A DNA stretch of 64,000 nucleotides from Macrophomina tecta (lineage: Eukaryota; Ascomycota; Dothideomycetes; Botryosphaeriales; Botryosphaeriaceae): the NCBI GenBank assembly GCA_024180945.1, contig JAKSGN010000002.1, positions 1,798,001 to 1,862,000 on the forward strand. Direction: 5' to 3'. The notes below the pieces were generated by a model, which searched no databases, was not told the origin of the DNA, and worked only from the letters and a program-made list of their open reading frames with translations. Positions within the stretch are counted from its first letter, which is position 1. Each line of letters begins with the position of its first letter. The position numbers and the translations under genes are program-made. Positions 1 through 64,000 of the stretch are shown piece after piece.

Positions 1-485
1 AGTCAAAAAATGTTAATTCTCTTGGGATTCCGGGGTGACAAACGCCACATACGTTACACCCGCTTTCTCGTACCTACGTCGATCCCTTACCCGCTTTTAC
101 GAGCGCCGAGCCCGACCCGACTCCTTGCGGAAGCGATTCAGCCATTTGGGGGTCTTCCTTAGCCCAGTAGCGGCAATAGGGCAGTGTGACTCGCCCATCG
201 CAATCTGCCACTCGTAATTGCGGGGAGCGAGGTCACGGGTGTCCACCTCCAAAGCCACCACTTCGCCTCCATTTCCGCATTTGGAAAAGCACAAGCTTCA
301 GCCCTACGCGAAGCAAGCAATAAACTTTATACGAAGCCACGGGGCTTGACGCCGTCCACAGGGTATAGATAGCTCGAAACAGCCGCTCTTGGTGCAGTCC
401 TCCAGCACAGCGCTTCTCACTCGCTCAAGTACAAGTCACTCCTTCGAACAAACACACTCGTTCACTTTTCTACCAACCCGCCAAT
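1..485. other. Upstream region of the cysteine-repeat gene
   Basis: I see no coding region here. The last 120 bases read as promoter and leader of the gene starting at 486: a TATA-like run (tatagata, about 364-371) and a C/T-rich leader just before the ATG. The short open frames on both strands have no family features. Confidence 0.5.
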
Positions 486-1604
486 ATGCGCTACCACTTC
501 GTTGCCACCGCCCTTGCGGCCCAGCTCACCCTCTCGGCTGCCATGCCGCAGATCAACTACGCCGCCGCCACCGACTGCGAGGCCCTTGACAACGCCTGCC
601 GTGTCGGCCCGGATGCCAACATGGCTCAGTGCTCCGCCAACAAGGCTGCTTGCGCTGCCTGCGAGGACGCTGACAGCCAGTGCCGTGTTGGCCCTGACGC
701 TAACATGGCCACCTGCTCTGCCGAGAAGGTTGCCTGCGTTGCTAAGGCCTACCCCTCGCAGGCCTCCGCTGCCGCCGCCGCCACCACCACAGCTGCTCCC
801 AGCGCCAACGGGCCCAAGACCGTCTACGAAACCGAGATGGAGACCATCACCTCTTGCGGCCCGGAGGTCACCAACTGCCCGGCTCGCTCTTCCCACCCGG
901 CTACCGCTACCGCCTCGGGCCCCGCCCCCTCTGGCACCGGCTCTGGCAACACCCCGTCTTGCGAGGAGAAGGAGAACGCCTGCCGCACCGCGCCCAACGC
1001 CAACATGGCCCAGTGCTCTGCTGAGCGTGCCGCCTGCGATGGCTACATTCCCGGCCAGCCCAGCGGTACCACTGAGGGTCCCGAGGGTCCTAAGACGATC
1101 TACACCACCAACGTGCAGACCATCACCTCGTGCGGCGCCGACGTCACCAACTGCCCCGCCCGCTCTACTCACCCGGCCACTGCCACCGGCACCGCCCCTG
1201 TCCCCTCGGGCACGGCCTCCGGCAACACCCCGTCCTGCGAGGAGAAGGAAAACGCTTGCCGTACCGCTCCCGACGCCAACATGGCCCAGTGCTCTGCCGA
1301 GCGTGCCGCCTGCGATGGTTACATTCCCGGACAGCCCTCCGGCGGTGCTCAGTCGTGCCAGGACAAGGAGAACGCCTGCCGCACCGCGCCCAACGCCAAC
1401 ATGGCTCAGTGCTCTGCCGAGCGTGCTGCTTGCGATGGCTACATTCCCGGCCAGCCCGGCAACAACGCCACTGCCAGCCTGAGCATCCCGACCCCTACCC
1501 CTGCTGGCCCTACCCCTGCCCAGTGGACCGGTGCTGCCTCCACCTCCTTCGTCTCCTTCGGTGTCATGGCCCTTGGTGCCGCTGCCGCTGCTTTCGTCAT
1601 GTAA
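486..1604 (+). CDS. Secreted GPI-anchored cysteine-repeat protein
   Basis: This is a single-exon gene of 372 residues that I cannot assign to a named family. Residues 1-19 form a signal peptide. The body holds five modules of the pattern C-x6-C-x10-C-x6-C, each with the signature ANMAxCSA. The last three modules are almost identical and end in GYIPGQP. Two Thr/Ser/Pro-rich linkers separate modules, each with a TSCGxxVTNCPARS motif. The C terminus is a Ser/Thr/Pro spacer followed by a hydrophobic tail ending AAAAAFVM, as expected for a GPI anchor. The likely location is the cell wall or outer membrane face. Codon use is GC-rich, as in a well-expressed gene. A wall-structural role or binding to a host or substrate is possible but unproven. 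The reverse strand is also open across the gene, which is a by-product of its composition. Confidence 0.9.
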   Translation: MRYHFVATALAAQLTLSAAMPQINYAAATDCEALDNACRVGPDANMAQCSANKAACAACEDADSQCRVGPDANMATCSAEKVACVAKAYPSQASAAAAATTTAAPSANGPKTVYETEMETITSCGPEVTNCPARSSHPATATASGPAPSGTGSGNTPSCEEKENACRTAPNANMAQCSAERAACDGYIPGQPSGTTEGPEGPKTIYTTNVQTITSCGADVTNCPARSTHPATATGTAPVPSGTASGNTPSCEEKENACRTAPDANMAQCSAERAACDGYIPGQPSGGAQSCQDKENACRTAPNANMAQCSAERAACDGYIPGQPGNNATASLSIPTPTPAGPTPAQWTGAASTSFVSFGVMALGAAAAAFVM

Positions 1605-3802
1605 AAGGGTCTTCTTCGCTTCGAAGGCTACCTCGTCGTCCTGTAAACTTAGATACCAATAACTTCTGCGCATTCAAATGTCAAATATTATCGATGCATA
1701 TATAATACCTTACATTCGCTGAACGGCTATCCATGTCTTGAGTCGCAGTCATGTGTCGAGAGGGAATGCTGACCGACGTGGGAAGCGGGTGTTCCGATCT
1801 GCGATCAAACAAGGTAATGAAGATCTATAGTCTCTTGAATCTATAAAGTCTATGTACACGTCGTAAGTCATTTTTATGTTTTGTCTGAATTTTGCTCCTT
1901 TACTCCTCTGCGTAAGGGTGAGATAATATCGCTGCACAAAAGAAAATGATGAGGAACAAAGGAAGCCACAAAAGGCAAGTGCGTATGTGCGCAAGGGTTA
2001 CCGACGGATCCGGGAATTCTTTGGCTGCGCTTCACGAGCGGAATGAGTGGCTTTGCGGAGGTGCCCATCCAGTCCGGGACAAGGGGGGGGGGGGGGGGGT
2101 CTTGATTTGGAGAGGAGGAATAGCAATCATTGTTTCTGCGACTTCCATGCTGATCTATGTGAGCTTCGGATCCAGTAACCAATAGCCATGTCAAAGACCC
2201 ACACTCAATCAGTGCTTTGCTACTGTTGTTGTATCTCCGGCCGAGAAACGGAAGCTCGGGGTTTTTGTAGGGTAAAACGGAGGAGCGTCTGAGAATCCTG
2301 AGTATGAGCACCTCGAAGCCAATTGCAGCCTTTAGACTTACTCCTTCGGCGTTATCATTGCAGGCAGTTTCATCGTTTTCAGCTTGCACCGCTCCGCCTT
2401 GATCATGCGAGCGTTTGCCAGGAGCCAGAGGCCCAGAGACTCTTCAAGTACAATCTTCGTAACCATTTCGATTTTGACGGGAGAATTAATGGTCTCCAAG
2501 ATCTGGGTGTTGCTACGAACGGTGTCTACTTTATAGCGTTCCTACCAACGCAAGGGGCGACTGCGAATGCATAACATAGTAACCGCCGAGGAATTTCCGG
2601 GCCGGTCGAAGAGACATTTTTCCCAGCTCACCCCATAGTGGTTTATCGCCCGGTCAGAATTGCGAAAAGCTCCTCCAGAATTTTGCAGAATCTGTGGGTT
2701 TTGTGAGGCTGGGTCAGTCCATTGGGTAGGGCCGATAAGGAGAGATCAGTCGAGTCTCACGTCTGCTGGCTCCACTTGTATCACTGACTGATACAAATGG
2801 TGGTCTGGGAACATTATTGCGCTGATGAGGCGGATGCATCCGAGATCGGCAAAGTCCGAAGTTTATAAGATGGTTTGCGTGCCAGGGGCAGATGAGTCAC
2901 TTCGACCTGGGTGTTCTTCCATTTCCAACACCGCACAAAATATCAAGTTGCTGTGGTAAGTGCGCGCAAAAGCCGGGCCAATATTTCAGCTCTACAAGCG
3001 GCCTTAAGCTTACGCGCCAGATGTATGGCACATCCTGCCCGCTGCTGTCGTTACTAGGTTTGGGGCTCCAGGATCAACTAACCCAGGTGTTTGATTGCGA
3101 ACTTACTAGCGAGAAAAAGGGTCGTTTGTTTTTTTGTATTACCCTGTGCTCTTTTTCCTTACCTTGACCACGTCATCTGACGAACTATAGTTCGCACAAA
3201 CGTCTAGGTTTTCTAGTTCAGCCCTGAATATAATTTCAATCTGAAACGCGCCATCAAGTGATGGAGAAACTCTGATGCTTTTTGGGTTCCTGTTCGGTAA
3301 CTCGTGAACAAACGCATTTTGGTGTTGAAGGTGAGTTCGTGCCTTGCAGGGTTAGCGCTGTCGGAGAAAGCGGAACGCATCTGGCTCTCATGATGGCTCC
3401 AAATACGTCATTATTGCAATGAGAGCTGAACCCGTCAGTCGCCGCAGCTGACGGTATTGTACAGCCTTTTCATACAATCGGTAGCCTCTGAGTTATCGTA
3501 AGCTATGCATAGCTATATCGCCGGGAGTCGCGATATTGATTTCCTAAGCTTACTGTGGAGACTTGATAATCTGTAGGTGCTGGGAAAAGGCTTTAATTAC
3601 CGTCTTTTCACCTGTCATCTTGATTCAGCACGTGTAAAAATAGTCTTCGGAGGATTCTTTTAGATCCACACCACTTTAATATAGGATTTCGTGTGCAAAG
3701 AGAGAGCTGAGCCAGAAAATTGGTCTAAATCCGATTCTGACCGATCAAATACATTTTTGCGAAAAAACGCCTTAGAGTAGGACTAAATACCATGACCGCT
3801 AA
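1605..3802. other. Gene-free intergenic region with a G17 tract
   Basis: No convincing gene was found on either strand. The region has a run of 17 G at 2083-2099 and is otherwise unremarkable, moderately AT-rich sequence. It lies between the 3' end of the cysteine-repeat gene and the 3' end of the pectate lyase gene, so it should hold two terminators. Confidence 0.6.
2083..2099. repeat. Homopolymer run of 17 G
   Basis: A mononucleotide G tract of 17 bases is read directly. It could slip in replication or sequencing, so its exact length is uncertain. Confidence 0.9.
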
Positions 3803-5146
3803 CTAAAATGGAGGACAGTTCTGGATATCGGCCTGCGTGTACTGGCACTGTTGAGTTGGACCCTCACTGAGTCTTGCAGGATCATTAAAGGATGATCCAT
3901 CACCATCGATACCCGTACCATCAAACCGTGAACCAGAGCCGCTTCCGCCACCTCCGCCGGTCCCGCTACTCCGCGATTGCTCATCTCCTTCAGCAAGCTG
4001 AGCCGGTTGACCTGCATTGTCGCCACGAAGGGCTTGGTTGTTTGGCCCCCCTCCAACGCCTCCGCCACTATTCTGCGATACTTCACGCAGTCCAGCATTA
4101 CTTGTTCTTCCATTCCCAAGGGTTCCTCCCTGGAAGCCGCCACCACCCCCGCCGGTACCACTTCCGATACCACCACCGGCGCCGCTCCCTCCAAACCCAC
4201 GATCTCCAGCTCCTCCAAATCCAGCACCACCACCTCCCATGCCCACACCGCCGCTGGACCCACCACCCTCATAGCTGGAACAGACTCGGTCCACGCTCTG
4301 AGCGCATGATCCGACAATCATAGCCTGATCTCCAGAGTTTGCATTTAATCCCACAAGTTCCAACCCGTTGACCGCCCAGACATTCTCCAGCACAATATAG
4401 CGGTCTGACATATTCTCGCAGTCCGAGCAGGACCGGCAGATCTTACCAAACTGCTCCGCATAGAAGTTCCGAATCACAACCGTGCCCCCGCCATTGTGAT
4501 TCATGATCTTGTCGACGGCATTGAAGGCGCCGCCGCCGATGACGTAGCTGGTGCCCTGCTGCTGGCGGAAGGTGAAGGCATCCTCGCACACGTCTTCAAC
4601 CCAGATGTTCTCGAGCACGCAGTCTCCCTCACAGTGGATGCCCTCGATCTGGTTGGGGCCGATGACGCAGTTGCTGAGCGTGCCGCCGGGCGCGATGATG
4701 AAGACGGCGTTCTCGGGGCCTGTGTTGCCCTGGTCGTTGCACTGCATCCCGCGGTCATACTTCTGTCCCTGGCAGTCGAACTGGCCCTCCACGTATTGTG
4801 CCTGCTGGAGGACTTGCGCCGGGCTACCGAATTCGAAGGGAATCTGCGGTCCGCCGCCGGCACCTCCTCCACCTCCCATCCGGCCGCCGCCTCCGATACC
4901 AGTGCCGGCACCAGTTCCGCCACTACCAAAGCCTCCGCTGCCGAAGCGGCCGCCGTTGTTATTGTTGTTTGTGGCGGAGAGGTCGTTTGCACTACCCGGC
5001 TGGCGAGATCCGGCTCCCAGCTGGTTATTCAGCCCTTGAGGCTGCGTACCAGTGCGGTCATCCCCAGGCGGTACAACCGGCTGATTCTGGGCGAGTGTGT
5101 TGATAGTTGCGGAAAGGACGACGAGAGAGATTTCACAGAAATGCAT
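3803..5146 (-). CDS. Secreted pectate lyase, family PL3, with glycine-rich flanks
   Basis: This is a single exon of 447 residues beginning with a signal peptide (about residues 1-20, ending LAQ). The central part (about 105-300) matches the PL3 pectate lyase fold: the run NCVIGPNQIEGIHCEGDC, then WVEDVCEDAFTF, then a parallel beta-helix with many paired cysteines (CRSCSDCENM). PL3 enzymes cut polygalacturonate by calcium-dependent beta-elimination, and in fungi they serve plant cell-wall breakdown. Most PL3 proteins are about 220-260 residues. This one is much longer because an Asn/Gly-rich stretch (about 60-105) precedes the domain and a Gly/Ser-rich stretch (about 300-425) follows it, before a cysteine-containing tail ending NCPPF. 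The flanks may tether or space the enzyme at the wall. Family assignment is firm; the role of the flanks is unknown. Confidence 0.88.
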   Translation of the reverse strand: MHFCEISLVVLSATINTLAQNQPVVPPGDDRTGTQPQGLNNQLGAGSRQPGSANDLSATNNNNNGGRFGSGGFGSGGTGAGTGIGGGGRMGGGGGAGGGPQIPFEFGSPAQVLQQAQYVEGQFDCQGQKYDRGMQCNDQGNTGPENAVFIIAPGGTLSNCVIGPNQIEGIHCEGDCVLENIWVEDVCEDAFTFRQQQGTSYVIGGGAFNAVDKIMNHNGGGTVVIRNFYAEQFGKICRSCSDCENMSDRYIVLENVWAVNGLELVGLNANSGDQAMIVGSCAQSVDRVCSSYEGGGSSGGVGMGGGGAGFGGAGDRGFGGSGAGGGIGSGTGGGGGGFQGGTLGNGRTSNAGLREVSQNSGGGVGGGPNNQALRGDNAGQPAQLAEGDEQSRSSGTGGGGGSGSGSRFDGTGIDGDGSSFNDPARLSEGPTQQCQYTQADIQNCPPF

Positions 5147-6100
5147 CTCGATAACTTGAAAGAATGAATGTAGAAGATTGGACTTGGAGTACTGCTGTCA
5201 ATCCCATCGTGCAGAGAACGATCCCTTTATATTACCGTCTCACCTCATTCTCCTGGAGGACGAGGAAGAACGTCCAGACGCTGAAAACTAAATTGCGAAA
5301 CATGGCGTTCGTCTTCGCATGGCGCCATGATTCCTCCGGAAACCGCTCGACCTGTGTCAGAAGAACAGCGATGGCGTCAGCAGTCGACCATATGAGACCC
5401 CAAAAACTGGCGAAGTGCATTAAATGGAGGCTCTATGGAGAGTGGGGTATGTAGTCAAGAAAGAGAATTGTTTCAAGGAAAAGGCTGCCAAGGGCTTGGT
5501 TAAGTAGTCGTCTTGTCAAGTCAGTACGTTGTGAAAATAAGGGTAGATCGGAGATGGACAGGAGAGAGAGTTGGTATAGACTATTCGAATGTGTCAGAAG
5601 ATGTGGAAGTCTATCATATAATTCTCCGCATTTGGCAAGGCGCTGGAGTTTGCGCTCCCGGAAACCAGAAGTCAAAACTAGCTTTTGCCACAACTCGTAT
5701 CCGGCGGGTGACGGCTCGGGTACACGCAATACCTACAATGGAGCGCCTTGTCCAAATGCATTACATAGTTGCTCATGTGTTGAACGGACGGCAAAAGTCA
5801 TGTTTACATCGCGCGCTACTTTTCCCTGGAGAGACTCAAAAAGGAACATCGGCGCGGTATTTCTTGACGGGGGATTAGGACAGCTCATATATCATCCAGT
5901 AACCCGTTTCCGCTTTTTTTCTAGACCATAGCGATCAGACCGCGCTGTGATGGGCATCAGTATAGATCCTCGAAGCCGCGCGCTATCATCAGGGTGCCCG
6001 TTTAGTAGATAGCGTGCATCCTGCTCAGCCGCAACAAGTCCGCGCCACTTCTTCAACGTACTCTCTTGACTCACATCTGTTCCATCACCAAACTTAATCA
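5147..6100. other. Pectate lyase promoter and unassigned sequence
   Basis: The first few hundred bases are the promoter of the pectate lyase gene, which reads leftward. Overlapping open frames of about 100-125 codons occur on both strands between 5,500 and 6,200. None has recognisable domains, and I do not call them genes. Confidence 0.4.
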
Positions 6101-6140
6101 CGACCACGCACACTGTCCCTCGAGATTGCAGAGCCAAAGT

Positions 6141-6830
6141 GCAACCGTGGTTTCCCTGATTGATCTTGCAGCCGAGCTCCGTCAAAGAATCCTCGGGTTT
6201 GCAGTACCAGATGTGAACCGCATGAGTCAACTATGGCCTCAAGGCCTGCTCAACATTCTACATGCGTCTCAACACATCCGGGAAGACACGCATGAGACCA
6301 TGTCACCAAGGTCTCCCATGCATATCGTATCAAACCCAGAGCATCTGACCAACCTCAGAGCCCCGAAACCAACCAGTGGAAACTCAGGGCATGGCTCGAC
6401 ACTGGAACGCCTCTGCCTCGTTCTCTGCCAACAGTCTGGCGCCAAGCGCATTACGTGGATGTGCTACTGTAGTCGAGATACCGACGAATGGTTGCATACG
6501 GAGCTCATCCAAGCGTGGAACGACTCCGTGCACCAGCTTCCACCCAGCTTCAGCGCGGTGTATCTCGACGTTACACCTGCCCCCGAATGGATGAGTTCGA
6601 AGCCGCGGGACATTAACAACCCGTTCATCTATGATAAGAGGGCAGAGAGCACATTTCTGAATGCTCATATCGGGGATATCTCGTATCTGATCAGAGCGAT
6701 AAACCGGCACTACAAGGGCACAGTGGCTGTTCATCGGACGGGAAAGCTGAGCACTCGGAACCAGTTTTGTTCCCATCGGATGACAGAAAATAGCGCTAAA
6801 GCAGGAATCGGTATTGACTTTCGTGGATAG
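6141..6830 (+). CDS. Hypothetical protein with a weak F-box-like start
   Basis: An open frame runs to a TAG at 6,828-6,830. No ATG lies near its 5' edge, so a short upstream exon or a later ATG is possible and the 5' boundary here is approximate. The segment LIDLAAELRQRILGFA resembles the start of fungal F-box-like proteins (usually LPPELRxxIxxxx). It is followed by a Cys/Trp-bearing middle (WMCYCSRDTDEW) and a well-formed C-terminal part with VYLDVTPAPEW and DISYLIRAINRHYKG. Those latter segments look conserved, but I do not recognise the family. If the F-box reading is right, it could be a substrate adaptor of an SCF ubiquitin ligase. It lies between the pectate lyase and the RiPP cluster with no evident link to either. 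Confidence 0.45.
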   Translation, partial: ATVVSLIDLAAELRQRILGFAVPDVNRMSQLWPQGLLNILHASQHIREDTHETMSPRSPMHIVSNPEHLTNLRAPKPTSGNSGHGSTLERLCLVLCQQSGAKRITWMCYCSRDTDEWLHTELIQAWNDSVHQLPPSFSAVYLDVTPAPEWMSSKPRDINNPFIYDKRAESTFLNAHIGDISYLIRAINRHYKGTVAVHRTGKLSTRNQFCSHRMTENSAKAGIGIDFRG

Positions 6831-7491
6831 TGGATTACTCTCGCGACGGCCTGCGTCGCCAAGGTACGCACTGATGTGAAAAAGATCGCACAGAAGCAGA
6901 AGTCGCTGTAAGCCGAGAAGAAGCGAGAAATATTTATACAAATCTGTTTATGGAACTAGCTGACCTGGAAGAAGAGGCGGAAGCAGTGGAAGATCTCCGG
7001 ATACTCGCGGACTTCTTGGTCGATGCTTCACTTTGCGAGCTTAATACTTCACCTGCTTCAAATCTTCGAAGAGCTTATATTCACTACGCAGCAGAATATA
7101 TGGGCTTTAGTAATCCATCTGTGGAAGAAGAATCGAATCCGTTCTCTTAGCACAAAAGTACCAAAAGGGAGCCAGAGCCTGTAAATGAGCATGGCAGCAT
7201 TGTTAAAATGTTCTTCAACTTGTATCCAAACTGTACGCATAAGCACTCCCGTCTCATGTTGACAAGATCATGCATGCTGCCTCTGTGGTGATTGGGCAAA
7301 CGGGCTGGAAAAGATGAAAGACGTGATTGGATTCCTCAGGAACCTGGATTTTTATGATGAAGCTCATGGTGGACTGCATACATACCCGAAGACGCAAGAC
7401 TTAAAGCAGTCAGTTCCCTCTCGTTTGCCAATTATGACGATCAACCCTTTTCAAAAGGCAACAAACTCCCCCGCGCCATCTACCACACATT
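6831..7491. other. Intergenic region left of the RiPP cluster
   Basis: A 66-codon acidic open frame (6,950-7,150) starts with ATG and is rich in Glu and Leu, but it has no recognisable family and I do not call it. The remainder is the 3' flank of the first UstY-type gene. Confidence 0.4.
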
Positions 7492-8208
7492 TTAACCCAC
7501 CGGCCTCGCCGGATACACCAATTTTGTTCTCCACTCATCCAGTCCACTTCTCAGTAAAAACATCTTCCCACAATGCCTGACATGCGCCTCTTTCTCCCTG
7601 GGCAAATGCATCACCGTCCCCGTCCACTCCCTCCTAAACTCCTTCAACAAACTAAAGTAGCAATGCGTGACGTGCTGCTCGTACGTGAACCACACTTGCC
7701 GGCCCGGCTCGACCATCTCACTCAGCTGCGTCGCGTTGACGCGCGCCAGCCTCCCGTCCGCCATCGCCGTCTCGTACTCCCACACGCCGCTGCTGCTCGC
7801 GCGGCTGAATTCGGCGGACAGCTCGCGGTCGATGCAGCGCGGGTTTAGCCAGGCCAGCTCGTGCTCGTCGAACTCGCAGCCACGCGCCAGCGCCGTCGCT
7901 GTTGTCGGGCCGCAGTGGCAGAGGACTGCGTCGTGCGTGAGGTGGCGGTGGAGTCGGCGGCATAGGTCGATGGTGCCCCAGATGGCGAGGCAGAGGAGGA
8001 TGGCACGCAGGAGGCCAAGGAGGATGCGGTGAGTTGATTTTTGTGGTCGGTGGCTCTTGCGGAAGTGTTCTGGGTCCTCGAGGTCTGCCGCCTTCGCATC
8101 CTGGGTGCTCACGTCGCTGTCACGCATCAATCCGGTCGTTGCATCGTCGGTTGTATCAGGCGTGCGGTGTGACCGTAATAGGCGCGTTGATAGTGCTTGG
8201 AGGTTCAT
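7492..8208 (-). CDS. Divergent UstY-type membrane protein (paired HxxHC), RiPP cluster
   Basis: This single exon encodes 238 residues. A polar N-terminal tail of about 60 residues precedes one membrane segment (62-81), and the rest should lie in the secretory lumen. The lumenal part begins with a Cys-Gly and GCEFDEHELAWLNPRC pattern (about 99-125) shared with the genes at 9,973 and 16,114. It carries two HxxHC motifs, HVTHC (179-183) and HVRHC (209-213). In UstYa/DUF3328 oxidases of fungal RiPP pathways, paired HxxHC motifs are thought to bind the metal that drives oxidative cyclisation of the core peptide. This protein shares that architecture but differs elsewhere, so I treat it as a distant relative. 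It diverges from the canonical UstYa gene at 8,607 across 398 bases, which suggests co-regulation. A role in modifying the precursor at 11,355 is inferred. Confidence 0.8.
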   Translation of the reverse strand: MNLQALSTRLLRSHRTPDTTDDATTGLMRDSDVSTQDAKAADLEDPEHFRKSHRPQKSTHRILLGLLRAILLCLAIWGTIDLCRRLHRHLTHDAVLCHCGPTTATALARGCEFDEHELAWLNPRCIDRELSAEFSRASSSGVWEYETAMADGRLARVNATQLSEMVEPGRQVWFTYEQHVTHCYFSLLKEFRREWTGTVMHLPREKEAHVRHCGKMFLLRSGLDEWRTKLVYPARPVG

Positions 8209-8606
8209 TGTGGATCCTTCTTTTTTTACGGGATGGCTCGCAGCAGAGGAGATGCGTGAGCGGGTTGTGGTTGTGAGTCTAATACGGCTTTCTGCTCCCA
8301 GTTCATGTTAGTCGTTACCGTATATCATAGTAAAAGAGCGGAAAAGTATACGTTACTATCCAGAACAGGCGATCAGGTGGATGATGTGTATCATCGGGCC
8401 GCCCTCGGTCTCGCGCGGCAACTATATGAATGCTCTCGGATGTGCAGCGGACCATGACTCGCTCCAGCCGAACCATTAATCTCCCTCCGGATGTTCCATT
8501 CTTCGATCTACTATGAAACTTGGTTGAGATACACCAAGAGCAGTGTGAAAACATTGCCCTGGAGTCGGCCAGCGTTCATCATATTCCCACCCCAAACTAA
8601 ACGACA
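8209..8606. promoter_or_regulatory. Bidirectional promoter between two UstY-type genes
   Basis: These 398 bases lie between two divergent start codons (8,208 minus and 8,607 plus) and contain no gene. The arrangement makes a shared promoter likely. I could not identify a specific regulator site by eye. Confidence 0.5.
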
Positions 8607-9427
8607 ATGGCATCACAGCGCAGCTCTGTACCTAGCATCTTCACTATCTTGTTGTATGCTGCAAGTGCTGTTGCCTTAGCTGTTCTTTCTGCATTGTCGA
8701 CTTCTGTATTTTACCTTCATTTGAGAGCTATACACGACAATGTTACTGTGAAAAAGGTATCTCAAGACCATTTGGCGGACGATACTGGTACTTTGCCTTC
8801 CTGTAAGACTTGTTCCATCAATCAAAGGTTACCTTGCTTCTGCTAACCTCAAGACACAGCCTCTCGTCAAGCAAGAGTGTTCTGGAATAGCTCTGAGTTT
8901 GGCCCTAGGGCGCACAGTATGGAGGATATTGACGAAGCCGCCATTCTCAAAAAATGGAAGTCATTGCTACCACGTATGTCATATAAATCTTTTAGACAAT
9001 CACTATAACTAAAGTAACTCTGACAGCAGGAAATGGTGTGTTGAGTGCCAGTAACTCTAGGAAGGAAAAAGAGTCACATCAAACAGATAGGGTGGTCTCC
9101 GTTTTCCACCAGATCCACTGCCTGGTAAGATATCATCTTGGTTTGCAGCTGTATTACATGTACTGATTTAACTAGTACTCTATACTGAGCGACTACTTAG
9201 ACCTACGCAGTGGAAAACAATTAGGAGGTGAAAAGGAGTATTCTTTGCAATGTTTCAACTATCTGAGACAATCACTGCAATGTTGCGGGGATACAGCCTT
9301 GGAAGGATCTGACATATACGCTGCTGCAGAAGGTAGAAATGGGACCTTGGGAATTGGATCAACACACGTTTGCAGAGACTACGAAGCTATACTGCACTTT
9401 GTGGAATCATCCCCTCAGGTACTATAG
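8607..9427 (+). CDS. UstYa/DUF3328-family oxidase-like protein with a degenerate second motif
   Basis: The gene has four exons: 8,607-8,802, 8,860-8,973, 9,027-9,124 and 9,176-9,427. They give 219 residues, a normal UstYa length. A membrane segment lies at about 10-37. The lumenal part has the family landmarks: a Trp-containing segment ending LLP (about 100), then SVFHQIHCL with the first HxxHC at 131-135, and later NYLRQSLQCCGDTALE with the final CRDYEAIL. UstYa proteins are membrane-bound oxidases that form macrocyclic bonds in dikaritin peptides such as ustiloxin. Oddly, the second motif, normally HxxHC before the YLRQ segment, reads YSLQC (157-161). Both histidines are gone, so this copy may be inactive or need a partner. 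It is divergent from the gene ending at 7,492 and in tandem with the one at 9,973. Confidence 0.88.
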
Positions 9428-9972
9428 CTCGAATCTGGACAAAGAAAAAACCATGGATTACAAATGTAAAGCCCGTGAAGGGGTTGTGCTACAACATATG
9501 GAGGAGCAGTTACCACCCACAAGAACGTCGCAAGGTCCCAGCGCTAAGCCCTGCGGTAGTGGTATGTGTCCTCGGAAGGCCGACTCAGCTTTCCGGCATT
9601 CAACCGGGTCCCGGGACGATAAAAGCCACTTTTCGGGTGAACGAGTCATACAACGGCTACGTGAAATCCAGGAGAGCCCAGGAAATACGACTGAATCAAG
9701 GTTATCACCAGTTCCCGAGCAAGTTCCCACTTCAGGTCGGAGGAGCACATGTGTCGTAAGTGACATTGCCTTTCAGGGGCAGAGTCCGACAAGGAACAGT
9801 ATGTAATAGCTTCCGCAATTCAGCCGCTAACTCCAACTTGTGATACATTGATGTTTTCATACTCAGAAAGTATAGCATCACCATCACCATCATTACAAAC
9901 AACAACAACATATCTAAGCTCCAGCGTCGGTTCACTTTTTTCTTTGCCCAAGGCGAAGGACAAGACACCATA
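9428..9972. other. Intergenic leader of the 9,973 gene
   Basis: An open frame of about 130 codons crosses 9,370-9,759, but it overlaps the UstYa gene and has no recognisable features. A short run of repeated cat/cac and aac triplets at about 9,886-9,912 lies in the probable 5' leader of the next gene. Confidence 0.45.
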
Positions 9973-10671
9973 ATGGAACTTAGGGAGCAGAGCAGCCGTC
10001 TTCTACGGGAATATCGAGCAACAAATACTCATGGAGAACCTGGGGCTGTGGAGCCCTCCTCAATACCCAAATATGCCCTGCACCTAGCATGCGGAGCACT
10101 TCTCACAATTATCGTGCTCATCCTCGCTTCCATCTTCTCCACTCTGGCCGCTCTGCAACAAGTATCTGCATCATCAACAATACTGAAGAAGGGCCAGTCT
10201 GACCCGCGCGACTGCGGTCACAACGCGACCACCGCCATGGCAGCTGGTTGCGTCTACGACATCATGATGGTGGGCTGGACATCTCCGGAATGCTTCGACG
10301 CCAAAGTCTCGCAGGACGCGCTGTCCAACTCCTCTAAGCTGGCGCCTGTGGGCGGCGCGGGCACGTTCGAATGGGCCACCGACAAGCACTTCACTGACCT
10401 AGTGCCGCAGACGCCCGAGCTGGGCAAGCACGAGTGGCTATTCGCGCACTACGGCTTCCATCGTGCGCACTGCGCGTACGTGTGGAGAGTTTTGGTTGAT
10501 GCATTGGAGCGGAGGGAAAAGGGGGAGGAGGATGTGTTTGTGTATAAGCAGGCGCTGCGATATGAGCATGCGGTGCATTGCAGCAAGGTGTTGATTGAGA
10601 GGGAAAGGAATCTGGAGGCGCCGACGATGTTGGAGGTCAGTGGGGTCAATAAGTGTGTGAGGCTTCCGTGA
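9973..10671 (+). CDS. Divergent UstY-type membrane protein (paired HxxHC), RiPP cluster
   Basis: This is a single exon of 232 residues. One membrane segment spans about 35-60. The lumenal part opens with the DCGHNATTAMAAGC pattern and TSPECFD, which aligns by eye with the genes at 7,492 and 16,114. The two HxxHC motifs are HRAHC (163-167) and HAVHC (199-203), with the spacing of the other two divergent members. By analogy with UstYa-type proteins it may bind a metal and take part in oxidative modification of the cluster peptide in the secretory pathway. Its 3' end faces the 3' end of the precursor gene 683 bases away. The short ATG-proximal region lacks a cleavable signal peptide, so a membrane anchor is expected. 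Function is inferred from motifs and location. Confidence 0.82.
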   Translation: MELREQSSRLLREYRATNTHGEPGAVEPSSIPKYALHLACGALLTIIVLILASIFSTLAALQQVSASSTILKKGQSDPRDCGHNATTAMAAGCVYDIMMVGWTSPECFDAKVSQDALSNSSKLAPVGGAGTFEWATDKHFTDLVPQTPELGKHEWLFAHYGFHRAHCAYVWRVLVDALERREKGEEDVFVYKQALRYEHAVHCSKVLIERERNLEAPTMLEVSGVNKCVRLP

Positions 10672-11354
10672 GAAGAAGTGATGCATTTCCGTTCGAAAAA
10701 TTGGTAGTCAATGAACGGATGGTACGCTCTAAGACCCACCGTCTATCGATTCACTTTCCATGGCCATGCAACTCCTAGAAGAGGCTCGTCGGGTATCTGC
10801 GGCGTTCGGGGGTTCAGCGCACTCGGTTTCTATGTGTAACCGTAGCATCTTCCGCGTAGTTTGAGGATTTCCGTTAAAGTGGCATTTCTTGCCTGCAATT
10901 CTCGTCTGCAACAGTCGAAAATTTTTTTATTACAAATAGTATTGCATATGGGAAAGCTTTATGGCCCAGATAGTTCTTCAAGTGAAGATAGATCATGTGT
11001 AGACGATACAACATGCTTGGTTGCAGCGACATCTACAGGCCTATATTGATTCGAATCTTACAGAAACAACCTCAATCAGAATAGGCGATACACGGGAAAG
11101 GGAGTAAAAGCCTACAGCGCATATTATTATTGATTCAGAAGCGAGTATCGGTTGCCTTCCGCTAAGAGACTCTGAAACGGTTTGATTCGGTTGAGTGAGG
11201 TTGGTGTCGGCTACATATATTGATTTCCACTGAGGCGGAGCGTTTCGATATGAGAGATAATTGAATCAAGCCAGCTCTAGTAATTCTATAGCAGGCACAT
11301 ATGTATTGGAAAAAAGGCCTGGTGCTGGCAGGCCAGTGACAGGGTACCTGTGAC
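10672..11354. other. Convergent 3' region before the precursor gene
   Basis: No gene was seen. The region holds the 3' flanks of the 9,973 gene (plus) and of the RiPP precursor (minus), and is AT-rich in its middle. Confidence 0.5.
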
Positions 11355-11863
11355 TCACTGGTCCACCTTCTCATGAGAACCATCATCGGTGAAGATGTAG
11401 TCAGTGGAAAGGTCATCGCCAAGACCGCGCTTCTGGTCAACCTTCTCATGTGAACCATCATCGGTAAAGATATAATCGGTAGACAGATCGTCACCAAGGC
11501 CACGCTTATGGTCGACCTTCTCGTGAGAACCATCATCAGTGAAGATGTAGTCAGTCGAGAGGTCGTCACCCAAACCACGCTTCTGGTCGACTTTCTCGTG
11601 AGATCCGTCATCGGTGAAAATATAATCGGTGGAAAGATCATCACCGAGTCCGCGCTTCTGATCCACCTTTCCGTGGGAACCATCGTCCGTAAAGATGTAG
11701 TCAGTGCTCAAGTCATCACCGAGACCCCTCTTCTGGTCCTGTTTGTGTGAAAATTCTGTTATCGCGTGGTTGGGCTTGGGTAACTTACAACTTTCTCGTG
11801 GGATCCATCATCTGTGAAGATGTAATCGGTGGACAAGTCGTCTCCAAGACCGCGTTTCTGGTC
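11355..11863 (-). repeat. Tandem 75-base repeats in the precursor gene
   Basis: The repeats encode 25 residues each. Within the last exon the copies alternate in synonymous spelling: copies 1, 3 and 5 use ACT GAC TAC before the core, while copies 2 and 4 use ACC GAT TAT. This points to a 150-base two-unit duplication step on top of the basic 75-base unit. Confidence 0.85.
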
Positions 11864-12095
11864 CTATGTGGTGTCAGTAGGTGGACAGAAGCAAAAAGGA
11901 GTACAATGATGACGTGCCACTTTATCGTGGGAACCATCGTCCGTGAAAATGTAATCAGTCGACTTGGTTACGATTAGTTTGTGAGTTTAGGTCTTGAAGT
12001 GGAGCTGCACATACCAGGTCCGCACTGAAATCTTCCTTAGGGAGGGGGATCGCCGCAACGAGGGAAGAGAGCAAGAGAACGGAGAAAGTCTTCAT
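11355..12095 (-). CDS. RiPP precursor peptide, seven YIFTDDG core repeats (dikaritin type)
   Basis: I splice four exons: 12,095-12,015, 11,962-11,918, 11,863-11,789 and 11,738-11,355, giving 194 residues. Residues 1-15 or so form a signal peptide (MKTFSVLLLSSLVAA). The rest is seven repeats, mostly of 25 residues, each with the invariant core STDYIFTDDGSH. Six are followed by a Lys-Arg pair, the classic Kex2 cut site, and the spacer after each site is GLGDDL. This is the architecture of dikaritin precursors (ustiloxin, phomopsin and asperipin families), in which a Tyr-led core is released and cyclised by UstYa-type oxidases. YIFTDDG differs from the cores I know. Variation between copies is confined to the follower (D, E or G before KV; Q or H before KR). 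All introns are phase 0, and intron 2 (11,917-11,864) has a GC donor. A bioactive product is likely but not shown. Confidence 0.9.
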
Positions 12096-12923
12096 CTTGG
12101 TGGGATTGGAGTAATTGCACTGAAGGATTGATAGAAAACAACTTGTTCGTTGAAGTGATGAGAGAATATTTGGCTGGACCTGTTCAATCCTGCAGCCTAC
12201 GGTGCGCTGTACTTATGGTGCACTGTGCCTGCGCATCTCCACCGTTTCCAAATGCGGAGCGCCTATATCACGAGCGCCAGCTCAGATACAATACTTGCCG
12301 GCAGAGACCAACGACAGTTCACGTGCTTCCGTAGGAAGTAGGGTGCCTGAAGGGCCTCTTTCGGCTCAGCTGCCGTAGTCAGTGCTTATGGAAAGGGCTA
12401 CCGAAATACGGGCGCCCAAGGAGCGTAGCCGGCACTTGAATGTACAGTAGCCGGACTCGTGCATGGCGTCTCGGATTTCTATACGCCACTCGGCACACTA
12501 TTGTGGGTCTTTTCGGTTGAACTAAGTCATAGGCGTTTCGGATCCGATTGCATATCCGCTATGAAACGTTTCTTATTCGTCGCATGGCTTCGTTATGGAC
12601 GACCATTTCCGAAGTCGGGGTGCGGCCAAATTTGCGCCTTCGATCCCCAAAGGCTTACAGGGAAGTTATTTCAGCTCAATGGCTATCGCTCAAAGGGCCT
12701 CGGTGGCTCTGCAAACTATCTGAAAAAGGGCCAAGAGGCACTACCACACATTCGAAAATTTTCATTAGACTAGGTACTGCTTGACGCACCTTCGTCTTGA
12801 AAGATAAGAGCCTTTGAAACGGAATATAGCAGTTATTGCCTCTAAAATTATGTATATACATTGAATCAGGAGTTCTATATATGACCGGAAAGGAAGATGA
12901 ACCGCAGCAGATATGGCCTTATC
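12096..12923. promoter_or_regulatory. Precursor promoter region
   Basis: No gene was found in these 828 bases. The right part is the 3' flank of the subtilisin gene and the left part is the promoter and leader of the precursor, both read leftward. A CCAAT pentamer lies close to the precursor start, and the start context (CACCAAGATG) is good. I could not recognise a regulator site with confidence. Confidence 0.5.
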
Positions 12924-15703
12924 CTAAATGAAATGTAACGTGAACGGAGCAGTTTCTATGCAATCTCTCATGGAACTCACATCATCGAGGCTCTCCCACG
13001 CGTGCATGGCACAGACTCGAAATTTGTAATCACCCTCTGGAGCCCATGAGCCATTCCCTAACCGGCCCTTCCAAAGCTCATATGTCGTGTCAACTCGATT
13101 GAAGCCACCTGGTTGTGCAGTTACGTTTGGCCCGAATGCGGGGATTCCGCAGCTCTCACTCTTGACGCACGAGACTGACGCAGAGACCAGATTAATTGTG
13201 ACAGCACGTGAGAACAGACCGAGCTTGAGAACGACGGTAGGGAATTTGATCTCGGCAGACTTTCTGGAAGCTCCATCCGGACCAGGCACAGTGAAGACGG
13301 TCAGGGGGCTGATAGGGGGCGCCTCGAAGCTCTCTTTATAAGTTTCGGCTTCGGTTGCTGCAGTCAGATATGTGCCGTTTGCAGCGTGCTCAGACAGTAC
13401 GACGACATCCTTCAACGCACACCCGATGCCTCCGTAGGGGATGCTGAGGGCTTCGGCGGCACTGCTGTTGCTTTTCAGGTTGAGGTAGCCGCCATAAAGA
13501 GGGCAGCGTCTGGAAAGAGCAGCCAGTGCTCCCACGTCCGCGCGGACTGTCGCAGTGACTGAGGAACCGGGTTTGATAGTAATAATGGCCGGGACAATGC
13601 TAATTTTGACTTTGCTGTCAACTTGAAAAGTCTCAAGGAATTCTTTGCTCGCAAGCAATGAACCCTCTTTGCGAGTCCAAGGTACGAAATACGAGTCATT
13701 ATTCGCTAATGACAGCACACCGGCAGCTGGGCTGATCGAGGTAGTGTATACCAGTGTCTCGTTACCCAGGTTTGTTATGGTGACTTCCTCATTGCCGGTG
13801 AAGAACAGGGTGTCATTGAACGAAACGCTGGGCACGGTGGGGACTACCTTTGCGCGCACGGCGGCCAGAGGTTGAACAAGCCCGCCACCTTGTTGCCATA
13901 CGGGCGCAAGAGATTCATAAGTTTTGTTGGTCCCGTCGCTGAACTGGATTGGCTTAGCGGTGCTGACAAGAAGATTGACAATCTGGCTGGCCTTGAGCCC
14001 TGGACGTGCCTGCTTGACAAGCGCAACGCAACCTGCAACATAGGGAGCAGCCATCGAGGTACCCGAGAGAAGGCCATAACCTCCCCAGCTTCGGGGGAAT
14101 GTTGAAAAGACGTTGCTACCAGGAGCGGCAAGTGACGGCATAACATTTGCTTCTCCTGAAGGGCCCCACGTACTGCGTCCGTTCATCCTCCCCCCTGGCA
14201 AGCTGCCGTTGGCCACAGAAAAATATGGAACCAGCGTGAAGTTGGAATCCATCATCATTTCGACTTTTTCCCCTGCTGCAAGCCGTCTGACCAGCTCGAT
14301 GCCAGTTTTCTGAGTCAACGAGCCAGCCCCCACCAAACCTGCAATGTCATTGTCGTACTCGAAAAGTGCACCCTCCGTGTTGTCGTATGCCAAAAAATAG
14401 CGGCCGCCAGCGTCGACCACATTCTTCATCTTCTCAGCAAACTTGCAACCACCGCGGCGTACGAGAATAACAGATCCGGATATATCTACATCTGGGCGAA
14501 GGGGATTGCAGGCGTCATTTGCTACTGTAGTGTCCAAACTGAGCGCACGTAGCGGAAGCGATTCAGGGAATCTCCCGGGGGTAGCTGGTGCCCATGGAAA
14601 TTCGTATTTTGTTCCATTGATCCGGTAAAAGCCTCGAGGACGGCTGGATATTACGTGATCGGTATTGACAGAGCCCACGGATAAAACACCTGGGCCGGAA
14701 GCCGGGGCATCAGCGGTGAAGGAGCCTTCAGTTCCATAATTTCCAGCAGCCACCACGCAAACTGTCTTGCCTTCCTCAACGATCTTTGTAAAGAGCATAG
14801 AAACTGGATCTTCAGACGATCAGCGAAAGTTCGCACAAACGATTATCGGGACTTACCGTCCGGAAAAGGGCCAGTGCTGAGCGATATAGAGGCGGATATG
14901 ACATCAGCGTTGTTGTTGTATGCTTCGAGTATCGCTTTGATGATGATATCTGACTCCAACGGGGCTCTTCCGCATCCCGCGACACGGTAGTGGTGTATCT
15001 GCGCTCCCGGGGCCACACCCACAAAGCCAATCGAGGAGTCGTTCCCAGCTGCGATACCTGTGACATGTGTACCGTGATACGTGCATTCGGTCCACGGATC
15101 TGCATCTGGGCTTGGAGGTGCTGGCTTCTCCCAGTCGTCCCCAACGAGATCTCGGCCGCCGCTCACTTTGAAACCTGGACCGAAACCGCCGCCAAGTGCT
15201 GGATGCAGGTAGTCCACCCCAGAGTCGATGATAGCGATGGTAATCCCCTCTCCAGTGATGCCTCCCTGGTGGAGCTGCTCAACGCCTGTCATCTTGTGCA
15301 TGTTGTTGGCATTGAAGATGCCTTTGGCTGCTTCTCTAGATTCGTCCTGAGACGCGAGCTTGTGAGCCCTTGTCGACCAGACCTGTACTACCCCACTGAT
15401 GGACTGAAGGCATGCCAAGGTTGTGCCGAGAGGCTTTGACGCCCCAAGCTCTAAAGATATTCCGGAGAATATGCTGCTTTCCAGCTCATGGCGAATTAAC
15501 ACTTTTTCGCCCTTCAGGCAGGCAATAGTCTTATCATTGATCGCATTTTTGAGACCATGGATTTTCTGTCATATATATTCAGGTCAGTTCCAGTAAATGA
15601 ATATTTAATAAACACTAACCTCAGCCGCCTCAACCTCGAGAATGTATTGCAGGGCAGAGACCCTGGCAATAAGTGCTGCAAAAACGAGTGGATGAGCTAT
15701 CAT
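12924..15703 (-). CDS. Secreted subtilisin-like serine protease (S8, PA and Fn3-like domains)
   Basis: Three exons (15,703-15,620, 15,565-14,857 and 14,803-12,924) encode 890 residues. A signal peptide covers about 1-17, followed by a short prodomain to about 120. The catalytic domain has Asp in AIIDSGVDYLHP (142), His in YHGTHVTGIAAG (195), the oxyanion Asn in VAAGNYG (286) and Ser in LSGTSMAAPYVAG (514). A protease-associated insert (about 350-450, ILVRRGGCKFAEKM) sits between the oxyanion Asn and the catalytic Ser, and an Fn3-like region follows (about 600-720). This is the layout of Vpr or C5a-peptidase-like subtilases. All catalytic residues are present. It lies head to tail with the RiPP precursor, 828 bases upstream, and diverges from the UstY-type gene at 16,114. 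It could trim the Kex2 products, but a general nutritional protease that happens to be here is also possible. Confidence 0.9.
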
Positions 15704-16113
15704 TTGTCCACGCCGGAATTTCATTGTCGACTTCACGGCTCAAACAACTGCGAGGGTGCGGCTGTGTTGGTCTGTTAGTAAAGTGCGGCAGGCAAAGGAC
15801 CAATTGTCCGTGTATGCACCGGCAGGGGTCGGTAAACGAAATTGAGTGTGGCTCAGGTACGGAACATGACTGGTGTATCCGATAATCCCAGCTTAACGCT
15901 ATCCGAAGACAACAAGGGCTCTCTAAATACAGGGCTTTATGTCAAGCAGTGTCCAGGGGCTTCCCAAACCTGTTTCGTTCCACAGAAGAGACCCGCGCCG
16001 GCCCTGCATTCCAGACAAAAGAGGCACGAACCGTGTGCTCATCCAACTTATTATTTTTTTTCTCACTATCCGGCTCTATTAGTCTATCCTTTTCAGTCCT
16101 TTGAGTTTTCTCC
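15704..16113. promoter_or_regulatory. Bidirectional promoter, subtilisin and UstY-type gene
   Basis: These 410 bases separate two divergent start codons (15,703 minus and 16,114 plus). The 60 bases before 16,114 are strongly C/T-rich, as in many filamentous fungal promoters. No gene was seen inside. Confidence 0.5.
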
Positions 16114-16767
16114 ATGCCGACTCTCGATTCATTGGAAAACCGGCTCAATTACATACCCACGGTCCGGGACCACCAATACAAAAAACTAGTCAATCGGGAT
16201 GAACCTTCTTCTGAATCATCCGATGGATTAAGAACTTGGGCTCTCCGAAAAGCGCTCTGGCACTACATTCTTCTTTTTGTAATTGCCGTGAGCGGGCTAT
16301 TTCTTGTGGGTATCTACGCCGGCGCGGACGAACCCCTATACGCTTATGATAAAGTCGATCCCCGCTCAAGGAGATGCGGCAAAACAGCTGCCGAAGCACG
16401 CGCCCGTGGTTGTCACTTTTCACCTGTGTCCTTCGCTTGGCTTCCGGAAGAGTGCATGGATCGAGAGCTAGATGAAGAATTCCGAAATCTCCACTGGACG
16501 CTGTACTCCGATGTCAACAAGACCAGGATTAAGACGGAGGACGAGTTCGCGGATGACCTAACGGACACGTTCCTAACTAATGAGAACCATGTTCTCCACT
16601 GTGTTTACTCGTGGAAGAGGATGCATCGAGCGATCATCGCCGGGAAGACACTACACACTGGCTTGAGCTACCATCATACTGAGCACTGTGGGATGGTCAT
16701 GAGTACGCCTTGGGAGGACCCAAAAGCTATCATCACGAGGGCATTAGTCATTTACCCTGGGTGTTAA
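16114..16767 (+). CDS. Divergent UstY-type membrane protein (paired HxxHC), RiPP cluster
   Basis: This is a single exon of 217 residues. A polar cytosolic tail precedes a membrane segment at about 49-69. The lumenal part has RCGKTAAEARARGCHFSP and AWLPEECMDRELDEEF, which match the equivalent blocks of the genes at 7,492 and 9,973. The HxxHC motifs are HVLHC (159-163), followed by YSWKRMHRAI, and HTEHC (188-192). Proteins with this block order (CG, GCxF, WxPxxC, then two HxxHC) are frequent in fungal genomes and are often unannotated. I infer a relationship to UstYa-type oxidases from the shared double HxxHC and single-anchor layout. Sharing a promoter region with the subtilisin ties it to the cluster. 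Confidence 0.82.
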   Translation: MPTLDSLENRLNYIPTVRDHQYKKLVNRDEPSSESSDGLRTWALRKALWHYILLFVIAVSGLFLVGIYAGADEPLYAYDKVDPRSRRCGKTAAEARARGCHFSPVSFAWLPEECMDRELDEEFRNLHWTLYSDVNKTRIKTEDEFADDLTDTFLTNENHVLHCVYSWKRMHRAIIAGKTLHTGLSYHHTEHCGMVMSTPWEDPKAIITRALVIYPGC

Positions 16768-17090
16768 TGAGAATGTGATGCAATGAATTTGTCCCTACGA
16801 CGCTGTTGGGCATGCCAAGTTTCTTTTTTCCACTGTTCGGCTGCATGCATAGGGACACTTTGTCACAACCGACTCGCCAATCTGAATCAGATGGGCCGTA
16901 AATGTGCTAAAATGTGTTCTCTCGGATAACATGACGTCGTTTGCCGAAAGCCCCGCTCACGGGCCGTTTTTGACTCGTCAAGGACACGAAGTGCCACGGT
17001 CGGAGAATTTGGCTGAAGAATACCATATCGAGGCTTGGACGCCCGTGTCCAGCCTCGTTTGCAGATCGACACACCATTTTGTTGCAACAT
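16768..17090. other. Upstream region of the DMT transporter
   Basis: A 71-codon open frame (16,904-17,119) with an internal ATG at 16,932 overlaps the transporter start in another frame. It could belong to an upstream exon, but I cannot show that. Otherwise this is probable promoter sequence. Confidence 0.4.
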
Positions 17091-18287
17091 ATGTCCCTCC
17101 TCCAGGCGAACATGAATAGCCATCTAGGCTCTGAGAAATCCAGAGGCTCCCATGGCACAAGCTTTCACAAGTGTAGCAAAAGTCTGCTATTGGTATTGGC
17201 ATCGCAATGCCTTTCCATACTGATCAACACTACGGCAAGATTTTTGGTTGCCGGTGCATCCAACGTGCACCCTTTCCAGCTGTTGAATGTTCGCATGCTC
17301 ATCACTCTTGTGCTATGCGGTGCATACCAGCTATATAGGTGGAATGATGACGTCTTTCCTGGACCAAAATCAATTCGCGGTCTACTTATGATTCGGTCAG
17401 CTGGCGGCATCCTTGGGGCTGTTGGATTTTACAGGAAGACCACCTTTAGTCCCAGTTACACATGTTACTAACAGCGCACTCAGGCTCGTTGCAATATCTT
17501 CCCCTTGCTGAAGCGACAATTCTGAACTTCCTGGCTCCTCTGGGCTCCCGTTTGGCCATTGCCTTTTTGAGTGGCAATAGAATATCCAAGGCTGAAGGAT
17601 TTCTATTTTCTTGTCCTTTACCGGCGTCATCCTCGTATCCAAGCCTGCCTTTCTGCTTTCTAAATCCAGTGGGCAAATGGAGCAGGGTATTATGAGCCCG
17701 CTTGGATTTGCGCTGGCCATGCTTGGAGCCTTTGGAGGTGCTGTATGTCTTGAGACGTCCATATTCTTATATCCGAATGATCTGACCAACTACAGTGCGC
17801 TTATACGACTATATCCGTGATTGGAACCCGTTGCCACCCTCTTACAAGCGTTATGTACTTTGCAGGGGGCCTTTTCATAACAACAAGCATAGCCATGTCC
17901 ACTTTGCCAAATGCTACTTTTACCTTTGCGCTTCCAGTTTCGAGCTGGCTCATGATACTACTAGTAGGTATCCTCGGCGTTCAGATGGTAAGAGCGATCA
18001 ATATATCACCACAGATCTCCAACTGACGTCATAAGGATTATCTTCTTACATTAGGTCTCTCTGACGATCAATCTCCCCATGGCATTAACATGATATATCT
18101 TCAAGTAGTAATGACTTTCATAGCAGATTGGGTTGTCTGGAGCACAATCCCTGACATTATTTCAATATTGGGTGGAGTTTTGGTGGTTGTGGGTATAGTA
18201 GCTATCGGATATTCGCAAGATTCATCCAGAAAGTTTGAACAGGAAGGGTTCGAAGCGTTAGGCCAAGATGACACCGGAAATGCCTGA
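17091..18287 (+). CDS. DMT/EamA-type transporter, probably frameshifted
   Basis: The pieces belong to the fungal DMT (EamA) superfamily of ten-helix exporters. Recognisable segments are SLLLVLASQCLSILINTTAR, SIRGLLMIRSAGGILGAVGF, SLQYLPLAEATILNFLAPL, FTGVILVSKPAFL, CAYTTISVIGTRCHPLTSVM and WSTIPDIISILGGVLVV. Two introns fit well: 17,742-17,792 and one ending just before GATTAT at about 18,037. Two joints do not. Near 17,450 the frame can only be kept with an intron of about 29-35 bases, shorter than usual. Near 17,590-17,610 the frame changes with no GT-AG intron available, so a one-base indel or sequence error is likely. The start at 17,091 is the first in-frame ATG. If functional it would be the candidate exporter of the cluster peptide; as read, it looks broken. 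Confidence 0.7.
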
Positions 18288-18780
18288 ATTTTGCCGTCTA
18301 TCTCGCAATATAGCAGGGACAGTCTTTGATTGACATATAGTACAGCTACAGTTTCAAATAAGAGGCAAGTTCTTAGGTTGATGCGATGCCTACCATCTCA
18401 CGGAATTGCGAAGTGTGTCGGTATTTTCCGATCCATGCTGTCTTATTGTCAGGATGCATCTGCTTGCCCCTATTTTTCTGCGCGACCCCCTGAGCACTTT
18501 CAGGTCCCGGATCCAGTTGCGCTACGGTTTACTCCATACGACAAGTTCGGGCTGTTCAATGCTTCCGAGGCAGAGGTCCTGAAGGAATTCACTCGAGTCA
18601 AGAGACGACATGAGGCCGAAGCTCGTCATGCACGAGCCCCAATAAGGTTCTGGCTCCGATCAAGGATCCGATAAGTCGGCCTCATTCGGTCAGCCTCCGG
18701 ATAAGGCTGAGTCCATTAGGGGATATTGGTTGACAACAGAGAACCTCTCCCCCACATCGTCCCAGGGAGCAATCAACAGC
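18288..18780. other. Region with one unrecognised open frame
   Basis: An open frame at 18,330-18,674 (plus) ends in a basic tail and includes PDPVALRFTPYDKFGLFNAS. Its composition is gene-like, but I do not recognise a family. It may be a small gene or a fragment. The remainder is the promoter of the next UstYa gene. Confidence 0.3.
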
Positions 18781-19963
18781 ATGGGAGGAAAGCAAACTTA
18801 CACCGCACTGCGAGCATCTTCATCTGATGAGAATATATTACCTGTTGGAATATTTGATTCAGTAGTGTTTTGGATTCAGTTATGTCTTATACTCGTTGCA
18901 CACCTGTCTCAGCAGGTAAGCAAGTTACATACCCGTTTTACCCTAGTAGGTAGAATAGGTATAAGGGAAGCCCGTACGGCCTCCCTCTACTAGATATGCC
19001 AAATCTATGGGAACTCATCTTCATCAGTTGAATCAAGGCTGCCAATTAGTCATTTTCCAACATTACCTTATACACATTCGGACGAGGCGTCCTCACAGTG
19101 CCCGAATTTGCATTCCCAGAAGCTAAGTCGGAAGCCTCTGCGGATTTTATATGCATTTGTTGTCCTATTCACTACAACGGCGATTCTCCCGCTGTTCTTC
19201 GCCTCCACCTTGCTGTTCCTAAGGGACAACACAGAGAATTCAGTGTCTTACGCTTCGAGAGAAATCCATCTTTCAGACGAAATTAATGGGCTGATCCCAT
19301 CATGTACGTTCCATTGTTGAATATACGATATAGAAGTACTAATGACTGTGCAGTTACAAATCGGCAAGTAACATTCACGAATGTTTCGCAGTATTGGCCG
19401 TCATCAGCTCCCTTAGAGGAAGTGTCAGAGGAAGAATGGAGCAGTGTATTCCAAATGTGGCATCATCTTGCACCACGTGAGTATCTCAGAGCACACTCAG
19501 GAAGATGCTATTCCGCTGACCCTCATGCAATGGAAAAGACGGTGGTGGGTTCCTCCGAGTAGATGAACCTGAAAGATTCATTCTTCCTCCACCACTTAAG
19601 ATTGACCGGCCGCCTAAGAACCCCAGTGTCTACTCCATGTCTGTCTTCCACCAGGTCCATTGTCTTGTGAGGCTGCCCTACCCTTGTTGTATGCCCTATC
19701 AGAATGAATTGAAGCTGATTGTCGCACATCAGTCATCGATTCTCCATGATTTCGTGGGAATGAGCGCTGGTGAGCCTGCTAAGGGCCCTCTGAACCACAT
19801 CATACATTGTTTCGACTACATTCGACAAGCATTGATGTGCTGTGGCGATACAACGCTTGAACCCGCCCAACCGAATTCGAAATTTGGAGATGGAACAGGA
19901 ACAACAAGAATGTGCAAGGATTGGGATGCGATCCTTGAGTACGCAAAAGCAAATGTACCGTGA
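18781..19963 (+). CDS. UstYa/DUF3328-family oxidase with both HxxHC motifs
   Basis: The exons I can support are 18,781-18,915 (start less certain), 19,120-19,303, 19,354-19,476, 19,539-19,666 and 19,733-19,963. The N-terminal QTYTALRASSSDEN is typical of the cytosolic tail of UstYa proteins. A membrane segment follows (ILYAFVVLFTTTAILPLFFA). The lumenal part has all landmarks: GGGFLRVDEPERF, SVFHQVHCL (first HxxHC), HIIHCFDYIRQALMCCGDTT (second HxxHC) and CKDWDAILEYA. This is the only canonical family member here with both motifs intact, so it is the best candidate for the core cyclase of the cluster. UstYa-type enzymes oxidatively cross-link Tyr side chains in ustiloxin-like peptides. The 200-base gap between the first two exons may hide another small exon or a later start. 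Confidence 0.87.
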
Positions 19964-20462
19964 TAATGCACTAAAGATTACAAACTCATGGTCAGCGGAG
20001 CGGTTGTCTTTCACTTCGCCCGCCTAACGGTTGTGCCTTCAGATTCGCTACTGTCATAAGATAAATTGCGACGGTATAGTGGAAGCTGTCATTCGAATTT
20101 GAAACCCTCACCATGTCAAAGGCATTCATAAGCTCATCGTGGTTACGGCTCTCCCCGTATTGACTTGCCTTGCACCAAACTCACAATTTATGATATTCCG
20201 CATACCTAAAGTAGATGAAGTGAAGCAGAAGACTCCACAATATCTCCGAGGGTGATTGTGGTCAATACGGAGACATATATAGAAGTACTGGAAGAGAGAA
20301 ATATATACACAACTGCGTTAAGTTTTGCTCAGAGTCAGAGCTCGATTACAGCACACTTCATTTGAAGACATATGCAGCGCTCGAGACAAGCGGAACAAAG
20401 TGGTAAACGCATTTCTAATCTGTTACTGCCTTAACTCCGCCCCTTTTTCCACTGTTTCTGCA
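19964..20462. other. Convergent 3' region
   Basis: This lies between the 3' end of the UstYa gene and the 3' end of the Zn2Cys6 regulator. No gene was seen, and both terminators should lie here. Confidence 0.5.
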
Positions 20463-22940
20463 TTATACCGTTCTCTGAGCTAGCCTATTGATGTTTTTCA
20501 TCTCATCGACGGGAACGCTCTCAATATAGCCGGAAAGGTGAGCGTAGGCCGCCGTTGCGCCTGCCAGCGCAGCGAGGCATTCCCTCCGCGGTCGGCGAAG
20601 ATCTCCGACCTGTAAGCCCATCGCATTGGTCTGAGACAAGTTGTAGTAAACGATGGCCCTCGCTATGCATGGTAGTCCGAGATGGCTTCTATTATATATG
20701 TTAGCAGCGATACGCCAAGTGTGTTATATGTGTGTGTGTTGAAATAATGTGGCGCATGTCGACGTACGTATTGCCAAGAAGGTGGTTCGGGTCCAGAGTA
20801 ATAAAGAGTTGCAGAAGGTTTAAAGGCGAAGATTGGCATCTTTGTGTGCTTTCAAAGAGGTCCTCGTTCGTGTGCAGTGGCAAGTCCGAAAAGTGGGAAA
20901 GTAGGCTACGGCATCGGCCGTGAATTGTGAAGATAAGTTCGTGGTACATCCAAGAAAGCTTGATGCCGAGGAGCAATTCTTCTGATCTTGCACTCGTGGA
21001 AAGGTAGTCGGGCCTCGCGGAGTCGATAGTCCTCAAAGGTACTGGTAGCGAGCCCCTCCACTGGTCAACCAATTCGTAGAGGCACGCTGCTCTCTTCAAC
21101 ACAATTGTAGCAGGCTGATTCAACATGCCATGGATGTGTAGGTCTTTTGCAATACTTGCCGCAATTTTGGCATGCCTACATTGCGCAATGAGCCATGTAG
21201 AATGATTTAAATGGTATAGCTCAGTAGGGCTACCAGGCCCGCGGAAATCAACTAGGAGGTGATCCATCATCTGGTGCGAGGTAAGCAATGGTAAGGTAAA
21301 GCTCAGGATGGAATTACCGAAGGTCTTCCCAAACCGATCTTATGGTGGACCTCTAAGCTATACAGAGCCCAGATGGCGCGGCACAACATCGTACCATCCT
21401 CTTGGAGTCGCCTATCAAGCTGCTCTATTCCTCGGATCTTTGAAATCGACATGAGGTCGACGCATTGCACAGCATTGTAAATCAGCATTTTTTACCAGAC
21501 TTGGAACACTCTTTTGAGCAAAATCAATCATAGCAAGCAATGCCTGAAGATGTTAGCGGGCTCTCATACTTAGTTTCAGAGAATCAGCCTGAAGCTTACA
21601 TGCAGCTCCATCGCACTTTGACTGCCGGATATCAGGGCTGCGCGCTGGTCAAGCGCGGTTTGGAAGTAAATTCGGCAGTCCATGAAATCTTCGGAAAGAA
21701 GAACGCCTCGATCTTTGATTGTATGGATGAGTGCGCCGTTCGCCAGTAGGGCATTCACAAGAGCAATATGCGCAGGTTGCCAAATTGTTCCATCCAACAT
21801 TTGAAGCGCAAGCTTATCGACATATGTCCGATCGAGGTAGCGGAGAACTCTGTTATGATTAGTATATTTCTCGCAGGTACACTATTGGTTCTGCAGATAC
21901 ATACCCATGAATTTCACTATAGCATGCTACAATGGTAAATCAGCATTCACACAATATGATTCTTGTTAAGGAACCTTTACCGTCAAGATATTTCCAAACC
22001 AGAGAAGCCTGATATAAATTTTGATCATGCTGGATTTCCACGCGCTCTATGGGCAATAAAGCTATCGTAGAGCTGGCTTGAATCATGTGGGAAATGCGTG
22101 CATCTCCTGTATCATATTGTTGGCCATCACACCCCGGCAAGGACGTAGGTGATGATGAATAAAGAGCAGCGGTGCTGAAGTCCAAGTCTCGAGCTTCTAT
22201 TTCCGGCTCACGTGAAGTGATGTCGAAGGAAAAGTCATACCAATCCAAGCCATCTGCCGAAACTGAATTTTGAACATCCGTAGAGCTGGCACTCATTGAA
22301 TCTGATGAGCCATCTAGCGGTATTGTATGAGGTGGCATATTAAGGCAACAGGTGTTGGATTCCGACCTTGCAGCGCCGGTTTTCCTCGTCTCATCGTTCC
22401 AGAAGGCAGCGGCTGAAACGTCCACGGTGATGTTTGGAGTCAGAAGTTCTGAGCTGTAATCCCTTACGAGCGCGCACGAACTCATAGTATCCAGAAATGC
22501 TGCGTCAACATCGTAAATTTCAGAGGGACTAGATGCGGGGTATTCAGTGATGATTAGGGTCCTAGACGCCGGCGTGAATACATTTCCGCATGGCATTCTG
22601 CTTGACGCCGGATTTGATATTGGTGAAGTGAAATGCCTTGATGAAGATAGGCCCACTTCGGGGAAAGGGTGCCCCGTCTGGGAGAGGGGGTAGAGACAGC
22701 GTGGCTCATTGCTTCGCTGTCATCGTGTCAGTGATTCTCTACGGTACCATGGTGTCGTTGACTGGATGGGCGCTTACGACAAAATTCCACACAGGGGATT
22801 TTTGCCGTCGCCTGTTGATTGATCTCAGCTTGAGCGTCCTTGACTACATGGGGACAACGAAACCAACATTTGATCTTCCGCCTTTTACAGGTCTCACAAG
22901 CTCCACGCCGTCTTCTGTATACTTTCCTCGAGGTGTCCAT
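20463..22940 (-). CDS. Zn2Cys6 transcription factor, zinc cluster possibly disrupted
   Basis: The start at 22,940 opens MDTSRKVYRRRRGACETCKR followed by RKIKC, the first half of a Gal4-type Zn2Cys6 cluster. An intron (donor GTTGGT, acceptor CAACAG) follows the third Cys and leads into DGKNPLCGI. The fifth cysteine expected directly after that is not in this frame. It appears only one frame over, next to an A4 run (plus strand 22,781-22,784), so a one-base indel or an unusual splice is suspected. Downstream exons (about 22,650-21,940, 21,800-21,576, 21,488-21,303, 21,288-20,701 and the last ending at 20,463) give a Ser/Thr-rich middle and a fungal_trans-like region, with TIWQPAHIALVNALLANGAL and a C-terminal YYNLSQTNAMGLQVGDLRRP. 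Its place at the cluster edge suggests a pathway regulator. Exon boundaries are approximate. Confidence 0.75.
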
Positions 22941-23933
22941 TAAGGATGATCCCAAGCTGTCAGACACAAAGGTAATTCCCACCGGATGGCGCAAGCAAAA
23001 TCCGCTAGAGCAACCGCGGGGATCAAAAGCATATCAGATATGTGAGCAGTATGTCTTCCAATGGCCGGCCTCCTGTGAAAGGACCAATGATCGTCATAGG
23101 TCCGATTCTAAGTATAAAATGACTCGGAGGAGCTTTGACATATATATGTACATACCTCGTAGCATTACTAGATCTCATTCTTGATTCAACGATAAGGCAA
23201 CGGTCCGAATTTCTTCGGTCATTTCACCATAACTCCAACATGTCTTCATTGAACAACAATCTTTCCTGACATGAATAATTACGGGTAAGAACGGCGCGAC
23301 TATAGCATAATAATACAGGCTTAAATATCTGCCCATCTACTCGCCTCAACTGAGTTGCAGATGTTGTGTTTAAAGGCGGACGACTCCGAAGGTGGCTAGA
23401 TGAAGCTTGGCGGATCTGCGCTCGGAACAACAGACAATTCTTACACTCGAAGAGGCATGCTCTCCCGATTGCAAACATCGCGGTGAAAGTCCTGCAAGGT
23501 GTCCAGAAAAAAATGTCTCAGGGGTGGTGTGTGCTAGAGCACGCACTTGGTAAGGCTTCCCTTTATCTGGGTAGGAGCGCAGAACAGGGCACGGCTTTGA
23601 AGCCGACTTGTAAGCTTGGATGCCCGGTCAATTCATACAAGCACTTCATCAGGTCAGGTTGAGGAGGTTGTCAATGTCATTGTGAAAGTTTCTTTGCGCT
23701 ATGCACGAAAGTCATGGCCACTGATGATGCTTGAAATCATCAACGATCTGTCCAATCTAGGGGTTTGGCAACGAAATTCCAGCTGTATTACAGTGACCTA
23801 GACAACCCCCAATCCCACAAAAAAAAATAAAAAAAAAACCCCCATTGTGCGGAAGTAAACAGATCTCTCGGCGTCTTTGACCTCGGTTGAGCTGTAGAAA
23901 GGAGCTACGCCACCGGGAGTGTATTGGTCGATT
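22941..23933. other. Regulator promoter and unassigned sequence
   Basis: No gene was recognised over about 990 bases. The left end is the promoter of the Zn2Cys6 gene. A/T-rich homopolymer stretches occur at 23,817-23,840. Confidence 0.5.
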
Positions 23934-25640
23934 TCAAGGATAGAACCGGAACATATCTCCCCTGCCAGGAACTCCTCCAATCTCTAGCATACCTCTCCTC
24001 TCTGCCCAATCAGACATCGCACCTGGATCTGGTCTGCGTACCTCCGCGTATGGCAGTGTTCTGTTCTCCCGCAGGTAGTAAATATACCATGCACCCAAGA
24101 TTAAAATCTGCAGACCGTACACGACCGAAATTATTGCCATGTATCCGCTCATTGGGGTATTGAGGAGCACATAAGACATGATGTACGACATCTCACCTCC
24201 AGTCACGGCCGTCCAGTAGATTTCTCCGAGAAGTCCTCCAACGGACCAACCGATGAAGGTAGCGCATATTGTTGTTATTCTGCTTGTGATGTCGTGCGTA
24301 TTTGAGAGAGCAAGCGCCCAAATTAGTGTCCAATCAGTCTTTATCAGTGATGCGATTTTTGATGAATGCTTACAGGGTTGGGCTATGCCACTGAGGGAAA
24401 GCATGAATGTTAAGGCGATTCCCAAGGGATCTGACACTATCCCATAAGTGCTCCCGAAAAATCCATCTGCGTCCGTTCCATTGATGTTTTTGTAATCTAC
24501 GATGCGCACGGAGAATATGATACTGGCTACAAGCCCAATAGTAATGACGAATGCGATTATGGGTACTGCGAACAAACGTGAGTTGAGGCATCTCCAAGGG
24601 TTTATGGCCGCTTTCGAAACTTACTCCGGCAATTCTTCACTTTTATCATTACAACTCCTGCCAGAAAAGCAAAGATGATAGAGCAGCTAATAATGTACCA
24701 CTCGGGAGCATCTGAAACCCATCTTGGTCTAAGATTTTGTAGCACGAGGTAAGTGCTGTTGAGCAGAGAAGCTCCAAAGAAGAACCATATCTGAGGATCT
24801 CTGAGTGATCGCCTCGCCTGGTATACTGTTAGAAAGATTATCTAGGATACGTAAGGGAGTGTTGATGGGCGAACACATACCTGGAGTCCAGCCCAAGGCG
24901 TTGATCTCCAGCCATCTTGCCGGTTCTGGAACCGAATTTTCTCTTGTGGGGACATCCATCTTGCCTGCGCTGGGGTGCTGATGAAGAAGTAGGCCACGCC
25001 TGCTAAAAGCATACAGATGATACAGGTGACTAAACCTTCCAACTGATACCAACTCAGACCAGTTGAGTCCAATCCGCCGTCATCAGCTTGGGAGATTGCG
25101 TGTGAAATCTGGGCATACACAGCTACAATAAACATGCTTCCAAAACCCCAGATAAGGGTTCTGATAACCTGCTGATTCGCAGTGTACCAAGTCCCTGTCA
25201 AGAAGACGAATGACGGGGCGATGAAGGCAGACACTGCACCCTTAAAGAAGCTCACAGCAATTTTCTCACTGTTGGTAGTCACGAATATCCCGCCAATGCA
25301 CAGCCCGCCTTGAAATTCATGTCAGCGATGACATTGATAGGTGCATTAGTGAACCAAACTTACCCTAAGTGAATGTTGCCAACGCTATGACGTGCCCAAT
25401 CTGCAGACGACGCATAATATGAACTGCTGGAACCAAAGCCGCCAAGAAACCCGCAAAAGATGAGATTCCTGCTGCTCCGAATGCATCAAGGTAGAGATAT
25501 AATGTCCCGTAGATGTACTGAAAAGAATCAGCACTGTCATGCCCCTAAAGCTTCTATCAAACAGTTGAAGTTGGACTTACCCACATAGGTGGCAGGAGAA
25601 GAAGATCAATCTTCCACGTCGGCCATACCCCATGAACCTG
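23934..25640 (-). pseudogene. MFS transporter (ACS/allantoate-permease type), nonsense codon, no clear own start
   Basis: Spliced pieces follow the fungal ACS family of major facilitator transporters: WKIDLLLLPPMW (start of TM1), HIMRRLQIGHVIALATF (TM2-3), WYTANQQVIRTLIWGFGSMF, FFFGASLLNSTYLVLQNLRP, IIAFVITIGLVASIIFSVRI, and the C-terminal GLQILILGAWYIYYLRENR. Members carry small organic acids, vitamins, ureides or peptides into the cell. Two things are odd. At 25,365-25,367 a TAG stands where the family normally has Trp, just before a good GTAAGT donor. And there is no independent start, because the N-terminal segment is read in frame from the HET-like gene upstream. I read it as a decayed gene or part of a chimera. 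Substrate unknown; membership of the RiPP cluster is doubtful. Confidence 0.72.
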
Positions 25641-28178
25641 CTTGCTCTTTGTATTTTCCACCCCGTATCCAGAACGGGTGCTTGCCTCGCTCTCATGCGG
25701 AGCCTCACTGTACACCTGTCTTCTCAGCGCGAATCTGAACCGATCGACGCGAAACATTCGGTCCAGGACTAAGGTCTTCATCCTCAGCACCGTTTCTCTC
25801 GCAAATGTCTTCGTTCTCCAGTCATACGAGCAGAGCACTGCCCTCTGCATCCCTCCTTCTTGACCGCATACAATGACAGCGACCGGCGGTCTGTCTGCGT
25901 AGAAACACGTCGCCGTCATTGCATACGTATCGATCAATGTGAATATCGTCTGTCCTTCGACCACATCCGCGGGCCTCTTCAATGCCGGGGGCATAGCCAC
26001 GCACTCACCATCTTCGTAGCGGTGTCTCGATAGCATACTGCCATTGGTACTCCACTTAAGCCTACCGTGATTGAAGCCGAAGAGGTTGCGCTCAGCCTGG
26101 CCAATATCGACCATGCCCTCGACGCCAACAAACTGCGCCTGCGTCGACCAGAATTTGCCGCGATAGATGTCCAACAGCATCGCCGGCGCACACAAGGTAA
26201 TCAGCGCCGAGGGGATGAGGAAGACCAATCCGGGAATAAGCAGCCCGAGTCCCACCGATTTTTGAAATGACGAGACTTCGTCGTCATACTCACTATCCTC
26301 GGCCTCCTTCTTCTGTTGATTGTACTTGGTCAGATACACGCCTCCCCAGATAGTCAGCACGAGTGCTGTAAGCAAGTATGCCGGCACACCGCGCAGCAGG
26401 ACCTTGCCGAACGCGCGCGCGAGCGTCGGCCGCTTGAAGAACGGGACTTGCCCCATACTGGCCCACTGGATGATAGCTCCGAACGCGCCATCAAGAGTCA
26501 CCGTCTCGTCGTCGACGATGCCCGCGATCTGGCAGCGCGGCTCGATGTCCCACAGGCGCGCGCCCCACGCGTCCTTGATCTCGTGCCAGGGCGCGCTGGG
26601 GCGCACGGGCAGCATGCACAACAGGCGCTCGAGCAGCGCGTCGCTGTCGTTGGGGAGAGACAAACGCGCGAAGGCTTCGAAGCCGGTGTCGGCTTTGTGG
26701 ACGGCGGGGCGCCGGCGCAGCAGGCCCATCAGCGCGTAGGCGATGTCGCCCCTATTGAACTGCTCTGTCTGGCGGCGCGCGAAGCATTCTAGGCCGATGC
26801 TGACGAGCTCGAGCGGGGTGAGGTGGATCGACGACTCGTAGTGGTCCACGAGTTGTCGCACGAGCTTCGCGTCATCCCAGGCGCCGCGGGCGGCAAAGTT
26901 CCTTTTGGCGAGCTGTTCTGGAGGTGATGGGCCGCCGGTGGCGTAGATCTTGACGCGGTGCTCAGGTGAGCAGAGCAAGATCTCCGGCAGAGTCCAGAGG
27001 CGCGATCCCCATTCGTGCAGCCATGAGGTCATGTTCTGGTAGTTGTACTCCTGTGGGGCGGTGTTCGGCAGCCTCGAGAGCTGGATTGAAGGACCGACGA
27101 GGATGACCAAAGAGTGCGCCGCACGTATAATATCGCAGATTCGGTAGACATCGTCACTCTGACTGTGAGCTTTGGCGGTATTGTCTGCATCTCTGATACA
27201 TTCGAAGTCCAACCAAAAGGCGGATTTGCCGGCTGACTGTGCTGCCTCGATTCCATACTGGATGAGTGTCTGCCTGTCTTGCTTTGCAAGTGAAATGTAC
27301 GCAGCTCTTATCTCTTCATTGGGCAGATCCTAGTTCGCAATCTCTTCCTCAGTACCAACACAGAACTGCTTCCGGGTGTATGAAAGGAAGACAAAGTCCG
27401 TGCCAGCATCATCACCGTATTCCTTAATCCAGTCTGTGACTTCCCAAGTCTCGCAGCGAATCCCATTGGTCGGGTCTGTGGTCAGAAAACATAAATATCG
27501 GGGACGAAAATGACGGCCCGGCAGATCATCAAAGTCCTGATCCATTTCGACGTCGGAATCTGCGTTGTGTTCTCGGGCCTGAAGGGACCGGGAAAAGGTG
27601 TCCATCTCGTGACCCTCGGAAATGAGGTGCGTAGTCTCCCGCGTCTCCTCTTCGTCGTCTAATTCACTTAATCTATTCTCGGCTGCATTTCGTGACACTT
27701 TCGAATAACCCCAGTCCCGATATCTGATAGGATCGTAGAAGCCGCCGTTTCTTTGCTCGCCTTCGAGGTCTTGAGGAATAATCAACTGTATAGCATTAGC
27801 ACTACTCACCGTGGCAGACCTCATCTGAAGTCAGGATCATACCATGATGACAAGCAATATGCAAGAAGGAATCCAGCGCAGGGCAAGCGCAACCGTGGCC
27901 TCAGCAGCGTAGAGGCGCTCCTCAGTGCCTTCCTTGAAAATTGGTTCGTACGTCCAATGGACCAAATCTAGGATTGGGGAGATTTGGAGACGAATCTTTC
28001 CCGACCGGGTCCAGTTCTTTGCATCAGGTAGAGAACTGTCTTCTTCGGCTACTTGGACAACAAGTCGGGCTAATCTGCCATCGCTGGGACGGATATACCG
28101 CTCCCGATGAGCGTCTTGCTTTTCGATGAGGGTTAGCCGCCCGGAGGCGTCACGGTGACGGAAGGAATAGCTGCTCAT
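25557..28178 (-). pseudogene. HET-like membrane protein gene with an in-frame stop, fused to the MFS gene
   Basis: Exon 1 is 28,178-27,843, a 57-base intron follows, and exon 2 starts at 27,785. The first part has RWIPSCILLVIM and VFLSYTRKQF. A TAG at 27,330-27,332 then interrupts the frame, yet the same frame continues with DLPNEEIRAAYISLAKQDRQ and AFWLDFECIRDADN, so the stop splits one coding sequence. The block FWLDFECIRD...DVYRICDIIRAAHSLVILVG resembles heterokaryon-incompatibility (HET) domains. Further on are TLPEILLCSPEHRVKIYATG and two membrane segments (AYLLTALVLTIWGG and LLIPGLVFLIPSALITL). By its own motifs the protein should end near 25,725 (DRFRFALRR), but the frame runs on into MFS sequence until 25,557. 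HET-like proteins act in self/non-self recognition; the role here is unknown. Confidence 0.65.
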
Positions 28179-29079
28179 TGCGGTGGCTCTGAGCTGAGGT
28201 GAAATCAAGGCTATTCGGGCCCTTGGCGTGATTTACTGCCGCGCAAGGCTTATCATCAACTAATTGTGAACGGATCAAGGGGGATGAGCTAATCCTATGT
28301 GAAAATGCTGGCCTGGGTTGAACAGGAAACGAAGAATGTCATCTCCGGTGCGGCAGAGGCTTGTGCTGGGAGGGAGCTTCGCTTTATTTTTCCGCCATGG
28401 TATGCAACAGATATTATGCAGGGGCCAAAATGGCGTTTGAAGGCTTTGGGGTTCTGCGCCTCGAACAAATTGACTGTAAGCGCTGGTGGCGCAGCGGCCC
28501 TTGACAGCACTGGCCCCCAACGTTCAATCGTACGTACAGCCGCATCTGCTTGTGTTCACAGCCAATGAGGAAGACTTTGATCCCGCAGAGCCTGGAATAT
28601 AGACCCCATATTTGGGTTACGCAGAATCCTGCAAAGGGGCGCATGCAGTCCTGAGCGGAGTAGTCTGCCTCGCGCGTTTCGGACGCCCTTCGTCGTACTA
28701 CTCTATAGCGTTGAGAACGTGTCCACCTAGTACAGGGTGCCTGTCTTTTGTCAGCTCTGGCCTCCTTCACTCACCACCCCTCCCCACCCCCCTAGAAAAC
28801 AATAAAGAAGAAGAAAATCTTGAAAACATTTAATACAAAGCGCATTCAAGTCTGAAGCTGGAGCCATATGTTGTAGTCAGTCTTATCGAACCACTCACTT
28901 CATATGTAAATCGGGCCACCTGGTTTAGAACGATCAACAAATGCGTCCTTTTCGCTTTTCATGTACTAACTAGTATTCGCATATCTACAGAATACCAAGC
29001 CCAAACCATCCCCAACGGACTTTCCCAGTCATCGTAGCAAATCCTCCCCCGGGATTTCGCCAGTCAAATCTCAAGCCTT
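28179..29079. other. Gene-free intergenic region
   Basis: Several 60-120 codon frames on both strands overlap one another and have no family features. I see no gene. The right end is the 3' flank of the pepsin-like protease gene. Confidence 0.5.
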
Positions 29080-30424
29080 TTAGGTGCTCTTGGAAGCCCA
29101 ACCAATACGAGTGTTGCCACCGTCAAAGACAACGAAAGCAGCCTTGAGCGCAATGTCACCGAAGATGGTGAAGCCGATACCGCTGTTGGACTGGATGCCG
29201 CCGTAGCAGGAGGAGCTGGAGACGGGAGCGTAGTTGATGTAGCTGCCGGGGATGGTGATGCGGGCGCTGCCGACGCCGAAAGTAAAGCTGGGCAGGGTGG
29301 CCGAGCAGGGGAAGACATAGCCGGCCTGGCTGTTGCTGTAGGATGCACCCTTCACGCTGGCGTAGTAGGCGCTGACGACTGAGTCGGGCAGCAGGAGCAG
29401 AGTGGTGCCGGTGTCGGCGATGCCGTTGATCGAGGTCGACTTGAACGCGCCCGTGCCGACGGCGTAACCGGATGAAGTCCACTGCCACCAGCCTTGAGCG
29501 GTCGAGACCGGCGCATACGCGATGCTGCCGGTGTACGCCGAGGTGTCGATCGTGCCGAATGTGTACTTGCCGGCTGTTTTTCGGTTAGTGGGCAATATTG
29601 GGTGGATGGTGATCTTTCAGGGGGCGAAAAGGAGAAAAGGGGGTCAAAGGTGGGGGTGGTCAGGAGGAGAGGTTTTGGCACTTACGAGCATTGTGCTTCA
29701 GGTCCGCTGTGAAGAGCGGGGAAGTGAGGGAGCTCTTGGCGTTATCGAAGAAGGTCTTCTGCTGCGTGGGCGAGACTGTGTTCAGGCTGCTGAACGCAAG
29801 GCCGAGCAGGCCATCGTTGTCAGAGTCCTGGGTGAACTCGTCAGAGACCCGCTGAGCAGTCTCAACAGCTTGGTTGGTGACGGTGAGGCCGCCAACGGTG
29901 ACCTTGTCCTTGTAGACATCACCGCTGGAGGAGCTCTGATCACCGTAGACAATCTCCCAAGTGGCGCCGGCAAGCTTGGAAGAGGTGCTGCTCTTGCTGG
30001 GGTTGTAGACGGTCTGGCCGTTGATGTCGCGGCTGGGAGTCTCGCTGCTGAAGACCCACAGGTCGGAGCTGCCGGTGTCGAAGTCGAGGTTCAGGACCTG
30101 AGCGGGGGTACCGATGGAGACCGGGGTGAGGTATTCAGAGTCGTACTCGGTGGGGGTGGTGGTCGCACTGCCGGTGGCGCGCTTGACAGAGCCGGTATTG
30201 TTGGCAACGGCGGCCTGGAGCTCCTCAGGGAGAGGAACCTTGAACTTCCTGTAGGCCTTGGCGAGGGCAAGAGGGCCGCTCTTGACATGCTTGGTGTTGC
30301 GGACCTGGACAGCGGAAAAAGTACCTTCCTCAGTAGCAGGGGTACCAATGCGCGGCGGGATGACAGAAGCGGATCCCGCAGAGGCGAGAAGCGCAGTCAG
30401 GGCGACGTGCTTGAGGGAGATCAT
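29080..30424 (-). CDS. Secreted pepsin-like aspartic protease (A1, aspergillopepsin type)
   Basis: Two exons (30,424-29,686 and 29,573-29,080) encode 410 residues, the usual length. A signal peptide (1-19) is followed by a propeptide ending at a Lys-Arg pair (81-82). The two catalytic aspartates lie in DFDTGSSDLW (D116) and GIADTGTTLL (D300), and the flap region holds WEIVYGDQSSSSGDVYKD. The C terminus ends GNTRIGWAS. The enzyme cuts proteins at acid pH outside the cell, for nutrition or host-tissue attack. I took the ATG at 30,424, which opens a clean signal peptide. It stands alone, with its promoter in the gene-poor stretch to the right. Confidence 0.95.
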
Positions 30425-33400
30425 CTTGATTGACAAGAGAGGATGGGCGGGACCACAGAGGAAGGACGACCGGCGAGATGAGCAGAGGACTGCAGCAGAA
30501 ACTGGGAGCTGGAAAGTGCTGGTGCTGAAGAAACATCCTGTCGTGGTGATCTGCCAGATTTTATATCCCCTCTGGGCGCCAAGGCAATATGATCTTAGCG
30601 AGGCTTGTTACTCATGTCCCCAAGCTTAGCAAGACGCTTAAGCCAGGCTAGGGCTTGGAATGGCAGGTAAAGCAGGATATATTGACAGCATCTGGTACCT
30701 GAATGGCATCACGATGCTGACAAGCTATACCAAGCGTCGCAGTATGTTACCACCTTCCCTGAGCATGATCCTAGCCGAATGCTTGACTCGGCCTTACCTG
30801 ATAACAGTTATCGGCCGGAAGCGCCTCGTATTTAGTGTCCATGCGCACCAAAGGCATGCATGTCTTTTCCCTTCTGCATCGCAAAGTTTGTTCATAATCG
30901 CGAACTCCGTGGTCTGTAGCTGAAGAATCTGCAATTCGCCCGATTCTCCTCTTCCGAAGGATAAGTCATTTCGTAGCTGTATCGCAGAACACATTGAGAC
31001 AAAAGACAGCTGGTGGATACTGTTCTCACCGCACGGCAAAAGCATGGACAGGTTGGGTGGGACCGCCACCATGTGAACGAGCCACAGTTCGAGCATTTGC
31101 CTGCCTATTGCAGATAAGCTTAAATCGGGCTGTCAGGGCTTTTTGAGCCTTGTCAAAGCTTCTGCGGGACGAGGCGACAATTGTAAGCGCGATATTCGAT
31201 CGCATTGGCTGCCGCCGACATGAAGGCGTGACCATGTATGTAGTTTGGCGTCAGCGGGCCCGTCCGACAGTCTAGATGTGGAACCGTAAGAGTGGCGTCA
31301 GGCCTCGGTTCATGCAACCCCAGAGTAAGCAGGAGTATATTTCTTTGCCTGAGGGATCTTTATGGCGCGATTTTGGGCGTCGCGTGGATGCCTCTTCAAA
31401 AGCATACCGGTCCCGTCGGGGGGGTGGGATCCCTCCAACCCCCTCAGGCGCACGGGTTGCCATCATTCTATCTTTAACATGTCTCTCACGACCTCATTGC
31501 AGAGAATTTGAAAATAAAATGACAGCCCAATCACACTCTAGGACCGTGAATTCGGAGTGATGCTCGGCGCTTCGAAACAGCGCTAATCTATTTCCGGCAG
31601 GTCAAGTCCATTACCCGGATAACGAACAGCTTTCTCCCGGCAACGATTACCAAGTTCGCATTAGTGTTCGATCGCAGGCTACAGTACAATAAGAAGGTCC
31701 TCGTTCTTCGAGCATGCCGTCACTCCAAGACACGGCAGTAAAAGGACAGGACGCACATGAAAAAACGGAGTAATTGTTGACTCTGATCTGTATGCCGGCC
31801 TCACCAAGACTTTACCAGAATTCGCAGCAATTTGCCAGATCCTCATATGTTTCCGGACTTGTTACCCTAAGGACTTTCGGATCGCCTTTAGAAGTTGCGC
31901 TCTGCACGGAATAACGAAAGCCGAGAAATCACCAGGAAATGTGCTGGCAAAAGAACTACATCAGATCTGCTGAGAACCCTGCTAGCTGAGCGGTAAGCGA
32001 GAATAGTTCTTCTTATAAATGGACCCTCGTGACATAAGCGCCAGTTCTCCGGTGGTTCTCAAAAGCAGACGTGAATCCATCACGCGCCTCATGTCAATCC
32101 ACGTACTAAGGGCTTCATATCAGAAAGATCCATGAGCACTTGCTGGTATCAACTGCGCGCACTTCCTGAGATAAGACATGAATCGTTACTTCTGGCATCA
32201 TATAGGTGGCATGCCGGAAATGGGCATACCATTTGCTCGACAAAGCTTTTGGGTCTTTTCCGAATTGTTTGTGGCTCGATCTGCCATGCAATCATGTGCC
32301 ATGACCCCGCCATGTAGGATTTGAATAACATCATGCGCGAACCCGGCTGAATCTGCAGTCAACAAGATTATCGCTACCCCACGTAGCTCTCTGCCCAATA
32401 ATTTTTTTTTTTTTTTGGCCCTTTAGCGCAACTTTGGGGTTGCCAAACCCAGCAAGACTGCTTGGTCTACACGAGAGGTCATGATCCGTGTTGTAATGAA
32501 AGCAATTCATAGTGATTGGTCCACCGCTCACGACTACAAATTTGTTTCAATCCTCTCGAGAAAACCAAGCACAGCGCTGGCATACAAGCGGTTTGATAAC
32601 TTGTATCTCTTCCTCCGTTCCTACGGGGGCTGGGTCTTCGCTTGGGGGAGGATCCGGTCGGTATCTTTGAGCAGTTTCCGTACTGATCTTTGTTGCCGGG
32701 CCGGCGTTCGAAGCCTTTCTGCGAGTCATGGTGTTTAGTAATCAAGTTATATGATGCGATTAGTGAGCCCCTCGTCTGTGTTCTGTGTTGGTGTATGTAT
32801 TCCGGCAAGATTATTTATATACGCGCGGTGCCGGTTCTTGAGTTTCGCCAAGAGATCCCAATCTTAACGGTTGGCCATGATCGCATATCCCCAACCATGG
32901 AAAATATGTAATACCAAGAAGCGCTCCTTGAGGACATGGACAAACAGCAGGGAGTGTTCCGGTTTTTGAAGAGCGTACCCCCGCCCTCCACTCGAGCCAC
33001 ATTCGGTGGCAGCAGACAGAATCATATCAGCACTAACCGAATTTCAAACTTGTGCTGCTTTATAGGGTTCTGAATACTAACTGTCATACAAGGTTGTCCC
33101 AGGCACTTTGTCTGCCTTGCGTAAAGCTTTGGGCGCGCCTTGTCTAGTGCTCCACTCTGCTTGTTTGTTGCGCGCGCGGTATCGCTTTTGACGCTTCCCA
33201 CACAGGTGTCAGGGGGCAAGCAGGTCGCTACACGTGCTGTACTGGACACATAGCTTGCATGACTCGGCGGGCGGTGTCCATGAGCCGTGTCCTTAGGCGG
33301 CATAGAACAGCAATGGGCAAGACCGCGCGGGAAGAAAGCGATGGCATTGCGGTAGAGCTGCGCTGGCCAATTGAAAACCCTCGGTGCTTTGAAACGATGT

Positions 33401-34479
33401 CCAACCTGCCAAAGACAGTTAGTGCGCTGAGCATGCTCGCAAAGCAAATTGGCTTCACACGCTCGAAAGCGGGCGATCGCGCACACCGAAGTTGAACCAG
33501 ATTGAGGCGAGCAACACGTGCGTCAGGCAATGGAAAATGTTCTTTCGACCACAGCCAAGCCTTGACACGCCCGAAAAAGCAGCTCATGACCTCGGGAGAC
33601 TCGGAGCCTCGTGCATGCGGAGCGAGAGTCAGCACTCAGCATTCCCACAGCACCCAGCTTGGCACTGCGCGAATTTCGGCTGCAGCGGGAGGCCTGGGGC
33701 ATTGATGGAGGGCGCATGAGGTCACTGATTTTTCCCAGGTGCGCTCGACCACAATAGTTTCAACATGCGAGCGAGCTTCGTATGCTGGTTTCTGCAGTTT
33801 CGGGGCTGTTTCAACAGTCCAACGCCAAGGCAACTGGTGGAATAGCGAGTGGCGGCGCCGTCCAATGGAGGCGGAGAAGCGGACAGGCAACGCGCTCCTG
33901 GGCCGAGCACGAGCGGCGAGCGCAGGCGGGGTGGTGTTTGAGCATGGCTCATGCGGTCCAAACGGGCGGCGCAGGCGGCGTGGCCAAGCAGACCAAGGCG
34001 AGGGGCGGCGGCGACTTCGGCCACCGCTGTGGCTCGGCCCCAAATGAAACGCAGGCGAAGTCCGGGGACGGCAATGGCGGGCGCTCGGCTCCTGCCTCAA
34101 TCCCTCTAGCTCCCGTCCTCCTTTTCGCCCACCCCATCTCGTCTACACGGCTCTCTTACGAAATCCGGCGCCATGTCCTGCCTCAGTCCTTGCCTTGTAG
34201 GGCGCGTAAAATTAAGACGTACGCAGGCCCGCCCTCTATTCGCCCGCCATCGAGATCCACCTGCTCGCGCTCGTGCTACTGCCCATGGGGCCAAGCTGCG
34301 GTCATTGCACGTGTCCTCGACATAGGTAGGGAACGCTCCACCATTTCGCTACCTGAAAAAGCTACAAGACCCTAGTGTCCTACTGCCACTAAGATACAAA
34401 TATCCAAGCCGCGGCCCCTCCCAGTGTCCCGCCCGCCCATCCCACGCTCGTTTGCCTCCCCCGGGGAATATCTGCCACC
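30425..34479. other. Four-kilobase gene-poor region
   Basis: I found no supportable gene. The left end is the promoter of the pepsin-like gene, and the last few hundred bases are the promoter of the SurE-type gene. A run of 15 T lies at 32,402-32,416. The overlapping open frames at 33,500-34,400 reflect high GC and lack conserved motifs. No tRNA-like fold was recognised by eye. Confidence 0.55.
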
Positions 34480-35443
34480 ATGCGTCTTCCTGCTGCTGCC
34501 GCCGCTGCCCTTGCTCTTCCCTTGGCCGTCGATGCCATCAGGATCATCCAGGGCAATGACGATGGATGGGCCGAGAAGAACGTCCGTGTTGTGCACGACC
34601 TTCTCACCGCCGCCGGCCACAACGTCGTCCTCTCCGCCCCGGCCGACAACCAGTCCGGCCGCGGTAAGCTTCCCCCCCGGGCATCATCACGCCGTGCGCC
34701 ACAACTAACTCCCGTCTTAAGGCTCTCTCGACAGCGACCCCGGCAACCGCAGCAGCGCCTGCGAGTACAACAGCTGCCCCGCCAACAGCGGGCCCACCGG
34801 CACCAACGCCACCAACCCGCGCCTCAACTGGGTCAACTCCTACCCGGTCACCGCCATCCGCTACGGCATCGACGAATTCGCGCCGCCCTTCTTCGACAAC
34901 CAGCCCGCCGAGCTGGCCGTCACCGGCCCCAACGTCGGCTCCAACCTCGACATCCAGGTGCCCTTCTCGGGCACCGTCGGCTCCGCCGTGTACGCGGTGA
35001 AGCAGGGCATCCCGGCCATCGCCTTCTCCGGGCTCAACGGCGACCGCGTGGCGTGGAACGCCGCGACGCCGCTGGCCTCCGCCGTCTACGGCGACCTCGC
35101 CCTCAACCTGACCACCGCCATCATCGAGTCCGGCACCCCGTATCTGCCCGCCAACACCTTCTTGAACGTCAATTTCGGCGACGTCGACGCGACCACGTGC
35201 AATGACGCGTCCAAGTTCCGCTTCGTGCTGAGCAGGATCAACATCCAGACCCCGCTGCTGTCGGATGCCGATGTCGCCGCGTGTGGGCGCACCACGCTGC
35301 CGAGGGAGAGGGAGGTCGTCGATACCGATGGCTGCTGGGTGAGCGTGAGCGTGGGTGACGCGGGCGACAAGACGACCGCCGCGGCGGATGTGCAGGCGGT
35401 CGTGCTGAACAAGCTGCAGGGTTTGCTGAGCTGCTTGCCGTGA
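34480..35443 (+). CDS. Secreted SurE-family 5'/3'-nucleotidase or acid phosphatase
   Basis: Two exons (34,480-34,663 and 34,722-35,443) encode 301 residues. A signal peptide covers about 1-18. The mature protein starts with IRIIQGNDDGWAEKNVRVV; the NDDG pair is the SurE metal-binding site. Other SurE landmarks follow: VLSAPADNQSG, then VTGPNVGSNLD, FSGTVGSAVYAVKQGIPAIA and NVNFGD. SurE proteins remove phosphate from nucleotides and other monoesters with a divalent metal. Bacterial SurE is cytosolic, but fungal members often carry a signal peptide and act as secreted phosphatases. Residues 60-85 form an Asn/Ser-rich insertion with cysteines (about CEYNSC), common in the secreted group. All metal ligands I can identify are present. 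Confidence 0.92.
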
Positions 35444-36599
35444 GATGGCGCTATGGATGGGGCGAATGAGACAGTTTTGATATAATTGAAGTCCGGAAGG
35501 GCCAAAATGCGTTTTCGAAAAACTGGTATAAGAAGTACAGGAACTGACATGACGTCACGCTCATCTGCCGATTACTCACCCGGCGAGATTCATTGCAGGC
35601 TGAATGGCGAAAATAGCCACGACATGCTAAAGTTGTGCGCTTTTGGTAGCTTGATCAGCACTGCACGTAAGTGCTCGGGTAATGCTGGTGATTTGTATTC
35701 TCCTTGATAAACTCCGTTGGCTTTGTGGAATGAAGACAGCAATTACTGTAAACTCCGAGCTTCTTCTGGAACTGGCTGCTGATTCCCCACCGGTTGAACA
35801 CCATGCCAAGCATATAGGCAGCTAGCCTGCTGCGATATTACCTTATTGAGGCATTGTTCAATTTTCAGTCCTCAGTCGATGATGTATGAATACCCCGACT
35901 GTTCATGAAACCTATCACATACGGCTGGGAGTCTTGGCAGATGTGATCTATATGGGTAGTCTCAGCCCATGGGTAACCCCTGGCTCCGGGATTAGGCAGA
36001 ATAAATCAAGCCCTGCTTTGCCCTACGAACCGAACTTTCATGATACATTGCTTCATCTCGCCGGCAGATCCAGCCTTCTCCCACGACCACAACACCGGGA
36101 ACGGCCAATTCTGCCTCGTTGCCAATGTCATACAACGGCTTTGTACCCCTTGCCGCGTAGGAATATCCTAAATATGGACCCTCACATGCGATGCTCATGT
36201 ATTCTGAATCACATCAATTCCGAATCAACCTGAGGCTGAGAGCATAGTTTTGTAATTCGGTCCGGACAGGTGTAATAACGGTGTTCCTCGACTGAGACAT
36301 AACCTTTTTTTCTTTCTTTTTTTTTTTTTTTTTTAAGACAGAAAACAAGATGGAGCTCCATTATAGAGACGTACATACTCTCTTCCTCCCATTCACATCG
36401 GCGCTTCTTCTTTGGGATGTCTGTGGCGGAACGATTCTTGACTCCGCTCGCAACGAGGAAAGAAGCTGTTGGCATTAGAATGGGAAGGTTTATAGAACGT
36501 GTCTACGTAACAATGGAAAGAGGACAAAACTATTGACAGTCATCCCCCCAGACATTTGCCACTTTCGCGGAGTGGAAGACGAAACCTCTCGAAAACACA
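35444..36599. other. Gene-free intergenic region
   Basis: No gene was seen. A T-rich homopolymer stretch runs about 36,305-36,334. Small open frames lack features. Confidence 0.5.
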
Positions 36600-36605
36600 A
36601 TCCTC

Positions 36606-36957
36606 GTGGCTGACACAAGACCAAAAATCCGCACACTCCTGCGCATATGCTCTCAACTAGAATGCTCAATGCTCGATAGATACGATGGAGAAGCCGCTGC
36701 ATTTGATGCGCGTGTCACCTGCGTCCGGCCAGCTCCTACAAACTGGTCGTTTGACATTACGTATCTCACGGTGCACGGACAGCCCGAAACTCTCACGGAT
36801 GAGTTAAAGCAAGTTCTACGATACAATTCGAGCCACCCGGGTGCTCCATTTGTTTGCTCCGGGTGCAGAAGTGATGCGGCGGATTCGAGAGGAACCGGAG
36901 CTAAAGCGGAGGTACAGGATAGCGAGGTGTGATGAGTGTGGCCGGATCCATCTTTAT
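36606..36957 (+). pseudogene. Hypothetical gene fragment with a frame change
   Basis: The frame from 36,606 gives about 85 plausible residues (for example SFDITYLTVHGQPETLTDEL) and then turns into low-quality sequence near 36,860. The next frame continues gene-like with GAEVMRRIREEPELKRRYRI and a CxxC motif (CDECGR) to a TAA at about 36,955-36,957. No GT-AG intron joins the two. I read it as a decayed or mis-sequenced small gene; the family is unknown. Confidence 0.35.
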
Positions 36958-39066
36958 TAAGTTCATTGGAGATGGGTTTAAGACCTACAGAATGTCGATG
37001 CACATTACGCACACGTCGCGGATTGGTTGTGGAGAATGGGCTTGCCGAACATCAGGCTAAGATGACGTACACCTGGACCAATTTCTGTGCGACGAGGTCT
37101 GGAATATGGCGCGACGTGACACAACCGGATTCTAAATTCATCAATTACTACATTATCGTATCAATAACCACTTTGTATTTACAAGGCACACGGAGAGCCC
37201 AGTTTTCGCCGACCTTTTAGACTTTGATACAAAGGTTCAGAGCAACTGCCTCACTTGACACTGCAATTGGACCGATATCTCCACGGTGGGCATATGCAGC
37301 AAATGCGTTGACGCCTCAGGCATCTCTATCGAAATGTCCACGTCGTAAGTCTGTCTTGTCAGAGCCCAGTGAGAGTTCTCATATATTTAACGACCCGCCA
37401 AATGGATGGATGCGTAACTCGAAACACTTCCATCAATACCCCCCACACTCCAGGTATCAGTTATGAGAGATTGCCCATCTTCTTTGGTGTCTAACCGACG
37501 CTATGCTGAGGGCGCACTCGCTTGTATTTCAATGACTGCCACGAGAAAACTTGCATTGCAGCCATGGCAGGAAGATGCGAGCGTTAAGATACAACGCGCA
37601 GAGAGTCTGTCACAATGCAGATAAAAAGGGGTGGGGAGCGCTCTCCAGAACCGGCAAGCAGAAGGGAGCAACAGATACGCGGCCAAGAGACCGGCGCAGC
37701 CAAGTGCGGCGGCGCATCTTTGTCAGGGTTCCACGGCTGTGAACGATAATCCTTCAGTGCTGTCCGCAAGTAGTACAGGGACTGGATCGGCGGAGAAGAT
37801 ATACAGGCAAAATGAAACTGGTGTTGCAGTGGGCACGTCTGCGCCAACTGAGGTCGCAGCAAGCTTACAGCAAGCGCACGAGCGAGGCGCCACCGGGTCG
37901 CGCTATCGGGTCGCGCTATCAAAAGAAACTCATTATGGTAGCGCCACGGGCGGCCAGTGGGCCCAATGCCGACGCGCCTTCATGGTGTGGAGAGATTGCC
38001 GTGAGTGGTAGTGGTCTCAGGACAGGGAGACACTGGCGCATGGCCATGGGTTGAAGGCGGGTCCAGAACTACAGAAGAAACAGGATCAGCTATGCAGGGG
38101 AGCGTGCCAGAGTTTAAGGTTGCAACGAAAAAGCTTAGGATGATAGTCGGAAACGACTTCAAAACCGTTCTCCCGAAGCGGCAGTGCAGGCCTTTCCAGT
38201 CGGGGAGCCCATGTTTACAGAGATTGAAACAGGAAGGCTTGGAACGAATTTCTGCCAGATTGAGACAGAACTGACTTTTGAAGCGAGGATTCCCTTTCCG
38301 GAAGGCTCTGAAGGCGCCGATATTTAGCCAATGCCCGCAACTCTGGCGGCTGACAAAGTGCTGTCAAATATGTGCTTCCCGCAAGTATGGAGCGCTCATT
38401 CGGACCGAGCCCGCTCTTGGACACGTTGGTGCCGCCGCCAATAGCGCAGGGGCAATGATGAAGAAGCATCGAAGGGCAGGGCGTCGTCAGCGATTGCAGG
38501 CCTCGGCAGGGACAGGATGGGAGAGGTGTCGTCGGGCATCAAGCCACGAGGCATGCCAGTGGCGATGTTGAGGTAAGCCGTGCCGAAGTTTGAGAGGCGA
38601 CGCGGGTGGCGGTGGAGATGGGTGTTCAGCTCGGCGGCAAAGTTGGGAGGGCGTGTTCTGTCCAGGCACGCGAGTCAGGCAGGAACGAATGACGGATCAG
38701 CGCCGGGTTTCGCGCCAAGAATCTCCGATCCCGAGCTCCGCGCACTGTAAATTCGGCCCTTCTGTCTCACGGCTTCGCGGACGTCCTTCCGCTGCTCTCG
38801 CTTCGGTGCCCTCCGCCGTTTGCCATCAGCCTGATGGCGTCCAACAGCCGAGAGCCGTGTCCTGGCACTCTTCTCCTGGTCGCCGCTCAAATCCAGCCAC
38901 GCTCCTCCCTGCATTGCCCACGCTGACGTTTGCTCCTCAAACACAAGCCGCTCTACTGCCCGCCTGCCATGCCTACCAGCTGCACAAGTTGAGACACCAT
39001 GAATGCCCTCGACCTAAGAGGTGCTCAGACTGTTCTTTCCTGCCTCTCCATACCACTGCCATCGCC
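36958..39066. other. Gene-free region before the rhodopsin-domain gene
   Basis: No supportable gene was found. A 13-base tandem duplication (gggtcgcgctatc twice) lies at about 37,895-37,920. The last several hundred bases are a C/T-rich leader for the gene at 39,067. An open frame runs from 38,590 into that gene in its own frame but starts far upstream of the domain. Confidence 0.5.
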
Positions 39067-40296
39067 ATGGCTCTCGACATCCCCGGAGGCAGAGGCGCTT
39101 CCATGTACATCCTGGGTGGAATCGGCCTCTTCCTCGTCTGGTCGACCCTGGCTATCCGTGCCCATGTCAGAGCCCGCCTCCTGCACCAGTGGGGATGGGA
39201 CGACTGGATGATGGCTGCCGCTGTCTTGTGTTTCACGGTCATGGCCGGAGGCATGTTCAGTCTGGCAAAGAACCGGTTCGGAGAGCCTGCCTACACTCTT
39301 CCAGTTGAGACACTGGTAGATCTGTACAAGGTTCGAGCTTCTCTCCATTGTTCATCTTCCCACCCACTGATCCAAACAGGCAACGATTGTCGGAGAGCTG
39401 GGCTACGTCACTACCTCCATGTTCTTCCGCCTCTGTGTGTGCTGCTTCTACCTCCGTCTGACTCCCGTTATGTGGCAAATCTGGACCATCAGAGTTCTAA
39501 TGGTCATCACCACTGTCTACTCCATCATCTACTTCTGCATCCTCCTTAATCAATGCGCCCCCGTATCTTATTTTTGGACCCACTTTCACGACGGCACCAC
39601 CGGCACCTGCCTCTCCTCGCCGGTCATTCTCATTAGCACCTATGTCCACAACTCGATCTCTGCATTAGCCGACTGGATCCTCAACTCACTGCCACTCTTT
39701 ATCATCATACCTGCCTCGATAGACCGGCGAACCAAAGTTAGCGCACTTGCCCTGCTCGGCCTGGGCGCAGTGTATGTGCTCCCTTCTTCACCACCGCTCA
39801 CCTTGGCCTTCCATGCTGATGGTTTTGCAGGGCAAGCATTGGCATCATAGTCCGATTCGTCGCACTATTTACCATCACATCCGCGAATAGCGCCGTACCA
39901 CTCTCCCCCGCTGTGGCCTTCTGGTCCGCCCTGGAGTTAGTGGTTGGCATGGTCGCCGCCAACCTCGCCACATACCGCCCGCTCTTCCGCTCCCTCACAA
40001 AATCCGTGCGCAGTGGTCCTGCCACCGACGCCTCACCTGGCTCAAACTCAATCATCAACCTCAGCAAGATCCGGTGGCCCAAGAGCAGGAGATCCCATTC
40101 CGTAGGGTATCCGCGTTCTGGATACATCCTGAGCGCAGACGAGCCTGAGCAAGATGGACTTGCGGCGTGGGAGAGTGAGCTCGGCTTGAGTCGGAGGACA
40201 GCAGGAAGTTCGGTGGGGGATCACAAGGCTTCCCCGCACATTGTGAGGGTTGGGAGCGAGGACCAGCTGAGAGACAATGCCTCTCATGGGTCGTAA
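39067..40296 (+). CDS. Fungal rhodopsin-domain (PTH11-like) integral membrane protein
   Basis: Three exons (39,067-39,330, 39,380-39,771 and 39,831-40,296) encode 373 residues. Seven hydrophobic segments lie between about 15 and 290. Landmarks of the fungal Rhodopsin domain family are WGWDDWMMAAAVLCF, VTTSMFFRLCVCCFYLRL, LNQCAPVSYFWTHF followed by GTCLS, and NSISALADWILNSLPLFIII. The C-terminal 80 residues are polar and Ser-rich, probably cytosolic. These proteins are often called PTH11-like or CFEM-type receptors, but this one has no CFEM domain, and ligands are mostly unknown. I chose the ATG at 39,067 because it directly precedes the first membrane segment. Its 3' end faces the GMC oxidoreductase gene, 203 bases away. 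Confidence 0.9.
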
Positions 40297-40499
40297 AGTT
40301 CGCTGGTGTGTACGATTTTTCATTGTCTTGATGAACCGCTCATGTCACCAGCTTTGCTTGTTTCCCTGCTTGTCCAATAAATATTTGGCCCGTGATGTTT
40401 CCTAAGGAAATTATCATTGTTTCATCATTGCGCTGTATGTCCTCGAAGAAAAGCCATAGCCTCCACTCATTCCATCGCAGCACCCCGGTCCGCACGCTG

Positions 40500-42694
40500 C
40501 TAAGCCAACTCTCCAGCAGCCGTATGGCCATTTTCTTCTTTGATTATATCCGCTGCTCTCTCCGCAAGCGTGTACACTGAGCTCTGGATATTGCCACTCA
40601 CATGGTTCGGGAAGACACTGGCATCTACAACTCTCAGCCTACTCACGCCCTTGACGCGTAGCCTGCTGTCAACAGTGTCGCTCATGGCGCAGCTGCCCGC
40701 AACATGGTACTCGCCGATGATCCAGTCACGCACCGCCTCCTCGGCCGCCTTCTGGTCGTCCATGTCGATTTCAGGCGCGGGGAACGTGCGTACTCCAACG
40801 CGCGCCGCAAGGACCGGAACTTTGACCATCCTATCGGCAAATTTCACGCCAGTACCGAGAACAGCAACATCGGCTGGGTGGCGCAGATAGGCTGGGTCAA
40901 TCGAAGGAGGATGGGTTACGTCTGAGGCTGATGTCAGCGATTCTTTTCCATCCAGGGTAAGGGGTGGTCTGGCGATCAGAGAACATTGTGTTTGCGACTC
41001 ACCAGCACTCGTGATATGCACCGATCCGCGTGATACGGGGTACTGTAGGCAGCAGGCCGACGCGAAGCCAGGGCTGTTAGGGTCACCGGGTGGCCACATC
41101 TTGCTCTGATCTGCGACTGCTTCTTCCTCGAAAACAGGGCTAGCAGGGCTCATGACGTATTGCAGGTTCGCGGACCTGTCGTCCTCGAGGTGTTGGATTA
41201 CCAGCTCAAGTTGGCGCTTTTGGAACTCTAGCGTCGATTGACTTGGTTTAGTACCACACCTTAGATAACATGTGGAGAACCTGGCCGGGCTTACCGTTGG
41301 AGATCTCCTGCGTCTTCCTGATACTTGCAATGGTCTTTTCAAACTCCTCTTTGGGCGCTAGTTGCTTGTAGCTGCGCTGCAATGTCAGCTTTACATCCTT
41401 GGTTGATTGGAACGAAGTCGCGCCGACTGCATACCTGACGAAACCCTGCCCGCTCAAGACACATGTAAGTGGGCCAGATCCGTTCTCCACAAATGCCTTC
41501 TGCGCCTCCGCAAATGCGTCCGGATGGAACAAGCTGTCCATAGAGATCTCTCCCGGTGCGAGCTGATACCCACATCCACCAATGACATGATCCTGGAGAT
41601 TCTCCCCAACGCTCGGCAACTCGACTTTGACTTCCACTCCCGCCTTCTTCAACACCTCTGGATCACCAATTCCCGACAACTCCAGAATCTGGGGCGAGTG
41701 AATCGCACCACCACACAACAGCACCTCCTTCTCCGCCTTGGCGCTATGCGTCTCTCCCGCGTGGATAAACTCAACACCCACCGCGCTTCCCTCCTCCAAC
41801 AAGATCCTCGCCACCGACGCCTCACACAACACCTTCAGATTCTCCCTCCCGGCGTTCTCCTCGAAATACCCCCTCGCCGCATAGCACCTCCGGCCCTTCA
41901 ACCTGCCCTGCCCATATACACTCCCCATCCCGTTATAAAACCCGTAATGGTCGCCGCTCCATGCGTCCGCCACCTTGGCCGTCACCCCGCACGCCTCCTC
42001 CGCCGCCAGCAGCCACGCGTCCTCCAGCTCCAGCCGCGTGTCGTTGAACGAGGTGTGGATCGGGCCGCTCGTCCCGTGGTACGCCGGCTGCGTCCGCATC
42101 GCGACGCGGTTGGCGATGGTGTCGGGGATAGCTTGCAGCGCCTGGTGCTTGCGCACGTAGGGCGCGAGCGCGGCAGCCGACCAGGACGGATCGGAGGTCA
42201 GCGTCGCCCAGTCGTCGTAGTCGCGCGCCGAGCCCCGCACGTAGAGCATGTAGTTGATGCCGCTCGACCCGCCGAGCAGCTTGCCGCGCGGGAGGTGGTG
42301 CGTGCGGTTGTGGTTGCCCGCCTGCAGAGGATAACACCCCCCATGTCAACATTCAAGGGCGAATGGAGCAGGGCAGCGGCTTTGGGGAGGGGGTGGGGCT
42401 CAGCACTTGCGGCACCGTCTTCATGTTCCATTCGTACGACGGGTTCCCGAGCATCTGCGGGAACAGCGCCGGCGTGTCGACCAGCGCGTCGTTCAGCCTG
42501 TTCGCGCCTGCTTCGAGCACGCCAACTCGGATCGAGGGGTCCTCGGTCAGCCGTGCAGCGAGGACTAGGCCGGCTGTGCCCCCGCCGATGATGATGTAGT
42601 CGTAGGCGTGGGCGAGGAAGTCGGAGGCCGAGGTGGCGAGGGCGGGGAGGGCGGCGGCGGTGCCGTTGGTGGTGCTGTTTTCGGGGCTCGCCAT
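40500..42694 (-). CDS. GMC oxidoreductase (FAD-dependent alcohol/choline oxidase type)
   Basis: Four exons (42,694-42,407, 42,321-41,295, 41,227-41,003 and 40,921-40,500) encode 653 residues. The ADP-binding motif is YIIIGGGTAGLVLAARL (about 33-49). GMC signature 1 follows (HLPRGKLLGGSSGINYMLYV), then signature 2 (GAIHSPQILELSGIGD). The C-terminal active-site His lies in FPNHVSGNIQSSVYTLAERA. There is no signal peptide, so it is probably intracellular or peroxisomal. Family members oxidise alcohols, sugars or aryl alcohols, passing electrons to oxygen or quinones; the substrate cannot be told from sequence. The gene looks intact, with clean phases at all three introns. It faces the rhodopsin-domain gene tail to tail. 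Confidence 0.93.
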
Positions 42695-43801
42695 TGTTTC
42701 GGTTCGGGAGAGGAATTGGTTGAAGGAATCAAGAAGGGGAGTTGGAAGGGCCAGGGGAGATTGAAGGAGAACAAGAGGGTATTTGAAGAGGTATGAAGGG
42801 AATGAAAGCCGAAAACTGCAAGTTCCCGGCGAAGAGGAGCTGCCAGCCACTGCTGTTATTCTGTATCAGGTCGCTTTTCAAAGCTGCAGCTTTATATTGA
42901 CTTTTCCCCATACGTGGTCCAGCTGCTTACGCCAGGTGCCCGTGGCGCGCTCCTTCGCGTCCTGCATCTCGCTACGTACCAGCGAATGCTGTGGCCTTGC
43001 TTATGCACGGAAAAGGGCATTTTAGTGCTGACCATACAGCTTTGGAGCTACCCCGCAGCTGCCTTACCCCGATCTGCAAGGTTAAATGCCTGTTCAGGAG
43101 ATCAAACGATAAGCAGCCTTGGATCCTCGGCACGGTAGCATACGTGGCATGGCTAAAAGTGATACCGTTCACTTGGGGGGTAAAATCAATTGCTGCGCCA
43201 GTCGTGTCGATGCTGACTTCCTGGCAGTGGAGATTCGACAGGCTGACCGATTGAGTACGGGGATAGAGGTGCATCTGCAGCCTTAAAGACTGCGTGCGAA
43301 GCTTCCACGTGTTAGAGAAAGATTCTCTGACTTGGTGTCTGAGCTCAGATGTTGGTGTTCGAGGTCAGCATGGGCTGAGTTGTTTATTGAGCGCATATCA
43401 TTCATCCACAAATGATAGGGTGGAAATGGTGGATCCGCTTTTGTGCGGGCCTCTGGTTCTCCACAGTCGTTCGTGAGCCGGCCCCAGAAAGCAGGTTATT
43501 GCAGCTTACGTCTGTCTCAGTACCACCAGCCCACAAATAGATATAATGACAACTTGCTACTGCTTATGTGGTCATATGATGTTAATTTCAGAAACGCGAA
43601 TGTTATGCAATCCCTGGGTTGCCGGGCAGCCTTTAGTTCTCGCTTCCACCTGCGTACTCAAGTCTGCACAGCTCTCTGTCCAAATGGGGCTTTTCTGCCG
43701 GCGGCTCTTTATGTGTGTTTTGGTATGCTTGTTGTAGTGCGCATACCAAATAATGAATATCTAAGCTTCGTTCCAAGCGCTATTCAAAACTATAAGAAGC
43801 T
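42695..43801. other. GMC gene promoter and unassigned sequence
   Basis: The left part is the promoter of the GMC oxidoreductase. Short open frames on both strands lack features. No gene called. Confidence 0.5.
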
Positions 43802-44530
43802 CTACAGGAACATGTTACCATGAAATAATAAACACGTGCATAAGGACAACATCAAGTTGACACATGACGCACAGAAATTCAGTGCTGACTTAGCAAAACG
43901 TTCTTCCTTTTGTTCCTCCGTGTTTTCTAAGGCCGTCTCCGCCTTCAGAAATATGGAGAACTCGGTAGCTACTGTAAGACTACGAATCTCCCCGACGATG
44001 GAGAGTGCCCAAATAGTTGCCCAATAACTTTGTTTTCGTGTCCAGCGAGGGGTTGCCCGCCATGTTACCCATTGCGGGAGCATGTATCTGCAGAGGATTG
44101 TCCTGATCCACTCTCTTTCCCCACTCGAGGGCTTCTCTGTGAGGTGAATAACCGCGGAGCTGCTTCCGATCCATTGCTCACAGAGCCAGCCCCGCAACTG
44201 TAGGCAGGGGCCTCCTGTAGTGATCTTAACGGAAGAGCTGAACGGATCAAACTCCGTGTTCAGTGCCATCCTCCGAAATCGACTGGAGCTGAAGTTGAGA
44301 AGATACCTTCGGTGGCGGGCCAACTGTGTTCGCCGGAGATCCTGTCCTCTGTAGTCGTAAGCCACGTCTCCTTCCTGATCAAGAGGACCACACCTGGATA
44401 GCGCGGCTGCATGACGTCGAGAGAGAGAGGGTAGAAGATGTCTTATCCGTATCATTTCGAACCTATCTTGGAATGGCAGCCGCTGTAGAATGACTGAGCC
44501 CGAAATTTTCTCGAGCTCGAGTGAAGGCAT
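43802..44530 (-). pseudogene. Possible remnant of a HET-type gene
   Basis: The 242-codon open frame has no start-proximal domain that I recognise. One stretch (LNTEFDPFSSSVKITTGGP followed by LQLRG) resembles the segment that often follows the HET domain in heterokaryon-incompatibility proteins, where a short beta-hairpin reads roughly 'L.LxGxxxDxI'. The rest does not fit. It could be a decayed gene or chance. The annotation is tentative. Confidence 0.25.
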
Positions 44531-46030
44531 CCCCTGTCTGCTCTGAGGTCCGTGATCGGCCTGAGCTCGTGGCTGGGGTGATAGTTACAGTCAGCGTAGT
44601 ACATTATATTGGATGAATATGGTATATCTCACGTCCTCCCGTGACAACCATGCGCCAGCGAATGGAAGGTCGGTTGTTGCTTGTAGGGACCTCTATCGAC
44701 TGCAGGACGTCCCAGAGCATGGAAGAATCTCCCTCAAAGCTCTATGCCGGCATGCCGGCGTAGTTGGTTCACGATAAATCACAATAATAGACCCATTGCA
44801 TTTGAGGCGCTGCAGCGATAGCACTGGACCTTCGGTGAGATGTGCAGCAGCGCGCGACTTGTTCTTAAAATTGCCCGTCGGTCCAGGGTGAATAGAAAGC
44901 TACCCTAAGACCCCATTATTTGGATTTCTTTGCCTACCACTGTGATGAGGCTCAATTTCATCTTGCAGGTTCTCGAGGGGAGCCGTCGTATACACTAATG
45001 TAAATCTCGCTGGTTCTTGGAAGACGGCGTCTCCGTAGCTGTTAATAGGTCAGAAGCATGTCACCGGTTCCCGATACGGGTATCAATTCCAGCTTACTAA
45101 CTCTAATACATTGAGCGTACGCCGTACAAATGTAGAACGCCAGCCTCTACCCAGATACCCAGACCTCGCTGTCTGCCCTTTGGGCGCTCTGCTGCGGGAC
45201 GTGCTTTTTATTCCGAATTGTGTCCGTGATTACATTACCGCTACCAATACTTCCTCTCAATTCGACGTGAAGTGTTTCAGAGCGGTGACCCCACGGCCGG
45301 GAGTATTTAAAGGGCTATGCGAGGGCATGGTAGACATTAAAACTGTGCATTACTGGCTGATCCACGCATCGGACATCTGCTGCTACCGTATTCTCAGCGG
45401 AAACGTCTTCTGGGCGACGGGATGGAGCAGGAAGTATGGGCGGAGGAGCATTTCCAGGGGCTTAAATGAGGGCGACCATTGTTTGCAGATTCCTGATTAC
45501 GTGAAGGAGTAGTATGTTATTGGCGGGTAGAGCGTGGTCACTCGGAGGAGTTCTTGAAGGTTCATGGACCGCTTTTGGGCCTTAACCGGAAATCACGCAT
45601 GCAGGGTAGACTATGGAACGTTCTACAGAATGCCCTCTGCCGCAACAGTGTATTCTTGGACGCGTAGATTCAATTCCTTAGATTTTAACAGACACGACGG
45701 ATTGAGATAACTCCCAAGGGCGGGGAAGCAACCAAATGATGGGCGCAGCCTACCATCGGCTCACATTGATATCTGAAGACCATGCTGTTCAAGGCAGATA
45801 GGGTAGCTGGTTCAGAAATCTATAAGACCCACGAGGGGTAAAAGGTGGAAGGGATGCGCAGGATTTGTGTCAATAGCGGAGAATTAATACAAATCATCAA
45901 ACCCGCCGATTCGCTTGGGATCTGCTTGCACGCTATCGGTCAAGCTTGTAACCACAATAATTACCTTCCAGTTTCTCCAAGAGAAGCCTCAGGAACGCTA
46001 TCTGCAAGACGGTTTTGGGGACTTCGCGAA
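44531..46030. other. Intergenic region with one orphan open frame
   Basis: A 133-codon frame at 45,111-45,512 (plus) starts with TTG rather than ATG and has no recognisable domain. I do not call it. The rest is the 3' flank of the MFS gene to the right. Confidence 0.4.
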
Positions 46031-47848
46031 CTATTCAGCCCTCTCAACCCTTACCACGTCTCCCTTTGCCACCTCCGCCACGCTTCCACCCCTCTCCAAC
46101 TCGACCGCCTTATCAACTATTGTGCTCCTCTCGACATTCAGATTCGTTGCCCTGTGCGCATCCATGCTTTCTTTGTTGAAAAAATTGACGTAGATGGGGA
46201 AGATCCAGGCTGCAACATAGAAAGCAGTGGGAATTGCCATGGCGGTGTGAAAGTTGCCGGTGGAGGTAGCAACAGCGCCGGTCACTGGAAGAAAGGCGAG
46301 ACTTTAGTAAGATTTCAGCGCCAGATTTGGACAGTGAGGAATACTTACTTGGTGGGATGGCAGCACCACCTGAGATGGCGGCGACGAGCATGCTTCCACC
46401 GCGCTTAGTGTGGCGGCCAAGACCACGGAGGGCGAGGGTGAAGATGGTTGCAAAGCAAATCTGCGTGTTCACGAGACCCGTCAGTCTATTCCGAGGCTCT
46501 TCACAACTGATACACGGCAGGCTGATATGGGACTTACACTCTCGAAGCACAGCACCAGGATGAGCATGGCCACGCTCGCCCTGCCAGACGTGTTGACCGC
46601 CGCCATCCCGAAGACGAAGCACAGCCCAAGGTACGTAGCCAGCATGTATCTGGGCTTGAAAGCCTTCTGAGTCATAAGACCGGAGCCGATGAAGCGCATG
46701 AACGCGTAGCAGCCCTGCCCTACGGCAAGCAGGTTGGCTAAGTAAGCGTCAGCATCAACAACCGGCCGACGAAAGCAACAGAAGAAGCACTTACACCCCG
46801 TGGCGCTGGAGTAGCCCGCCTCCTCACAAAAGTTGATGAAATAATTCGCCACCGCGACCTGCGCGCCGACATAGCAGAACTGGCTCCACACGCCCAAGAA
46901 CAGATTGTACTGCTTCCTGAACGGACCCACCGCGTCCTCGTCGGCAATCTCCCTCTCCTGCACCTCCATATCCGCATCCGTCACCTCGGGCATCGGCACG
47001 ATCCAAAACAGGATGATCAAGAGCGCAACGAAGCCCGCGACGCCGAGGTAGACCCACTGCACGTTCTTGAGCCCCTGCTTGGTGTCGACGGTGTCGGCGA
47101 AGAAGACGCGGCTGGCCAGCAGCGGCGCGACGAAGCTGCCGACGCCCTGCACGCCCTGCGCCAGGTTGAGCCGGATTTCCGAGTAGCGCGGCGGCCCGCA
47201 GATGGAGAGGAAGTTGTCGGCGCCCGTCTCGAGCGTCGACAGGCCGGCGCCCACGACGAACATGGAGCCGCAGAAGCCGCCGAAGCTGGCCTTGACGCCG
47301 GAGGGCCAGAAGAGGATGCAGCCTACGGCGAGGACGGCGAGGCCTGGGGTGTTGGGAGGAGGAAGTTAGTATGGAAGAGAGGTCTCCGCGCAGAGGGAAA
47401 GTTGCGACGGGAGTGGGTCGCGAGAAGGACTCACCTGTCATGAAAGTAACGCGGAAGCCGAAGCGGCGCAGAATCCATCCTGAGATAGTGAGTGGGCAGA
47501 GAAAATAGGCGCCGAAGTAGGCTGCGGACAGGCCGGAGGCTTTGGATGCGGTGATATTGAGGTCGGCTTGGAAGTGAGAGTTCAAGACATCGAGGAGGCC
47601 GTAGGCGAAACCCCAAAGGAAGAACAGGATTGTGACTGTGGAGGGTACGAGGAAAATTAGCAAAGAGTTGGAAAACAATGGTAGAAGAGAGTGAGCATGG
47701 TTTCTGGTCTGATGTGATGCCCCTGGCCATGTCACGACAAGAGATGCCTACCGAGTGCATTTGGCAGCAATGATTGCCTCAGTGTTAGATGTCCGCCCTG
47801 AGTGACTGCATGGTCATCGGCGACGATGGTGCGCTTGAAGAGTGTCAT
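46031..47848 (-). CDS. MFS transporter, fucose-permease (FucP/FGHS) type
   Basis: Six exons (47,848-47,752, 47,635-47,435, 47,343-46,795, 46,737-46,538, 46,460-46,349 and 46,284-46,031) give 470 residues with clean phases. The first membrane segment reads VTILFFLWGFAYGLLDVLNSHF, close to the FLWGFxxxLNDxL signature of the fucose/glucose-galactose:H+ symporter group. Further landmarks are LSAAYFGAYFLCPLTISGWI, ETGADNFLSICGPPRYSEIR, NLAQGVQGVGSFVAPLLA and YVGAQVAVANYFINFCEEAG. About 12 helices are expected in the plasma membrane. Substrate is probably a hexose or deoxyhexose taken up with protons. The C-terminal tail is acidic and polar. All segments are in frame, so I regard the gene as intact. 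Confidence 0.9.
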
Positions 47849-50731
47849 TTTTCCTTTCGTCCTTCTGTGGTGTGAGGAGACGGCACAGAAATTGGGAGAT
47901 GAGCGAGATAAACGAGAATGTGGGGCCCCGGAAATCTCTTCGTCTCACCAGGTTCTTAAGCGCGTAAACAGAGAGTCTTTGAAGCTGCGGAGCTCGCGGA
48001 TAGATCCCCACCGAAGGCTTGCTCTAGATTTAGTAGAGGGGGATGCCGGTGGTGGAGAGTGTTCGGCTCTTCCGAAAGGGTGTCATGGTTGCGAAACGTG
48101 ACCCGTCCCGCAGGAGCCAGACGCACCCCAGAAAGGAACATCGCCGCGTGGCAAGAGCCGAAACGCAGTCTGGCTTGATTGAAAGCTTTGAAGGCATTGG
48201 ATCAGTTACCTTCTGTGGCTGAAGCATCGTTGATATCTCGGTGTGGTTTACCCCGGTTCCCCGCAGACTTGACCCGAGAAACGCGGGGATGGGACTTTCT
48301 GGGGTACACAAGTATACAAGACCATCGTTTCGGGGCCACTTAAGATTCTCTCCACATGCTTGTGTTGGTGCTAAGGCTTTTATTTGTCGATGCTGTAGGG
48401 CTTGTCGCAACCTACCGCGGATCAAAGGAGTGGCTTTACTCCACACTTCCCCACGGATACGAGTACGGCAATTAAGAACTGCAAGCGGTCATGTTGCAGC
48501 AAGAGCCTCACGTCGAAGAGCTCATGTCGTGGCATGAGACATCATCGGCAACGTTCTCCCATAGCAGAAGGGTATTTTTGTGAAAACGTGATCAAGTATT
48601 GGTGCAGTAGACGCTGCGGGGACTCCGTGAACTAGGTCCTGGCCAGTGGTCGACAACTGGCCCACTAGCAACATGGCTGCCCCTTGTATTTCAGCTTCTG
48701 CTGTTCATTTGCGTCCGGAAAATGCATATACAACGTGAGCTACATCATGAGGCTGATGTTCGAGCGTCTCGGCCGAGAGCACGGCGTAGGATATAGCTGT
48801 TTCGTTGCTGGTGGATACCATCAGATTCGACTTCACTAGTGGGGCTCATCAATAATGCAACCACGTGATGATTCCTTTCACGAAGTTTATGTAGCCAGCC
48901 GGATGACTGCTTCAAGCCTTCATTTTTGACGGGCATTCCTCGCCATATGTTGAAATTGCAAGGCTTAACCTTCTCATGCGGCAGGAGCATATGGGCTAGT
49001 GAGTTCAGCCGCGTGAGCGGAATTTCAGCACCTTGCAGATTTTCAGCATCCGGCGTCACGGAGGACCAGTCGAGTGGAAGGGGTAGTGGCACCTATATCT
49101 CAGGCGAGCTTCAGGAGTACACGCTATGTAAGACTCAATCTCCGTCAGTGGTGAAAAGCGATATCTAGCGCATACTATCGAATAGCCGTCCCTGAAGGAC
49201 TCTGCAGTAAATTGCACGTCTGAGAGAGGCACTATGTGCCCAGGCCGACAGATTTCGCATTAACACTACTCTTAATACTCAGTGAGTATGGAACGCATTA
49301 GGACCACTGGGAACGCTAAGATCGTCATCAACCTTCGAAAAAGGGGAATTTGCCGCGAGAAGCCGCCATGGCCACGATCTGGCATGGGCCGGAAGGCCGA
49401 ATTATACTCCTGAGGATCATAAGCGCACAAACTGCTGGCAGGTGCAGTCTGTGGAACGTGGAGACGGGGATCCACGTGGTGTCTTGCAGCGGCCCCGGAT
49501 CTTCTTATACTTGCGGATGTTAATGCGGATCACCGTAGACGACAACGGCTGGTCGCGCGTGATGCAAGGGTCGCTAAGTTTGGCTGATGCTCCAATCTTC
49601 GTGGAGACCGGGACTTGTGTTTATGCGGACTACTTCAGGCTTGTCCAAACCGACTACCGGTGAGCAGTCGTCATCAATGAGCCCCACTGATCGACGTACA
49701 TACTTATCGGAGAGGCATGAGTTGACTTCCTGAGGGACCGGGGCGGCAGACCGAGGGGCGGACCCGGGATGGAGGCTTGATGTCCAATACCTTCTTCCAA
49801 TGGGGTTCTCTCATATCCCGCCCTCTCTTTCTCGGGTGATTGGTTGGATGCATGGGCAAAGCAAATGCCTGAATGGGCAACTTGTGGAAATGATGCCCAA
49901 CGAGGTGGGCTGTGGCGAGCGGTGCTCATCAAGGCAACGGAGTCGGTGGGTCCCGGGTGCCATCAGATGAACACGAGCGAATTATCCAGGCGATGCTGTT
50001 TTCAGGATTGCGATCTCCCTGGAGCGGCCTTTGCGGCAGGAGTCGCTACCGACGTGGAAGGAGCTTCGAAAGCTAGGAGGCAGTGTCGCGCTTGCAGCAG
50101 TCGCGTTGACTTACCACCAGGTCGTTATACGGGTCTGCTTGCTGCGCCTCGAAAACAGCGCTGAAAAGGAGGGTCTCCAGTGGTTGGTGGCGGGAGCAAG
50201 GAAGGGGGGCGCGAGCGGAGGCCGGAGTCGGACAGCCGAGATCCCCACATGTGCTGCTGGACCCTTGCCCTTGCCGCCGCAGCGACCGTTGAACCTCCCT
50301 TCCAGAAGCTCGCGGCTCAAACACCGCCCGGCCCGCACAACGTGAAACGCCGTCCCTCTCGCACTTTCCATCGTATGACAGGCTGGAGCCATCGAGAGCT
50401 TCCATCGTCTGGCGCTCGTCGGATTCAGCAGAGAGGCAGAGGCTTACCGTGAAAGCATAATTGATTCTTGTAACATGTCGGTGGGCTTTGAGCTCGTTCT
50501 ACGTCGTGCCACTCCCTCACCCGGGCAAACTTCTCAGGCCGTAGAGCATCACATGGGCGGTGATGTGTGTGGTGGTATAATGTCCAGAATGGTTCCCCAA
50601 ACGAAAAGAAAGGAAAAAAAAAAAAAGAAAAAGTGTGCTGTTTATACATCCAATCCTGTACAAATATCTGGTATCACACCAAACTCCGAATGCGCGTTCC
50701 TTGAATGATTTGTTTCGATATTCCCATTCTT
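47849..50731. other. Gene-poor region of 2.9 kb
   Basis: I found no supportable gene. Open frames of 60-115 codons occur on both strands (for example 48,030-48,446 minus and 50,031-50,345 plus) without conserved motifs. An A-rich run lies at about 50,614-50,632. The left end is the promoter of the fucose-permease-like gene. Confidence 0.5.
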
Positions 50732-51214
50732 CTACGGGGAGATGCCCTTGCTGGCCGGGCGGTCGCCCTCAACCGCAGGCGTCTCGCCCGAGCTGGACTT
50801 CTGCTCCTGCACCGGGCTCTTGCCGTCGTCCGACGACGGGGCGCCCTTGGCTGCCCGTAGGCGCTCTTCGGCGGCGCGCAGCCGGGCCTCCAGGGCCTCG
50901 AGCTCGGCGTTCTTGGACGTGAGCGCCTGCTGCCTGCGAGGGCGTCAGCATGCAAGTCGGGGGGAGGGGTAGGTGGCAGCGGGGCTCACTTCTGGTCGAC
51001 CTCCTTCTCGACGTCGTCGAACTTGCCGCTCAGGTTGAAGATGTCATCGAGCGCGGCCGAGAAGTTTTTGGCGATCTGGCTGTGCGGCGGTCAGCAAGCA
51101 GCAAGACTGGACAGGCGGCGGGCCTCGTCTGGGCGGGGGCGGAGCGTACGACTGCGGGCGCTGCTTGGGGACCCAGTCGCGGTCTGGGCTCGCGGATGCG
51201 CTCTGGCTGTCCAT
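50732..51214 (-). CDS. Small conserved-looking coiled-coil protein, three exons
   Basis: The exons are short (51,214-51,150, 51,079-50,990 and 50,933-50,732), so the gene is easily missed by simple ORF scanning. They join in frame to 118 residues. The N-terminal part reads DWVPKQRPQSQIAKNFSAAL, followed by DDIFNLSGKFDDVEKEVDQK. A charged helix with a heptad pattern follows (NAELEALEARLRAAEERLRA, about 58-78), then a Ser/Glu-rich tail ending KGISP. Splice signals are good (GTACGC..CACAG and GTGAGC..TCGCAG). I do not recognise a named family; the shape is that of a small adaptor or complex subunit. It diverges from the bromodomain gene, with about 1.07 kb between start codons. Codon use is strongly GC-rich and biased, which supports it as real. 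Confidence 0.78.
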
Positions 51215-52279
51215 GGCGGCGGGTGTCTGTGTGTGGTTTGGAGAGGGTCGGTTGTTGCGAAGAGCTCGGAGCGGAGGGGTTGTGAAGCGTCTTCTAACAG
51301 CGGCCGGGAATGCCTGGAAAGCTTGGGCCCTAGTGATGGTCTCGAGGGGCTGCTGGGCGCGGGCACGGCGAGGGCACAGCGACGTCAGACGTGGAGAGAG
51401 AGAGCAGCAGGAGCACCGGGCGACGCGTGAATGTTGTTGTCATCACGAACGGGCAGAGGGCGCTTTAGAGCTGGCGGTGGAGGGGGAAAAGGAGAGCCCG
51501 TTTGATAGCATGTCATTTCCGCCAGCGCGAGCCTTCATGCGATCGGCGTGCATTATTGGGCTGACACAACGCTGCCGGGAGGGGCCAAGGGCCGCACCCG
51601 CCGCAGGCTTGCCCGTCGACACCCACTGCATCCAGCCCTACTCACTGTATTGCACACGCCCAGCGCCCGGCAGCACGCGCGGCTGCCGATGACCAGCCCA
51701 GCGCCCCGCGCGCTGCTGGCGAACGCCCGCCGTTCATGCGCGCGAAAAGGGGCCGCGCCCCCGGCACGTGACGCGACTGGCCGGCGAGCATTCCGGGCGC
51801 GGCGGGTGTTGGGGTGGAGTTTGGGCGGTGAGCGGCGAGCGATGCTTGGTCGCGCTGCGTTGGGTGAGGAGCGGCGGGCGGCGCGGCCTGGGCGGCGGGC
51901 GCGCTGGCGGCGGCGGGTGGGCGGGCTGCGCGCGGGCTTTTTGTTCTCTCGGGCGCAAAATGTTCCACTCCAGCCTGTCGCCCGTCACGATCGCGACCAG
52001 CACCTCTCCCCAGCCAGGAACACGTCCGCGCTCATCATCCTCCGACCCCGCCGCCATCCCGACTCCTGCTCTCCATCGCGCCCCGACACGTCCCGCCGCC
52101 CCAACGCGCCTGCCCCAGGCCCTGCCCCCCGCGCCCTCTCGCGAGCACACCGTCAAGACGCACGCGTCGCCGTCATCCAAGTCCGAGCTTGTCTGATGGT
52201 GCCGTGCAGCTCGCTGTCACCGCGCTGGCTCCCATCCCATCCCTCCCGCCTCCTCTCAGCTGCTCTCCACCGCGGGGGG
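51215..52279. promoter_or_regulatory. Divergent promoter region and long 5' open frame of the bromodomain gene
   Basis: This very GC-rich region separates the coiled-coil gene from the bromodomain gene. The bromodomain frame stays open upstream to about 51,548 with further in-frame ATGs (for example 52,195), but the encoded sequence is Arg/Ala/Pro-rich without conservation features. I treat it as 5' leader. Confidence 0.45.
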
Positions 52280-55000
52280 ATGAGTGGCCTCCCAGCCAAC
52301 TACACGCCGCTCGAGTCGCTCCTGCTGTTCCAGTCCCTCGCTTGCTATGGCGTAGACCCTTCGGTCTTCTCCCGCGTCTCCGACCTGCTCACCACCAATG
52401 ATGCTGTGAAAGGCGCTCCGACCTTCAGCCCCGACCGCTTGACCCCCGATGCCCTCCGCGACCTCTACCTGTGCTTGCTGAAGGAGGAGGTGCGCGATGA
52501 ACTGCATCCACAGACCGAGAACGACCCGCCCGCGCAGAACGGAGATAGCCCGTCGAGAAAGCGAAAAGCTCCCAGCCCCAGCCTGCCCTCCGTCCAAGAC
52601 GCTGCCCAGCATCAGCACCTGCTGCCTCAGCTAATACAGAAGCTCTATGCTCGCTACCGTCGCCATGCAATTGAAGAGATTCGTGAGCACGAGAAGCGCT
52701 ACGACCATTTCTCGCGTGAGCTTCGTGCCATCCAGAACGGCGAATGGGATGAGCGTTTACAGAGGGAACACTTGGCCAATGGTACAAAGGAAGCTCCCAA
52801 GCTCTCGCCTCCAGCGGAAGCTCCATCGGTTGCTGCCCCCCAGCCCTCGGCGGAGGTTGCGCCGCAGGAAGCACTAGGCCCGGTGAAGCCACCTGCTGCC
52901 CCGCAAGTCAGTCCTCCGGGTAGCAAAGAGCAATCACCCACACTGTCCCAGCAATCACAGCCGCCGCGTAGATCATCAGCGAAGATAGAGAGCATCATCA
53001 ACCATCCGTCAGCTTCTCCGGTTAATGGAAGGGCTTCTCCCCACCAGGGTTCCGCCGCCCAATCCCCAGTTCAGCCTCAAGCGCAAACACTACCTCAACC
53101 TAACCAGCAGACCTCCTCGCAACCAAAACCATCTCAGCAGCCTGTCACGAGACCGCCCCAACAGCAGCAGCCGCATGGGCCTTATCCGTCTCCCTATGGG
53201 CCTCCGCATACCCCCGCGCCAGTTGGCAGTCCGACCACACACAATGTGCCTATCACATCCCGTCCGCCGCAGGGTCCGCCTGTGATTCTGCCACCGCCTC
53301 CCAATATGCCGAATGCGCAGTACCCGCAGCCGTTGCAGGTGCCTCCAATGCAAGAAGGAAATAGTCCTTACAGACCACCTTCGGGATCACCGCATCAACA
53401 CCAGCCGCGCCCATTCCCACCAGGGCCTCCACACGGGCCGCCGCCGCATTCACCCAATGCTCAAGCCCCTCCACCTCACGTGCCGGCACCTGGTTATTAT
53501 CCGCCATACCCAGGACCGCACCCGTACCCGCATCACCAACCCATGTACCACCCGCCTGTTCAGCATCCCCCAATGCCACCTAGAGGAGGAGGTGGTGGAG
53601 TAATTTTGGAGCCCTTCCAGGTTATGGCTCAAGATCCCGTTCAAGCTCACAAAGCGCAGGAAAGACAAATGCGCCAACAACAAGCGGCCGCCGCTCGCCC
53701 TCCGTCGCGCCCTCAGCCGTCGCCGCGAACCACAGCCGCAACTCCGGTGAGACCGCCGCAGCTGCCGCAGCCATTCCATCCGTCTCCAGGCCAGCATCCG
53801 CTCTACCCGCATCCGAATGCCGCTCCGCCTGTACGGAGGCCCCCTGCGTTGCGGATCAACACGCGCTTTGCATCTTGGAAGCAGTCTGTACCTCACGATA
53901 AGCCGGTCACTGAGTGGAACCCGAATCCTCCCAGTCCTATTACTCCCGAAAGGTCTCCTGAATTGCAAGCTGGTGCGCTACCGAGTTCTACCTCGAAATC
54001 GAAGCGTGCTGTCAAGTCCAAGGAGATGCCAGCACCTGATGCGGCGGAAACGCCAAGACCTGGTCGGAGCTCCCGAAAAGGTGCTAGGAAGGCTCGAGGA
54101 ACGAGCGTTGCATCGTCCGCTGTAACTGGTTCTGTCCGTGGAAGGACACGAAGTCAGTCTGTTGCTTCCCACGCAGATGAAGCGGCACCGGATGTCAAGG
54201 CAGAGCCGAGCACTCCAGCTGAGACGGAATCAGACGCTCAATCAACCACAGAAACTCCTACTTCCGGAGGACGTCGCACGCGCCGACAGGCTGGAACTCT
54301 GCAATCTGTTCCCGAGCAGTCTCAGGGAGGAAACAACAAGCGCAAGCGTGATCAGCGCGAGGAGTCCGACACCGTGGAGCCGGATGTCGCCGAAGTTGAT
54401 ATGAACATGGGTACGCCCGGGCCACCAAACTTTGTCTTGGCCAGCCGGAATTTCGGACGGATGAGTGTGCCGGTCCTGAACGACATTGCGTCTCATAAAC
54501 ACGCCAGCCTATTTTCCAATCCAGTGAAGGCAAAGGACGCGGAGGGATATTATGATATCATCCGCCGTCCACAGGACCTCAAGAGCATCCGCGGCGCCAT
54601 TGCCCAAGGTAGTCGCGCCGTTGCTGCCGCCACTCAGTCGAACGCCGATACTCCTTCAGCGAACTCTCCCGGCGGGGCTCCGTCGACACCAACTCAATTC
54701 TCAAGCTCGAGCACTCAGATCACCTTGCCTATCTCTGAAGAACTCGTGCCGCCGAAGGGTATCGTAAACTCGGCCCAGCTGGAGAAGGAGCTCATGCGCA
54801 TGTTTGCCAACGCAGTCATGTTCAACAGCGGTGAGGATGGTGTCGTCAGCGATGCCATCGAGATGGCGAGGGACGTAGAGGCGAGCGTGGCGAACTGGCG
54901 CGCAGCAGAGAGGACCAGCGTCTACGATGCTGGCAGTACGAGCACTCCGGTCGAGGGCGAAATGAACGATGATGCAGGTGGAAAGCGGAGGAAGGGTTAA
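52280..55000 (+). CDS. Bromodomain protein, BRD8/Bdc1-like (probable NuA4 subunit)
   Basis: This is a single exon of 906 residues from the ATG at 52,280. The N-terminal part opens with PLESLLLFQSLACYGVDPSV and LYLCLLKEEVRDELH. A charged helix (RHAIEEIREHEKRYDHFSRE, about 130-165) follows, resembling the N-terminal region of BRD8-like proteins. A long Pro/Gln-rich disordered middle (about 180-560) and a basic Ser-rich stretch follow. The bromodomain lies at about 720-880: NFGRMSVPVLNDIASHKHAS, YDIIRRPQDLKSIRGAI, a Ser/Thr-rich insertion in the loop, then ELMRMFANAVMFNSGEDG with the acetyl-lysine-binding Asn. BRD8/Bdc1 is a subunit of the NuA4 histone acetyltransferase complex, and that is the likely role. 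The gene is certain; the complex assignment is an inference from layout. The C-terminal tail is basic (GGKRRKG) and could be nuclear-localising. Confidence 0.88.
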   Translation: MSGLPANYTPLESLLLFQSLACYGVDPSVFSRVSDLLTTNDAVKGAPTFSPDRLTPDALRDLYLCLLKEEVRDELHPQTENDPPAQNGDSPSRKRKAPSPSLPSVQDAAQHQHLLPQLIQKLYARYRRHAIEEIREHEKRYDHFSRELRAIQNGEWDERLQREHLANGTKEAPKLSPPAEAPSVAAPQPSAEVAPQEALGPVKPPAAPQVSPPGSKEQSPTLSQQSQPPRRSSAKIESIINHPSASPVNGRASPHQGSAAQSPVQPQAQTLPQPNQQTSSQPKPSQQPVTRPPQQQQPHGPYPSPYGPPHTPAPVGSPTTHNVPITSRPPQGPPVILPPPPNMPNAQYPQPLQVPPMQEGNSPYRPPSGSPHQHQPRPFPPGPPHGPPPHSPNAQAPPPHVPAPGYYPPYPGPHPYPHHQPMYHPPVQHPPMPPRGGGGGVILEPFQVMAQDPVQAHKAQERQMRQQQAAAARPPSRPQPSPRTTAATPVRPPQLPQPFHPSPGQHPLYPHPNAAPPVRRPPALRINTRFASWKQSVPHDKPVTEWNPNPPSPITPERSPELQAGALPSSTSKSKRAVKSKEMPAPDAAETPRPGRSSRKGARKARGTSVASSAVTGSVRGRTRSQSVASHADEAAPDVKAEPSTPAETESDAQSTTETPTSGGRRTRRQAGTLQSVPEQSQGGNNKRKRDQREESDTVEPDVAEVDMNMGTPGPPNFVLASRNFGRMSVPVLNDIASHKHASLFSNPVKAKDAEGYYDIIRRPQDLKSIRGAIAQGSRAVAAATQSNADTPSANSPGGAPSTPTQFSSSSTQITLPISEELVPPKGIVNSAQLEKELMRMFANAVMFNSGEDGVVSDAIEMARDVEASVANWRAAERTSVYDAGSTSTPVEGEMNDDAGGKRRKG

Positions 55001-57742
55001 GATAAAAGGTCAGACCGGTAGGGAGATACCAAAAATAGACAGCAACAGTAGTGGGATGGAGGTAATGATATGATTCTTCTGGGGCTGGCTGCGAGATGTG
55101 GCCTGCCTGATTTTTTCTGCATGAAATATTGTGGTCCTACCGGTCGGCCGTGATGATTTTTTTACTGGTGCCGTATTTGTGCTGAACGAATTGGTAGGGC
55201 TGGCTGGCTTTATAGGGCCGAGCTCGGACATGTGGAGTGTGGAACACTTCTCTCGGTGGACATCAAACTCTTGCTTTTTTACATGGCACCTTCGCCCAGC
55301 TTCCCCGCGAAATGCTCTTTAGCGCTGCAGGGCATCCTCGCAAAAACTTTGTTACTCAGTTTTGCCTCGCTTCAGCCCAAGAGCACGTATATCTCCGCAT
55401 ACGCAGAGGATCCTGAAATGACCAAAGAGGTATATACCGACTGGCTTCGTCCCCACTGCATGACGTACTCGTGTTGTGCAGACCATTTGACAACCACCCC
55501 ACCCCCGTTTAGGGTTCTGAGAGTTGCCTCTCTCGACGACGTCATGCGGATTGGCATATTCACTACAGCTGGGCTCAGATACTTGCCACGATTTCGCTGG
55601 GAACGCCCCTATTATGAACCTATCCTGAAGACACGATCATCAAGTCAGCCATTGAGGATCCAAACTCTACTGCATCGGCAGTTGAAGACAACTGTCTAAC
55701 AAACTAAAACCCGTCCAAGAGTGCAATGATTTTGAAAGACAAATGCTGGCACCTGCCAGCTGAGGGAGAGAAAGTCGTTACCGGTGTTGCTGTGTTCAAC
55801 CGTAAAAACGGCTCGAAACGCAAGGGAATTTTCAGGACGACAGAGGTGAGCATGCCTAAACTATGGACCATGACAAATTATTGCAGGTGCTGAATGCTAA
55901 TCGATTTTGAAAGGCTGTTGTCCGGAACTACCAAAAGAGCAGAACATATATATGAGTCTTCATCACTAAACTTAATGGGTAGAGCCCGAACAGGAGGCAA
56001 TTCACCGGTGAGTCTAAAGGACTACTTTCGTTAATGAGAGCAACGAATGTAATAGCTTAAATTACAGTATGAGAAACTTTGGACCTTATTCCGAGATTTC
56101 GATGCTCGTCGTTCATCCCACACATTGGAGACGAGGACATGGGACAACGCTAGTGCAACTGGGGCAGGCTCTGGCCTCTGTGGATCATGTGCCATAAGGG
56201 GTAAGCGCAGCAGATATGGCCGAGAAGTTATATTTAAATCTTAGCTATAGGCTGGCGTGTAGGATTAGAACGCCCGGTAATAGAGATGACCCAGAGGGCA
56301 TCTCCGCAGGACTGCTGGTTTACAGACCCACTGAGTAAACTCTCAGGAATCGTATGGAGAGTGGTCAATGCAATTTATTTTGGTTATTCTATCCAACCTA
56401 TCAATAGGAGCCTCATATTTGAAGCGCATACGAATTGTGTGTGCATTGAGTGATAAGTATTTAATCTAATCCAGCTAGCAAAACACCGCATGCCTTTATT
56501 ACTGGTCATATATGAAATAGGATGCACTCGGATGCCAAGATTTCATCTGATGGGCTTTTTATGATGTTTAGGAAGCCCGAATTTTCCCAACATTGAGACA
56601 TCAAAAAGAACAACATGTCGACAGCTTCCACTCGAGTCCCGCAGAGCCACAGAATTTAGTCGAGTTTATCCCACCAGGATCACATATTGCAGATCTCAGC
56701 CTTTCTATGCGTCTCATGTGCCCCGAAAATGGTTAGAACTCTATATTTCAAGAGTCAGTATCTTGCCTATCCGAGACGGGTGCGCAAACTCCTAGTCATG
56801 ATCCCGTCAGTGACGAAACAGAAATAAATGTCTGACGTTATCAGCTAGATGATGATTTGGCAGGCCGCAGTCCTCTGATCGCCTCGATCGATTGAGGCCA
56901 CTAGTACACTGACGTTCTTGAAACGGAAGAGCAATTCAGGTGCATAAGGCTTTATTGCATATGCATCGGAAAGGAAAGAGCACGACGCACGGTGCAACAA
57001 CATAGTTGTCACCCCAAGCAAGTATCTGCAATGTGATGTAGTCGCAAATCTTACCGAGCGTTCTGGATGCTCTATTCCTATACTTGAAATTTATGGTGCT
57101 GTTACCATGCTGTCCTTGATGATTGTTTGTATGGGCCTTCTACTATTTAATTGTGTGACTGACATGGAAGCTGACTTGTACAGGTTTTCCAGAATCAAAT
57201 AAGTTCACAAGCGTGGCACAATTGCTCTTGCGAGTAAAGGAAGGCTTAGTCAGCTCCGTTTGTTGGGTTTCACAGTGGAAGTGCTTTTCGAGGAAACGTT
57301 GCGACTCAATGAATGCCGACTCCAGCGACGTAGGTTTGACAATCCGCACATGTACTGCAAGGGCCACTTCAGCATCTGTTTTTAAATTTGCGGCGACGCA
57401 GACGTTGCTCTGGTGCCATGTATGAAACAGCGTATCTTTTTCGTGTCTCCATTGGGCGATAGGAAACTTGGCAGAGTACCGGGATTGGAATTGCACATCG
57501 TTCCACTACAAGTTCGTAGAATATAATGACAGGCTGAGCCACAACCTCATACCTATATCATTCGGCCAAGTCTTTCGGACATATCTCTTTTTTTTTTCTT
57601 TGAATAAATAAAGCTGAGAACAACACGGAAGGCTATGGATATACATACTACAGCTTGAGATGCTTCAAATCTTCTCAAACAGTAGGTACGGACGGGGTTT
57701 GAACTTAATTGGAAACGTCATAGCCGAGACATAAACAAATAT
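55001..57742. other. Gene-poor, AT-richer region of 2.7 kb
   Basis: No certain gene was found. A 155-codon frame at 55,232-55,699 (plus) and a 117-codon frame at 57,143-57,496 (minus) begin with ATG, but neither has recognisable domains. The middle (55,700-57,100) is dense in stops in all frames. The minus-strand frame at 57,143 has a fairly gene-like composition and could be a fragment. Confidence 0.5.
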
Positions 57743-59792
57743 TCATCGTGATGTGTGTTCGCCGCTTTCCATATCGGACAGACGCATAGCATCAGAGCCA
57801 CTGTGGCGTTCCAATGAAGTTCTCTGCCGAATCACCCCTTCTTCTTCGACATTTGGTACCACAAGATCATCCATGTCCCTCAGCGTATCCCGTAGCTGAT
57901 TCCAATCTCCCAGACGGACCCACCATCGACGTTTCACGATCTTCAACCCTATGAACATCACGAGCAATAGCCCAGGTCCCAGGTACTGATCCAGGGCTTT
58001 GACCGTCAACTGCTTTCGAGCTTCGTGGTTGGAGCTCCATAGACCGGCGCTTGCGAAAACCAGGAGAATGGTCAAGCTGGCGACGAGGGCGAACCAGGCC
58101 AGCCACGGCTGGGCGGCTTCCAGCCAGCTCATGTGACCCGTTCTCGACCACCTGTCAAACTGAATGTAGTCGTTCTTGAGGTAGGTGTGGTGCTTCCTCA
58201 GCCACCAATGGTAGCGGAGAAATGCAAGGGCCTGCGAGGCCCAGACAATAATGCAGCTTGTTGTTCCAATGCTTTGTAGAATGTCCTGCATTTTGTCGGT
58301 GCCCTTCTCGTCGACCAAGGAGAGGAAAGGAATCCATCCGAATATCATGGAACCAAAGATGGCGCGTTGCGGGACGCCGTTGCTATCGACATTTGCTAAC
58401 GTCGAGAGCCAGCGAAGTATTGGGAATTTTTCGTCTCTTTGAATGCTCGATCCTAGCCCGTAGAGCGTGCGTGATGCAACAAACAGGGCTGAGTTGGCAG
58501 CACTGAATGCTGAATAAAGGAGACACGCGTTGATGACACCTCCGAGGTAGGGAATATCGTGTCTATCAAGCGCAATGACTGGCACAAGATGCGTCACGTC
58601 GTCTCTCATTCCATTCTCGGCTCGTGGACTGTTAGCCGGACAACGCGTAGGAGAATCTCCAAACGTCCATTGGCCGTAGTAGATCATGAGTAACGGGTCT
58701 GTCCAGGAGACGTTCAGGAGCATGCTGACAATGCTAACCATATACACTGACAGTACAATGAAACTTATGTTTCTTGCAGGCATTTTCAACTCCGCGGTGT
58801 TTTTCGCCTCAAATGCTGTCATGGTCACTGATTCAACACCCAGAAACGGGTATATAGCAAGATTTATACCAATCCTACATGCTTTTAGCATACATCCAGG
58901 AGAACCAAATGGATGAAAAGACATACAAAGTTGAGATGGGCTTCCTGTCCGCTACTTGACAGCGATATTGGAAACCATTGGTGATATCTGAAGACAATTG
59001 ACTCGGTCAGGTAAACTCGTGCAATTGATTTAGCAAAGAAGAGGATCTTACATTCCATGCTGTCTGGCTTAGGTATCCATCCAGCGCCGGATCTCAGACA
59101 GAGCATGAGGACGAATATCATGAAATAAATGAGAAGCTTCAAAATTCCTCCAAAAAGCTCGATATAACCAAAGAGCTGCCGACTGGTTAGCTTGTGGAAA
59201 CTGCAGTTGATATTAAAGCCATCACTTGCCTTGACTGTGTTAAAGTTGATGAAGAAGACAAGCAGCGGACACAGCGCATATACCAGCGTCTCTGCAGCTT
59301 TGCCTTCATTCCAATACTTCGCAATCGCGCCGGCGGTAGATATGAGCGCAGCAAAAGTGATCGCCCAAGTGTACCAGTATGCCACACAGATTACCACAGC
59401 GAAGTCGCGGTCGACGAATCGCCGAACAAATTCAACCAGGGGGTTCGGAATCGGCCACGTGATCACCATCTCACTGATACCCTCCATGACGGCCACTGCT
59501 ACTACCCCTACAACGGCGAACGAAAGTAGCACGGTTGCGGGGCCTCCGAAGGCGAGAATCTCACCAACTCTATTTGGAAGAACTCCAATGATTGTACTGA
59601 TCGCGATCATCTGGATACAGTGAGTAATGGGTGACCAATTACACGAATAGACGAGCTTGCTTACAAAAATCTGCCACCTTCCAAGCTCACGCCTTACGTC
59701 GAAATTCTGTTAGCTTGGTTTTCCCAAAATTGCACAGGACCTCACTTGAGAGGCATGGCACGTGAAGCCCTCCGTCTCGCATCAGTAGTCAT
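57743..59792 (-). CDS. Amino-acid permease (APC superfamily, fungal YAT type)
   Basis: Six exons (59,792-59,746, 59,692-59,665, 59,610-59,230, 59,175-59,052, 58,987-58,927 and 58,874-57,743) splice in phase to 590 residues. The third intron has a GC donor (AAG|GCAAGT). Landmarks are FMIAISTIIGVLPNRVGEIL (TM1), AVMEGISEMVITWPIPNPLV (TM2, with the EM..WP block), WYTWAITFAALIS, INLAIYPFLGVESVTMTAFE with KNT, and the later ANSALFVASRTLYGLG followed by VPQRAIFGSMIFGWIPFLS. About 12 helices are expected in the plasma membrane. Family members import amino acids with protons; the substrate is not readable. The usual IGTGLFVGSG signature of TM1 is replaced by IIGVLPNRVG, an atypical feature. A mariner element lies 131 bases upstream of the start codon. 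Confidence 0.9.
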
Positions 59793-59922
59793 GGTCGTTG
59801 TGTTGCTACTCGGACGGATCAGATGGTTGGACAAAGCTTCCAAACCATGATGGGCTGAAAGCTCAGCCTCGGGGACTTATATTGCGCAGCTGCGCCTGAA
59901 TGCTACAGTGCTGCACTGCTTA

Positions 59923-59952
59923 CCGCACCCGTGCAAAAGTCAGGGCGCACGG
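59923..59952 (+). repeat. Left terminal inverted repeat of the mariner element
   Basis: These 30 bases match the right end exactly in inverted orientation. TA precedes them. Confidence 0.95.
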
Positions 59953-60010
59953 ACGTGCACGAGTCAAAACAACAACGTACCCTCTTCATCCCTTGCCTCA
60001 TTACACCACC

Positions 60011-61099
60011 ATGCAGCGCATCTTTGGACGCGAAATTTCAGGCAATGCTAGGCAAAGGCATCAGCTTTCACATGATCAACGAGTTTCGGTTATTACACAA
60101 TCGCAAGATGGTAAATCTGGGCGTCAAATTGCCCGTGAGACTCGCTTCTCAGAACACGCAATTAGGAGCTGCATCAACCACTACAATACGACTGGCCAGA
60201 TTGATCTAACACCTCGTACTGGCCGTCCCCCCAAAGTCAGCCTTCGCACGGAGCGCCAGATTATTCGTTTTGTTAACCGGTTCCCAAAACTTAAGCACAG
60301 CCAGGTGATTAAGCAACTCCAGTTATCTATCCATAAAGATACGCTCAGGCGTATTCTACGCAAGAACCATATTACCAAATGGCGTGCAAAGAATCGGCCT
60401 TGGATCTCTCAAGCGAATGCCCGCATTCGGTACCAATATGCAAAGAAATACCGGTATAAGAGCTGGAGATGGTGGATGAGGGTTACGTTCGGTGATGAGT
60501 GCTCAGTTGAGCAGGGCTCTGGCCACGCACCAAGCTGGGTTTTCCGTACGCCTGGCCAGCAAAAGTGGGACCAAAGCCGGCTTAATACACGGCCACTTGG
60601 CAAGAAGGCAAGATGTATGGTATGGGGTGGCTTTTCAGGCCAGCTAGGGGTGTCTGATTTACACGTTATGGAGCGTGATTTGGACTCTCCTAGGCAAGGC
60701 TATACTGCCAAATCCTATATCAAAGTACTGGAGGAACAGGTGCCAAGAAACTACGACTATGGTATGTACTGGTTACAAGATGGTGCTGGTATTCATCGGG
60801 CGAACCGGGTGAAGAAATGGCTGCGTGATCACCAAATTAGGTGCATTACTCACCCCCCATACTCGCCTGATCTGAACCTCCAGGAATACCTTTGGTGGCC
60901 ACTAAAGATGAAGCTTCAAGAGATTGCGCCATTTATTGAGCTTAAGAAGAATCCTGAGCGCGTGGAGGCGTTACTAGCTGAGTGGTTACCTAGGGCATAC
61001 GCATTGGTGGAAAAACCAAGCCTTAAAGCGCTTTGTAAAAGTATGCCACAACGGCTTGTAGATGTTATTCAAGCTGGTGGCTATCAAACTCGCTGGTAG
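60011..61099 (+). CDS. Tc1/mariner transposase, DD34E
   Basis: From the ATG at 60,011 the protein has 362 residues. The N-terminal paired helix-turn-helix DNA-binding part (about 18-125) contains the GRPP hinge (71-74). The catalytic triad is D162 (FGDECS), D257 (LQDGAG) and E292 (DLNLQEYLW), with 34 residues between the second D and the E. The canonical PDLNPIE is here PDLNLQE, a small variation. The frame is uninterrupted, and the ends of the element are perfect. Transposase binds the terminal repeats and cuts and pastes the element into TA sites. The open frame continues upstream of the ATG past the left repeat, but translation from inside the element is far more likely. Confidence 0.95.
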   Translation: MQRIFGREISGNARQRHQLSHDQRVSVITQSQDGKSGRQIARETRFSEHAIRSCINHYNTTGQIDLTPRTGRPPKVSLRTERQIIRFVNRFPKLKHSQVIKQLQLSIHKDTLRRILRKNHITKWRAKNRPWISQANARIRYQYAKKYRYKSWRWWMRVTFGDECSVEQGSGHAPSWVFRTPGQQKWDQSRLNTRPLGKKARCMVWGGFSGQLGVSDLHVMERDLDSPRQGYTAKSYIKVLEEQVPRNYDYGMYWLQDGAGIHRANRVKKWLRDHQIRCITHPPYSPDLNLQEYLWWPLKMKLQEIAPFIELKKNPERVEALLAEWLPRAYALVEKPSLKALCKSMPQRLVDVIQAGGYQTRW

Positions 61100-61203
61100 C
61101 CTAGCTTTATAAAGAATCAACTCTTACTGCATTTGAGCAACTCCTTGTTGAATAATACGACTCCAAAGTATTGGTGTTGGTGGCAGGATAATTAGCGCCT
61201 TGG

Positions 61204-61233
61204 CCGTGCGCCCTGACTTTTGCACGGGTGCGG
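61204..61233 (-). repeat. Right terminal inverted repeat of the mariner element
   Basis: This is an exact inverted copy of 59,923-59,952, followed by TA. Confidence 0.95.
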
Positions 61234-61235
61234 TA

Positions 61236-61552
61236 CGTTATTGCGTCAAAGCCACTCTTTTACCCCCACGATACTTTAGGCAAGGATCATCCGCGAGGCA
61301 ACACGGCTTGTCTTGCAGGCAACGAGGAGATAAGAGAAGTGGGTTCTGATGTAGCCGGCCATCCGCTTTCTGTCAAATTTACCGCCCCGCAGTCTCATCT
61401 ATTTTACTGACTTGAAGACCGTTCTTCCAAGTACTTACTCCTCCGAACTCGACCGAGATTATTTCGCCTTGCTTCTAAATCCGGCAAGCCGCCTGAGCTT
61501 GCTGCGCCCATCCTCCAGCGGGTTTTGACCGAGAAAACTTTACTTCGTAGCC
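61236..61552. other. Flank of the mariner insertion
   Basis: This is the right-hand continuation of the sequence interrupted by the transposon, originally joined to 59,920. I see no gene. Confidence 0.5.
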
Positions 61553-61843
61553 ATGCAGCGCTTTGTTATTGGAGAGCAAGAATCCGGATACATAGAGGAG
61601 AAAGCTCTTGAAGACTTTCTTAAGATGCAGTTTGGATCCGACAAAAACTACGATATCAAGGTCTAACTGCTCTCGTCTATGGGGAAACGAAAGTCGCTAA
61701 CGGCAAGGCAGAAGAGCGACGAGGCAAACTACGTCTACTGGTCTTACTCGGCCCCCAGGGAACTCAACAAGGTATATGATTTCAGCCCGCCTCGGCGCAA
61801 GACTTCGCTTACCCAAGTCCTCCACCAGGATGAAATTCAGTAA
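61553..61843 (+). pseudogene. Broken gene fragment with one in-frame TAA
   Basis: The ATG at 61,553 opens 37 residues (including EKALEDFLKMQFGSDKNYDI) and stops at a TAA at about 61,664. The same frame then continues with an ATG at 61,679, and ANYVYWSYSAPRELNK follows. The two halves look like parts of one coding sequence. It may be an N-terminal piece of the CorA-like gene downstream or a separate decayed gene. Confidence 0.35.
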
Positions 61844-62208
61844 GCCAAGCGATGCATCAGTGGTCACTGCCAACTCACAACTGCAGGATTCTGAGGGGCG
61901 TCGATGAATAGGGGTTAGCAGGATGTTAATTTGAATCATCTGAGCGGCAAGGCAGAAAGCGGGGTTGCCGCACGGCATATCGTCCCGATGCCCGGGGCAC
62001 AATTCTGGGGGCTGAGCGAGAGCCGGCCTCCATCACAAGATAAGCCGCAGCATATCATTTGGCTGCTCAGCCTCAGCAGGTAATATGGGCACTTTGAGCA
62101 GCCCGTTCAATTATTCCACGATAACTCTGAATCTATATCTCTTCAGTAAAAGAAAAAAAAAAGTTGTTGTGAAGATTTTCTACTGCTCGCCTCTTTGTTT
62201 GCAGCAAA
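61844..62208. other. Spacer before the CorA-like gene
   Basis: No gene was seen. A short A run lies at about 62,151-62,162 just before the start at 62,209. Confidence 0.45.
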
Positions 62209-63936
62209 ATGCTTAACGCGCGGGAAAGAACCCACCCATTAGCGTTCTCTGAGTACCCACTGAATTTACCGCAACAGGCTCTGTTGGGGGCCAATCCAGC
62301 ATCATTACGGGAGCGGCTTGTTGAACACGTTTGGTCAATTTCCGCAAAGAAAACTCTACATTTTGAGGTCTTCGAATCCAAGCCAAACGCCAAATTACCG
62401 ACCAAACGTACCATCCAGGACCAATCAACTGCTGAACAAGCGATCTCTGTGCCACAATCAGAAGGGTTTGACTGCAAAATATTGTTGGTGATTCAATTTT
62501 TTTTGTGCAAAAAAATTTATTTTTGACACTTGAGTAGCTGCCTCGTCCAAAAGGACTCGCTACGTCCGTTTCTTATCACAGCACCTTTGCTATGGAACCT
62601 CCTGGACACATATAATATACCTGCACCTTTTCTGGACGTTCTATTTGCTGTGCATACTGAAACACACATTGCCGAAGAGAGCTACGGGAATGTGTTCCTG
62701 CAGACACTGGTTGAGCCATCGCCTGCTTTTGGTAGCGCGCGACCTTGTATTCTGGGAGCAAGAACTTCACTAACACATCTCACAGAGCTATCTTATCAGC
62801 TCAAATACGTGGAAGCGAATCACCGACCTTCAGCATTCCCTTGGTCCACCAGGCGGACGGAAGTTTTCAGCCGAATCTGGTACGCCGGGGAAGGCGTAAA
62901 GTCCTTCTGGCTAATCTTCCACCCCAAGGAGGACTCGGAGCTTAGCAACAGGATTTCCCAGAAAGCTCAAGAGCAGAGCCAATGGAGTGTAATAAGGCAG
63001 AATCCTGTGCGGCAGCACATCGATATCCTGTCAACATACCTCGACAACTGGAGGCCTTTCCTGGGCGATCTTGGAACACAGTATTCGGAGCTGGTAAGTT
63101 TTGAATGCGGTGGCGGGAGCATGAGCTGATGAAACGTAGAAAATGCTTCTGTGGACTACCGAATTCGAGGATGAGGCAAATTTCAACAGAGTCTTGAATT
63201 TCAAGTCCATGCGTTCACTCCGAGGGCTGGAAGAGAGAGTACAGATGGCTGAAGTCATCTTGAGCCAAACAGCAAACCTCCTCCAAGTGTTGATTGAGCT
63301 GAACCAAAACATTTCTCAAAGCGGCATGTCCGACCACAAGGAGTTTACGATCACGGAAAATGCCCTGAAGGCGATTAGAGTGAAGCTTGACGGACACCAA
63401 AAATCTGCGCAGGCACTCGAGATCCGCATTCAAGGAATCCTCAAACTCGTGAGCAGTGCGGACCAAATGACCGAAGAGTGTAGGATACTGACCTTGCAAG
63501 GTAACGGATGCTCTGAACCTGAAAAACCAGAGCGCTGCTGCGAAAAGCCAAAAGACCGCCGCCGACAACCAAGCAGTCGCAACTGAAATCAGCAAAGGCG
63601 TGTATGCTCTGACACTGGACAGCGTTGATGATAGCGCAATTGCGAGAACGGTGACGCTGGCCACACTTATTTATCTCCCGGCTAGTTTTGTCGCTGTAAG
63701 TGCGCGGTGCGGCTGCGCACCGGACTCGAAGCTGATCAAGAAACCTGCAGACACTTTTTGGGATGAACTTCTTTGACTTCAACAACAAGACGCAACGAAT
63801 GAGCATATCGAAAGATGCTTGGATATACCTGCTCGTCACGATACCATTGACGGCTGTAACGGGAGTGATATGGTGGCATGCGGCAAGAAACCACCGAACG
63901 AAAAGGGAATTGAGAGAAAGGCCTCCACAAGCCTGA
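62209..63936 (+). pseudogene. CorA-like Mg2+ transporter-type membrane protein with a frameshift
   Basis: Exons 62,209-62,483, 62,538-63,093 and from 63,140 join in frame. The N-terminal soluble part has THPLAFSEYPLNLPQQALLG and KDSLRPFLITAPLLWNLLDT. A helical stalk follows (RGLEERVQMAEVILSQTANL). At 63,500/63,501 (gcaag|gtaacg) the frame slips by one base: the next frame carries LNLKNQSAAAKSQKTAADNQ, TLATLIYLPASFVA and, after a last intron, TLFGMNFFDF and AWIYLLVTIPLTAVTGVIWW. No normal intron explains the slip, so it is either a disabling indel or a sequencing error. TLFGMNFFDF replaces the GMN loop of CorA channels, and fungal members like this are widespread but functionally unclear. The stop is at 63,934-63,936. 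Confidence 0.75.
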
Positions 63937-64000
63937 GGATAAACGCCGATGATACCAGTGCGCTGCTTCATTCTCCAATGCAAACTCTCTTCAGAAATAC

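Follow-up and report, generated by a model that had tools for sequence, protein, structure and literature searches.

A probable UstYa-type (dikaritin) RiPP gene cluster without a tyrosinase match in Macrophomina tecta

A group of genes in Macrophomina tecta, comprising a putative secreted precursor with seven identical peptide cores, five genes for proteins with HxxHC motifs and a gene for a subtilisin-type peptidase, is best explained as a RiPP cluster of UstYa (dikaritin) type that lacks a tyrosinase match, and this reading is well supported. The window, i.e., the whole stretch of DNA that was analyzed, spans 64,000 nucleotides (C2:1798001-1862000) of an assembly of 54.1 Mb in 37 contigs, and the coordinates at which the initial annotation had placed the cluster (7492..22940 of the window) proved to be right. 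The reading is based on the joint presence of a Kex2-type repeat precursor, two proteins recognized as UstYa by Pfam, three further proteins with two HxxHC motifs each and a peptidase, and on the recurrence of the core together with a homolog of one of these proteins (protein C) in Colletotrichum tabaci. With a probability of roughly three in four, the precursor is secreted, as predicted, and its products are cut by Kex2, cross-linked at tyrosine by HxxHC proteins and shortened to give a small cyclic peptide.

The precursor gene (11355..12095, minus strand) was modeled with four exons (12095-12015, 11962-11918, 11863-11789 and 11738-11355) that encode 194 amino acids. Intron 2 was modeled as GC-AG, since a GC donor is needed there, and introns 2 and 3 occupy matching positions within the repeat unit. 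The encoded protein contains seven identical STDYIFTDD cores and six KR sites, with KR ending six of the seven units, which bears out the expectation of a precursor with seven tyrosine-containing cores and Kex2-type sites. Its N-terminus is hydrophobic and resembles a signal peptide (as judged from Kyte-Doolittle values only), and none of the 194 residues is a cysteine. In a simple per-codon count, the 27 bases of the core showed 113 synonymous versus no amino-acid-changing differences over 21 copy pairs, and the unit of 25 residues (75 bases) showed 234 synonymous versus 14 amino-acid-changing differences over the 15 pairs of the six full units. The amino acid is constant at 23 of the 25 unit positions, each encoded by two or more codons across the copies, and it varies only at positions 13 and 17, both outside the core. 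Such constancy of residues despite synonymous change strongly indicates that the copies are translated and kept the same. When the window was searched with a degenerate DNA pattern for YIFTD and two additional bases, seven matches were obtained, compared to none in 100 shuffles, and the pattern for YIFTDD matched seven times in the entire 54.1 Mb, each time in the precursor gene.

A database search with the precursor returned nothing. A search with protein C yielded seven proteins, among them ones from Macrophomina phaseolina, Colletotrichum cereale, C. truncatum, C. graminicola and C. tabaci. The C. tabaci entry (P0007) is a single gene model in which a truncated homolog of C runs into four STDYIFTDD repeats with other flanks, whereas repeats of this type are absent from the other six proteins returned. 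The simplest reading would be that the annotation fused two adjacent genes. Between the M. tecta precursor and P0007 all nine core residues are identical; the flanks differ except for a common KV.QK pattern, and the repeat spacers of P0007 read QK..KR. Identical core residues between differing flanks indicate that STDYIFTDD is the functional part and that the glycine of the initially proposed YIFTDDG-type core lies outside of it. The YIFTDD part of that proposal stands and the trailing glycine does not: this residue is proline in C. tabaci, and the core is therefore better taken as STDYIFTDD, with YIFTDD as a likely final piece. Judged from these sequences, the core is the conserved part of the precursor, and its link to protein C recurs in another fungal class, M. 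phaseolina being a Dothideomycete and C. tabaci a Sordariomycete.

Five HxxHC proteins, described in the initial annotation as single-anchor proteins of UstYa type, are encoded around the precursor. Protein A (7492..8208, minus strand; 238 aa, single exon with a hydrophobic segment), protein C (9973..10671, plus strand; 232 aa, single exon) and protein F (16114..16767, plus strand; 217 aa, single exon) each carry two HxxHC motifs. Protein B (8607..9427, plus strand; four exons, 218 aa) and protein H (18781..19963, plus strand; several exons, of which the N-terminal ones are not fixed) exceed the cut-off of the Pfam UstYa model (PF11807) with 59.4 and 73.3 bits, respectively. The number of five thus holds, with a strongly hydrophobic N-terminal segment in each of A, B, C and F and with two motifs in A, C, F and H and one in B. 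The motifs of H read HQVHC and HIIHC; B retains the first as HQIHC and shows YSLQC at the second site, being the only one of seven aligned sequences with glutamine before the second cysteine, where the other six have histidine. The UstYa assignment holds for B and H by Pfam; A, C and F gave no Pfam UstYa match at an E limit of 10, with HMMER filters dropping most matches above about 0.1.

These three proteins share Cys, Gly and Trp residues and the two HxxHC motifs. When 17 sequences were aligned, the motif positions proved to be either invariant or conserved to 90% or more; one protein, P0014, deviates at both motifs. When the A/C/F family was compared with UstYa profile to profile, both motifs were aligned at a probability of 82.7%, and the F family plus A alone reached 70.8%. 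A, C and F accordingly form a separate two-HxxHC family with remote similarity to UstYa. The AlphaFold model of C consists of a long N-terminal helix and a domain with each HxxHC inside a helix. Its comparison with solved structures gave no convincing fold match, so that we infer catalysis from the motifs. Two HXXHC motifs were suggested in a lichen survey as a mark of RiPP-related DUF3328 proteins, with DUF3328 proteins also being present in other pathways (PMC12048977).

The remaining genes of the cluster are supported to a different extent. Protein E (12924..15724, minus strand; 899 aa) is encoded by three exons (15724-15620, 15565-14857 and 14809-12924) and contains S8, PA and fn3_5 domains, all above the Pfam cut-off, as well as readable Asp, His and Ser motifs, which we take to be the catalytic ones common to subtilisins. 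The claim of a secreted subtilisin is thereby borne out for the peptidase, and its secretion signal was judged by eye. One proprotein-convertase P domain, which is expected of Kex2, was found in the genome, on contig C27. The presumed EamA exporter (17091..18287, plus strand) is weakly supported. Only one exon matches, below the Pfam cut-off, the gene structure is a candidate one, and of six EamA-like stretches two or three are lost in the open splice paths that were identified, so that no more than four are retained. This could be due to an error in the assembly or to a gene structure that is out of the ordinary. The proposed Zn2Cys6 regulator (20701..22940, minus strand) likewise appears weaker than first described. 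An open splice path exists and half a Zn_clus domain is matched below the cut-off (E 0.07); the main reading frames of this region gave no other Pfam match.

In agreement with the initial view that the cluster lacks a tyrosinase and a flavin monooxygenase, none of the 22 tyrosinase matches and none of the 33 FMO matches of the genome lies inside the window, and the same applies to the three S41 matches. The P450 search scored 92 of 480 candidates. Searches of the whole genome with A, C and F matched only the cluster locus and C31:2350331-2355636, a region that also contains a UstYa match and a stretch that looks transporter-like by eye. A scan for KR repeats covered 16 stretches that between them include all 33 UstYa matches: the window, this second locus and 14 others of about 10 kb. 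Precursor-like arrays were present in four of these 16 stretches, namely the STDYIFTDD cluster, L011 (EPEYVWGG type, nine or more copies), L013 (YVWAS type, thirteen or more copies) and L019 (RLLKYGD type, five copies); the arrays of L011 and L013 are found at the end of their stretch and may therefore be longer. The cores of L011 and L013 resemble the published motif YVW[G/A][G/S] (PMC6339444). Arrays in four of 16 UstYa stretches imply that pairs of KEP and UstYa genes are normal in this genome, and among the 16 it is only at the cluster locus that the A/C/F set stands beside a KEP gene and that the STDYIFTDD core occurs.

With regard to the wider distribution of these proteins, C and F are each 98% identical to a different database protein of M. 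phaseolina, a charcoal-rot pathogen of crops, and both of these are listed on a contig of 1,823,214 bases, which is presumably a single contig. When A and F were used jointly as queries, eight proteins were obtained, all F-like by alignment, including ones from M. phaseolina, five Colletotrichum species and Pyricularia grisea. None of them, M. phaseolina included, was closer to A than to F, and an annotation gap may explain why a relative of A is missing from the M. phaseolina records. The C and F homologs of C. truncatum carry distant locus tags (CTRU02_214836 and CTRU02_211227) and are listed with contigs of different length, and those of C. cereale lie on two short contigs, which makes them uninformative with respect to linkage. 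No C or F homolog named as belonging to another Dothideomycete was returned by the search, which works by shared words. The patchy distribution of C and F would fit horizontal exchange or loss, between which a search of this kind cannot decide.

In related systems, the precursor is reportedly believed to be cleaved by Kex2, and UstYa-type proteins are reported to be involved in ring closure via the tyrosine side chain (PMC6514808, PMC9233826). By analogy, the M. tecta precursor would enter the secretory pathway via its signal-peptide-like start and Kex2 would cleave after KR. The UstYa-type proteins would then oxidize the core, in the simplest case forming an ether from the tyrosine oxygen to the beta carbon of the phenylalanine two residues on, a proposal modeled on the Tyr-to-Ile link of ustiloxin and phomopsin. 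The clustered S8 peptidase E would remove the flanks. H and A/C/F are the likelier catalysts, and B, in which only the first motif is retained, could act as a partner subunit. The simplest product predicted is YIFTDD minus two hydrogens, with an [M+H]+ of 771.32. The calculated [M+H]+ values of the linear forms are 773.3352 (YIFTDD), 888.3621 (DYIFTDD) and 1076.4419 (STDYIFTDD), and loss of two hydrogens would lower them to 771.3196, 886.3465 and 1074.4262, respectively. Such a peptide could serve as a toxin, as a signal or in the control of competitors. The missing tyrosinase match counts against this scheme, since one element of the cyclization set of ustiloxin and phomopsin is thereby absent from the window. 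Also counted against it were the missing second motif of B, the loss of EamA-like stretches in the candidate exporter gene, the distant locus tags of the C and F homologs in C. truncatum, the lack of any relative of A or of the precursor among the database proteins returned, and the lack of a convincing structural match for the model of C.

Part of the evidence would also be compatible with other explanations. A secreted, Kex2-processed repeat protein could give rise to an unmodified linear peptide of hormone-, pheromone- or effector-like type, with the HxxHC genes serving another pathway. This would fit the absence of a tyrosinase match from the window and a survey in which only 22% of the KEP genes had DUF3328 genes nearby; however, in the same survey the tyrosine content was 65.6% in repeats with cyclization neighbors and 38.2% in those without (PMC7329392), and the core examined here contains a tyrosine. 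As five HxxHC genes flank the precursor on both sides and the link between core and C homolog recurs in C. tabaci, we consider a linear product unlikely. Somewhat less probable still is a former RiPP cluster in decay, in which the precursor persists and at least one gene no longer works. The lack of an open splice path with all six EamA-like stretches, the altered second motif of B and the half-recognizable Zn2Cys6 domain could be seen as signs of such a process. Against this, the seven cores are identical in protein and yet rich in synonymous change, A, C and F each consist of one open exon, E reads through in its three exons, and C and F are nearly unchanged (98% identity) in the M. phaseolina database proteins.

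Secreted proteins with tandem repeats are common in fungi, and the repeats might thus be part of a protein with a structural or cell-wall function from which no peptides are released. The terminal KR of six of the seven units, the QK..KR spacers in C. tabaci, a precursor free of cysteine and the HxxHC neighbors all speak against a structural role, which appears very improbable. The UstYa-type RiPP cluster therefore remains the preferred reading. A more far-reaching version of it, which we put forward tentatively and regard as doubtful, is that A, C and F constitute a family of metalloenzymes that differs from UstYa, has not been described before and cross-links peptides while anchored in the membrane. 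Together with UstYa, they would act on an STDYIFTDD core that is unchanged between, and was probably exchanged between, Dothideomycete and Sordariomycete plant pathogens, giving a Tyr-Phe ring made without a tyrosinase.

The strings YIFTDDG, YIFTDD, DYIFTD and TDYIFT were not found in the literature searched, which did not extend to supplementary tables, and no description linking Macrophomina to a RiPP was found among the listed titles and abstracts. Macrophomina is also not named in the main text of two surveys of KEP genes (PMC7329392, PMC6339444), supplementary tables not being covered. If the RiPP reading is right, a defined target is suggested by a peptide that has stayed identical across two classes of plant-associated fungi despite divergence of its flanks. 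The function of UstYa-type proteins could in addition be addressed in this cluster without a tyrosinase being involved, and the cluster would contain a second set of twin-HxxHC proteins that is not recognized by the Pfam UstYa model and that genome mining based on this model could miss.

The initial annotation had stated that known pathways combine exactly such a set of genes. This does not hold, since no tyrosinase match is present and three of the five HxxHC proteins are without a Pfam UstYa match. As in phomopsin and ustiloxin biosynthesis, there is a signal-peptide-like leader, tyrosine-containing cores are repeated between KR sites and UstYa-type (DUF3328) proteins are encoded nearby, and peptidases are found in many such clusters (PMC6514808, PMC9233826). 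In contrast to these two systems, the core has the order Tyr-Ile-Phe instead of Tyr-X-Ile (YIFT, which does not fit the YXIX type), and the cluster has an S8 peptidase, no tyrosinase or S41 match in the window and three HxxHC proteins outside the Pfam UstYa model. A tyrosinase is described for the ustiloxin and phomopsin clusters and none for the asperipin-2a cluster (PMC6514808, PMC9233826). The latter resembles the M. tecta cluster in this respect and consists of four genes, for a precursor, the UstYa-type protein AprY, a transporter and a reductase (PMC6514808). The asperipin-2a core FYYTGY, however, contains three tyrosines and STDYIFTDD only one, and the single UstYa-type protein of that system compares to five HxxHC proteins and an S8 peptidase here. 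Victorin is likewise made from a multi-core precursor by a Dothideomycete plant pathogen (Cochliobolus victoriae), and its ring uses a phenylalanine side chain, but the bond is formed between a C-terminal Phe and an internal Leu, and victorin carries chlorine (PMC9233826).

The architecture of the cluster matches the KEP type surveyed previously (PMC7329392, PMC6339444), and the conserved motifs that PMC6339444 gives in its main text, as distinct from its supplementary tables, do not include the STDYIFTDD core. An older definition of dikaritins comprised five genes, including tyrosinase, methyltransferase, and transporter or peptidase, whereas in a redefinition from 2021 a DUF3328/UstYa protein is class-defining (PMC12048977). 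With respect to the older definition, no tyrosinase was found in the window, and its transporter or peptidase is represented by the S8 peptidase, above the cut-off, with EamA below the cut-off only. The signal-peptide-like precursor with repeated cores between KR sites is in accordance with a dikaritin, and B and H, both above the Pfam cut-off, provide the class-defining UstYa protein. By the DUF3328 definition, the M. tecta cluster is a RiPP cluster of known kind, and it is a variant of this kind by its core, its missing tyrosinase and its A, C and F proteins.

In the precursor gene of the candidate cluster (11355-12095, minus strand), which encodes seven STDYIFTDD cores, introns are confined to the surroundings of the first repeat units (11738-12095), two of them sharing one position within the repeat unit, and a single exon holds the later units. 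This layout looks as if the array had grown toward its 3′ end. For the putative transporter gene of the cluster, similarity to EamA proteins is spread over several frames (17091-18287), and no open splice path in this interval retains the whole of it; decay, an assembly error or an unusual gene structure are alternative explanations. The cluster is adjoined by a pectate lyase gene with a Gly-rich tail (3803-5146, minus strand; Pfam, 225 bits), and the right side of the window carries a transposase gene with HTH_Tnp_Tc3_2 and DDE_3 domains (59900-61099, plus strand).

Elsewhere in the same genome, contig C31 holds a second locus with three proteins of the A/C/F type (named after cluster proteins A, C and F, which have two HxxHC motifs each) and a UstYa match (L009:6996-9135 and L010:556-2814). 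A search for a repeat precursor in these two stretches found none, and the precursor of this locus may be single-core or absent altogether. One stretch of the locus appears transporter-like by eye.

Arrays of KR-separated repeats were present near UstYa genes at further sites. Five RLLKYGD copies lie near a UstYa gene on C30 (232000-241900, approximately positions 6541-6762 of that stretch, plus strand). On C5 (189500-199400), at least thirteen YVWAS-type copies (approximately 65-751 in plus-strand coordinates, minus strand) lie at the edge of a stretch that also contains UstYa genes. The array on C29 (2981500-2991400, approximately 66-452 in plus-strand coordinates, minus strand), which lies at the edge of the stretch examined, comprises at least nine copies of the EPEYVWGGQKDKREAA type near three UstYa matches, and its repeat is similar to the motif YVW[G/A][G/S] given in PMC6339444.
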